Shown in pieces: positions 1 to 64,000 of a stretch of DNA of 64,000 nucleotides (the stretch's first letter is position 1; each line of letters opens with the position of its first letter). A program made the position numbers and the translations under genes. Source of the DNA: Lepidurus packardi (lineage: Eukaryota; Arthropoda; Branchiopoda; Notostraca; Triopsidae); the NCBI GenBank assembly GCA_023053545.1, contig JAKZAN010000004.1, positions 12,251,235 through 12,315,234 of the forward strand, written 5' to 3'. Below the pieces are notes generated by a model. It saw only the letters and a list, made by a program, of their open reading frames with translations, was not told where the DNA came from and searched no databases.

Positions 1-2392
1 TGACTTAATTAAGTGTAAATTACTAGTAATTAACGGTGGAGGTGGCAGAAACTGCACTGCCATCAGGCGCGACAATCGAGACATGAGAAGTGCCTTTGTC
101 GTCTGGGTTATAGAAAACGGCGCCATAGTATCTGGAATCGTTTGACGTTCGGAAATCGTTGATTTTGGCTCGTGTGTCTGCCGCAAACTCCTCGGATGTC
201 AAGTTCAAGACTAGCTAAACAGGAATAACAAGGTTATTATTAGAATTGAACGAGTCGCGTTAGCTAAAATATTCCCATTTCAAAAGGAATAATAATGAAT
301 TGATAGTGAATTCTAAGTAAATCTGAAACGTCTGCAGTAAGTCTGGAGCTTACTTGATGAATGTCTTCGAAAGCAGGATCTGCTAACTTTGTTCGCTGAG
401 CGTAGGCATGTTTGAACGCTTCAGCAATGCGATGGTGCGTTAAAGCGAGTGATTCATTTGATTCGCTGACACGCTCGGGCGTGAGTTGGTATTCGTCCAA
501 AATATTCATAACGTACGCGAGCAACATGCCTGATCCAGGTGGTGGCTGCGCATAAAGAGTCATATTGCCGTGCAGAATAGATTTAGCCGGCTGTCTCCAT
601 ATAACACGGTACCTTTCGAGGTCTTCTAACGTGATAATTGACCCATGCGCTTTCAAATCTTCTGTGAATTTCTGCGCCAAACTGCCTGTGTACAATATAT
701 CCCCTCCTTCTTCCGCAATTAGGCGTAGAGTCTTGGCCAAGCGTACGTCTTTAAACAAATCGCCTTCTTCTAACAAACGGCCCGTGTTAGGATTCACATA
801 CACTTCCCTACGTAGAAATAAAGTTAAAAAAAATAAACTCTGCATTCAATCCTTCCTTTACTACTTCTTAATCCAATCACCTCATAGAAGGTTCGGCCAA
901 AATCAGATCCTTCACGACTTGTAAACCATTGGCCTTATGGCGGTTAACTCGTACACCTTCTTCTGCTAATTTGGCAGCAGGTAACACCAACTCCTTCCAA
1001 GGTAAACGTCCATACTTCTTATGGCCTTCCCAGTATCCTTTCAACTCGGATGGCACCGCCGCTGCCAATCCACCTGTCAAAGTAAAAACAAAGTAACGCT
1101 TAGGATTTCCTTCAATTTCTTGGTTATTGCTAAAAAGAATGATTCAAAGTTTATATTTTGCTTACCACTTCGACTTAAAGCCTCTTTTCCTTGAAACATA
1201 TCAACCGTGGCAGCTAAAGGGGCAACTTCACGTGCATCCAAAGACTCTACGACGCCTGTCGCTTTATCGTAATACGTCATCAGAAATCCTCCGCCTAATC
1301 CCATGCTTTGGCTATTCACCACGCCCAAGCAGAACATGGTAGCAATCGCAGCATCCATAGCTGATCCATTTCTCTGGAGGATCTCCCTAACGAGTCGGAA
1401 GAATTACTAAGGTTTAAGTAAACCATTCAAGAAGTATTTCATATACTTTCCCGTTTTCTCACAAGGTGTTCCATCTACGTTAACTGCAGCGTGCTGGAAT
1501 TTCCCTAACCGCGAATTAGAAACTCGGGCACCGGGCTTGGTTTCGAATCCTACGGGCGGCGCTTCAAAAGACTGTGAAATCGTAGACGCACTCTGGACTG
1601 GATCTAATTTCTTGTCTGAATTGGAGGCCATTCTGGGTAATCCAACACCCAAACCAACGCCAACGCCGACAACGCAAATGACTGATACCAATCCTACCAC
1701 GATCATATGACTGCGTTTGAAATGGTACCTGCAAAAATGTACAACTTTAGGTTAGAAGACAATTTTACTTTGAGCGCTTCTTAAGGCGAGCAAAATTTTG
1801 GTTGTTAAATGTTACGTGGTTAGTTTCAAGTTACGAAGAGGTCGAGTTGCTTCTCGCCGACATTTCTTGCTCTTTCGGGAATGCCTTGATCTTTTGTTAG
1901 ATCTTTAAAATGCGTTTTACTTTTAATTAAAGGACAATTTTACTTAAATTAAGAAGCAGAATAGTGTTTATGTACTTTTTATAAGGCATTATCGGAGCGG
2001 TCTCTTGGTTCGATAAAAACTTGTCTGATTCGGTAGCTTCAGTAGAATCATCGTTTGAATTCGGACTATATCTGTAGCCCTCCCCTGTAGTTTTCATTGC
2101 AGAATTTAACTGAAATTCACATTTATAAATAAAGAACCTTTGGAATACGACCTACGAGGTTAATAAACAAAGGTCGGAAATAACACGTTTATTTCTTCAT
2201 AGATGGCGATGTGAGTTCGCTTCCTTGAATTCTGTTCAAGTAATTCATGTTTACGTGTTTTCGTTGACCTAGTGACCTAGTGTTCCGGTTTTACAATCAA
2301 ACTTAATTACTTTAATGTTAGTTTTAGCAGTGTTAGTAGTAGATGCTAATTTCAGTGTATTAAACTTACTTTTTCGTTACTTCTTCAGTCAT
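1..2392 (-). CDS. GGT: Gamma-glutamyl transpeptidase, copy A (3' part beyond the window)
   Basis: Cleaves gamma-glutamyl bonds of glutathione at the outer cell surface. Exons on the minus strand: 2392-2370, 1728-1447, 1386-1166, 1073-881, 807-354 and 214-24. All phases chain without a stop, and the last two or three exons (as in copy B) lie beyond the left edge. The protein starts MTEEVTKK, then a basic stretch and one hydrophobic segment (VVGLVSVICVVGVGVGLGVG), as expected of a type II membrane enzyme. Family blocks follow: NGSAMDAAIATMFCLG, GLGGGFLMTYYD, and GTSHVSIV, whose Thr is the expected autoprocessing nucleophile. It differs from copy B by scattered substitutions (for example KFTEDL against NFTEDL, which removes a glycosylation sequon) and appears functional as far as visible. 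Family assignment is firm; the tiny first exon is inferred from ATG, donor and phase. Confidence 0.88.
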
Positions 2393-2407
2393 TGCGCGAA
2401 TTTGAAT

Positions 2408-2587
2408 TCAGGTCACGACCAAAAGAACTCCAAACAAGAAAACCCGCAAAGTATGACCAATCTGAAAGATTCCGTTAGGTAAACTGAACCATTCAATGAC
2501 TCGCAGCTCTTCAAGCCCGAGCTCTTTTTTAGTATGATAAACTTTTCCCTCTTTGTGGGGGACAAGTTTGAAGCCAGAGAAGTTCAT
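2408..2587 (-). CDS. 59-codon upstream ORF ahead of GGT copy A
   Basis: This ORF begins with MNFSGFK and ends in a hydrophobic stretch (RVFLFGVLLVVT). Its stop lies 15 nt before the inferred GGT start, on the same strand. An ORF of equal length sits before GGT copy B (7064-6885). I count about five differences between the two peptides, all of which look amino-acid changing, so there is no sign of selection on the peptide. It most likely lies in the 5' leader and may be untranslated. No family was recognised. Confidence 0.25.
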   Translation of the reverse strand: MNFSGFKLVPHKEGKVYHTKKELGLEELRVIEWFSLPNGIFQIGHTLRVFLFGVLLVVT

Positions 2588-2753
2588 ATATGAACTTGTT
2601 ACGTATTATATATAATACGTAACAGGACATGCGGTAACACGTACGGAACAAGATTATTATAAACAAACGAAGCTAGTGGATGGGATTGATGTATACGTAT
2701 TGCCTTACAGTAAAAAATCTAAGAAAACAAAGTGGATATGGAATTAATTAGTT

Positions 2754-3402
2754 TTAAGACGACGCACTATCGTGCACGTTTTTTCGCTTGGTCATGTTTA
2801 GTTGAGCTTGGGCGATATCATGTAAAGCGTACTGGACTTTCTCTAGTAGCTTTTCCCCTTGTCGGACTACTTCTTCTAACCGCAATGCAGACTCTTGGTT
2901 CTCGATTTCCAAACGCCGAAGACTTGCAACCTAACGAAAAATAATTAAGTTAATTAGACTAGTTGGAGACAGATTTGTAATGCAAATTTCACCTGGAGCT
3001 CTGAGGTGGAGTCTTCAGAAGGTAAGGAATCGACTAGAACGTCAATATCTTTGGCACAGCGCGCTATCAAGGTGGCGAAAAGCTGAGCGTAGTCTAGCAT
3101 GCAAATAAAGATTGTAATTAGCATAACAATGCTAGCCATGGAATGAAATTATAGAATCTTACCTTCTCCCGATTGCTGAGGGGTGCGATTACCATTCGTA
3201 CGGTCAAAACTACTTGAAGGAGCTACTTGTTGAAGAATTCCTATGCTGTTGCATAAATTTTCAGCTTGCTAATCCAACGATTCGATAATTTAATTAGGTA
3301 AGTCGAAAGATATTACTTGGGAATAAGTAAGTAAAGGATTAGAATAGTATGCCTGTTTACCGTGTTAATAGCATCTTGTAATTGAGTTAATCTGTCAGCC
3401 AT
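2754..3402 (-). CDS. MED21: Mediator complex subunit 21 (intact copy A)
   Basis: A small coiled-coil subunit of the Mediator middle module, which links transcription factors to RNA polymerase II. Four exons: 3402-3361, 3268-3163, 3093-2993 and 2930-2754. They chain in phase to 141 aa, against about 144 in human. It opens [14 protein letters not shown] and contains the signature [18 protein letters not shown] followed by [15 protein letters not shown]. The last exon is an amphipathic coiled coil rich in Glu, Leu and Arg. The stop lies about 360 bp upstream of the GGT copy A start on the same strand, so the two genes form the unit that was duplicated. Confidence is very high. Confidence 0.95.
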
Positions 3403-4083
3403 CGGATTTTTTATTTGGATTTCTGGTCGAATGTTTGTTTCGCTTTGTTTTCACGAATGTCACGTTCATGGAATGCATGTGCATACTTTGATGTCCAAAA
3501 CACTGATATAAATAGAAGCGGTAGGAGGTTCAACCACGCGTTTGTGGATAATATTCACAAAGCTGCAGCTTTTAACGCCACCTAGTTTTGAAAGCTTAAA
3601 ACTGATCTAGTTTACATTTGTCAGCGTTTCTATGGTTTGGCTTTTGTAGTTCCTCTGTGAATTTGAACTCAAGAACTCGAGGGTCGAGATTTGCGGAGTT
3701 AAAGAACTCAAGATGCAAGACCCTAGAATTCAAGATTCAGCATAGCAGAACTCAAGATTCAAGATCGCAAAATTCAAGATTTAAGATCTAGGATCGCGGA
3801 TTTCAGAATTCAAGATTTCAAAATTTATTTACACCATAGTTAGTTTCATGTTACGTAGAAGGGCAAGCTTCATGTCTATATTCATGTTGTTTTGGAAACT
3901 TATTGTCCTTGTTTTTTTTTATATTAAGTTCAATCAAGTTTTTATACTAACTTTTTATATTAAGTTAACAATCAATTCGGTTTAAAAACTGTAATTCAAA
4001 GAAACAAATCCCGGACTAAAAGGTTTCCCAAAAAATAGGGATTACAAAATAAGATAGATGTTTTAGATGTTTTAAGCCAAGTT
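3403..4083. other. Noncoding spacer between MED21 and GGT copy B
   Basis: No coding sequence seen. At about 3,660-3,835 there is a run of degenerate 10-12-bp words built on CAAGATTCAAGATCGC. A related run lies at 7,680-7,850 beside the truncated MED21 copy, so it belongs to the duplicated block. The rest is AT-rich flank ahead of the GGT copy B stop codon. Confidence 0.6.
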
Positions 4084-6866
<2,783 letters not shown>

Positions 6867-6884
6867 TATTGCGCGAATTTGAAT

Positions 6885-7064
6885 TCAGGTCACGAGCAAA
6901 AGAACTCCAAACAAGAAAACCCGCAAAGTATGACCAATCCGAAAGATTCCGTTAGGTAAACTGAACCATTCAATCACTCGCAGCTCTTCAAGCCCGAGCT
7001 CTTTTTTAGTATGATAAACTTTTCCCCCTTTGTGGGGGATACGTTTGAAGCCAGAGAAGTTCAT
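6885..7064 (-). CDS. 59-codon upstream ORF ahead of GGT copy B
   Basis: Counterpart of the ORF at 2408-2587. It starts MNFSGFK, ends in a hydrophobic run, and stops 18 nt before the GGT copy B start. It is probably 5' leader sequence. It is kept only because its length is unchanged between the two duplicates. Confidence 0.22.
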   Translation of the reverse strand: MNFSGFKRIPHKGGKVYHTKKELGLEELRVIEWFSLPNGIFRIGHTLRVFLFGVLLLVT

Positions 7065-7199
7065 ATAATACGTAACAGGACATGCGGTAACACGTACGGA
7101 ACAAGACAACACACGAAGCTACTAGATAAGATTGATGTATACGTATTTCCTTACAATAAAAAATCTAAGAAAACAAACTGAACATGGAATTTATTAGTT

Positions 7200-7487
7200 T
7201 TAAGACGACTCACCATCGTGCACGTTTTTTCGCTTCGTAAAGTTCAGTTGAGCTTGGGCGATATCATGTAAAGCGTACTGGACTTTCTCTAGTAGCTTTT
7301 CACCTTGTCGGACTACTTCTTCTAACCGCAATGCAGACTCTTGGTTCTCGATTTCCAAACGCCGAAGACTTGCAACCTAACAAAAAATAATTAAGTTAAT
7401 TAGACTAGTTGGTGACAGATTTGTAATGCAAATTTTACCTGGAGCTCTGAGGTGGAGTCTTCAGAAGGTAAGGAATCGACTAGAACG
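7200..7487 (-). pseudogene. MED21: Truncated MED21 copy B
   Basis: The last MED21 exon (7376-7200) is present at its original length and reads open. The preceding exon is cut inside DIDVLVDSL at about 7,487 and joined directly to sequence that in copy A lies upstream of the start codon (A about 3,424 onward). About 380 bp are missing, covering exon 1, exon 2 and the first half of exon 3. The duplicate therefore has no start codon and no N-terminal helix. Copy A still supplies MED21, so this loss is tolerable. Confidence 0.9.
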
Positions 7488-7860
7488 TTTGTGTGGTCGA
7501 ATGTTTGTTTCGCTTTGTTTTCACGAATGTTTCATTCATGGAATGCATGTGCAAACTTTGATGTCTAAAACACTGATATAAATAGAAGCGGTAGGAGGTT
7601 CAACCACGCGTTTGTGGATAATATTCACAAAGCTGCAGCTTTTAACGCCACCTAGTTTTAAAAGCTTAAAACTTGCAGATCCTAGAATTCAAGATTCATA
7701 GCAGAACTCAAGATTCAAGATCGCGAAATTCAAGATTCAAGATCTAGGATCGCGGATTTCAGAATTCAAGATCGCAAAATTCAAGAACTCAAGATTCTAG
7801 ATCGCAGAATCCAAGATTTAAGATCGCGGAATTCAAGAACTCAAGATTTTTCCCAGGTAC

Positions 7861-8120
7861 CTTGCGAAGAATTTCTTCGTGAGATAAGACCATTCTTCTT
7901 GGGTCCCATCATCATAGACTTCGCTGTCTTCTACTTCTTTGTAAACCTTTGTAAAGTAAAAGTAAAACTACTCAAAGTAGAAGTAAAACTTTGTTAATTA
8001 TTTGAATCTTCCAGACTTGAGTACCAAAACTGTACTCGCCGATCCTAGCGGTTTGAGGTTCGCTATTCGCAGCGCGCTCTTTAAACCAACCCCCCGGGGT
8101 GTGGCATCAACAAGTGTTTG
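7861..8120 (-). pseudogene. Two coding-like exons of an unrecognised gene
   Basis: On the minus strand 8120-8025 is open, is preceded by AG and is followed by GT. It encodes QTLVDATPRGVGLKSALR and about 14 further residues. A second stretch, 7946-7861, follows a pyrimidine-rich acceptor and ends at a GT. It encodes an acidic segment ending EEWSYLTKKFFAR. The first exon ends in phase 0 and the second opens in phase 0. I found no further exons before the truncated MED21, so this may be the remnant of a gene broken by the duplication, or 5' exons of something undetected. No family recognised; the coding call itself is uncertain. Confidence 0.35.
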
Positions 8121-8193
8121 CTATTTTGATTTCAATGTCTAATTTTTTTTTGTCCAAACTTTTTACAGTTGATATTCTCGTGGAATTGAAAAA

Positions 8194-11100
8194 ATGACGG
8201 TCTGGAGGCTAGTGTCCGAGAAAGATAAATATGGAGTCGGTAAGTTCAATTATATTTCCTTTTTTTGGTGTTTTTCTTTGTTACGTGGGGTCTTCTGACT
8301 TCTCTTGAGCTGATCTTCTAGTTCTACTCTAACTCTACTTCTTTATTCTTGCTTATATTCCTTATTTCCTTTGATTTACAATAGAAACTAAGGCTCGTGA
8401 ACTACAGTGCTTTTTGTATTCTTATATTCCAACAGTTATCCAGAATTTCCAGAATCATAATGGCCCGCATTCCTTGAAACTGTGCGTGGGGGACTCGGTA
8501 CAGAACTTCTGCGAATCCCAAGACTGGTTCTTTGGTTGCAGCATCCGGAATAAAAGCTTACGAGGAATCTACCCCAAGTCTTACATCCATATCCAAGAAG
8601 CATACCTTGACAAAACTGGGTAAAATGGATTCTTAAACGCATTTAAACGCTCAAACGTCATGTTTCACTCATAATTTATTCATCTCCCTTCCTAGAGCTG
8701 GCGAGTTAATTATTCCTTCACAACCTACGGTTGTCCAAGAGATCAATTCTGTGTTACGGGAATGGGGCCTTCTATGGAAACGTCTTTACGTCGTAAGAAA
8801 ACCCAACTCAAACCTTTGACTTTGTAATTTGGGTCGATTTGTCGTAGTCGCGGAGCTCCTCTTTCGAAAAAGCATTATGGCACAAAATGCGGAATATGAT
8901 GAACGAATTACTGAGCTATCGCAACACCATACTATCCGGCACTTTAACTGTAGACGAGCTCAAGGATCTCAAACAAGCGGTGACTTCCCGGATAGACTTG
9001 GGCAATCAGTAATAAACGCTTCCTCCTTTTTTTATCATTTTTTAAGCTTCTTTTTATCCCCCTACTAGTTTTCTCGGTTTGGACCTGCTCGTACGAGATG
9101 AACAAGGAAACTTGCTGAGCGCCGATGTTACCTCCACCATCCAACTGTATCGCCAGCATGAAATCGCCACGAAACGCATCAAAAGTTCAGCAGTAAGCTT
9201 GTAAACTTCTGCTTTTGTTGTTTACTCTACTTTTGTTGTTTTGCTTCGTTTTATTATTAGCAAAACCATACAGAGAACAAGTATGTCAAAAGCGTTGTCT
9301 GGCACGCCCATATGCTCTTCCTGTCTGTGCGGAACTTTGTTTGTCGTCTAACAGAGGATGCGGAACTCCTCATGTGCTTGTATGACGCCAAAGAGGGCAA
9401 GCCCATCACCGAAAGTTACGTTGTTCGTTGGAGCAAGTCTGGATTGACCCAAGATTTGGACCAAATGGGCAATTTGCGAGTTCTCTATACCGTAAATCAT
9501 TCTTCTTATGAATACTATTATCTTTGAACAACGTCATACTGATATGTGTGTCTTTTAAAGGATTTAGGGAACAAAGACTTGGAACGAGAAAGCTTGTACG
9601 TCGTTTGCTATGTGGTCCGTGTGGGGTCAATGGATGGACGGGATGCGGTTGACATCAAACGAGGTTCCAGTGCACTTCTCAAGAAAATATCGACTGACCA
9701 CAGCGTCCGGAGACCGTTCGGGGTTGCGGCCATGGATATCAGTAATTTCGTGTGCGGAAAATTGGATACGGATGAAGATAAGCATCACTTTGTGCCGTTT
9801 TTACAGTAAATTTGGCTCCGTTATGGTCTTTTTGCCTGAATTTATCTATTTCATATCCGTATTTTGCGTGTTAGGTGTGGCGAACGCGAATCTTTGGAAA
9901 ATGCCTTGAAGCGGATCGTCAATTCGCGAGATTTCGGTCAAAAAGAGCACAAAGGGCAAGGCTTATGGTGCTCTTTAAAGGTTTTGCATGGCGATATGAA
10001 ACAGGTATACTTTCTGCGCAATTAGCTTGGGATGGCGTTGACTTTTAGGGTCTTTTGGGGTCTTTGGGCACAGGTTTCAGATGAGCATCCAGCATTGGTA
10101 GTTGGCAATGTCGCGGTGGCGCGTAAAATGGGATTTCCTGAGGTCATTTTACCCGGGGATGTGCGTAATGACTTGTACGTGACTCTAGCGAGCGGGGAAT
10201 TGACGCGAGGTTCCAAATCCTCTGAGAAAAACATTGAAGTAACCGTCAAAGTCTGCAATAGCAACGGCGAAGCCATTCCGGTACGTATTCTTAGCCAAAG
10301 ATGGGATAAATTTGTCGTATACTGGCTAATACCGTTCATTTAGGGCGTCATTTTTGTGGGCGGAGGTATTGACGCGCAAAATGAGTACCGATCAGTCGTC
10401 TATTACCACGAAGACAAGCCCAAGTGGTCCGAGACGTTCAAAGTGGCCATTCCTATTGAAGAATTCTATCAAAGTCATCTCCGTTTCACCTTCAAGCACA
10501 GGTAGACCTCGAATTCCTTAAAGTTTCATATAGATCCTCTTTTAACATCTTCTTTTTAATCCTTTTTGGGCGTTTTAGATCCTCGAATGACGTCAAAGAT
10601 CGCAATGAAAAGGCTTTTGCCATGGCGTTTGTGAAACTGGTGCAAGACAATGGGACAACTTTAAAAGACGTGCAGCACGATTTGCTCGTCTACAAAGTAG
10701 ACCATCGCAAATGGGACGAGAATGACAAGGTTTATTTAACCCTGCCTTCCACGCGCTCCGAATGGCAAGATGCGGTCGAAAAGAGCAAACGGAGCGTCGT
10801 TGGCTTGTCTGTGAGCAATAAAGAGATCTTGACCATTGCCACCTGTATCTGCTCCACCAAATTGACTCAAAACGGTACGACTTCTTAGCAAATTCTTGAA
10901 TTAATTTGCAATTTAAGTTAATTAGCGTCTTAAGAGGATAAGATTGGAGAGTAATAACTTCTTTTTTTAGTGGATTTGCTGAGTTTGCTCCAGTATTGGT
11001 CCTCGGAAGACCTCCAAGTCAGTCTGCATGCCTTGATGAAAGTGGACGGGGAAGAAGTGGTCAAATTCCTGCAGGATGTTTTAGATGCCTTGTTTAGCAT

Positions 11101-14100
11101 TCTTATGCAAAACTCGGATTCCAACGTTTACGACGATCTCGTCTTTGAGTGCTTGGTAAAATTCCTCAGAATTGGATTACTTTGTTTTAGTATTATTTAA
11201 TATTATTTAGTATTTATTAGTATACAACCAACACAGGCGAAAGCCTTGTATTGATTATTTAGGTTTATTATTTTTATTGTTTTAGTATGTTTTTTAGTAT
11301 CGTTGCTAGTATTTATTTGATTAACTGCATTAAACTTGTCTCCTTTTGTAATAGGTTTTTATTATTGGGCTGGTGTCGGACCACAAATACGAGCATTTTA
11401 AGCCCGTATTGGAACTGTACATCCAAGACAATTTCAGTGCAACTTTAGCTTACAAGTAAACACAAGTGAATGGATTTCTTTGGGTTCTGAAGTACTGATT
11501 CGATCTTTTTCGTTCCAGTAAGCTATTAATAGTCTTGAAAAACTATATCGACCAAGCGACGTTGAACGAGGGCTCGGATTTGCTGCTGAAAGCCATGAAA
11601 TCCTTGCAGTATTTGTGCAAATTTATCGTCCGTTCGCGTCAGCTCTTTTCAGCGTAAGTTCTACCCTGGCTTTTCATCCCAATTCGTTACAAATCATGTA
11701 AATCTTGCTTTCTGGATACGCTAGATTGTACGAGGGAAAACACCAAGCGGACTTTGAGTTATGTTTGGAAGATTTACTGCACAGTTTGTCAGTTTTGATG
11801 ACCCATACCACGGATTGCACCCTTTTGGTTCAAGGAGCTTGCCTTCGCTTCCTGCCGTCGACCATTCCTGATATTCTGCAAGTTTTCGATGCTACTCGTT
11901 TCAGGTAATCCGCTTGTACTTAAAATCCTTAAAATGGGATCCTTAAAATGGAGGCCATTCTCGATTTTTGGACCCATTTCAGTCGCATCCTGGTCCAGTT
12001 GCTGAATAACTTGACTCCTGGGCGTTTAACCAAGCAAAAGATGATGACGGTGGATGATATCGTACACAGTGACCTTTTTAAATTGCCTCAATGTCGTGCC
12101 ATTTTGTTACCCGTGATTTGCTACAAAGTCAAAGAGCTTTTAAGTGGCAAAGAAGAGGTAATTTACGTAAATCTTTAAGAATTCTTTAATGTGGGCATCA
12201 GTTAGTTTCAAAACGGTTCCTTAGTCTTCCAATTCGTCTGGTTAGATACTTTTAGTTGTGCTTTCTAACCCCTCAATGTTAACATTGTAGTTATGGGTGT
12301 AGTTTTTTTCCGTTTTTACTATCGCATGCTTGATGGTTTTTTTAGTTTACGGTGGAATTACGACACCAGAAAAAATCCGTAGCCAAAGCGGCCAAACTCT
12401 TGGGTGCTAACCATCAACCTCGTGTTGTCAGTCATACAACTCGTAGGGAAGAGGTGAAGAGAGCCTTTTCATTAGCTTCCTTTTAATTTAATTGGAGTGA
12501 ATTCGCTTTTTGCATGTTACTTCGACTTGGCTTGACTTTTATTAACCTTGGTTTGTTTTAGTCCTTCATGCTTTGGTTGACTATCGCTTATTGGAAAGAG
12601 ATTGTGACGCCATTAAAGGATCCATTTCGTTATGTTTTTCACCCAAAATAGTTGGAGTTGTGCATCAAGATTCTAAGCGATATTATGGAAGTGCTTTTCC
12701 AAAAGGAAATTGGACCCACGCATCAAGATATTACCGAAATTATGATGATCGTTTTACGGACCATTATTCAAAGCGTGATTGCCATGGACCGTGAAGATAA
12801 CTTAGTCGTAAGTTGATTTTAATTATTATTATTTTAATATATTATTATTATTTTAAGAATTTAGTTTGCATTTTTTCAGTTTTTTCTTTTAAATACCGAA
12901 AAAAATAGACTTGCGCCTATTGTTGGGTGCATCTTATTATGATTGTTACGTGTTGTATAATTTTCATCTAATTTAACTATAGGCACTGCTATTATTTTAA
13001 TATATTATTAGTATTTTAAGAATTTAGTTTGCATTTTTTCAGTTTTTTTTTAAATCCCGAAAAAAATAGACTTGCGCCTATTGTTGGGTGCATCTTATTA
13101 TGATTGTTATTTATTTTATAATTTTCATCTAATTTAACTGTAGGCACTGCTATTATTTTAATATATTATTAGTATTTTAAGAATTTAGTTTGCATTTTTT
13201 CAGTTTTTTTTTTTTTAGATCCCGAAAAAATAGACTTGCGCCTATTGTTGGGTGCATATCTTATTATGATTGTTACTTGTTTTATAATTTTCATCTAATT
13301 TAACTGTAGGCACTAAAAGATTTTTTTAGATTATTTTGTATTCATTTAAATGAAAATATTAATGGTGTACCAATTAAATTGGGCTAATTTGCGGATCATT
13401 TATTTTTGCAGTGGCAGTTGGTGGCGGTAATGGTTTCTGTCTTTCGGCAAATGACGTCACAGCACTATAAGAACTATCTGGCGAGCTTTCGAACCAAATC
13501 TGATCTATTGGATTTCTTGATGGAAATCTTGCTGGTGTTTAAGGATCTGGTGTCGCGCCAAGTGTATCCCAATGACTGGGCGGATATGATACTATTGCAA
13601 AACAGGTTTTTAAAAAAAAAATGGGAAAAAAATTAATTCTTAACTAAGAAATTGGACTATTTTTTGGTTATTTTTTTTAGTGTCATGTTAAAGGCGTTAA
13701 GATACTTTTCGCATGTTATTCGCGACGCGTTCTCGAACCCGTTTGAGCAGCAAGTCTGGAATAACTTCTTTCATTGCTCCATCGCCTTTTTGACCCAGCC
13801 GCCCTTGCAATTGGAGCAGTTTTCACAAGCTAAGCGCCGGAAAGTCATATCGAAATACAAGGATATGCGGCGTGAAATGGGTTTTGAAATACGCAGCATG
13901 TGGTTTAATTTAGGTAATTGGTTTTTATTGTATTTTTTTTATCTTATATTTATTTATTTTTCATTGTTTTTTAATCCCTTTTTTGTATACATCGTTTAGG
14001 ACAACATAAGATTGCATTTGTGCCTGCGATGGTGGGCCCTTTTTTAGAAATGACCCTCATTCCTGAAGCGGAACTCCGTAAAGCGACCATTCCCATGTTT

Positions 14101-17100
14101 TTTGATATGATGCAGTGCGAATTCTATGCGCCAAGGATCCAAAGCGAGCAATACAGTGACGGCAAACGGGATTCTTCGATCATCAAAGGGAATTTCATTG
14201 AAGTAAGGCTATTGAAACCTCGTCTAGACAACTATTTCATGTTTTTTTCGTGTTTGACTAGGTGGAGAATACGATGATTGTCCAATTGGACGCTTTAGTG
14301 GAAGGCGGAAGAGGTGATGAGCATTACAAAGACCTATTTCATGCGACATTGACGGAATTGTGTGAAAATCATTCCACTTTACGCGATCAGGTAAGTAATT
14401 CATTCCAATAAGTCAAGAAAGTAGAAGAATTAACGCTATTCTTGGTATTAATTATGCTTTTGGGGGGTATTCAGGGATTGAAATTTGTGCGAATTGTAAC
14501 TCGATTGATGGAAAGACTACTGGAATACCGTTCCATCATCACAGATGAGAATCGCGAGAATCGTATGGGCTGCACCGTCAATTTGCTGGTATTTTACTTT
14601 GCAGGATTGAATTTTATTTATTTTTATTATTGAAATGTATTTGATAATTATTTTTTCTAAAGATTTATTCAAAACAATTAATAAAATTGAAAGTAATATT
14701 CTTTTGTTATTTTCATGACAGGACTTTTATAGCGAGATTGGACGTCAGGAAATGTACATCCGGTACTTGAACAAACTCTGTGATTTACATTTAGAATGTG
14801 ATAACTACACTGAAGCGGCGTTCACGTTGCAATTGCATGCTAAATTACTACAATGGTCGGACGCCTCTTTGCCGCCCTTGTTACGTACTTCCAAGTACAA
14901 CCATTGCCAAACGCATCGCCAGCTGAAACAAGCGCTGTACGTGGAATCCATCGTGTTTTTCGACAAAGGCAAAGTAAGGGCAACCCAAGTTTAGCATTTT
15001 TAGGATATTTTTCCTATGTTTGAATCGTTTTTGTCTCTTGCAAAGATGTGGGAATGCGCCTTGACGTTGTGTAAAGAGCTTGCTGCTCAGTACGAGAAAG
15101 AAACGTTTGACTACGTGCAGTTGAGTGCCTTGCTCACGCAAATGGCTGGCTTATACGACAATATCATGAAGCAAATGCGTCCAGAGCCTGAATACTTCCG
15201 CGTAGCCTTCTACGGACGAGGTTTTCCAGCATTTCTTCAAAACAAGGTGACTTCGCATCGAATTTTCTTGAATTATTTCTGGTTTTCTTGAATTTTCTTG
15301 AATTATTTCGTACTCTTTTCGAATTTTCTTGAATTATTTCGTTCCCTTCTTGAATTTCTTGAATTATTTCGTCTTTATTTGGAATTTCTTGTAGGTTTAC
15401 GTCTTTCGCGGCAAGGAGTACGAGTTTCTAAGCGATTTTAGCAACCGAATCCTCATGCAATTCCCCAATGCTGAAATAATGAAGGAGTTGACAGCACCGC
15501 CTAAGGAAATTATGGATTCGCCGCAGCAGTGTAATGTCTTTTAGGGTATATTGTGAGTTTTATTAAGTTTTACGTTCGTTTTTGTGTCATTTCCAGATTT
15601 GCAGATCAATAAAGTGGACCCGGTTATGGAGAAATGGGACAGATTTGCTGGCAAAGTGGTTAGCGAGCAGATTTTGCGCTTTTATCGCGTCAACCAGGTA
15701 TGTCTTTGCTATTGAGAAGGAAAAGGAAAGTTTATTGGCTTTTTTTCTGTTTTTGTTGGCTCGCAGGTGCAAAAGTTTTCCTATTCCAGGCCGTTCCATC
15801 GTGGTCAGCGAGATTCAAACAACGAGTTTTCGTCGCTATGCTTAGAAAGGACCATCCTGGAGACGTCTTACCCTCTGCCAGGCATTTTACGATGGTTCCC
15901 AGTGACGCGAGTGGAAGTTTTCGAGCTCTGTCCCATCAAAACGGCGATTGAAACGATGGAAGCAGCCAATCAAAACCTGCGTGATCTCATTTTGGCCCAT
16001 GAATCCGACCCCAACTTGCAATTGTCGCCTTTATCTATGAAACTCAATGGGATTGTGGACGCGGCCGTCAACGGTGGCATTTCCAAATACGAGAAAGTAA
16101 ACTTGGCCCATTGTCTCATTGATGAAGCTAGTAATTTGGGATTCGCCCGGCTAGGCATTCTTTTCAGACACGTATTTACACGCATTCCCCGAAAACGCCA
16201 GTTTCGTTATGCGTTTACAAGAATTGTTCGCATTACAAGTGCCTTTGTTACAAGCGGGCTTGAAATTACATCGTTTGCGCTGCTCCGAAGCCATGGTTCC
16301 GCTCCATGTGCGGATAGAAGAGTGTTTTCAACGCATGCGGGAGCATATTGAAGAAAAATATGGCAAACGGGTACATTTTTTCGTTGAGTTATGTCTATGG
16401 TGGTTCTAATATACTCATTTTTTACTTCCAGAGCGGGGATCCGGCCTTGGAAAGGCAAATGTCTGCAATTCGCAACAATCAGACCTTGAAAGCCGTGCAA
16501 GTAGCTTCCGAAAACCGCTTATCCACTAGCAGTATTTCAGGAGAGTAAGTAGCAATTTTTATTTTATTTTTTTAAGTAGCAATTACTCTTAGATTTACTC
16601 TCTAATTACTCTCTAATTACTCTAGAGATTACTCTCTAGTTTTCTTAGATTTTTTGAATATTTTGTAAAAATTTCTGAACCTAACGAATGAATTAACTTA
16701 TTTATTTATTTCATTTACTGCATTTTTTGGATTAATGATTGAATTTCTATCTTTTATTTTAGTTATTAATTTGTTAATTTTATTTATTTACTACGTCTTG
16801 TCTATTCATTTCTCGTTTTCATTATACGGTGTACTTTCTATTTACTTCAAGGGATTATGCATGTTTTAATCTAATATCTCCCAATTTTCCAAACACGTAC
16901 TAACAATTAATCGAATTTTTTTAAATCGATTACTTTTTCGATTCGATTTATTTTTTAAATATCAGAAATTGATTATTTTTCGATTCGATTTCTTTTGTAA
17001 AAAGATCAGAAATCGATTCGATTCTTTAAAAAAAATAATTAGAAATCGATTATTTTTTCGATTCGATTTCTTTTTTAAAAAGATCAGAAATCGATTCGAT

Positions 17101-20100
17101 TCTTTAAAAAAAAATTAGAAATCGATTATTTTTTCGATTCGATTTCTGTTTTTAAAAATCAGAAATGGCGTCTTTGAAGGGCGTTTGCGGTCTTGACCGT
17201 TGAGTTTTGGGGTTTCGTTTGCATCTTGTATTGTTGTTAGTTCCCACGTGGTTGTCTCTGAATGCATGCCTAACACGCCCACCCCTACTTCCAACAATGC
17301 TACTCGACCGCCTACTTTTACTGGACTGGGTTCTTTTACCCTGGCTGGGTTGTCCCAAAGTTTGGTCAGTTTGAGCACGAGTTCCAGGTGACATTCGGGA
17401 GTTTGCCTGCGATATTTTTTTTATGTGTGCTAACCAGCTTTCTGTTCATCGTGACTCATTTCTTTTGGCTTGCCCCAGCTTGAATAACGTACGGATTCTA
17501 ATGAAAAGTTTGTTTTATTTTTTCGCAATTGTGTGTAGATTCTCGCAGCATTTTGTTTCACCTCAAGCAACTCCAACGCGAACCAACCAAGCTCCAGTGT
17601 TCCCTGTATCGCCTGCCAAAGCTGCTTCTGGTCGCCAATCGTCTAGCACCTCGCTTTTCACACGCCACACCCCTTCGTATAGTTCCTTAGCTGGCTCCAG
17701 TGTTTCGCTCATTACACCTAAAAAGCACAAGAAAAGGTCGCCCAGTCTGGCCATCCCTTCCACGGTCACCCCGCCCCATGCGACTACTCTTTCGCCAAAC
17801 AATAGCACCCTCCTCAAAATCAGAAAAGACTCTTTGAGGCGTATGAGCATGAATTCGGCCAAAAGTAGTCCCTTTCCCAGTCTGACACTCTCCATTGGGA
17901 ACGGGAGTGCGCCTACAGTGACGCCAACAGAACCTGTGGAAGAAACTGGGAAATCGTGCGAGATTGTTGAAGCCGTTTCACCTATTTTTGAGCTCAGCCA
18001 ACAAGTAATCGATTTTGTATTCTCCTTACGTGGGTTATTCGCACATTTCAATCATTTTTTGGCTTTATATTGGTACTCATTGACGTACTATATGTCTTTC
18101 TTTTGAAACAGTTGACACCCAAAAGGCCTTTGAGATCAGACCATCGGGATAGAAGATCCTTGACGTTACCACGCCCACCTAGCGCTTATTCAGACTTCTC
18201 TGTTGGAGGAGGAATTTCTAGTCCGTCTCGTAGCACCGAGTCCTTAGGTAAAGTTCGAAGGTTAAAAATGCTCAATTACGCTGCTTATTAATATTCAAAT
18301 TCAATTTCTAATGATAATAATTCAAATAATATTTTTAATTCGTTACTTAAGAAAAATCGAAATCGCTTGGAAAAGTGGATTCTTTATTAGGAATTTATAG
18401 TAAATCACAAATGCTCAGTCACTCTGCTTATTAATATTCAAATTCAATTTCGAATAATAATTCAAATAATATTTCAAATTCGTTACTTAAGAAAAATCGA
18501 AATCGCTTGGAAAATTGGATTCTTCATTAGTAATTAATAGTAGATCACAAATGCTCAGTTACTCTGCTTATTAATATTCAAATTCAATTTCGAATGATAA
18601 TTCAAATAATATTTTAAATTCGTTATTTAAAAAAAAAAACTGAAATCAGTTGGAAAAGTGGATTCTTCATTAGGAATTAATAGTAAATCTCAAATGCTCA
18701 GTTACTCAGCTTATTAATATTCAAATTCAATTTCGAATGATAATTCAAATAATATTTTAAATTCGTTATTTAAAAAAAAAACTGAAATCAGTTGGAAAAG
18801 TGGATTCTTCATTAGGAATTAATAGTAAATCTCAAATGCTCAGTTACTCAGCTTATTAATATTCAAATTCAATTTCGAATGATAATAATTCAAATAATAT
18901 TTTAAATTCGTTATTTAAAAAAAAATGAAATCGGTTGGAAAAGTGGATTCTTCATTAGTAATTACTAGTAGATCACAAATGCTCAATTACGCTGCTTATT
19001 AATATTCAAATTCAATTTCGAATGAGAATAATTCAAATAATATTTTAAATTCGTTATTTAAAAAAAAAACTGAAATCAGTTGGAAAAGTGGATTCTTCAT
19101 TAGGAATTAATAGTAGATCACAAATGCTCAGTTACTCTGCTTATTAATATTCAAATTCAATTTCGAATAATAATAATTCAAATAATATTTTAAATTCGTT
19201 ATTTAAAAAAAAAACTGAAATCAGTTGGAAAAGTGGATTCTTCATTAGTAATTACTAGTAAATCACAAATGCTCAGTTACTCTGCTTATTAATATTCAAA
19301 TTCAATTTCGAATGATAATTCAAATAATATTTTAAATTCGTTATTTAAAAAAAAAAACTGAAATCAGTTGGAAAAGTGGATTCTTTATTAGGAATTAATA
19401 GTCGATCACAAATGCTCAGTTACTCTGCTTATTAATATTCAAATTCAATTTCGAATGATAATAATTCAAGTAATATTTTAAATTCGTTATTTAAAAAAAA
19501 TGGAAATCAGTTGGAGATGTGGATTCTTCATTAGTAATTACTAGTAAATCACAAATGCTCAGTTACTCTGCTTATTAATATTCCATTCCACAAATTCCAC
19601 TCAAAATCCGAAAGTTTTTTTTTTCGTTTCTTTTTCTTAAACTTTTGTGAAAAGCGGTTGGAAGTGTTGATTGTGGATCTCAGTTACACTGCTTATTAAG
19701 ATTCAAGTTAGACTACAATAGGAAAGTTTTTTATTCGTTTCTTTTGTTAACTTTTGGAAATCGGTTGGAAATGTGGATAGTAAGTAGTAAGTAATTGTTG
19801 ATAGTAAATAAGTAATGAATCGCAAAGTTTATAACCAAGGTTTCTATTAATTTCTAGAAAATTTTAGTATTAATCTTAATTTTAGTTTAGTTTAAATTTA
19901 GTTAAATTTAATTTAATTTTAGTTTAAATTTTAGAATCAATAGTTCGTTCAATTGAAGTTGGATGATTGTAAGTTTGAAGCATTAATTTCTATACGTCCT
20001 AGCATCCTTGACGTCTTCTGTGGATGACGTCCCACCACCTTTGCCGGCTAAGCAAAGCATGGTCGATTATTGCAATTTGAATGATCATCAAACGTTGGGA

Positions 20101-21559
20101 AGTCCTGTTCTCCCTGCCAAGCGTTTAACTCAAACTGCCATGAGTTCCCCAACTTCCTCGTCACCGTCTCCACTTCCACACCGTTTAACTGGATCGGCAG
20201 TTACAGTAAGCTCCACATTTTCCTCTTTTCCTGTATCTACTCCTGGCTTTGGCTCGCAAAATGACTCAATTTTTAATAAAGATTTTTTTAATTCACTCTT
20301 TTTTTTTAGTAGTTGCACTCTTCAATTAAAAGTCACAACCCAAAAAAAACTTTCTCCCACCAAAAAAAAAAAAAATCTGGTCAGAAAATAGTCGATAATG
20401 TGCCCGTTAGATGGCACAGTTTTGACTAAAAACAGATCAACAACAAAAGTCACAACCGATATGGTCCTTCTAGGCCCCAACTAATCGTTTTAATTTACCA
20501 GATTCCATCTAATAGATTAACAAATTTTCCAAATCTGCGATCTTTTTTTTTTCAAAATTCGTCAAATGAATTTTGAATTTTGCCTGAATTAGTGACAGTT
20601 TTGACATTAAGTCGAATCCTTTCATTTGAATGATTCATTTCAAATGTTTCAGTAATTCCAATGTTGCATTAATATGGTTTTACATTCATCCGAATAGTTC
20701 AATCATTCCAATTTTTTTCCTTAATTTGAATGTTTCATTCATATGAATTTGCCTTTCAAACTTTGGCCTTTTAAAACTTTTCAAATTAGTTACGACAAAA
20801 ACAACTAAATTGACACTTTGAGGCCATACTTCTTGATGTCGACTACATTACTGTCAAGAAATTTTTTTTTAGAAAAATCGCCAATAACCATTTTTCAATC
20901 TCTTATACTTCTGCGTTCTCACCGTAGAAAGCTAAATTAGACGCACTAAATTATTCTAAGCTTGTTCTTATTCTATTTTTTTTTATTTTTATTTTATTGT
21001 AATTATTCTTATTCTATTGCTAAATTATTCTAAGCTTGTTCTTATTATATTTTTTTTATTTTTATTTATTTTTATTTTATTGTAATTATTCTTATTCTAT
21101 TGCTAAATTATTCTAAGCTTGTTTTTATTCTATTTTTTTATTATTATTTTATTTTTATTTTATTGTAATTATTCTTATTCTATTGCTAAATTATTCTAAG
21201 CTTGTTTTTATTCTATTTTTTTTATTATTATTTTATTTTTATTTTATTGTAATTATTCTTATTCTATTACTAAATTATTCTAAGCTTGTTCTTATTCTAT
21301 TTTTTTTTATTTTTATTTTATTTTTATTTTATTGTAATTATTCTTATTCTATTACTAAATTATTCTAAGCTTGCTAATAGCGAACAATCTGAACCGAATC
21401 AAAAATTCCCTTAAAAAAAGAAAAGTACTAAAAAAAAAAATTTTCCTATAGTCGCCCATTTCGGTTGACGTGCTTCTCGAAGGTGTTGAAGACGACGGAC
21501 CTCCACCTCCTCCTCCCAAAAAGCCCGTTTTGCGGCCTCCGGCTAAATTACCCCCTTGA
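8194..21559 (+). CDS. mbc: DOCK1/myoblast city Rac guanine-nucleotide exchange factor
   Basis: An atypical Rac GEF acting with ELMO at the membrane in cell migration, myoblast fusion and engulfment. I read 35 exons, about 2,076 codons. Starts and ends: 8194-8239, 8408-8619, 8696-8792, 8848-9008, 9069-9192, 9261-9491, 9561-9805, 9875-10004, 10074-10280, 10344-10501, 10579-10874, 10971-11155, 11355-11455, 11519-11653, 11725-11904, 11983-12157, 12346-12453, 12652-12807, 13412-13605, 13681-13913, 14000-14202, 14262-14390, 14475-14588, 14722-14973, 15046-15246, 15395-15530, 15597-15697, 15767-16096, 16155-16370, 16432-16544, 17241-17387, 17539-18004, 18112-18247, 20003-20205, 21452-21559. The SH3 domain is in exon 2, the DHR-1 lipid-binding domain spans roughly residues 415-640 ([14 protein letters not shown]), and the DHR-2 GEF domain roughly 1270-1685 ([28 protein letters not shown]). 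The tail is Ser/Pro-rich and ends with a PPPPPPKKP motif for SH3 partners. The exon 1/2 junction is off by one base. Confidence 0.95.
12346..12453 (+). other. Possible cassette exon of the DOCK gene
   Basis: This 108-nt open exon is flanked by TTTTTTTAG and GAG|GTGAAG. Both ends are phase 0, so including or skipping it keeps frame. It adds 36 basic residues (starting [11 protein letters not shown]) between helical segments that are contiguous in vertebrate DOCK1 as I remember it. The preceding exon ends in Glu-Glu and so does this one. Alternative splicing is inference. Confidence 0.5.
12820..13320. repeat. Tandem array, about 165 bp x 3, in a DOCK intron
   Basis: Three near-identical units, each with TTAAGAATTTAGTTTGCATT, a T-run, and then ATAGACTTGCGCCTATTGTT. 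They fill most of the intron between 12,807 and 13,412. Confidence 0.85.
15255..15390. repeat. Short tandem repeat built on TTGAATTATTTCG
   Basis: About four copies of TTTCTTGAATTATTTCG with small changes fill the intron between DOCK exons at 15,246 and 15,395. Confidence 0.75.
16545..17240. repeat. AT-rich DOCK intron with ATCGATT palindromic repeats
   Basis: Mostly low-complexity AT. From about 16,905 to 17,160 the words AGAAATCGATT and TTTTCGATTCGATTTC alternate three to four times and give local inverted repeats. No coding sequence was found before the exon at 17,241. Confidence 0.7.
18260..19600. repeat. Tandem array, about 142 bp x 10, in a DOCK intron
   Basis: The core ATTAATATTCAAATTCAATT recurs about every 142 bp from 18,287 to about 19,573, with GTTGGAAAAGTGGATTCTTC in each unit. 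The array starts a few bases after the donor at 18,248 and fills most of the 1.75-kb intron. Confidence 0.92.
20945..21370. repeat. Tandem array built on CTAAATTATTCTAAGCTTG, last DOCK intron
   Basis: Six or so units of about 60-75 bp. Each has a T/A-rich tract and the word ATTCTTATTCTATTGCTAAA. Noncoding. Confidence 0.85.
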
Positions 21560-22526
21560 TTTTTTTTCTTACCCAAAACAAGTAATACCCCTTTTTGGGG
21601 CGTGACTTAAATTTTTTTTTTTTTTTTTTTAAGTTAGGAAGGTCTAGTCTCCGCCCAAAATGCCTTTAGAAAAAAAAGCTATTAATTTTTTTGGCGGACG
21701 ATAAAACGCAAAAAATTAAAAAAATTGTAGCCAACTTTGCTTTGTATTTAGTCTTTTTCTGGCTTTTATTTCCAGTTTGGAGTCAATGTGCCAAAAAAGT
21801 TTTAAGTTTAGCAAACGAAAAGTGTGTATCACCATATCGTTGTATCATGATAGCAATTTGAGACCAAATATTGCAAGAAAAATAGGCATGAGTAATCACT
21901 CTTGGTTTTTTTTTTTTTCATTTTGGCAAAGATTTTTTTTAAATAGTAACCAACTCCAAATGAAGGGCAAATTGTGCCTTGTTGGGTGGATATCGAGGAG
22001 GGGTTCAATAATATACCTCATCCCCAAGAACGAACAGTGTTGCTAAAACGGATGGTAAAACATTGAAATATTCCCTCTTTGCACTAAAAGATTGAATGCC
22101 TTGTCACAAACTTCCAATACAATGAGCATTGGATTTTGACAGTCCACAAAATTCCACGAATATTAGCCATGTTCCGTTTTTACCACGCTTTACGGGGTGC
22201 TCGGTCTCCAAATCTGGATAATCAAATTGAAATTGAGATAAAATGGATTATTTTTCTCTTTGATGGATTATTTTTTTTAATTGATAATTTTTTTTTTATT
22301 AAGGAAGATTTTTTAATTTAAGAAAGAAATCTTTCAATGTAAAGAATTTTTGGGTGTACTTTCCATTAATATTTGAAATTTAAGGAATTTTTTGAAATGG
22401 AATGACTATTTTTTTGATTCAAAAAATTCTCCCCGAATGTTTTTGAATCGATTTTGATTTTGTTTCGATTTGATGTTGATGTTTGTTGCCAAATCGATTT
22501 TGTTTTTTTTACATAAGATCGATAGG
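21560..22526. other. Convergent spacer between the DOCK and Ir25a stop codons
   Basis: Both genes end here tail to tail, so this holds both 3' UTRs. It is AT-rich with long T-runs. I see no convincing exon; the short open frames are low complexity. Confidence 0.6.
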
Positions 22527-25182
22527 TTAGTACCGTTTGTCTGCGGAATCACCGACAGGGTGACGATTGTAAGGTTGAGTGAACGAAAATCCAAACCCAG
22601 CCAAGGAACTTTTGTTGTTTTTATCCATCATGATATCGGTGCCTTTAATATGAGCGATTTGCTGATTCTTAGCGGCAGTTTTGGCTAATGGATCGTCGGA
22701 TGGATTGTCTGCCAAGTCGGGATTGACTCCTCCCTTGTACCATTTGTAGTAAACGTACTCAAAAGCGAGAGTCACGCCTGCCAATCCGATTCCCACGAAG
22801 ATGACGATAAAAACGCCACCTGTTGGTAGAAATAAGAAGTTTTTTTTTTAATTTATTTTTTTTTTTAAATTTTTTTTTTGGTGTAGAGTACCAATGTTCT
22901 GGATGCTGATACCGTCCGATTGATCAGATTGATCGCCACATTCTTTACGGTCAGGATTGCCCGACCACCAACGTTCCTTCAGCGTTTCTAGCTTACGTTG
23001 ATTGAGTAGTTTTAGGATCCTGTATTGGAAAAAAACGCGTTAAAAAGGAGTTCAGGCTGAGTATAGAAGAGCTTACGCGTCGTTGAGCTGATCTCTTAAG
23101 GGGGAACCTTCTTGGACAGCTAAAGCGTAAGGTTTGCGAGAAAATTCTTCGCCTACCATCTGTAAGTCGCAGTTGGTTAAAACTTGATAGCGAACGTCAG
23201 TCGCGTCACCTTCAAAATGTTTCAAAAAAATTAAAAATGGTTACCAAAAAAATGACAAAATTCGTAAATTCATTAAGAAATCGTAAAAAAAACGCTTTCT
23301 AGAAAAGGAAAGAAGGTAAAAGAAGATTAGTATTTATATTACATTAATTACATTAATTAACAAAAGCATCAGGGGGAAGTTTTTGAAGAAATTATTGTTA
23401 AAGAAATTAGGTAATTTTTTTTGTGTTTTGGGTATTTTGACTTTCAAAGATTTGTACGTACCTAAAAAGGCAAATCCTTCACTGTCTGAAGGTGATTGTC
23501 GAACTCGATCCAACGCCATCTGGAAGGTGGGTGGTAAACTAGCATCTTGCATGGCTTGCCAAATTTTTGTGTATTTGTCACTCACAGGGTAATCCCAGAC
23601 TGCTAGTTTACTCCGTTCGATTTCGCTGAGACTGTCATTTAGACTCATATCTTTCCAAATCCTAGTTTGTTCCAAAAATTAGAACGCAAATTTCTAGGAA
23701 ATTCAATGACATTAGATTCTTAAATGGATAATGGGGATGTTTTTTAATTAGATTAATGGATGATTTTTAAAGAAAATTTGTTTTAATTTGTAAAGAAATT
23801 CGGATAGCGTTGCGATTTGAACTCACTCATAAAACTTCTTTTCGATGTACGCCATTCGCTCAAAGTACGTCATAACCGAAGAGCCGTTAACGGGCGCGTA
23901 CTGGATTTTATACTGGTTGGCTAGATCGTCCAAGGAATTGACTGGCGAATCTAAACGCGAAACGGTCAAAAAGGCAGCCAAATTGGCCGTGTACGATGCG
24001 ATAATGATGAAACCAAATAACCACCAGGTGGCAGCAATGAGGCGCCCGGATAGATGCTTAGGAGCTTCTCCTCCACCCTGGAAAATATATTTAAAATAAT
24101 ATACACTTAATTAGCCTGTGTCTTTCAAGTTAATTCGCTATTTCCATTCGCCCATTACAGTTACAAGATTCAATTTCAATTAAATTTAAAATTAAATTAA
24201 AATATTAAAAAAATTAATTTAAGATTCAATTTAAAGTTTCATTAAGATTTCATTGACAACTTGCGTCTTTAAGTCAAATCGCTATTTCCATTCGCCCATT
24301 ACAGTTACAAGATTAACTTTCAATTAAAATTAAATTAAAAAATTATAAAAAATTAATTTAAAATGAAATTTAAGATTCAATTTAAAGTTTCATTAAGATT
24401 TCATTGAGAACTTGCGTCTTTAATTCAAATCGCTATTTCCATTCGCCCATTACAGTTACAAGATTAACTTTCAATTAAAATTAAATTAAAAAATTATAAA
24501 AAATTAATTTAAAATTAAATTTAAGATTCAATTTAAAGTTTCATTAAGATTTCATTGAGAACTTACGTCTTTAAAACTTACAAAGAAAGACAGATTAAAT
24601 GAGTAAGTTTCATTCTTAATTTTAGTTGTAGTTAGTAATCTTAATTTTAATTGAAGGAGTTAGTTATAGGCGATTAGGTTTCCAGTACTTCCAGTACTAC
24701 TTAGTTAGTTGAGTACTAATTGGTAATTTTTTTGGGTTCACCTGAGGGGTTAGGGAAGTCATGCAGAACCAAAGAGATTCTTTCAAGGTAAATTCTCTTT
24801 TTTCTTCATCGTCGATGTATTTCTCTTTGTTGTTCTGGTAAGAATAAGGACTCCATCGGTCAAAAATCCAGAGCAAAAAGCTAGATTTTTTTTTTCAATT
24901 CATTAATATATTATTATTTAAAAAAAATGGAATCAAGAATTTTCAAGTTTTTATTTTTTTACGTCTTTTGAATTACTATTTTACCTGGTGAAGAAATAAG
25001 CAGCTAGAATACAACCCCAGACGTCATTTTCGAGTACCGTCAAGAATTTAAAAAGCGAAGTCGATACCACAGGTTTCTTCATAAGAATGCTAATACCCAC
25101 CAAATCGTAGTAAGGCACAGTAAAGTCGATCACACTTTCCCTCTCAGCCATGACTGCCAACGCTCCCAAACCAATATGAGCG

Positions 25183-25222
<40 letters not shown>

Positions 25223-25450
25223 TTAGAAAGTATCTTCCATTTTACACTGAACGATCGTATTACTTTATCGACGAGCTCTTTAACTAAACCATTCCAGTTC
25301 ATATTCTCATCCATATTACCATAATCTGGTACTTCATAAAGCTCATAGTCAAAGTCCAGAATCTCTTGGATTCCTTTGAGCAAGTCCAGACAGTACCCGT
25401 AGTACTTGACGGTACCATTGACGACCTTTTTCATCACAAAGGGCGCTTGC

Positions 25451-25486
<36 letters not shown>

Positions 25487-28400
25487 CTACCAATAAATTT
25501 AGTCTTGAATTAGCAAGCCAATTTATCAAATCTTCAAACAAATTCTATCAATCTTTATGAATCGATTCCTTTTCATCTCCCATGCAATTTTATTCTTGTA
25601 ATTTAATTATTTGCATATTCTGGATTTATATTTTGGATACTTTTGGATATTCTAATCTATTAACTTAGTTCTTAGGTCTTGTTATTGTTTTATTTTATTT
25701 TTCTTTTATTGTATTTTTTGTTATTTTTTAAAAAATTATTGACTTGGTTTTCAAGCAAATTCTATCAATCTTTATGAATGGATTCCTTTTCATCTCCCAT
25801 GTAATTTTATTCTTGTAATTTAATTATTTGAATATTCTGGATTTATATTTTGGATAATTTTGGATATTCTAATCTATTAACTTAGTTCTTAGATCTTGTT
25901 ATTGTTTTATTTTCTTTTTCTTTTCTTTTATTTATTGTTATTTTTTTTTAAATTCTTGATTTTTAATTTTTGTCTTCAAACAAATTCTATCAATCTTTAT
26001 GAATCTAGTCCTTTTCACCTCCCATGCAATTTTATTCGTTTAATTTAATTATTGGGATATTCTGGATTTATATGTTGGATTTTCGGATATTCTAATCTCT
26101 TAACTTAGTTCTTCAATGTTAATAGAACTTACAATAACTACGACCACTTTGTAGACAGTAATGGCGGTTAAAGGCGCCAAACTTTTTCCGCCCGCTAGCT
26201 CCATCTTCCCAGCAGGTAAACTAGCTCGCCAAGTACCCAAAGTGGACGCCGTTTGCGTTTTCCCTCTTACGTCCATTTGGTCTAACCTCAGCTCCATTTT
26301 CATGTAACTCTTGCCATTCTCAGCCAACTGAAAGGGCCAGATCGAAGGAGCCACATTCGCCTCATTAAACGCTTTACGCAATTCCAAGTTGGTACGAATG
26401 ACTGGCTGTAATTCTGTCGCATTACAAGCCACGAACGGCATTGCTGCAGGCCAGGAGTTATTGCTCATCAGATTTCTGCCGAAAAAAAAATCCATAAATT
26501 GCTAGGCTTTCATTTTTTAAAAAAATAAAATAAGTAGTGTAGTTAAAAAAAGAGGATTTAAAAAGTACTGGACTGCCGTAACAGAGCGCAAGATAAAGTC
26601 GAAATAAAACACGAGATCAATCGGAGGCATATCTTTGAAGCCCAACATTTTCCAGCGTTCGGCTCCGGCAGAAATGTCGAGGGTGGGTTTCGGGTAGATT
26701 TCAACTATTGACGCGTTATCCGCTTTAATCTTCAAAAAGCTCGTTTCACCCTAAGAATGTAAACAAACCCACCAAATAAGAAAAAAAATCAAAACAAGCG
26801 AACACGGAAAGCAGAAAACAAAGAAAAATAAGAAAAGAAGCAGAAATAAGAATGAAAATAATATAAAAAATAAGTAGAAATAGGAATGAAAAGAAGTAGA
26901 AATAGGAATGAAAGAAATATAAAAAATAAGTAGAAATAGGAATGAAAAGAAGATAGGAAAAGAAGTAGAAGTAGGAATGAAAGAAATATAAAAAATAAGT
27001 AGAAATAAGAATGAAAAGAAGATAGGAAAAGAAGTAGAAATAAGAAAGAAAATAATATTAAAAAAATAAGAAAAGAAATAGAAATAAGAATGAAAATAAT
27101 ATAAAATTAAGTAGAAATAGGAATGAAAGTAAGATATGAACAGAAGTAGAAATAGGAATGAAAATAAAATAAAAAAATAAGTAGAAATAGGATTGAAAGA
27201 AATATAAAAAATAACTAGAAATAGGAATGAAAGAAATATAAAAATTAAGTAGAAATAGGAATGAAAGTAAGATAGAAAAAGAAGTAGAAATAGGAATGAA
27301 AATAATATAAAAAAATAAGTAGAAATAGGAATGAAAGAAATATAAAAAATGACTAGAAATAGGAATGAAAGAAATATCAAAATTAAGTAGAAATAGAAAT
27401 GAAAGTAAGATAGGAAAAGAAGTAGAAATAGGAATGAAAAGAAGATAGGAAAAGAAGTAGAAATAAGAAAGCAAATAATATAAAAAATAACTAGAAATAG
27501 GAATGAAAGAAATATAAAAAATAAGTAGAAATAGGAATGAAAATAATATAAAAAACAAGTAGAAATAGGAATGAAAAGAAGATAGGAAAAAAAGTAGAAA
27601 TAGGAATGAAAGAAATATAAAAAATAAGTAGAAATAGGAATGAAAGAAATATCAAAATTAAGTAGAAATAGAAATGAAAGTAAGATAGGAAAATAAGTAG
27701 AAATAGGAATGAAAGAAATTTAAAAAATAAGTAGAAATAGGAATGAAAAGAAGATAGGAAAATAAGTAGAAATAGGAATGAAAGAAATATAAAAAATAAG
27801 TAGAAATAGGAACGAAAATAATATAAAAAATAAGTAGAAATAGGAATGAAAGTAAGATAGGAAAATAAGTAGAAATAAGAAAGTAAATAAAGAGAAAATT
27901 CAAGTTTTTATCATGACAGGAAATCCGGGTTGAATTTACTTTGGACATTAAGTACCAGGCGTATTTCTTGCCAAACATTTCTAATCCAGCAGCAATATCC
28001 AGTACAGTTTGGAGTTGGCTAGGTTTGGCTAGCACAAAGTAATTAACGATGTTTAAGTCATCCAGTCGTTTTAATTGACGGGCGATCCATTCGGTCGTCA
28101 TGTCCAAATGCAAGATTAAATGGCGTGTTGGCATGTTGGCCAACAATGACTTGTACTTGTACTCCATCACTATAAAAGATTCAACAGGCCAGGCATGTAT
28201 ACATAATCCAAAGCCCATGCCAAAGGCGAATCAATAGAAGGAAGAGGGGACTCTTGTGTTCAATAAGGAATTGAGTTCCTCCTATACTTGGCGTAGTACT
28301 TTATCTTCTCTGGTTTTAGTACCGAGCCAAAATTCCCGGGGCAATAGGGAGTTTTCGCTCTTTTTTAGTAATTACCGAAACTGTCGTCGTATAAAATGAC

Positions 28401-30123
28401 GGCGTTGCTCATGTTTTGCGCCGAAGTAATATCCGTAACGGCTACGCTCATGATATCGCCTGGGGGCATTACTTGAATGAAATATTTCTTTTGCTCGGCC
28501 GTCAAGTTCTTCCACGCTCTAAAGCAAAGACCAAAAAATAAGAAAAAATAGAATAAAACAAAGTCTAAAAAATCTTTTAAAAAAAGTCTTAAAAAATCTA
28601 AAAACAAAAACTAGTCAAGGTATAAAGAGGAAAACAACATTAAAAATATTAACCATAATCGTTGAAGAAAATAGTATTAAATATATAATAAATGGTAGGC
28701 AATCATAAATGCAATAAGTAGAAAAATAATGTTTTAAATAGTAAGAAATGCCGTAGCTTGTTATGCTTGTTAACTCAGTTCCCACTAGATGGCGTAACGT
28801 GTTTTGTACGGGTGTATATGACCGCGCATACGCTTCTGCGCATGAAGCCTGAAACTGCGCAGAAAGGGATCAAATAAATCTTAAAAAATAAGAATTGAGT
28901 CATATCTAGGGCTGCGGACCCCATGTTATCGTGGTAATAGCATGCTAAGTTATAGGGGACCTAAATGAAATAAATAAAGTTAAATTCATGTGCTTACCGT
29001 AAGTCGCTTGGTCCGCCATACGAGGCGCTTAAGGTGGGTAGACCCAATACCAGGGTCATAGCTTTGCTGACGTCAGAGGTTAACCCTGCTAGGGTCATAT
29101 CTAAGACGAGGTGAGGTGGATTTCCATTTTGGACAATACTATCGTAAACCTCACAAACTGAAAATATGAAATAAGGACTGAGTTGTAGAAAGAGTGAAAG
29201 TAGAAGTTGAAAATCTTACACATTTCAGCAGACAAGTACGTTTCAGAGGAATTCACAGTGAGCCGGTACACTTGGTCAATACTTGTGTCGGATTTGGCCC
29301 GTTGTAATGTGACGTTAACAAAATTAAGCGCTTGTTCCACATCTCGATTATTGGCTTCGTTAATGAGCACTGGAAAATCAATTACGCTATACTTACTAGA
29401 ATCCTATTTATGAAATTAGTTTATCAAAAGTATAATACAATTGAGTATAATATAATGTTGAGTAAAAGTAATTAAATTCAATTCAATTCAGCAATTCTTT
29501 AAATTCAATTCGATTCAATTCTTTAAATTCAATTAAATTCAATTCTTTCAATTCAATTAAATTCAATTCTTTCAATTCAATTCAATTCTTTCAATTCAAT
29601 TCAATTCTTTAAATTCAATTGAATTCAGTTCAATACTTTAAATTCAATTCAGTTCAATTCTTTCAATTCAATTCAATTTTTTAAATTCAATTCTTTCAAT
29701 TCAGTTCAATTCTTTAAATTCAATTCAATTCTTTCAATTCAATTCAATTCTTTCAATTCAATTCTTTAAATTCAATTCAATTCTTTAAATTCAATTCAAT
29801 TCAATTCTTTAAATTCAATTCATTTCTTCAATTTTTAATTCTTTAAATTCAATTCAGTTCATAAATTCAATTCAATTCAATTCTTTAAATTCAATTCAAT
29901 TCAATTCTTTAAATTACATTTAAATTAAATTAAATTCTTTGAATTCTTCGTTAAATTCTTTCGAAATGTTCAGGTGCAAGAATGTTATCAGATTGCGACA
30001 ACAAAGGAGACCGCTCGAATACTTACGAATTCTGATTGGCACAGCTTGCGAGAGCGTTATGAAGGTAATGCCAAGTACATAAAGTAGCCTGAGGGCTTGA
30101 TTGAGTCTGGGTACGTCTTCCAT
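22527..30123 (-). CDS. Ir25a: Ionotropic receptor 25a co-receptor
   Basis: Broadly used co-receptor subunit of variant ionotropic glutamate receptors in chemosensory, thermo- and hygrosensory neurons. Fifteen exons in phase, 944 aa (Drosophila about 947): 30123-30027, 29369-29220, 29157-28998, 28518-28376, 28169-27940, 26750-26569, 26475-26133, 25449-25264, 25184-24985, 24880-24742, 24077-23827, 23661-23462, 23209-23077, 23019-22892, 22819-22527. It has a signal peptide, then the long amino-terminal domain that marks IR25a (HLVLDMTLAG, ILYDDSF). S1 has GYCLDLLKGI and AERESVIDFTVPYYDLVG, keeping the Arg that binds ligand in iGluRs. The pore/TM3 has SYTANLAAFLTVSRLDSP (about residue 638). S2 has LSLNDSL-type and KLAVWDYPVSDKYTK blocks. 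TM4 starts at about residue 848 (GGVFIVIFVGIGLAGVTLAF). It is adjacent to Ir93a on the same strand. Confidence 0.97.
24115..24565. repeat. Tandem array, about 146 bp x 3, in an Ir25a intron
   Basis: Three units, each containing TCGCTATTTCCATTCGCCCA and TTACAGTTACAAGATT, followed by A/T-rich sequence. They lie between exons at 24,742 and 24,077. Confidence 0.88.
25540..26095. repeat. Tandem array, about 220 bp x 3, in an Ir25a intron
   Basis: The block opening ATTCTATCAATCTTTATGAA and ending near ATATTCTAATCTATTAACTT recurs three times between exons at 26,133 and 25,449. The same intron carries a 30-odd-base A-run at about 25,455. Confidence 0.85.
26790..27900. repeat. 1.1-kb polypurine array in an Ir25a intron
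   Basis: About 25-40-bp units on the words AAGTAGAAATAGGAATGAAA and GATAGGAAAAGAAG repeat for 1.1 kb. The plus strand is almost only A and G with scattered T. The transcribed RNA is therefore pyrimidine-rich. It lies between exons at 27,940 and 26,750. The hydrophobic ORFs across it are by-products of the repeat. Confidence 0.93.
28784..28855. repeat. Dispersed element, copy 1 (Ir25a intron)
   Basis: Reads CACTAGATGGCGTAACG, GGGTGTATATGACCGCGCAT, CTGCGCATGA. Most positions match 44,268-44,332. The start also fits the vertebrate CTCF core (CCACTAGATGGCG). Confidence 0.75.
29455..29945. repeat. AATTC-based simple repeat in Ir25a intron 1
   Basis: Long run of AATTCAATTC and CTTTAAATTC words, palindromic at the EcoRI-like GAATTC/AATT level. 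It lies between the signal-peptide exon (ends 30,027) and exon 2 (starts 29,369). Confidence 0.85.
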
Positions 30124-32087
30124 GGTGGAGGTATTCGTTCACACTAAGAATCCGTGGGAAACCTGAAATCTATTGGGGTATACTGCTTGTGTGGAACTTT
30201 GCCCTGGTTCGCCGTGTCCTTAGCGTGTGTCCTGCCACGCCCCTTTTCCACCGAACGACCTTTTCTTCGATGCTCGAGACGCAGACGAACGATCGGGACG
30301 AGTGCTCACTGCAGCGAGGGAAATTACGAATGCAAATAGTTATTAGGAAGTACCGGAGATTGATCTTGTACTTCTGTTGCTCAGACGATTGTCTGCAGGG
30401 ATCGCTTCTTCCATAACTAAAATCCATGATTACCTTTCTTTCAAGATCATTTGAGGAACGAATTGGGGTCAGATAATGTCAGGAAGTTAATTAATATAAT
30501 AATGTGTTAAGGCTTCCGTGTACCTTAGCTCGATGTAGGCGGTTAGCATGGGGAATTCATAGGTTTCGGACCAACTTTTCTTTAAGACCAGCACACTTCC
30601 ATGGAAAAAAACTCTTTGGCAGTAAGCTTTAGCATTCTAACAACTAGTGCATTAACCAATCTACCTTTTTTTCAGTGAATATTACATTAGTGTGCATGCA
30701 AAGCTAGTTGGCAATCAATATTTCTTCCTGTCACTTAGTTTCGCAAGACGTTCACGAAACAATAACAAACATCAGCGCCATCTAGGATTTTTTTTTGCAT
30801 CAATAAGGTTATACGGTGAACTAGCAATTTATTGTTGCAGCCAAGTACAAAGCTGCTAGTTCCAAATCCGAACTAAAAAAAATCATTATTGGAAGAAAAG
30901 TACGGTGTTTCGCAAGACTTTCCCGCAATGATAACAAACATCAGCGCCATCTAAAATTTGTTTTTGGCATCAATAAGGTTATACGGTAACTAAAAATTCA
31001 TTGTTGCAGCCAAGTACAAAGCTGCTAGTTCTAAATCCGAACTAAAGAAATCATTATTGGAAGAAAAGTACGGTGTTTCGCAAGACTTTCCCGCAATAAT
31101 AACAATCAGCGCCATCTAAGATTTGTTTTTGGCATCAATAAGGTTATACAGTAAACTAGCAATTCATTGTTGCAGCCAAGTACAAAGCTGCTAGTTCCAA
31201 ATCCGAACTAAAAAAATCATTATTGGAAGAAAAGTACGGTGTTTCGCAAGACTTTCTCGCAATGATAACAAACATCAGCGCCATCTATGATATTTTTTTT
31301 GCATCAATAAGGTTATACGGTAACTAAAAATTTATTGTTGCAGCCAAGTACAAAGCTGCTAGTTCCAAATCCGAACTAAAAAAAATCATTATTGGAAGAA
31401 AAGTCCGGTTTCCCAGTTCAAAATCTTGCATAAGATGTACCTGCCCTAGCTTATGGATGGGAAACCTTAAGGTTGAAAGGAAGGAAAAGGTTTTCCTAAA
31501 AAGCAATGTTGGCTGACTGTTTGACTGGTCCTCGAAGGCACATCTTTTATGCACGACGTTGCATGCCAGCTTTTCTTTTTCGTTAAAGGTTCTTTATTTT
31601 TATTGTATGCATCATGTCATCATGTCAGTTGAAAGGCAGTACATGTACATGTTGCCTCTGTGTATTTACCGTTAAGACCTTTACTATAGCTCGCGGGGCT
31701 TTCTTTATTGATTGATTTGGAAATTGAGCCAACTTGGGGAATAAGTCAACATCAAATTTTATTATTCACCGAGGGGAGGGGGGGGGACGTGTATGCGAAG
31801 TATTGACTGCAAGGGCTGTCACGTTAAGTATTCTTGTATTGCTCGAAACTTTACTTGACCATGAATTTTCTATACATTGTTTCTACATTGAACTTCATTG
31901 AATTGTTCTACATTGAACTTCCTAAAGTACTTCCTAAAGTATCGTGCACTACCGCAATGGGCTCTAACATTTCTTTTGTAAGATTTGTTTGTAAGCTTTG
32001 CAATGAATAGAAAACCAAATGTTGTAGCTTCAAGTTGCTCAAAGGTGCCATTTTCTAACTATTTCAGACGGAATCCAGGCGGAATTG
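30124..32087. other. Intergenic region between Ir25a start and Ir93a stop
   Basis: 1.96 kb. It should contain the Ir25a promoter next to 30,123 and the Ir93a 3' UTR next to 32,088. It also holds the 167-bp four-unit array (30,742-31,412) and a G-run at about 31,778. The short open frames at 30,154-30,427 overlap on both strands and show no family likeness, so I do not call genes. Confidence 0.6.
30742..31412. repeat. Tandem array, about 167 bp x 4, carrying GCGCCATCTA
   Basis: Units begin near TTTCGCAAGACTTTCCCGCA and each contains AGCGCCATCTA, GCATCAATAAGGTTATACGG and TTGTTGCAGCCAAGTACAAA. A related single copy lies at about 63,225-63,290 (AACAAACATCCGCGCCATCT, then GCATCAATAAG). The unit is therefore a dispersed element that was locally amplified. 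Confidence 0.9.
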
Positions 32088-35000
32088 TTAGTTGACGAAA
32101 GGGCGGATTAATTCCATTTCCTTGCGTTGCGTAATGGCAAATCGTCTTCGTTCTCCAATGAAGGAAATCGCCCCCAATATCGTGCCTGGAATTGGTGACA
32201 GGATTGAATTTCAAGTCGAATTTAGCAGGGAATTTGGGGTATGGATTGGTATGATAATTTTAGATTTATTTTATTTTATTTTATTATTATTATTACTATT
32301 ATTATTATTTATTTTATTTTATTATTATTATTATTACCTATAAGCATAACGTAGAAAGAGCCTTGCATGTCCTGGATCGTAATAGCCGAAGTACCACCGT
32401 CTCCTCCGCCCATTGCGGTGGCCGAACACTTGTCTGCCGGGGGCCAATACTGTGCTTTCCAGTGCTCAATCAATCCACCGCGTAACAAGCTCCTAATTCT
32501 ATCATGAAATGAACAGAATTTAGGCTTAGCATTATTTTTTTATTTTTTTTATTTTGTTAATTGTACTCTTTGTTCATCTTGCGCATTAAGGGGCTGGCAG
32601 GGGGCAGCGCCATCGCTACTTGTTCAGTGAAAAATTCCTCAGATCCTAAAAATAAGTCAAAAATAATTCAAGAAATGGAAGCAATTAAATCATTAAAATT
32701 AGACGGACACACATTATTGGGTGTTTTATTCTAAAATTAGTAATTATAATTAAATTAAATTAAATGAGTAATTATTAGAAATTATAGGATTAAAATGGGG
32801 GGGGGTTGGGGGCGTTTTGAAAAATTCACCTAACGAGTAATCGCAGCGCCCGGTTTTGAGATACTCGGCTTTCATTAAGAACACGAGATTGGTTTTCCAT
32901 TCAAAATAGGCGTGGTTAAAGTCACGAACGAGTTCGAGCAAACTGTCGTCTTGTTGGGCGTGTAACACTGCGCCTTCGTAAACGTGACGAAACTTTGGCT
33001 CATCCGAGTTCTTGAAATAATAAAAAAAAAAAAAAAAGAAAAAGAAAAACTTGAAAAGCTCGGCCTTAATTGCCTGGGTTTCTCTGGGTTACTTTAAGGT
33101 AATCTTCAATGGCAGTTCCCTTTAAGATGCCCCATGACACGGCGCCTTGTTGATCCAATAGATCTTGCAAAGAGCCGACCGGATTTTCGTATTTGGGGAA
33201 AGTGAGGAAGGCGACGAGATTGCCAGAGTAAGTGGTTAGGATGACGATCACGAAGAGCCACCACACCCCGACAATAATCCTCCCACTAATAGCATTAGGC
33301 ATTTCTCTTTGTCCTATAATATTTTTAAAAAATAATAAGTCATAATAAACAAAATAAACAATAAAAATAACATCAAGGGCGTTAACTAATATTTTAAATA
33401 AACCTTGTAATGACACAATTTCATGGAATTTAGTCTCATTGCTCAGTTTTAAGTCTTTTTCCTAAGACACGATTGCAATCGTTTCAATCGATATTGAAAG
33501 AACCCCTGACACGATTGCAATAGTTTCAATCGATATTGAAAGAACCCCTTAAACGATTGCAATAGTTTCAATCGATATTGATAGAACGCCTGACACGATT
33601 GCAATAGTTTAAATCGATATCGATAGAACGCCTGACACGATTGCAATAGTTTCAATCGATATTGAAATAACCCCTTAAACGATTGCATTAGTTTCAATCG
33701 ATATCGATAGAACCCCTGACACGATTGCAATAGTTTCAATCGATATTGATAGAACCCCTGACACGATTGCAATAGTTTCAATCGATATTGAAATAACCCC
33801 TGACACGATTACATAGTTCAATCGATATTGACAGAATCCCTGACACGATTGCATTAGTCTCAATCGATATGCATAGAAGCCCTGACACGATTGCAATAGT
33901 TTCAATCGATATTGACAGAACGCCTGACACGATTACAATAGTTTCAATCGATATTCATAGAACGCCTGGCACGATTGCAATAGTTTGAATCGATATCGAT
34001 AGAACCCCTGACACGATTACAATAGTTTCAATCGATATTGAAAAAAACCCTGACACGATTGCAATAGTTTCAATCGATATTCATAGAACGCCTGACACGA
34101 TTGCATTAGTTTCAATCGATATTGAAATAACCCCTTAAACGATTGCAATAGTTTCAATCGATATCGATAGAACCCCTGACACGATTGCATTAGTTTCAAT
34201 CGATATGCATATAACCCCTGACACGATTGCAATAGTTTCAATCGATATTGACAGAACGCCTGACACGATTGCAATAGTTTCAATCGATATTGATAGAACC
34301 CCAGACACGATTGCAATCGTTTCAATCGATATCGATAGAACCCCTGACACGATTACAATAGTTTCAATCGATATTCATAGAACGCCTGACACGATTGCAA
34401 TAGTTTCAATCGATATTGAAAAAAACCCTGACACGATTGCAATAGTTTCAATCGATATTCATAGAACGCTTGCAATGTTTCATATAGTACTATGCAATGC
34501 ATAAATTAGTGAAATCCAGAAAAGCTTCAGCTAAAAGAATAGGTTTCGAACCTTGATTGAGGATCGCTCCAGTGCAGTACCAGATATTGTACCAGAAATC
34601 AAAGATGGCTTTGGTTCGTTTCTCGCCATGATATGCGTAATAGGGGCAAACTAGCGTAAAGCCCCAGATAATGGGTCCCATGGCTAACATCATGAAGAGT
34701 ATGGCCAACCATGACTAAAAACATACATTTAAAAAACAAAACAAAAAAGAACGAAACCCAAGAGAGAGGGACGAGAGTGTCATTTGAAGCTCTGTTTGAA
34801 TCATGTCGTTCTATAGAGAGCCGAAATTGATATATAGAAATGGATTACATCTGTGTTGTAAGGCTGAATGAAGAGTAACGCTCGACTGACTTCCTGGGGA
34901 CGCGCTATTAGGAAGGTGTAGGGTTGGGTATCAATGGCGGCCGTAAAGTTAACTACCAGCATTCGGTCGGGCGTGATAGTAAAACCAGCAGCGGCAAAAT

Positions 35001-38000
35001 CGACCTAAAGGGTTTCCCCCCACAGCCAGGAAAAAGAAGAGACTTGTTAGCCATTGGAACAGATTGAAGGGTGAGACCAGCCCCTATCCAATAACACTTA
35101 CTTGACCTAACCGAACCATTTCGATCATGCCTGTCCATCGACTCATTGTCAAACGAGCGCCCCATTGATTATCCGGTGGCGTTTTCACTATATACCTTTT
35201 ATAATTTCATATTGTCAATGTCTGTGTACTTCCTGTGCAAGTTTGAATTGTCTAAACTTATCTAAACTAATTCAAACTTTATCACAAAACTCAAATTTTA
35301 ATATGTGCATTCTAATACGTGTAATTTCACTCATCGTAAACGCATTCACGATGAGTAAGATTGTTTGGTTAAGTACCTTTAAATGTATCGATTGAGTTGA
35401 CTAAATCGATATCGAAATGGCCTATGAATCGATAATGGACTTAACCGTCCTTCCTTACCCCCTCTCCCGTCACCTTCTCTAACTAACCTGTAAATATGAC
35501 CCAAAACAATGCTGTTTGGGTTTAATACCTTTAAAGTATCGATTGAGTTGACTAAATCGATATCAAAATCGCCTATGAATCGATAATGGACTTAACCGTC
35601 CTTCCTTACCCCCTCTCCAGTCACCTTCTCTAACTAACTTGTAGATACGACCCAAAACAATGTTGTTTGGGTTAAGTACCTTTAAATGTATCGATTGAGT
35701 TGACTAAATCGATATACAAATCGCCTAATCAAATTGGCTTAACCTTCCCGTCCTTCCTTACCCCCTCCCCCGTTACCTTCTCTAACTAACTTGTAAATAC
35801 GACCCAAAACAATGTTGTTTAGGGTTAAGTCTTTAAATGTATCGATTGAGTTAACTAAATCGATATCAAAATCCCCTAATCAAATTGCCTTAACCTCCCC
35901 GTCCTTCCTTACCCCCTCTCCCGTCACCTTCTCTAACTAACCTGTAAATAGTGACCCAGAACAATCTTGTTTGGGTTAAATACCTTTAAATGTATCGATT
36001 GAGTTGACTAAATCGATATCGAAATGGCCTATGAATCGATAATGGGCTTAACCGTCCTTCCTTACCCCCTCTCCCGTCACCTTCTCTAACTAACTTGTAG
36101 AAACGACCCAAAACAATGTACTACACTTGGTCTAAACATTTCCCTAAATGTTTTCTACAACTTCCAGATAACATTTAGCATAAATATATCTATAAATAAT
36201 GTACTAAAAGAACTAGGCTTATTTTCCTACGCTAGCTCAACCAAGAAAAATCGCATTTTAAGATGATTCAGGCTGTTTTTAAAGGGTAAACGAGATGTAA
36301 ATTAGCTTACGAGAAGTTTAGTCGTTGGCTTAGAACGTTAACAACTTCGAATATGACTCCAGTGTGATTGACAACATTGCCTTGGCTATCTTTCCCCAAA
36401 ATTTGCCATGGAGGGAACTAAGACATGAATTATTAATCTTTGACTGAAACTGTGCACTTTATTTTGGAAGCAAGATTATTATTTTTAATTTATTATTTTA
36501 ATTAAATTTTTATTATTATTTTTATTTTATTTTATTCTATTTTATTCTATTTATTTCTATTTTATTCCTATTTTATTTTTTTTATTTATTTATATTTTAT
36601 TCTATTTATTTCTAATTTATTCTATATTATTTTATTCTATTTTTATTTTATTTTATTCTATTATTATTATTTTTATTTTTCAAGATTATTGTATTTTTTT
36701 GTATTTTTTTTTGGATGCCAAATTTTTACGTGGATTGAAGCGAGTACCAGCTGACGACCTCGCATGCCGCCAGTAACGTGGGGAAATAAGTCATCAAGCA
36801 GCTGTAGGCCATCTAAAGGCGTCCACGTCCCCACTTCTAGCAAACTCGGACTTCGATCCTCTTTGATAAACTGCACCGCCTGTAGTTGCCAGCGAAAGCA
36901 ATTTCCGCACTGCGCTGTGTCGCTAAAAGTTTGCTAAGCTCAGCAAACACCCCAGAAAAAAGACAGAATTTTTTATTTTTTTTTAGAGGAAAACTTGGGC
37001 ATGGTATTCTGGTAGGTTAGCAAAAGTTTGGACAGTTTTCTTCCGAACCTTGATGGCAGAAATCAGATTGCTGCTGCGCTGACTCCTGGAGGGCTTTATT
37101 TCTTCCCATTCTTCGTCCGAAACGCTTAAAAATTCTTGTTCTTCGGCTTTCAGCACTTTTTTCATGGATTCAAAGTACGGAGCCATCAACTGCCGAGCAT
37201 AGCAGGCTAACCCGGTCCCCTAACACAGGCCAATGAGTTGATTAAACCATGAAATGAAAACTTTAAAAAAAAAAAAAAAAAAAAGTTTGAAATTTCTTTT
37301 GAGTTGCTGCCAACACATGACCAAAGCCATTCTCATAAGACAATCTTTGTAAGTGAAGAAGCGGATTTTGGCTCTTGAAGATCGTTAATTCTCGTTCTAG
37401 TCTGAAGTAATATTCTTAATGATCGTAAAACTGGCATGGTCGCATGTGGAGGGTACATTAGCTCTGACGTTAATAAAGTTCAAGCGATCTATTCAGCTTA
37501 CTTGGCAATTAGAAGCGTTCAAGGGTGGGAAGGAGTCGGTTACATTGAAGATAAACGCAATATTGTGCCCGTCCTCTGCTTTAGACAGAAATGGCTCGGC
37601 AATATCGGTCGCTCCCGAGTCCCTTAAGATGAATAACCATTGATTATGTTCATTCATGTACCCAGCGTCGATAGCCTAAAAGGGTTGAGAAGATTTTGGG
37701 GATTTTTTTTTTAGTTGTACTCGCAAGGCATGCAAATGTGGATAGATAAAAAGGGGCGGGGCCAGTGTTTACTGCGTCTTGAATCCATAAGGCCGTGCTC
37801 TGTCTCGACAGTAATATAAAATTGTAGCCTTTATTCGTGGCCGGCAAGGATTGGAACATCAAAGCCGCACTACGACGTCTGTTTTTAGAAAAAATAGAAA
37901 TAAAATAGATAATTAGATAAATTAATTCGATAAAATTGATAAATTAATTCGATAAAATAGATAAATTAATTCGATAAAATAGATAAATTAATTAGATAAA

Positions 38001-41000
38001 ATAGATAAATTATTTAGATAAAGTAGATAAATTAATTAGATAAAATAGTTAAATGAATTCGATAAAATTGATAAATTAATGCGATAAAATAGATAAATTA
38101 ATTCGATAAAATAGATAAATTAATTAGATAAAATTGATAAATTAATTAGATAAAATTGATAAATTAATTAGATAAAATAGGTAAATTAATTAGATAAAAT
38201 AGATAAATTAATTCGATAAAATAGATAAATTAATTAGATAAAATTGATAAATTAATTAGATAAAATTGATAAATTAATTAGATAAAATAGATAAATTAGT
38301 TCGATAAAATAGATAAATTAATTCGATAAAATAGATTAATTAATTCGATAAAATTGATAAATTAATTCGATAAAATTGATAAATTAATTCGATAAAATAG
38401 GTACATTAAATAACATACAAAATAGATAAAACAGTTGAAAAATTTAAAAGTTGAAAAATAGTTGAAAACTAATAGTGTATTTAAGTTTTGAATAGAGATT
38501 CCATTTTCTTAATGACACACATAATGAATTATTAGTTAACTCATTCTTAATTGGCCCTAAATCATTCTTAATTAGTACTAGCTAATCTTTTATTGTGATT
38601 GGAATATAATTATGTAATTTTAACTATATTGGGAATATAGTTATCAGTTCAATGTTTGTACCTTCACTCTAATTAACCTTCTTGAAATGAATTGTGAATT
38701 TCTAAATTTGAAAAATTTGAAATTTGAAACTTTAAAATTAAAGTTCATTTCTTAGTGTAGGGTCTGAAGTTAGTTACCTGTTTGCAATAGAGCCAGAAAT
38801 TTTCAAGGTAGTCACAAAAAGGGGATGGCGTTTAGGCAAGGGTTCTGTTAAACTGCGTATCAGGTTGTCTATTGTTGCCGGATCTGCCCAAACGCGACAA
38901 AATGTATCAAAAATTTTAAAGTACAAAAAATTCTTCGCCTTGAAGTATTAGGAATGAAACTGCTAATTTACCTGTATTGTCTTCGAAGAGAATTACAACC
39001 TCACTCCAAGTCAGCGTTTGTGCCATGCGCATATCTGTAATTATTTGCGCAATTTCTTGGCCTGCGCGAACCACTGGTGTCACCTGAACTTCATTTTCTT
39101 CCAACCTGGGACATGCAAACTCTAATAAAAAAAAATTAAATCAACGCATTGAAAGGCTCCGAATCATAAAAAAGAGCATTAAGAGGACTCTGAACTAAAC
39201 AAAAACTTTTAAAATTGAAAAGCTTTTCTTTAATCTAGAGTCCTCTAAATGCAAGGTTTGTATAATTATTTGTATAATCCAAAGCGGATTGTCTGGTAAT
39301 AATTTGCTCGTTAACGAATGTATCTCCTCCAGCAAGTCGCTTTGGATTACACCCTTAATTGTATTCCATTGTATTTCATTGTCTTTACCAGTGACGGCCA
39401 TAAGTGCAGTTCCATACTTGTGAAGTTGCGCATGTAAACGATGCATTAACTCACAATTCGTCACCGAGATGGCAGCAGTGAGCCCTGTTTGAATAGTCAA
39501 CGGACAAAGAATGACTCATCGTGTACTCAATCGAGTGGATTTCAGCGTTAGATGCGATTATTACCAGCCGGAATGGGATCAGAAACGCGAAGAAACATGA
39601 TATCGTGCATATGCTCAGGCAAATGTTCTTTATTCAGCCCAATAATTCCTTCAAACGCACTTTGGATCTCCGCTAAGTGCCCACGCACGAACGCGGGGTC
39701 CACAATGACGCCTATCCAGAGAAGATTAGCCCAAACAACAAGCTTAACTACCCAGATCAACTCAAAACTACAATACCTAGAAACTACCCCTTTCTATTAC
39801 TTTTTTTTTATTACTACAAAACACGGAAGAATGACTAGAAAAACAAAATAATTTTGACTTCATTTCCTTGAAAAAACATTATTATTTCACTCATTGGATA
39901 TTCAGCCCCCCAAAGTCCCAAAGTTTCTCAATTTCCTTGTAAATATCATTTTTCCAAGTATTCTTAGCTAGTAAGTATTGAGCAATATTTCTTCGCTAGT
40001 AAGTATTGCGTATACGCCGATTAATATTTTTTTAAAAAAAAGTATTGAGTAAGCATTCTTATATTTTTCCAAGTATTCTTAGCTAGTAAGTATTGAGCAA
40101 TATTTCTTCGCTAGTAAGTATTGCGTATACGCCGATTAATATTTAAAAAAAAAGTATTGAGTAAGCATTCTTATATTTTCCCTAGTATTCTTAGCTTGTA
40201 AGTATTGAGTAATATTTCTTCGCTAGTAAGTATTGAGTATACGCCGATTAATATTTTTTTAAAAAAAAGTATTGAGTAAGCATTCTTATATTTTTCCAAG
40301 TATTCTTAGCTAGTAAGTATTGAGTAATATTTCTTCCCTAGTAAGTATTGAGTATACGCCGATTAATATTTAAAAAAAAGTATTGAGTAAGCATTCTTAT
40401 ATTTTCCCTAGTATTCTTAGCTAGTAAGTATTGAGTAATATTTCTTTGCTAGTAAGTATTGAGTATACGCCGATTAATATTTAAAAAAAAAAGTATTGAG
40501 TAAGCATTCTTATATTTTTCCAAGTATTCTTAGCTAGTAAGTATTGAGTAATATTTCTTTGCTAGTAAGTATTGAGTATACGCCGATTAATATTAAAAAA
40601 AAAGTATTGAGTAAGCATTCTTATATTTTCCCTAGTATTCTTAGCTAGTAAGTATTGAGCAATATTTCTTCGCTAGTAAGTATTGAGTATACGCCGATTA
40701 ATATTTTAAAAAAAGTATTGAGTAAGCATTCTTATATTTTTCCAAGTATTCTTAGCTAGTAAGTATTGAGTAATATTTCTTCCCTAGTAAGTATTGAGTA
40801 TACGCCGATTAATATTTAAAAAAAAGTATTGAGTAAGCATTCTTATATTTTCCCTAGTATTCTTAGCTAGTAAGTATTGAGTAATATTTCTTTGCTAGTA
40901 AGTATTGAGTATACGCCGATTAATATTTAAAAAAAAAAGTATTGAGTAAGCATTCTTATATTTTTCCAAGTATTCTTAGCTAGTAAGTATTGAGTAATAT

Positions 41001-41808
41001 TTCTTTGCTAGTAAGTATTGAGTATACGCCGATTAATATTAAAAAAAAAGTATTGAGTAAGCATTCTTATATTTTCCCTAGTATTCTTAGCTAGTAAGTA
41101 TTGAGCAATATTTCTTCGCTAGTAAGTATTGAGTATACGCCGATTAATATTTTAAAAAAAGTATTGAGTAAGCATTCTTATATTTTTCCAAGTATTCTTA
41201 GCTTGTAAGTATTGAGTAATATTTCTTTGCTAGTAAGTATTGAGTATACGCCGATTAATCTTTTTTAAAAAAAAGTATTGAGTAAGCATTCTTATATTTT
41301 TCCAAGTATTCTTAGCTAGTAAGTATTGAGTTATATTTCTTCGCTAGTAAGTATTGAGTATACGCCGATTAATATTTTTAAAAAAAGTATTGAGTAAGCA
41401 TTCCTACATTTTTCCTAGTATTCTTAGCTAGTAAGTATTGAGTAATATTTCTTTGCTAGTAAGTATTGAGTATACGCCGATTAATATTTAAAAAAAAGTA
41501 TTGAGTAAGCATTCTTAGCTAGTATTACCTAAAACGAGATCTTTGACGATGTAAGGGATAGTTTCGTTTAACCATATCCAGTCGGCAGGCGTGGCTTCCT
41601 CGAAGAGTCCGAGAAATAAATCATCGTTTTTGATATCCGCGACACTTCGTATATAGCGCCTGAGGCAATGGCCAGTACCGGTGTCATTTCCGCAATCAAA
41701 ACTTGGCGGAATGGATACCCCCCCGCCCGTGTCTTGTCCATACGTCGCCGATCCTATTACTACCCCTGCCAGCAGGCCAATCAGTACTTGCACGCTGAAA
41801 TCAATCAT
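32088..41808 (-). CDS. Ir93a: Ionotropic receptor 93a co-receptor
   Basis: IR co-receptor that in insects works with IR25a in hygrosensation and thermosensation. Eighteen exons, 915 aa: 41808-41529, 39711-39565, 39484-39389, 39121-38972, 38883-38778, 37878-37773, 37675-37502, 37219-36995, 36933-36730, 36417-36311, 35195-35102, 35004-34849, 34714-34552, 33313-33093, 33010-32830, 32645-32567, 32498-32338, 32185-32088. Signal peptide [18 protein letters not shown]1 includes [16 protein letters not shown], keeping the ligand-site Arg. TM1 starts near residue 616. The pore and TM3 read [20 protein letters not shown] then FLTFPK, the IR93a pattern. S2 has [22 protein letters not shown]4 ([18 protein letters not shown]) is split by the last intron. 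Two junctions are soft: the donor after 36,995 (GTTTTC) and the donor after 34,552 (GTTCG). An in-frame ATG at 41,841 is an alternative start. Confidence 0.93.
33465..34475. repeat. 42-bp tandem array x about 24 in an Ir93a intron
   Basis: The unit ACACGATTGCAATAGTTTCA + ATCGATATTGATAGAACCCC recurs about every 42 bp. Because 42 is a multiple of three it opens several frames, which are not genes. Each unit carries an ATCGAT palindrome. It lies between exons ending 34,552 and starting 33,313. Confidence 0.95.
35370..36120. repeat. Tandem array, about 154 bp x 5, in an Ir93a intron
   Basis: Units contain TTTAAATGTATCGATTGAGT, CGTCCTTCCTTACCCCCTCT and CACCTTCTCTAACTAACTTG. The pyrimidine block makes it unusually C-rich for this window. 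Confidence 0.92.
36475..36690. repeat. TTTTATTCTA simple repeat in an Ir93a intron
   Basis: Low-complexity TTTTATTCTATTTTATT run between exons ending 36,730 and starting 36,417. Confidence 0.75.
37890..38405. repeat. 22-bp tandem array x about 23 in an Ir93a intron
   Basis: The unit AAATTAATTCGATAAAATAG + AT repeats with C/A changes at one site (AATTCGAT or AATTAGAT). It sits just after the acceptor-side exon 37,878-37,773. Confidence 0.93.
39940..41515. repeat. Tandem array, about 113 bp x 14, in Ir93a intron 1
   Basis: The word GAGTATACGCCGATTAATAT recurs about every 107-117 bp, with two copies of CTAGTAAGTATTGAG per unit and a variable A-run. It fills the 1.8-kb intron between the signal-peptide exon (ends 41,529) and exon 2 (starts 39,711). 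The last unit runs up to the donor. Confidence 0.95.
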
Positions 41809-42166
41809 CTTGCTCTTAATCACGCTGATGTTAACCTCCATGAACGACGGAAGTTGGATCACCACTGAGAGGTTTCTACTAATCCTATCCCCCCCGAAAG
41901 CTTCTCCTCCCCCAAGATCTTGGTGCTTCTTCGTTAGAATCAGAAAGGAAACTTGCAAGATTGATGATGTGGTGATTGCGTGATGGGTCAGAATCTTCCT
42001 TTTAACAATGTATTCCATGCATTCGTTAACTGCACAAAGGGGAGAAGCTATAAGGTGGGTTTGGCGTGTCTACGAAACTTGTAGGATCATTGAGTACCGA
42101 GTATAGATAGGGAACGTGGCAGAAATAAGTACTAGAGTAAGGAAGAGAAAGAAAGGAAGAGGCAAC

Positions 42167-42598
42167 TTAAGGTAAATTATCCCATTGGGACAACTGGGTT
42201 GTACAAGTATGGGACGCCGTCCCATTCTTGTAAATTTTATGCTGCTGCAAATGTTGCAGTGATGTACTGGACATGGTCCGTTCCAAAATGTCACCCCACA
42301 GTCGTTCCGTATCGTGGCCCAATGACAGTAATTCATGGGAAGAAGTCGAGCGAGGGACCGTTGACGAGTTGGGATCGTTGCTGGGCAAAGCGCGACGTAA
42401 AGAATCCCAACGACCTAGATGATTCGACGTGGGTCGTTTCTGGGAACAGTATTGCTGCTGCTGCGCCACCGGGGGTGGGAAAGGGGGGATACCATCTAAG
42501 GTACTTGACGGACAGAAATCCCCTTGTCGACGACATGATCGGTGTTGGACCAAACGACCGTTCGTAGGTCGAGGCGGGGCAGGCGGTATATCAGACAT
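42167..42598 (-). CDS. Hypothetical proline/serine-rich 143-aa ORF
   Basis: Single open frame starting MSDIPPAPPRPTNGR and ending SQWDNLP. It is rich in Pro, Ser, Arg and Gln, with no hydrophobic segment and no recognised domain. It lies between the GPCR stop (43,248) and the Ir93a start (41,808), on the same strand. The other strand is also open here in more than one frame, which weakens the case. It could be a small gene, a first exon, or chance in a less AT-rich patch. Confidence 0.35.
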   Translation of the reverse strand: MSDIPPAPPRPTNGRLVQHRSCRRQGDFCPSSTLDGIPPFPPPVAQQQQYCSQKRPTSNHLGRWDSLRRALPSNDPNSSTVPRSTSSHELLSLGHDTERLWGDILERTMSSTSLQHLQQHKIYKNGTASHTCTTQLSQWDNLP

Positions 42599-42659
42599 GG
42601 TAGATGGCGCGCACTACGAATTCAACAAGTTTTATTTATTTATTATTTATTTATTATCC

Positions 42660-43285
42660 TAAGAAATTTGAAAATTTCTTAGCATTATTTAGTTAGTATC
42701 CGAAGAAATTGGGAAATTTCTTTGGATACTAAAGCTCAAAGCGAATGAAAATCTCGTCCGCTGGATTGCTTACTCTTTGGAAACTTTCTCTCAATTTGGA
42801 AATTTCTTAGGATTATTTAGTTAGTATCCGAAGAAATTGGGAAATTTCTTTGGATACTAAAGCTCAAAGCGAATGAAAATCTCGTCTTCTGGATTGCTTA
42901 CTCTTTGGAAATTTTCTCTCAATTTGGAAATTTCTTAGGATTATTGAGTTAGTATCCGAAGAAATTGGGAAATTTCTTTGGATACTAAAGCTCAAAGCGA
43001 ATGAAAATCTCGTCTTCTGGATTGCTTACTCTTTGGAAATTTTCTCTCAATTTGGAAATTTCTTAGGATTATTGAGTTAGTATCCGAAGAAATTGGGAAA
43101 TTTCTTTGGATACTAAAGCTCAAAGCGAATGAAAATCTCGTCTTCTGGATTGCTTACTCTTTGGAAACTTTCTCTCAATTTGGAAATTTCTTAGGATTAT
43201 TTAGTTAGTATCCGAAGAAATTGGGAAATTTCTTTGGATACTAAAGCTCAAAGCGAATGAAAATCTCGATTGCTTACTCTCCGCT
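42660..43285. repeat. Tandem array, about 128 bp x 5, overlapping the GPCR 3' end
   Basis: Units contain TTAGTATCCGAAGAAATTGG, TTTCTTTGGATACTAAAGCT and CAAAGCGAATGAAAATCTCG. The rightmost unit runs into the last exon of the GPCR: the codons for its final residues and stop (43,248 on) are part of the repeat. Confidence 0.92.
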
Positions 43286-46155
43286 GGAAGTAATTCGAAG
43301 CTGCGACCCGGAATTTCGGGTTCAGAACCCAGTACAAAAACGGGTTCATAATGCTGGTACTTAAGGCTAACCACGTAACCGGAAAGTCTACTGCTGCTGG
43401 TATCTGGGTTCCATAAGAAATGTGAAAGAAATCAGTGGAAAATTAGAGAAAAATAGACGAAAACAAGGGAAGACAGTTAGCCATCTAGTGGACACTTTAG
43501 CAACTTGGTACTGCATCTGCTTACTTCGGAACTGACTGAAGACGCTACGACTTGTTTGATCATCCAGGGAGTGACCAAGATTATAAAGGCGAGGGACATG
43601 GAAGCCATAGTTCGGGTAGTTTGGACATGAATAGCCTTCTCGCCCATATTCTAAGCCAGAGAATTCAATATTTACTGGGTTTTAAATGCATTTTTTTTTA
43701 TAAATTTCTAAGAAATAGCTCTGGCCCAAAAAAGATTCTTAAAAAAAAACACAAAAAAAACGCAGACGTGTTGGCCCATGTTTCAGACACTCTGGCTCCC
43801 AGCGAATGGGTTTTCGATGGAAAAAGAAAAAATAGTTTAGCATGTTCGATTAAAAAGGGGGAAAGGAAGAAAAAATGTTAAGAGTACCTGACAGCATTTG
43901 ACATTGAGACGGACGCTTCCATTACCCAGACTTGGCAGATGGCAAACGCCCGAGCTTTTCGATTTACTCTGTGCGTGGAAAAGCGTGCCGTAGACATACA
44001 TCAATGCCATGGTGGTGGGGAAGTAAAGCAAGCAAGTGGAGATTAATGCCACGCCCCGCGCTTGATGGAAAGGCTCACAGGCCATTAAGCCGTAGCTGTT
44101 AAAGTAATAACTGCCCTGCGGCAGCAGCAGCGTCAAGTAAAGCGCAAATGAAGCTACCCATGATAACACGATGACGAATAAACTCGTCTAACAAGGGCCC
44201 TTATTATCATAAACCGCTTCTAACATCATTGAAGGCTCCCGTGTTAGCTTGGGACGACAGAACGACCGCTAGATGGCCATACCTGTTTTTGCATGGGTGT
44301 ATATGAACGCGCATTGCTTTTGCGCATGACTCGCTTTTTGCTTAGCAAAATACAGTAGAGTAAGCAATTCACCTATGAGCTTCTTTAATGGCAAGAAATT
44401 TAGCAAAAATATGCTCTACTGTAGTTATAGAAAGCTGAAGCCCTACGGGAGCCTTGATTCCAAAAAATTACCTTTCTTCCGCAAAACCGCTGGTAAGTAA
44501 TAGGATGTCTTTGGCAGAAATATCGATCTACCGCCATCAGCAACAGTAATATGGATGTATGTTGATTAAGGGATCCTCTTAATAAGGCCTATTAATTGTA
44601 GATAATTTTTTAACTTCCTCACAATTGTCATTATTTCTTCATTTTGTTGTGGGATTTTTACTTGAACTTGGCAGAATAATTCCCCATAAGGCCAGCAATA
44701 CGTAAACGCTGGGTACACACTCAAGGCAGTAATAAGGATGCCGGTAGCCATATCGTTGATTGCGAGAGATGTGAGGAGGCATCGCGTCTGTTTTTTTTTT
44801 CGTAGAAAAAAAAGGAAAATGGAACGTAAAGAAGATCAGCTTTTTCTTTCGATAGTCTATCATTAGACAAGTAATCTATAGCTTTCGGCCGCACTCCCAA
44901 GCCTTTAATCCGCACATTTCTATTCCATATTTTCCACCAAGTGACTGCAGAAATATCGCACCCCTTTTTGTATGTCCCCATCATTTATTTTGATTCTATA
45001 TCCTCCACTTTATTATTACTTTTGCTTTTGATTCTATATCCTAAACTTTTTTTCAAAGGGACGTTCAAAAAAAGAGCCCCAAAATTGGAATTGCTGCATC
45101 AGCAGAGAGTTATTTCTGCGTCTTTAGGGATGATTTCCAAGCCTTTTTTATGGACCTTCTGCCCTTTTCTTAATGGGATGAAGAGTGCGGTCATGGTTGA
45201 TAACCTTCTTTTCCACTTCCATGCCCATGAATGCCATCTGAGCCCCCCCTTTTCCCTGCTGCAACTCTTTCATTCCAGATTCTTTTTAAAGCAAAAAAAC
45301 TTTCAATTCCAGGGATATTTATATTTTATATTTATTTTCTACTTTATTCAATATTTATAATCAACACGGACTTCCAGGGATAATCTCCATATAATTGCAG
45401 CTATAATATATAAATGCTCGATAAAATAATAGAAATACTAAAAATGAAAAAATAATAATAATAAAATAATACAAATGCTAGATAAAATAACTGAAATAAT
45501 AGAAAGTGAAATAAAGTAAAATAATAGAAACGAACTAAATACAATAAATTGGATTTAATCATTTATAAAAGCAAATGAAATTTACTCTTCAATTTGGTAT
45601 TTTTATATTTTTATATTTAGCATTTATAGTATATTTATTATTTATTAAATAGTTTGTTACTAACCCTGACTATGTTTTTCTTCGCTGGAATTTTTCTGGA
45701 AATTAATAATTCTTTAATATATTTAAAATATTCTTTAATTCATTAATTCTTTAAGTAGGCAAAGAGCAAAAAATTGGAATGGAGCAAATCTTCCGTCTAT
45801 TGTTGGTTAGCCTCGCTGGAAATCTATTATTAGCTGGTCATTATTAATTTGTATTATTTCAAATTATTTTATGCAGCGTATTTCTTAGAATTCTTACTAA
45901 AAATTCGAATGTCACTGTTATTGAGTCACATAAGTCGTGATGAATTACCTGTGCGTGTAGATACGGCGCGTAGTACGAGCTGTTGAGGACAAGGAGGAGC
46001 AAAACGTTGCAAGTGATGATAAGTAGCGTCACCAGAACGATAATCAAGCCGCAGACGAGTTGCCAAGCCCCTAAGGCATCCACCACGACGACCACGCCCC
46101 CTAGTTCATTACTCGGCAGCCAGTGACACGTCGTATTTATGGTCCAACTGGGCAT
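43248..46155 (-). CDS. Rhodopsin-family G protein-coupled receptor (orphan)
   Basis: Seven-helix plasma-membrane receptor of 343 aa in six phase-0 exons: 46155-45949, 44787-44662, 44588-44472, 44187-43888, 43650-43525 and 43403-43248. The N-terminus has an NTT glycosylation sequon. TM1 ends near NVLLLLVLNSS; TM2 contains TSLAINDMATGILIT. TM3 has the disulfide Cys108 and DRY at 132-134. The second loop supplies the partner Cys (MACEPF). TM7 reads SIMNPFLYWVLNP. TM6 has VTPWMI in place of the usual CWxP, and the C-tail is short. The YCWPYGELFCQVQ region recalls amine-like orphans such as GPR21/GPR52 or trace-amine-type receptors, but I cannot name a ligand. Class A is firm; subfamily is not. 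Confidence 0.9.
44268..44332. repeat. Dispersed element, copy 2 (GPCR intron)
   Basis: Contains GCTAGATGGC, GGGTGTATATGAACGCGCAT and TTGCGCATGA in the same order and spacing as 28,784-28,855 in an Ir25a intron. Confidence 0.75.
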
Positions 46156-48401
46156 GTTGGCACTTGTCTATTCACTTCCCTGCCCTCTTATGTCTTAATT
46201 TGCTCGTGAATTTCGACGCTCTTGAATTGCTACTTTGCTCTTGAATCTGGAACACCCCCAAAAGCCAAAAACCAAACCTGAAACTTACAAACGAAGCCAA
46301 TTGTAACGACACGCTGAACAATTAACGAGAAACTCCTCCCTCTACCCCTACCACCCCCCCCTTTTCAGGGTTTCAAGTCCTTTCTAGCCTTTTAATGATG
46401 GAATGTGTGTGCTTGTGACTTTTAATTTTAATTTGTCACTCCTCCACTTATAAAAAAAATTAAAAAAATAAAAATAAAAAAAAAATGTAAAAAGTAAGAA
46501 AAAACATAGAAAATGGATGTGAAGAAGGCTTGACTGGTGTGTGTCGTTAGGAAGAAATGCATTGTTGATAGAAATCACTTGAGAAAATAACAAAAATAAG
46601 AAAATAAAACGACTCGGGGAGAGAAAACGGGCGAAGAGGGAGTAGAGCGAGGAAGTCATGGAAGGGCGATAGTGGCGCCCTCCGCGGCGCCTGCTGAACC
46701 GCCCAATCGATGCCTGCCTTTCATAGGGATCTATGTGTTGGGGATGTTGTATGTATCCTTGATTCTTGGGTTTGGGTGAGGGCTGATGGTGCTAGGCGGT
46801 TCGATAATTGATGAGTCTTTGATGGAGCTCGCTCGGAGTCATCCATCATGAACTTGGAGCTTCCTTCTATTTTTTATTTTTTTTATTTTATTTTGACTTG
46901 CTGGCTCGATTCATCCTTTGAAGACTCTCCGCCTTCTCGCCAGTATTTTACAACCTCTTCACTTTTTTTCTGGCAGATAAAACAAAATAAAAAAGAGGGA
47001 AGCGTTCATACCTTCCTGGTGATTGCATCGAATTCACTTGTGCTAGTAGAAGAGTACTAAAAAAAAAAAGAAGAAGAAAGACTAGCAGCAATTCGGATCC
47101 TCTTCGCAGTAATAGTGTTGCTCTTAGAGAGAGCGGTCATCCTACCCCAAAGTTCCCTATACTTTGGGGTTTGATGGTCCTATCGACAAGCCTACTTTGG
47201 CTTCTTGTCCTTGTGTTTTCGTTTTTTTTTATTTTTTCTTTGGTGGGGATAGACGAGAGAGACTAGGCCAACAATATACATAAAAAAAGAAAGGGGAAAT
47301 GGGTGGGGGAAAATAGACAATAAATCGAAGAGTGAGAGAGAGATGTTCTGCAGCATAAAAAAAGGGGGAAAACAGGTCCAAGGTTGGACGCGGAAGAAAT
47401 TTTGACCAAAGACACGGTTAAAGCTAAAGGTTAATGCCGTTAGACGGCCCTAAACCCCAAAAGGATAACAAAAAGAGGCGAAAAAAGCGACTGCATTACT
47501 GCAGTGTTACTGGGCACGTGTTCTCAATGACTGAGACTAGGAAAGATTTGCGTGAGAAAGGTTTCCCATTACTGGAATGAAAGTAAAGGTGTGCGCTTGG
47601 TTTCGGCTTGAAGAAATTGAAGAAATTAAAGAAATCGAAGCTCAGCTTGAAGAAATACCGGAAATTTCTTCAGAAATAGCGATGTTTCAGCGTTCCTTTC
47701 ACTTCCTTCACAAATTGCTTCCGGGGAATCACACTCGTTAATGAAGATCAAGACTTGTTTCCATGATAGGATATGAGGTACCGATACTTTTCTCAGAAAT
47801 GATCGACTTCAGGGCAGTAATGTCCCATTGACCAGGGCCAGGGCACGTAAACGTAAGAAACGTCCAGAAATGTACTCCATATTGCTGCACTAACCAACGT
47901 TCATCCAATGGCTTTTTTTTCGAAAATAGTCCTGACCGCCAATTCACAGGATTTCTGCCGCGTAGTACAGAAATGACTGCGCCAACACTCACGCCACTTA
48001 ATGAAATTTTCTCGGCATTGTTTTGTATTCACTTTCAAGGAGATCGGGCGGGTTATTGTCAATGAAACGTCTCGCGCGTACCTAAGCTCCAAGCAGGAAC
48101 ACACAAAGAGCCGGGCAGTAATGCAGAAATGTAGAAATGTTTACTTTGTGAACACCCGACTGCACTCCACGTCTTCATCCCAGCTCGTCTGGGTAAGGAA
48201 TGAAAGGGGAGATGAGCAAAACTCAATTTGTGAGGGTAGGAAGCTGGGATCCGGAGCAAAACAGTGGGGTGGCCAAAGTACGGGAAGGCGGAAGGAGATG
48301 CTCACTTTTTTTCTTTTTTTTTTTACTCTCTTTTCTCTTTCCCCATTTATTTTCAGCCTTTTTTTCTCTCTTTCTTAGCCTTTTCCGGTTCTTTTCCGCC
48401 C

Positions 48402-49052
48402 CTAGGAACATTAAACCAAAATATACATATTTAAATTTTTTTCTTGGTTTTTACTAGTAAGTTCTATTGCTGCAGAAGTATCGGCAGAATCACAGCTGAA
48501 AGAAAACTGGCGAGAGAAAAAAAAAGAGATTTTTTTGGGAAAAAAATTATATTTTCGCCTACCAAATAATTTTTATCGGATCCACTTGACTGGCTACACC
48601 CCCCCGTACCTTTTGCCGGTACATTGCTACCAAACTCTCGTCTCCCATCCCTCTAGTGTTGGTTTCCTTTAGGAACATTAAACCAAAATATACATATTTC
48701 AATTTTTTTTTCTTGGTTTTTACTAGTAAGTTCTATTGCTGCAGAAGTATCGGCAGAATCACAGCTCAAAGTGTCCCTCTAGTGTTGGTTTCCTTTAGGA
48801 ACATTAAACGATAATGTAAATATTTAAATTTTTTTTCTTGGTTTTTACTAGTAAGTTCTATTGCTGCAGAAGTATCGGCAGAATCACAGCTGAAAGAAAA
48901 CTGGCGAGAGAAAAAAAAAGAGATTTTGGGGGAAGAAAATTCTATTTTCGCCTACCAAATAATTTTTATCGTATCCACTTGACTGGCTACACCCCCCCGC
49001 ACCTTTTGCCGGTACATTGCTGCCAAACTCCGCATCCCTCTAGTGTTGGTTT
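48402..49052. repeat. Imperfect triplication, unit about 265 bp
   Basis: Units begin AGGAACATTAAACC and contain TTGCTGCAGAAGTATCGGCA and, in units 1 and 3, AAACTGGCGAGAG and CACTTGACTGGCTACACCCC. The middle unit (about 48,671-48,796) has lost its centre. All end near CCCTCTAGTGTTGGTTTCCT. Confidence 0.88.
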
Positions 49053-50086
49053 CCTTTCCGCAGATATGAACCCATATATCTGTCATTTTATCACGTTTTT
49101 ATTCTATTTTTATGGGGTGTTTTGTTTTGTTTTTCTAAGATTTGGGGAGTTGACGAGTTTTTCTTGGACGCTCAACGTATCACGGGGTTGATGGCGGTTT
49201 AAATATTGCGGCAAGTACTGGCCCTATATATTTCTTCGTCTGCAAGCGACGACCTCCCTCTGGCATTTTCGAGTCCTTGGGGTATGGAAAAGAAGGCGAG
49301 GAAATGTACCTACTTTGCATGGGGTTTGCATAAACAAAGCTCCCAAAGTCCACAGCAAAAGAAAATAGTTTTTAGGGGATTATTACTTTTATTTCATTTT
49401 TTGGGGCGTGGGGTGCTTGGTGTGCGATTTCTAGAACATGCTGCGCTGCACTAGGCAAGCACTATGACGGCAAGCACCATTGTTTTATTTGCCAAAAAAA
49501 GAGGCATTGTTTTATCTTGGAATGGGAGCAAAAAAAAAAAAATGAAAATTTTTGGTTCTTTCTGGACCGCTGGACTGGACCGACTTGCTGTGGGATGCCT
49601 CATTGAACCGCTTGTTTTGTTCAGTTTGCAGGGAATGCACGATTTTTTGGGTATAGATATCATGCAACCTCCGTGCAACAATAATATTACTGCAGCAGTA
49701 ATGTCACTAACCAGTTGCTCACAGCATGGATAATTGAGAGAAATTTCTAGCCGCCCACAGAGCTATAGATTTTACAATTAATCAATAAATGGTGTGACTG
49801 CCTTTGGTGCTCTGGTTCTCTTTTTGACTCATTTAAGCGTAAAAGCCATCAAAGCAAGAGAAAAAATAGAAATAAAACATTTCGATAAAATAGAGCAGAA
49901 AAGCTAGTTGCTAGGGATTTTTTTTCTTTTTTTTTTCTACGGGAAGTACTGATTTAAAAGAAATTACGTTAAAAAGAAAGATATAAAGGATTAGTTTTAG
50001 AACATTAAGATTACGTAACCTTTTGACGTCGCAGACGTGTTCAGTTACTGACAGGCCTTCATAAGACTTTTGTGTACAAAATGGGC

Positions 50087-50211
50087 GCATGTAAACAATG
50101 CATGGTACCAAGCGTGCATAAGCCACACCCAGGCGCGTTCATGACGTCGCGAGCCCTAACTCGTGAACCGCTAAGCATGAACATTCGAGACAAAGTTAAT
50201 CGTTCTTGAAA
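50087..50211 (+). repeat. Dispersed TGACGTCA element, copy 1
   Basis: Order of words: GGGCGCATGTAAACA, CCACACCC, TTCATGACGTCGCGAGCC, AACTCGTGAACCGCTAA, ACAAAGTTAATCGTTCTT. It shares the ending with copy 4. Confidence 0.7.
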
Positions 50212-50389
50212 TAAATATAGACTTCAAAGCATCCGTTACAATACCAAACGGCTACTCTTTGATTTGTATTGCCCTTTTAAGCTAATTTTCTTTTAAAACA
50301 AGTTTTTTATCCCAAGTATTCTAAGGGAGGATAGATTGTTCAAGCAATTCGCAATTCGGTTCGTTGGCGCGCGAGCGCTTTGTTTACGG

Positions 50390-50540
50390 TTTGGGCGCAT
50401 AGTAACAGTAGGCCACGCCATGCACTTTCCGTGACGTCACGACCCAAAGTGTAAACATCCGTCACTCGCGAACGGCTAATCGTTAAACATTTGATACAAT
50501 TACAAAACTTCATCATTCGTTGAATTATATAAACAAGAAG
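50390..50540 (+). repeat. Dispersed TGACGTCA element, copy 2
   Basis: GGGCGCATAGTAACA, GGCCACGCCATGC, CCGTGACGTCACGACCC, CACTCGCGAACGGCTAATCG, AACTTCATCATTCGTTGAAT. It shares its ending with copy 3. Confidence 0.7.
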
Positions 50541-50866
50541 CATCCACCATCTTTGGTATTTCGCTCCCTTTTTAAATGAGAATCGTGCTTCAGCTATGGT
50601 TTTTGGCGTCGTTAGGTTTCAACTTGTGTATTTTTTTTTTTCTTTTCACCCATCCCCCCGGCCGGAAAGTACACTTTAGAAAGTCCCCAGTTAACACCCA
50701 TCAGCTGCCTGAGATTCCCACGCCTTCTTTTTTTTGCAAATGAGTGCGATGCGTTATAAGATAAGGTTTAGTTTGTTTGTCTTGTCTTTTGTGAGCTATT
50801 TACAATCAGGGAATTCTTTATATTTTTTAGGGTTTTTTCATGCGACAAGAAATTGGGGATAGGATT

Positions 50867-53800
50867 TTAAGCCGGGCTGGTTGGATGCGAGTCGGCTTTA
50901 GTTTGTAGAAGGAGCTGCAGCAGTTTTTGCTCTGCTTCAACTCGAGGGCAATTAGGAAACACTTGGGAACACTGCAAGCCTTGCCAGGATGTTAAACGCT
51001 GCAGTAATTGTGTCACAGCTTCAGCAGGACTCAGGCGTAACAAGATTAGATCCAATCCCACACTAAAATAAAAAAAAAAAAACATTCCTTGAAATTTAAG
51101 ACTTTTAACAAACTTTTTTTTTAACAAATAGACGATATTTGCATTAAAGTAACTTTCACATCCTATTCCAGTGCCCCAAATCTTATTACCATTACTACTT
51201 TAAAGCCTAGAGTTAGAATCCTTTATGTAGAATCCAATCTCCATCATAACAAACTCAATCTTAAATCGTGACTTTTTCTTCACGCCATCTGGCGATCGCC
51301 GTCAGACCCGCGCCTGTGAGCCTTTGTTCAACTTTCGGTTCGGTTCGGTTCGGCTTCGCGTCCTGCCGGCCCGAGACCCGCGCATGAGAGCCTTTGGGCA
51401 AGTTTCGGTTCGGCTTCGCAACCTCGATGCCGTAGCGTGCTGTCCTGTCGGCCCGAGAGCCTTGGACAAGTTCGGTTCGGCTTCGCAGCCTAGATGCCGT
51501 AGTGCGCTGTCCTGCCGGCCCGAGACCCGGGCAGGTTTCGGTTCGGCTTCGCAGCCTAATAGCCGTAGCGTGCTGTCCTGCCGGCCCGAGACCCGGACAA
51601 GTTTCGGTTCGGCTTCGCAGCCTAGATGCCGTAGTGCGCTGTCCTGCCGGCCCGAGACCCGGGCAAGTTTCGGTTCGGCTTCGCAGCCTAATAGCCGTAG
51701 CGTGCTGTCCTGCCGGCCCGAGACCCGGACAAGTTTCGGTTCGGCTTCGGAGCGGAGAGCCCATCCACGTGGCAAACAGCTGAGCGCGCGCATCACGGCG
51801 CGAAGAAAAAGCATTGTTTTTGTGATTGAGATTGCAAATTAACCAAAGCACCTACAAGCTAGTTTGAGCGTTCAAAAGAAAGATAATATGAATCGTAAGA
51901 TCGATTTTGGATGCGCATAGTACAACAAATCTATTCAATCGATCTCCGTACCTGTTCAACCGGGCGACAATGGCAGTAATATCATGGTTTAGAGCACTGC
52001 GATCCAATTCTTCGCAGTACAGGGACCATAGGCAATCCATGATCTCCGTGTCGCGATGAGTGTACGCATTGATGAGGTTCAAAACGACTCTGACCAAGTT
52101 GTTGGAGGTGGATACGGAATCCTGTTCATCAAGAAGGTTTTCCATTTCTGGAATGCGTTCATCCCAGCTCGTTTCGTTGTCCGACAGCAATATACGAGCA
52201 TTGTTAGGGTCCAGAAACAATAAATCTAACGCCGGGAATTCATTATGAGACAGCTGATTGTCTGGGTGAAGGTCTGATTGAAAGTGTCGAGCTTCTCCGC
52301 CAGGATTAGGCAATCCCACCAACTGATGGATGCGACGTAATAAGAAAATTCCCATGCCCAAATAACTTAAGGCGGGCCAACTTTGGCGGTAAGCGCGCTG
52401 GGTCGGTTCCGGTACTTGCTGCCGGTAATAATCGCTTTGATTCATGGTATCCGTTAAGCTTGTGAAGGACTGGCTCACTAACTTGAGCAAGTCAACGACT
52501 TGGAACACTTCACGATCCCATTCGGTATCGTTAAAAGAACTCCATTGGGTTTTCTCATAAGAAGTCGACGTCGGTATCGGAGCAGGAGTAGTGGAAGAGG
52601 AGGTGGAAGTAAGGATAGTATTGGCCGGGGAGGAAGGAGAGTCTTGAGATGGCCCGATATTGGTAGGATAAGGTAATCCGATTCGTCGTTGATTGAATTC
52701 TGAATCAAAAGACTGTTCAGACTCGGAATCCGGGGGAGAAAACTGGCTTGGGTTCGAAATTTCCAACGTTTTCGGCGGAATAGGTTGTAATTGGCTGGTA
52801 AATCGGTCCAATGACACCACGTAATCAGGTACTGGTCGTGGTTTGTGGTCACTGGTCGGTTTATGGTGAGCCAGATCTTCTGAATGACTCGGGATGCGAT
52901 GAAATAACGTTTGAATGTCGGTCACTTCTAATACTTTAGCTGCCTGCTCCTAAATATAAGTAAGAGTATAATTAATCATGCAGAAATAAACCAAACTAGA
53001 GAATATAACCAAAAGAATTAGAAAAACAGGAGGAAAATCCCCAAACTTATCCTAATAAATTTCTGAAAATTTCTGAAAAATCTTCTGAAAATTTCTTGAA
53101 AATCTTCTAAAACAAGAGGAAAATCCACAAACTTATATTGATAAATTTCTTCAAATTTCTTAAAGATCTTCAAATTTCTTAAAGATCTTCTAATGATAAT
53201 TTGCTATTATTCTCTAATGATAATCTGTTATTAATTTTTTGAGGAAAATCCATAAACTTATCTACAAAATTTCTGAAAATTTCTTGAAAATCTTCTGAAT
53301 TTCTTAAAAATCTTCTGAAAATCTTGAAAATTTTCTAATGATAATTTGCTATTATTCTCTAATGGTAATCTGTTGTTAATTTCAAGAGGAAAATGCACAA
53401 AGTTATCCTAAAAATTTCTTCAAATTTCTTCAAGATCTTCTTAAAATTTCTTGAAAATCTTCTGAAAATCTTGAAAATCTTCTAATGATAATTTGCCATT
53501 ATTCTCTAATGATAATCTGCTATTAATTTCAAGAGGAAAATCCACAAACTTATCCTAAAAAATTTCTGAAAATTTCTTAAAAACCTTCGGAAAATTTCTG
53601 AAAAATCTTCGGAAAATTTCTGAAAAATCTTCGGAAAATTTCTGAAAAATCTTCTGAAAATCTCTTTATTATTCTCTCATGATAATCTGTTCTTAATTTC
53701 AAGAGGAAAATCCCCAAACTTATCCTAATAAATTTCTTCAAATTTCTTAAAAATCTTCTGAAAATTTCTTGAAAATCTTCTAAAACAAGAGAAAAATCCC

Positions 53801-54363
53801 CAAACTTATCCTAAAAAATGTCTTCAAATTTCTTAAAAATCTTCTAAAACAAGAGGAAAATCCACAAACTTATCCTGATAAATTTCTTCAAATTTCTTCA
53901 AGATCTTCTGAAAATTTCTTGAAAATCTTGAAAATCTTCTAATGATAATTTGCTATTATTCTCTAATGATAATCTGTTATTAATTTCAAGAGGAAAATCC
54001 ACAAACTTATCCTAAAAAGTTTCTTCAAATTTCTTAAAAATCTTCTAATGATAATCTGTTATTAATTTTTTGAATTATTAGTGGATTCAAAATTCTCTCA
54101 CGTATTAAATTAATTATAAAATACTAAGGCCTATAAGACTTGTCAAGTAAAGCGCTTTAGGAAAAATTGAAAAAAATAGTATTCAAATTAGGTATTTATA
54201 GGATTTATTAACGGAATGTTCGATTACCATGAAAACTTACGATTTGAGGTTCAGGTTCTCCACCAGAAGATCTTAAAGCTGCCCATGTGCCCAATCCAAT
54301 AATGGCACCTAATGTGATTAATCCACAAGCTAAGTATACAATGCCCCGATTACTAATGGCCAT
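50867..54363 (-). CDS. Unrecognised signal-anchor protein, 438 aa
   Basis: Three coding exons in phase: 54363-54241, 52949-51952 and 51062-50867. The start ATG (54,363) sits in TCGAAGATGGCC and is preceded by an AG at the end of CTCTGCAG, so an upstream leader exon is possible. The protein begins MAISNRGIVYLACGLITLGA and continues hydrophobic to about residue 32, giving a signal peptide or type II anchor. Residues about 45-150 are polar and Pro/Ser-rich, with no cysteines noted. From about 160 the chain becomes helical and better ordered (VFQVVDLLKLVSQSFTSLTD, SWPALSYLGMGIFLLRRIHQ, LVRVVLNLINAYTHRDTEIM), and it ends in a Leu-rich tail. I recognise no family. Intron 1 (1.3 kb) and intron 2 (0.9 kb) are both filled by tandem arrays. 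Confidence 0.75.
51325..51765. repeat. GC-rich 66-bp tandem array in an intron
   Basis: About six units of 66 bp ending GTTTCGGTTCGGCTTCGCAG, with the shared core CTGTCCTGCCGGCCCGAGAC. Two unit types alternate, differing near CCTAGATGCCGTAGTGCG and CCTAATAGCCGTAGCGTG, giving a 132-bp higher-order repeat. It is sharply more GC-rich than anything around it. It lies between the exons ending 51,952 and starting 51,062. Confidence 0.93.
53040..54070. repeat. Irregular tandem array, intron of the 438-aa gene
   Basis: About six to seven long units carry AAGAGGAAAATCCACAAACT, TATCCTAAAAAATTTCTTCA and TCTAATGATAATTTGCTATT, with internal shorter repeats of AAATTTCTTGAAAATCTTCT. It fills the intron between 52,950 and 54,240. 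Confidence 0.9.
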
Positions 54364-56137
54364 CTTCGATTCTAAAACTGTCAATTCAACTTTGGGTTTC
54401 ACTGCAGAGGGTTTAAAAATATTTCCCAAAAAAAATATTTAAAATTGGATGCACCAACTTGAAAGGTAGAAGTTGAACTGCGTAGAGAAAACAAATAATA
54501 CAAGTGGCAAGGAAGACTTTTTCAGTGTCAGTGGACTTTGGGATATAAACTATACGAAACGTTGCTACTAGCTCTAACTGTTGCTATTGGGTGTTTACTA
54601 GAATGGATCGAGGACGTTATATAGGGAAAATGAACTTTTGGGGAGGAAAAAGCTTGGGCAGTCTTTCGAGACCAACCGTGACAACCCTCATATATATCCC
54701 CGAGTCCAATATATTTCCTCCCAAAGTCAAAGTATGTGTACATTTACACAAAGAATGCTACAGGCGGCTTCTTTGATGATATGAGACAATGTAACTTCAC
54801 TGTAACGGTAACTTTTGATAGTAATGAACACTAAAATCAAGCTTGAGCCAAAGTTACATCTCCACTTCCCGTTTGTAAATCAATATTTTTCCCTGCGTAT
54901 TTTAAACTAGTATTGAAATAACCTTAAACGAATTTCAGATACACTGAAATATATTTTTTTTATTCGTTTATAACAAATCACTGTTACTTACTAACTCCAT
55001 AAAAAAATCCCTAATTATAAACGAATTTAACGATTTTTCGATACATATTTATCGATTACATTTATTTATCGATTACATTTATTTATCGATTACATTTTAG
55101 ATATATAATCGATTTTTAGATACATTTATTTTTATACATATTTATCGTGTGCATTTGTCATAAAATGACTATCAATGGTTTGCTAATTTCTTGCTAATTT
55201 ATTAGAATTGAATACTAAATAGAAACTAATCTATTACTATAGTTCTAAGAATTAAGAAGATATTAAGTCAGCTAAAAAAAATCACTAATTATAAACGAAT
55301 TTAACGATTTTTAGATACATATTTATCGTGTGCATTTGTCATAAAATGACTGTCAATGGTTTGCTAATTTGTTACCAAGTGTTTCGAATTGAATACTAAA
55401 TAGAAACTAATCTATTTACTATAGTTCTAACCATTAAGAAGATATTAAGTCAGCTATGTTTTGGCCGAGGAAATTGCACCTTACATTACTTGCAGAAATT
55501 GGTTTGTAATTGTGTCAACAATGAAGATATGAAACACACGAATTTTTGTTTAGAAAAAAAGAGGAATTTTTCTCAAAAAATTCTGTTCAGCGTAAGGTCC
55601 GTAAAGTTTATCTTAAGAGTTAAGTGTGCGTTGAAGCTTACAAGGAAAATAACGGGAACTAGCGTATTATAGAGGAAGACAAAGCAGATAAAGCAAAGGG
55701 GAGGAAAGGGCAGTGGCCGAAAATCTTCTTGCGTGACTTGCAGTCCCTTCTCCGCTCAAGTCATTTAGCGTGAAAAGCTTCCTCAATCTTTCCTACACCC
55801 TTACCCCCCTTAGATAACCGTAACTTGCAAGCAATTTAACCGTAAAAAAACAAAAAAAAAACGCGTATCACGTGCGAACATCAATGATCGATGGGGAACA
55901 GCAAATTCCAAAGAAAGCGAGAGAAAAAATCACAATTCAAGAATTCTTTCCGTATATTGCTAGTTTAACCAACTACATTTGCACGAGACTATCGACCATA
56001 CTCAATTGCACCAAAATAGTTAGAATAATGACAAATAAATTCAACAAAAACATTTTAATGGCAGAAATCAGGCTTCTTTTCGTCTTATCTTCGTCTTATT
56101 TCCGTCTTTGGTCTTATTCTTTTTTTATTTCTTATTC
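54364..56137. other. Intergenic region with a tandem duplication
   Basis: It holds the 5' side of the 438-aa gene and the 3' flank of NMNAT. A block starting CTAATTATAAACGAATTTAA and including CATAAAATGACTATCAATGG occurs at about 55,010-55,265 and again at 55,283-55,455. GTCTTATT words recur at 56,080-56,185. No coding sequence recognised. Confidence 0.6.
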
Positions 56138-57249
<1,112 letters not shown>

Positions 57250-57674
57250 TTCTTAATTTGAAATGGCTCTGATGCCTCTTTAAATAGATAGTCGTTAAAA
57301 ATTGACTAGAAACCCATGCTACACTTTGATCTTAGCCAAAAGGCCGAGAAGCGATAAGAAACCCATGCAAAAAAGTAAACATCGCGCGTTTAGTTTCAGT
57401 CTACATTCATAGATGGCGACGCCTCGCCCGACAATCGCCCGTTTAGTTGTAATTATCGGCTTGTAGATGGCGAGGCGTCGCTGTTTTAAGAATTAAACCG
57501 CAATATTTGCCGGAAGACACATGACAGTGCGTGTTTGTTTTGTGAAGAGCGTCACCGGTTTTCCGTAAGAGTTCAACAGGTAAATCGGAAGCGAACATTA
57601 GTTAGTCTTTTACTCACTTGATTGTAAGTTTTAAACACAAAATTCATTGTTGCTGTTCTCTCGGATTAGTAGTC
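57250..57674. promoter_or_regulatory. Shared upstream region of NMNAT and QDPR
   Basis: Only 425 bp separate the two divergent start codons, so both promoters must lie here. It is GC-richer on the QDPR side. Two copies of TAGATGGCGA-like sequence (57,411-57,420 and 57,472-57,481) flank the word GCCTCGCCC. The U2 fragment is at 57,320-57,356, inside the probable NMNAT leader. No TATA box was identified. Confidence 0.55.
57308..57368 (-). mobile_element. Retroposed 5' fragment of U2 snRNA with target-site duplication
   Basis: On the minus strand 57,356-57,320 reads TATCGCTTCTCGGCCTTTTG + GCTAAGATCAAAGTGTA, the first 36 nt of spliceosomal U2 RNA with one extra leading T. It then stops; the branch-site recognition region and stem-loops II-IV are absent. 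The fragment is flanked by perfect 12-bp direct repeats AGAAACCCATGC at 57,308-57,319 and 57,357-57,368, a target-site duplication. This is a 5' U2 fragment inserted by a reverse-transcription machinery, not a functional U2 gene. Confidence 0.93.
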
Positions 57675-60125
57675 ATGGCTAGCAAAGTCGGCAAAGTTTT
57701 GGTTTATGGTGGTCGCGGTGCTTTGGGCAGTACTTGTGTTCAACACTTTAAGAAAAACAACTACGTAAGTATTCTCCTTTCTTGTAATTTTTTTTTTCCA
57801 TGTCTTAATCATGTGACAGCTTTCCAAGGTTTGAAGTTTCTTATTTAACCTTGTAAATGTAAGTTTTATTTACTGTAAGTTTGAGAAAGTTCATTTAATA
57901 ATTTAGTAAATTTGAAGCACAAACATATGTTCAAATGAATCATCTTATTATTTAGATCTAATGTGATTTATATATTAAAATTTTTGGGCCAATCTATGAA
58001 ATGCTAAATTAGAATGTTTCTCTAGTTACATTTTCTTAGTAATGTATTTTTTAATGAATTTTTTATTTTTGTAGTGTGCATTTAGTTCCTTCTTAGTAAA
58101 ATGTGAGAATAGAATGAACAGAAACGCTAATTTAGAAGGTTGAATTCGTTGTATTTGGAAAGAGGCACAAGTGAAAGCTTAATACGATTACTTTATTAAA
58201 GCCTCATTAAAAAATTTCCCAATTTAAAACTGCCTTGATGTCTTTTTAGTGGGTGGGCAGTATTGATTTAGCCGAGAATGAGGAAGCCGATTCGAGCATC
58301 ATTGTAGCAGCTGCAGATTCTTGGCAAGAGCAAGTAATGTATCCCCATAAACCAAATGATTTAAGCACATTACTCTTTTCATACCTGTTGAATACATAAA
58401 CTAATATTTCTTCCCCTTTTTTTTGTTCTACGTTCTATTCCTGGATAGGAGCAATCTATTTTAAGCAAACTGGAGGGATTGTTAGCAGGAGAAAAGCTTG
58501 ACGCCATTCTGTGTGTGGCGGGCGGCTGGGCTGGCGGGAATGCGGCATCTGCAGACTTAATCAAGAATTCAGAACTCATGTGGAAGCAGAGTGTGTGGTC
58601 CTCGGTTATCTCGGCATCCGTAGCGGTGAAACACCTTCGAGAAGGAGGCCTTTTAGCCCTACCCGGCGCTAAAGCAGCATTGGAAGGAACGCCTGGTAAT
58701 AAAAATAAAAATAAAGAAAAAATAAAAACAAATCAAGACGCTTTCCTTGGTTAAACAGAAAAAAAAAGATAATATAACTAAATAACTGGCGATAAATCTT
58801 TCCCCTGGATCTATAGTACAGCATTTCAATTAAATAACTTACTAAATTAATTAATTAATGTCTAGAATTTGAATTTTGTTTGAATTTGAAATTTTTGAAT
58901 TTTTTTAATTTTCATTTGGTTTGAATATAGTATAATATTTTCTTGTAATATATAAGAAATTGTATAGAAGTATAAAAAAGGCTATACAGATATAGAAACA
59001 CTTAAGAATATAGAAGTAAATACAAGTTATAGAAACAAAAATTGATAAAAAAAATAAGAAAATCAAATAATGATTTTATAGAATTAAGTTTAAAGAAGAA
59101 TAAAATAAAGAAAAAATAAAGAAGAATGAAGAATAAATACTTAAGAAGTAAATGAAAATTATAGAAACAAAAATCGATAAAAAAAATAAGAAAATCAAAC
59201 AATGATTTTATAGAATTAAGTTTAAAGAAGAATAAAATAAAGAAAAAATAAAGAAGAATGAAGAATAAATACTTGAAAAGTAAATAAAAATTATAGAAAC
59301 AAAAATTCATAAAAAAAAAAGAAAATTAAATAATGAGTTTATAGAATTAAGTTTAAAGAAGAATGAAATAAAGAAGAATGAAGAATAAATACTTAAAAAG
59401 TAAATAAAAATTATAGAAACAAAAATTGATAAAAAAAAAAAGAAAATTAAATAATGAGTTTATAGAATTAAGTTTAAAGAAGAATGAAATAAAGAAAAAA
59501 TAAAGAAGAATGAAGAATAAATACTTAAAAAGTAAATAAAAATTATAGAAACAAACATTGATAAAAAAAAAGATAAGAAAATTAAATAATGAGTTTATAG
59601 AATTAAGTTACAACTTTTCTGGGCCACTTTGGTCGACTTTGTGTAATTGATTAATGAATGGGAAATGTGTCAGGCATGGTGGGCTATGGGATGGCCAAAG
59701 CCGCCGTACATCATTTGGTCAAATCGTTGGCCGGCGAAGGCAGTGGATTACCCAAGGAAGCACTGACTGTGGCCATTTTGCCCGTCACGTTAGACACGCC
59801 TATGAATCGCAAATGGATGCCCCAAGCTGACCATTCGTCATGGACACCAACTGGACACATCGCCAAGTAATTCGTCCTTACACCTATTTTTTCCTCATTT
59901 TTTTTTCCTTAGCTCTTCCCCCTTTCTTTTCATCTCCTGCTCCATCCCTGTATCATTTTTGTTTTTCTCTACTTTTTATCGTTTCTTTTGCATTCCTTTT
60001 TTGATCATTTTTCTTCCCTTTACAGTTACATGCTGGAATGGTCGCAAGGTCAGAACCGTCCAGCCAATGGCAGTCTGGTTCAATTAATCACCGAAAAAGG
60101 TGAAACCACTTTGGTTATGGACTAA
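57675..60125 (+). CDS. QDPR: Dihydropteridine reductase
   Basis: Cytosolic short-chain dehydrogenase that regenerates tetrahydrobiopterin from quinonoid dihydrobiopterin with NADH, feeding aromatic amino-acid hydroxylases. Five exons: 57675-57764, 58250-58333, 58449-58695, 59674-59866 and 60026-60125, giving 237 aa (human 244). It has the Rossmann motif [12 protein letters not shown] near residue 8, [16 protein letters not shown], the catalytic YGMAK (Tyr145, Lys149), and [16 protein letters not shown] possible polyadenylation signal ATTAAA lies about 40 bp after the stop. Intron 3 holds a tandem array. Confidence 0.97.
58985..59610. repeat. Tandem array, about 119 bp x 5, in QDPR intron 3
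   Basis: Units contain TTTATAGAATTAAGTTTAAA, GAAGAATGAAGAATAAATAC and TTATAGAAACAAAAATTGAT. The plus strand is strongly purine-rich. The last unit ends about 65 bp before the exon at 59,674. Confidence 0.92.
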
Positions 60126-60569
60126 AGAAAAAAAGAGAAAGAGAAAAAACTTTTTTTTTTTATTAAACGTCCTCCTAGACAAGTAAACTTGTCCCATTCC
60201 ACAATTTTGTTGGAGGAAGCTGCAGTAGTCTAAAGTTTAAGGGGGAGATCTTGTATTGTGAGGAAAATGGAATTACATATCTACGTATCAATGTTGCCAA
60301 TGTATAAGAGGCGAAAAAAGACTATTCTCTTCCTTTTTTGGGGAGAAAATTTTAGCCGCAATGTGAATGTAAAATCCTTTTTCCTCTTGTCTTTTTTTTT
60401 CACGCCGGAGATCGTATGTCTAATGATGAAAGGAATAAGAAGTTTGCAAGCTAAAAAAAAAGAAAGAAAACAAAAATAAAGTAAAAAGAAAAACAGAAAA
60501 GTGAGGGAAAAGGATGGAAAGCATCTCCGGAAAGGATACGGCTTCAGGTTCTTTTGTTTTGCGTCGTTT

Positions 60570-60855
60570 CTATGAAACTTTCATATGCTCTGTGTCAAGG
60601 CGAGCGGCTTTTACAACAATAGGGTCCTCGTTAAATCGATCGAGCTTGGGTGTCTCGGGTCTCCAAGTACCAGTAGTTGTATAGTTGTAGTCTGAAAGAT
60701 CCCCAGCTCTCGCTTTAAACTCGCCTTGGGTCGGGTTGGCCAGTACGCGTTGGGAGGTGTTCGCGGAATTTCGAACGCTGGACTCGGCCGCAGCGAAGAG
60801 CGGGAGCAAATTTCCACCCTTTTCATGGACACTGAAACGGTTGACGTGTCATTCA
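60570..60855 (-). CDS. Possible terminal exon of an unrecognised gene
   Basis: From an acceptor-like ACCGTTTCAG at about 60,855 the minus strand stays open to a stop at 60,570. The predicted peptide is polar and of ordinary composition (FKARAGDLSDYNYTTTG, TWRPETPKLDRFNED). A second frame is open over the same DNA. No partner exon and no family were recognised. It could be an alternative 3' exon or chance. Confidence 0.3.
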
Positions 60856-61229
60856 CTTGGTTTAAACATGGGGCGAAATGGGAGACAGTCACGTTCAACC
60901 GTTCCTCCTGATAATATATATACACGCCTATTATGTACACTCGGACACACGCACACGCCTACAAAGAGTGTCTACTTTTGCATAAAATGGGTGAAAAGTC
61001 TCCGTGTCTTCAGCTGAGGTATTTCGAACGTGTTCTTGGGAGATTGGTTGCACCTTTTATTGCTGCAAAAAGGGGGAGTAGGGCGGCAATAGCCCCCCAA
61101 ATAAAAACAACACAACAACGAAAAACTCCGTGCTGTAAAATAGAGCAAAAAACGGAGTTTCTAATGATATCTTTCTTTCCGTCGCACGCCCAAAAGTAAT
61201 GAAGCTATGAAAGATAGAAAATGTCCAGT

Positions 61230-61350
61230 TGTGCGCCCGCAAGCCGCGCTACGGCACGCCCGTGACGTCACCCCACGCTGAAACGCCGATAACTCGGGAA
61301 CGGCTCTTCATAAAAAGGCGAAACAAACTTCATCATTCGTGCAATAATGA
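61230..61350 (+). repeat. Dispersed TGACGTCA element, copy 3
   Basis: GTGCGCCCGCAAGCCGCGC, GGCACGCCCGTGACGTCACC, AACTCGGGAACGGCTC, AAACTTCATCATTCGTGCAA. It lies downstream of the KChIP gene. Confidence 0.7.
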
Positions 61351-61512
61351 ACACTACAAGAATCTATCCACATCTTACATCTCTTAACATGTGATTTTGG
61401 TATCTTTTTACCCTTTTCTCCAAAAAAAATGGAAAGAAAAAATGTAAGAAATATTGCAAATGGGGGGTTAGGAAAGACAAATTTGTAAGACATAAACGTG
61501 TGGTAGAAAATA

Positions 61513-63510
61513 TCACAAAATTGTGTCTAACATATCCAAGGATTGGAGGTAACGATCTTCGCGTGTGCACCATTGAATTAACTCGTCGAGTGTTATGACT
61601 CCGTCGTGATTTGCGTCAATTTTCTAAGAAAAAAAAAAGGGAAAATTGCTATAAAAATGGGAAAAAATAGAGAAAGGGAGAGGAAAATCCCAGTTATGAG
61701 CGTACGACACGATCCCTCCATTGACTTGATGGAAACGAAACTGGGTACTAGAGGGCGCTGTAGAGAAACGATTTCTATGACTCACATGGAATATTTCATC
61801 GACGTGTTGTTTGGCTGTATGGTCGTCCACTGCAGGGTTTGTGCATCGTCCAAGCATTTCGTAAATGGCCGTCACAACGGTCGTCATTTCCGCTTTGCTA
61901 ATTAAGCCATCGCCATTGAGGTCGTATAACCCGAAAACCCAGCGTAATTTCTCATAGACTGTGCCGCGTGAAACTTGAGATAAGCTAGTTAGGAAATCCT
62001 AAAAGAAAAAAAAATAAATAAATAAAATAAGAAAGAAAGGAAAAGGAAGAAAACGAAAGAGTAAAAGAAGGGAGAAAAGTTCGTAAGACCCTCTACAGAT
62101 GAAAGGATTATTTTACGTATTTCGTATCATATTTATCATAGTTAAGAAGATCTGGGATGCAGATCGTGATTCTCTTACAAGTTTGGCTGAGCTATACATA
62201 CTTTTTCCACGTTCTTCTAGGTTCTGTAATGAGTTCCGAAAGTAAAGTATCTTATCTTACAGAAAGCTTTTTTTTCTGACATTTTTTCGGGGTAAAAATG
62301 ATTCTCTCTTTTTCCATGCGTTTAATTCTTTGACCCAATTAAGCTTAGGGAGGATTCTCAATCCGAGGCAAAGAGATGGCTTAATTATTTTTTCTTTTTT
62401 AGAGGGATTTTCTGGCCTTCCCAAAGTGGAAGAAAGCTATTGATTTCTTCTTTCAGGATCTTGTTTAGCTTTCCCCTCGCTTTTGTCGTTTGTTCTGGGG
62501 ATTCCTTGGGAAAGCATCTCCCAGCAGGAGTTAAGTGGAACTATTCAGTGTGCGTAATGGGGAATGATGATAAGACTTGAAGAGAGTGGAGATACAGGCT
62601 TAGATAGATAGAAAGGTTAAGAGACGCCACAGCATGTGCTTGGGAAACTAGAAAATAGCGTTTACACCATGTACTCATTACGCGTTTTACTTTTATTCTA
62701 GCGGGACACGGATCGTAATCAAGGAATTTGAAAGAGCGAGGACCACGAAATGTCGAAAGAAATACAGTAATCAAAAGACAAGGGAAAATCTAGTTTCTAG
62801 GATTGATTTTCCTTTCTATAAACATCAAATAGTACTATTTGATGTATGATAGAAAGGAAAGAAAACTGAATTTGGAAAATAGGATCGTCTGGTTGGGTGA
62901 CGTCACAGAGGTGCTAGCTATCCACTAGAGCCGCTAGACCTTTGGTTTAGGACAAGAGACAAAAAAGCTCTGCTGGATGGAAGCATGATTAACCGTGCAA
63001 GAAGCCAGTAACCGTGATACCAAGTGCCTGTCAAGCCACGGCACGTCACTCATGTGACGTCACGAGCCAAAAGTTGAAATCTGCACAACTCGTGAACGGA
63101 AATTAGAAACAAAGTTAATCGTTCTTAGTGTATTCTTAGTCATCCGTCCGAAAATCTCGGTATATGATGTTTGGAACCTAATCGACCTTTTTAAGAATTT
63201 CAACATGTCTTTCTGGCCTGTGCAAACCATAACAAACATCCGCGCCATCTATGATTTGTTCGCATCAATAAGCTAACCGATATGGGAGCCTTAACTGCCT
63301 GAATAGCATGGAATGCCTATATAAGAACCACGCAAGGAATAAATTAATACTTTTTTCTTGAATGTTGAGAGGAAACCAAATTGAAAGGAAAGAATGTTAA
63401 GAGGAAACCCCCACAAAGAGTATTGGTATATTACATTACCTGGAAGCTGACAACTCCGTCATGTCTGTTTTTGAACGTGTTGAATACAAAGTGAGCGTAC
63501 TGAGTTGCAT
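61513..63510 (-). CDS. Kv-channel-interacting protein type calcium sensor (3' exons)
   Basis: EF-hand protein of the KChIP/neuronal calcium sensor family, which modulates Kv4 channels. Three exons visible: 63510-63440, 61998-61786 and 61623-61513, in phase, about 131 residues. The 5' exons lie further right. It contains the DATQYAHFVFNTF helix, a second EF loop starting with Lys (KNRHDGVVSFQD), RGTVYEKLRWVFGLYD, then intact loops DLNGDGLISKAE and DANHDGVITLDE, and ends LDMLDTIL. The TNPAVDDHTAKQHVDEIF linker is typical of KChIPs rather than frequenin. The first visible exon enters in phase 1. Confidence 0.9.
62806..62862. repeat. Loopless inverted repeat in a KChIP intron
   Basis: TTCCTTTCTAT, AACATCAAATAGT then ACTATTTGATGT, ATAGAAAGGAA. 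About 25 bp on each side pair, with a two- to three-base bulge and essentially no loop. Confidence 0.8.
63030..63128 (+). repeat. Dispersed TGACGTCA element, copy 4
   Basis: AAGCCACGGCACGTCACTCA, TGTGACGTCACGAGCC, AACTCGTGAACGGAAATTAG, ACAAAGTTAATCGTTCTTAG. It lies in a KChIP intron, followed after about 100 bp by the GCGCCATCTA element. Confidence 0.72.
63225..63290 (+). repeat. Isolated copy of the 167-bp array element
   Basis: ATAACAAACATCCGCGCCAT + CTATGATTTGTT and GCATCAATAAGC match the units at 30,742-31,412. Confidence 0.75.
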
Positions 63511-63582
63511 CTGTAAATAAAGTGAAAGGATTAAGCAAACAGCCCTCCTCTCCTTCCATGACAAAAACCTTTGCTAGCGGAG

Positions 63583-63867
63583 AGCATATAGCCAAAACCT
63601 AACCTGTACAAACCACAGCGTTGCCAGATCGTGACAAAATAAGTTGAGGTCTATGGAAAAAGCGGGGAAATTAAAAGAGTTAGGTTAGGTTCTACTTGTT
63701 TTCGTGGTCAGAAAAGCATAATTATCTTAGCACACTAAAGGCTATTATTTATTATTTTATTATGAGTATTTATTCTGATTTTGTCATCAAGTGGCAACGC
63801 TGTAAGAACTTTCCCCATGCTCTTTCCCCTATCCTGGTTTGTACAGGTTGGGTTTTGGCTATATGCT
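63583..63867. repeat. Long imperfect inverted repeat at the right edge
   Basis: Left arm 63,583-63,640 (GCATATAGCCAAAACCTAAC, CTGTACAAACCACAGCGTTG, CCAG..GTGACAAAAT). Right arm 63,777-63,867 is its reverse complement with about 33 extra bases after the GTACAAACC match. The arms are separated by about 135 bp. No gene is seen here; it is probably KChIP intron or 5' flank. Confidence 0.8.
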
Positions 63868-64000
63868 ATCGGAGAATCAATGCAATTGGGAAAAGAATTC
63901 TAATTATTCCTACTCGTTGTAACTAAAAAAGACAAAAAGTCCCCCAACATATTTTTATTTATTGTGATTAGCAATATAATTCTAATCGTATTCTTACTAT

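Follow-up and report, generated by a model that had tools for sequence, protein, structure and literature searches.

Two genes, one of Ir25a type and one of Ir93a type, are neighbours on the minus strand of the window, the whole stretch of 64,000 nucleotides of the tadpole shrimp Lepidurus packardi that was analysed. They lie head to tail and both are intact in our gene models (Table 1). All introns of the two models (31 of 31) are of the GT-AG type and agree in phase, and neither reading frame is interrupted by a stop. The sequence-only reading had already outlined this pair, and its exon counts, orientation, coordinates and spacing agree with those of the models built here.

The genome searched comprises 108.6 Mb in 344 contigs, and the window sits inside a contig of 12.87 Mb. 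Near-identical matches to the Ir93a core and to Ir25a all fell at the window locus, with one exception on contig C5, a stretch of 38 residues from Ir25a exon 11 that was recovered in the search with Ir25a. A scan of viral_contigs with the Ir93a core gave no related loci.

Table 1. Coordinates of the two genes, their coding exons and the spacer, numbered from the first letter of the window
Feature	Position	Strand	Basis
Ir25a-type gene, start to stop codon, 15 coding exons, 944 aa	22527..30123	-	gene model, Pfam
Ir25a exon 1	30027..30123	-	gene model
Ir25a exon 2	29220..29369	-	gene model
Ir25a exon 3	28998..29157	-	gene model
Ir25a exon 4	28376..28518	-	gene model
Ir25a exon 5	27940..28169	-	gene model
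Ir25a exon 6	26569..26750	-	gene model
Ir25a exon 7, ligand-binding lobe S1 starts at exon end	26133..26475	-	gene model, Pfam
Ir25a exon 8, lobe S1	25264..25449	-	gene model
Ir25a exon 9	24985..25184	-	gene model
Ir25a exon 10	24742..24880	-	gene model
Ir25a exon 11, third membrane segment (SYTANLAAF), start of extra loop	23827..24077	-	gene model, alignment
Ir25a exon 12, remainder of extra loop	23462..23661	-	gene model, alignment
Ir25a exon 13	23077..23209	-	gene model
Ir25a exon 14	22892..23019	-	gene model
Ir25a exon 15, last membrane segment, tail, stop	22527..22819	-	gene model
Spacer, Ir93a stop to Ir25a start, 1,964 bp	30124..32087	.	gene models
Tandem repeat in spacer, 4 copies of a 169 bp unit	30738..31409	.	
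Ir93a-type gene, start to stop codon, 18 coding exons, 897 aa	32088..41808	-	gene model, Pfam
Ir93a exon 1, signal-peptide-like start (by eye)	41529..41808	-	gene model
Ir93a exon 2	39565..39711	-	gene model
Ir93a exon 3	39389..39484	-	gene model
Ir93a exon 4	38972..39121	-	gene model
Ir93a exon 5	38778..38883	-	gene model
Ir93a exon 6	37773..37878	-	gene model
Ir93a exon 7	37502..37675	-	gene model
Ir93a exon 8	37049..37219	-	gene model
Ir93a exon 9, ligand-binding lobe S1 starts at exon end	36730..36933	-	gene model, Pfam
Ir93a exon 10, lobe S1	36311..36417	-	gene model, Ir25a-query alignment
Ir93a exon 11, lobe S1	35102..35195	-	gene model, Ir25a-query alignment
Ir93a exon 12	34849..35004	-	gene model, Ir25a-query alignment
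Ir93a exon 13, first membrane segment (by eye)	34552..34714	-	gene model, Ir25a-query alignment
Ir93a exon 14, third membrane segment	33093..33313	-	gene model, Ir25a-query alignment
Ir93a exon 15	32830..33010	-	gene model, Ir25a-query alignment
Ir93a exon 16	32567..32645	-	gene model, Ir25a-query alignment
Ir93a exon 17	32338..32498	-	gene model, Ir25a-query alignment
Ir93a exon 18, remainder of last membrane segment, stop	32088..32185	-	gene model

The predicted Ir25a and Ir93a proteins

Each gene would encode a cation-channel subunit with a pore, a long N-terminal part and, outside the cell, a ligand-binding domain of clamshell shape. With PF00060 and PF10613 (cut-offs 30.8 and 30 bits), the Ir25a protein scored 145.1 and 116.0 bits, and the Ir93a protein 110.2 and 60.0 bits. 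Kainate and AMPA receptors were the best PDB matches for both. The names given to the genes rest on this architecture and on resemblance, the proteins being known here from predicted models; it is such a resemblance that made us take the first gene for Ir25a rather than Ir8a, and the second is presumably Ir93a on the same grounds.

Like known Ir25a proteins, the one predicted here combines Lig_chan and Lig_chan-Glu_bd domains with many introns in its gene, and its N-terminus may be glutamate-receptor-like. This is suggested by phmmer alignments to kainate receptor 2, which reach into the amino-terminal region from residue 128 or 129; the Pfam score for ANF_receptor (PF01094) was 19.1 bits, under the 25.4 cut-off. 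It also has the extra loop in the ligand-binding domain, 26 to 34 columns long and occupied in no more than 2 of the 12 other genes in the alignment, which contains an N-D-S sequon; an extra loop with a glycosylation site in this domain is a stated feature of co-receptors (PMC7510291). No unusual traits were found in the protein, and it is the genomic neighbour that differs from the situation in Drosophila.

The Ir93a protein resembles known Ir93a in having both channel domains behind a long N-terminus (about 460 residues ahead of the channel and ligand-binding core) that gave no Pfam ANF_receptor match at 0.001. Some alignments to kainate receptor 2 begin at residue 208, so that a weak likeness to the ATD remains. 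An in-frame ATG at 41841, 33 bases upstream of the modelled start, is an alternative start. When the Ir93a region was aligned with splicing to Ir25a as query, introns 9 to 16 were recovered at identical bases (8 of 8), intron 17 lying beyond the aligned end and the N-terminal part being unrecovered. Compared with its Eurytemora counterpart, the gene has 18 rather than 20 coding exons, and it differs from known Ir93a genes in having Ir25a as a neighbour.

The pair in other arthropods

Among the 50 IRs in Table 4 of the Oratosquilla oratoria paper (PMC11939437), OratIR25a is Orat_gene16135 and OratIR93a is Orat_gene16136, so that in this mantis shrimp the same two co-receptors as here are numbered consecutively; this is one other species, read from gene numbers rather than coordinates. 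In the same table, clusters named by the authors are numbered consecutively or nearly so (IR40a-2 to -6 are 21360 to 21364, IR1018-1 and -2 are 29704 and 29705). The four co-receptors are on three chromosomes, 9, 21 and 30, with the other two numbered far off (7298 and 21236). The IR93a model is short, 491 aa, and the adjacency goes unremarked in the text available from that paper. Because of these consecutive numbers, we consider that the linkage is probably old. Stomatopod genomes are far larger than the present one, which would place this animal at a distance from the mantis shrimp.

In the draft assembly of the copepod Eurytemora affinis, whose authors themselves report split and misassembled genes, IR25a and IR93a are on separate scaffolds (269 and 35). 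Gene order in other crustaceans, the comparison proposed by the sequence-only reading, speaks for an old linkage in the mantis shrimp and against its generality in the copepod.

In Drosophila, Ir25a and Ir93a are on different arms, 2L and 3R, yet function together, and linkage is therefore unnecessary for function. IR gene names in that species are cytological, following the naming rule of Croset et al., and names and arms agree with the earlier statement that the pair is on different chromosomes in this species. A mayfly paper describes three IR tandem pairs, none of them named IR25a/IR93a in the portion available, by a method that may skip such diverged genes. No statement on Ir25a-Ir93a linkage was found in the accessible literature on insects, mites, barnacle, spider, shrimp, crab and water flea, nor in that on tadpole-shrimp genomes.

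Explanations for the pairing

We think it likely that these are two ordinary, separately coded co-receptor genes that are not sisters and that have been neighbours at least since the common ancestor with the mantis shrimp, from which the linkage in both animals would descend. To place them in their family, PF00060 matches were merged at 20 kb into 44 loci, of which 16 were modelled, the window locus being counted once and a partial one included; the latter, at C4:10.06 Mb, was excluded from the intron and tree sets. The models of the relatives are predictions made by spliced alignment to a related protein, Ir25a in the case of the glutamate receptors and Ir93a or some other IR in that of the IRs, and their labels, non-NMDA and NMDA-type, were assigned by eye. 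Three nearly intronless IRs (0, 0 and 1 core introns) are in the 16-row tree and the 14-gene alignment, and out of the 13-gene intron count.

In the tree of 16 sequences, Ir93a was found within the IR clade, a 100/100 branch of 9 rows, nested among IRs as known Ir93a is, and Ir25a outside it, with no firm place among glutamate receptors. The two genes therefore do not owe their closeness to a duplication that gave rise to this pair alone. In Drosophila and other insects, tandem arrays likewise hold IRs arranged head to tail in one place, but they are monophyletic groups of paralogues (PMC2924276), whereas the present pair is non-sister.

It is also conceivable, though on the whole unlikely, that the locus is the birthplace of the arthropod IR clade: an early Ir25a-like gene would have duplicated beside itself and the copy founded the clade, most descendants then leaving, many of them along the same chromosome, while Ir93a kept the original site. 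This would fit with the survey of Croset et al., in which all arthropods covered have IR93a and all protostomes covered IR25a, with the linkage in a second crustacean, O. oratoria, and with the concentration on one contig (C3, 12% of the genome) of 19 of the 44 PF00060 loci and 36 of the 71 matches. However, our tree does not put Ir93a at the base of the IR clade but joins it to the three nearly intronless IRs at 93/90, and the bias towards C3, which includes ordinary glutamate receptors, may reflect local expansions.

A more ambitious proposal, which we regard as rather improbable, takes the pair for a co-receptor locus that crustaceans, or even arthropods as a whole, inherited from their ancestor, and for the birthplace of the IR clade. 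There, the two obligate co-receptors would be driven by a single regulatory domain in all olfactory neurons, and the linkage would have been lost where expression became uncoupled, for instance in flies.

A rearrangement that joined the two genes in this animal, with no functional meaning, would account for their being apart in the copepod draft and in Drosophila. It would require a second coincidence in the mantis shrimp, where two given genes would be adjacent by chance in about 2 of 29,705 cases (our own arithmetic, with gene numbers running up to at least 29705), and we hold it to be very unlikely.

Direct tandem duplication, in which an early IR gene was copied in place to give Ir25a and Ir93a, was the origin suggested by the sequence-only reading. 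The two genes are of one superfamily and neighbours on the same strand, and in the channel core they have two intron sites exactly in common, which alone has a chance probability of about 0.001, plus two more within one codon. Yet, of the 13 genes, 5 have one exact site and 7 the other, the pair included, so that neither is exclusive to the pair, and Ir93a has 5 or 6 core sites in common with each of five other IRs. Common introns were therefore rejected as proof of tandem origin: both exact sites are family-wide, and in the IR family such sites are too widespread to prove it for any single pair. Forcing Ir25a and Ir93a to be sisters in the 16-sequence tree was moreover 72.5 log-likelihood units worse (AU test, p-AU 5.9e-7). 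With no pair-exclusive intron site and the sister relation rejected, a simple tandem birth is unsupported and in our view highly improbable; it survives only in a modified form, where the entire IR clade descends from the duplicate and Ir93a is its one member to have kept its place. Of the earlier suggestion that the linkage is ancestral and stems from tandem duplication, the age is supported by the mantis shrimp numbers, and the tandem birth is not supported by the introns and the AU test.

That the assembly joined two loci within the spacer, where the four-copy repeat sits, is a negligible prospect, given that the window is inside a contig of 12.87 Mb and that gene numbers point to the same neighbours in the mantis shrimp. 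Moreover, a genome search with one 169 bp unit found no copy outside the four in the spacer, and the repeat is therefore unlikely to have bridged two loci; we rejected it both as a dispersed element and as an assembly bridge.

Co-expression in lobster and possible meaning of the linkage

A single, operon-like transcript of Ir93a and Ir25a appears unlikely from the DNA, because the gap between the genes is 1,964 bp and AATAAA motifs follow the Ir93a stop, the first on the minus strand 325 bp on, at 31763. In other arthropods, IR25a and IR93a form one channel with a tuning IR, for temperature, humidity or odour. In the spiny lobster Panulirus argus, all of the single olfactory neurons reported (7 of 7) expressed IR25a and IR93a, at a ratio of 0.43 to 1.11, and none (0 of 7) expressed IR8a or IR76b (PMC7510291). 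These data are consistent with a shared regulation of Ir25a and Ir93a. For the two separately coded, long-standing neighbours that we favour, the linkage may partly persist because the same neurons need both genes, which may also share a regulatory domain.

Should the linkage hold across crustaceans, the two co-receptors that occur together in each lobster olfactory neuron tested would be physical neighbours too, and a shared regulatory domain would become a testable prediction. The pair would then also provide a fixed genomic landmark for tracing the site of origin of the arthropod IR family.

The Ir93a and Ir25a genes and their surroundings

Two complete ionotropic-receptor (IR) genes lie one after the other in the window. 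Both were modelled from reading frames and splice sites, with intron phases checked by script. All 31 introns of the two models have GT-AG borders, and 1,964 bp separate the Ir93a stop from the Ir25a start. Coordinates, strand, exon counts and spacing agreed with those put forward for the pair by the sequence-only reading. As a check independent of the manual models, the Ir93a region was aligned, allowing for splicing, to the Ir25a protein; eight Ir93a introns (9 to 16) came out at identical bases. The alignment stopped before intron 17 and did not recover the N-terminal exons of Ir93a, the part in which the two proteins are barely alike.

The window corresponds to G000:C3:12251235-12315234, in an assembly (G000) of 108,557,554 bases and 344 contigs, of which contig C3 makes up 12,866,234 bases. 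A genome search found near-identical matches to the Ir93a channel core or to Ir25a at this locus only, except for one piece on contig C5, a stray copy of part of Ir25a. In the Ir93a/Ir25a spacer a 169 bp unit occurs four times in tandem; with one unit as query, a genome search gave no match outside this array. Besides the arrays in Table, several further introns of the pair bear tandem repeats. Glutamate-receptor-family matches cluster on C3 (12.87 of 108.56 Mb), which carries at least 36 of at least 71 matches to PF00060 (Lig_chan), and 19 of the 44 loci when matches are merged within 20 kb (binomial 1.8e-7; genes that arose by local expansion are not independent of one another).

Table. Features of the locus (window positions unless stated otherwise)
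Feature	Position	Strand	Details
Ir93a-type gene	41808..32088	minus	18 coding exons, 897 residues; upstream gene of the pair
Ir25a-type gene	30123..22527	minus	15 coding exons, 944 residues; downstream gene of the pair
Ir25a intron change	about 23858-23827 and 23661-23590	minus	around codons 684-718; phase-0 intron common in the family absent, phase-2 intron ten codons on
Array, Ir93a intron 1	39948-41517		14 copies of 111 bp
Array, Ir93a intron 13	33466-34467		about 24 copies of 42 bp
Stray Ir25a copy	bases 2099-2207 of L029 (stretch G000:C5:11718001-11721000)		109 bp, 95% identical; part of exon 11 and acceptor edge
Gamma-glutamyltranspeptidase genes	267-1751 and 4446-6508	minus	two adjoining genes, exon pieces almost identical; spans by eye
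DOCK-family exons, past Ir25a	9261-20388	plus	DOCK_N, DOCK-C2, TPR_DOCK and DHR-2 matches within 9261-16348; proline-rich end assigned by eye, no Pfam match where tested
Candidate seven-helix receptor gene of rhodopsin type, lying upstream of Ir93a	44569-46167	minus	one piece matches 7tm_1 under cut-off, other pieces no Pfam match
Exon pieces resembling NMNAT and dihydropteridine reductase by eye	56579-56950 and 58449-58751		no Pfam match
EF-hand exon	61627-61998	minus	matches under curated cut-offs

Identity of the two proteins and the Ir25a extra loop

Ir25a and Ir93a are putative names, given from this architecture and from general resemblance to the named receptors. Lig_chan and Lig_chan-Glu_bd were matched well over the Pfam cut-off in both proteins, and the best PDB matches were kainate and AMPA receptors for both (2.5e-82 for Ir25a, 3.2e-41 for Ir93a). 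The amino-terminal domain match of the Ir25a-type protein reached 19.1 bits, under the Pfam cut-off of 25.4; in the Ir93a-type protein the N-terminus is long and gives no Pfam amino-terminal domain match, though some kainate receptor alignments begin at residue 208 of this protein. Both genes belong to known families, in which they are ordinary members.

In its ligand-binding domain the Ir25a-type protein carries an insertion, 26 to 34 columns wide in the alignment, with an N-D-S sequon; no more than 2 of the 12 other aligned genes have residues in these columns. The insertion fits the co-receptor extra loop of the ligand-binding domain, as described in the accessible text of PMC7510291. In a 14-gene alignment, Ir93a, the five non-NMDA receptors and the three intron-bearing IRs all have a phase-0 intron just past the pore segment. 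Ir25a lacks it; its extra loop is interrupted instead by a phase-2 intron, ten codons downstream of that site. The loop may have arrived together with a change in the post-pore intron.

Intron sites, phylogeny and the question of a tandem origin

Relatives in the same genome were modelled with a purpose-written spliced aligner. Core introns were mapped in a set of 13 genes made up of the window pair, five non-NMDA glutamate receptors and one NMDA-type (labels assigned by eye), and five intron-bearing IRs. The 8 core introns of Ir25a and the 9 of Ir93a have two sites exactly in common and four within one codon; the chance of the two shared sites was about 0.001 in the 14-gene alignment. One of these two sites occurs in 5 of the 13 genes and the other in 7, the pair counted, so neither is exclusive to the pair. 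Ir93a had 6, 6, 5, 5 and 5 sites exactly in common with the other intron-bearing IRs, 1 with each non-NMDA receptor and 0 with the NMDA-type; two alignment modes agreed on these Ir93a counts. The two shared sites are a signature of the IR family rather than of this pair, and the tandem duplication suggested by the sequence-only reading is not borne out by them.

A tree of 16 core sequences was rooted on the NMDA-type receptor. Ir93a fell within a nine-member IR clade (support 100/100) and Ir25a outside it, with non-NMDA receptors nearest by path and its exact branch unsettled. Forcing the two together as a sister pair was rejected on these sequences (p-AU 5.9e-7). Where exactly Ir93a belongs among the IRs is uncertain, because the end branch of one row is very long and the grouping of Ir93a with near-intronless IRs reached only 93/90.

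Possible retention and age of the linkage

Together with a tuning IR, IR25a and IR93a assemble into a single channel. According to the accessible text of PMC7510291, both were found in 7 of 7 single olfactory neurons of Panulirus argus (ratio 0.43 to 1.11), and IR8a or IR76b in none of the seven; very low IR8a in a pool of about 400 neurons was that study's one exception. Where neighbouring genes are always required jointly, a shared regulatory domain may keep them side by side, and Ir25a and Ir93a may have stayed adjacent in this way.

Gene order elsewhere bears on whether the linkage, possibly ancestral according to the sequence-only reading, is old and general. Drosophila IR names are cytological, and from them we take Ir25a and Ir93a to lie on different chromosome arms. 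In Eurytemora affinis the two genes are on separate scaffolds, 269 for IR25a and 35 for IR93a (PMC5714493 Table 1), in a draft assembly with split and misassembled genes reported by its authors. Both species count against generality. The tandem pairs named in a mayfly paper are IR6/IR7, IR13/IR14 and IR16/IR17; IR25a/IR93a is not named there. On the other side, OratIR25a and OratIR93a of Oratosquilla oratoria are Orat_gene16135 and Orat_gene16136 (PMC11939437 Table 4). Such close numbers point to neighbours, because IR clusters named by the authors (neighbours less than 70 kb apart) are numbered consecutively or nearly so, for example 21360 to 21364 and 29704/29705; the four co-receptors sit on three chromosomes only. 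The accessible text of that paper holds no remark on IR25a/IR93a adjacency, and searches of open-licence PubMed Central papers turned up no statement of a conserved pair. The Ir25a/Ir93a linkage is a modest but real, testable synteny finding.
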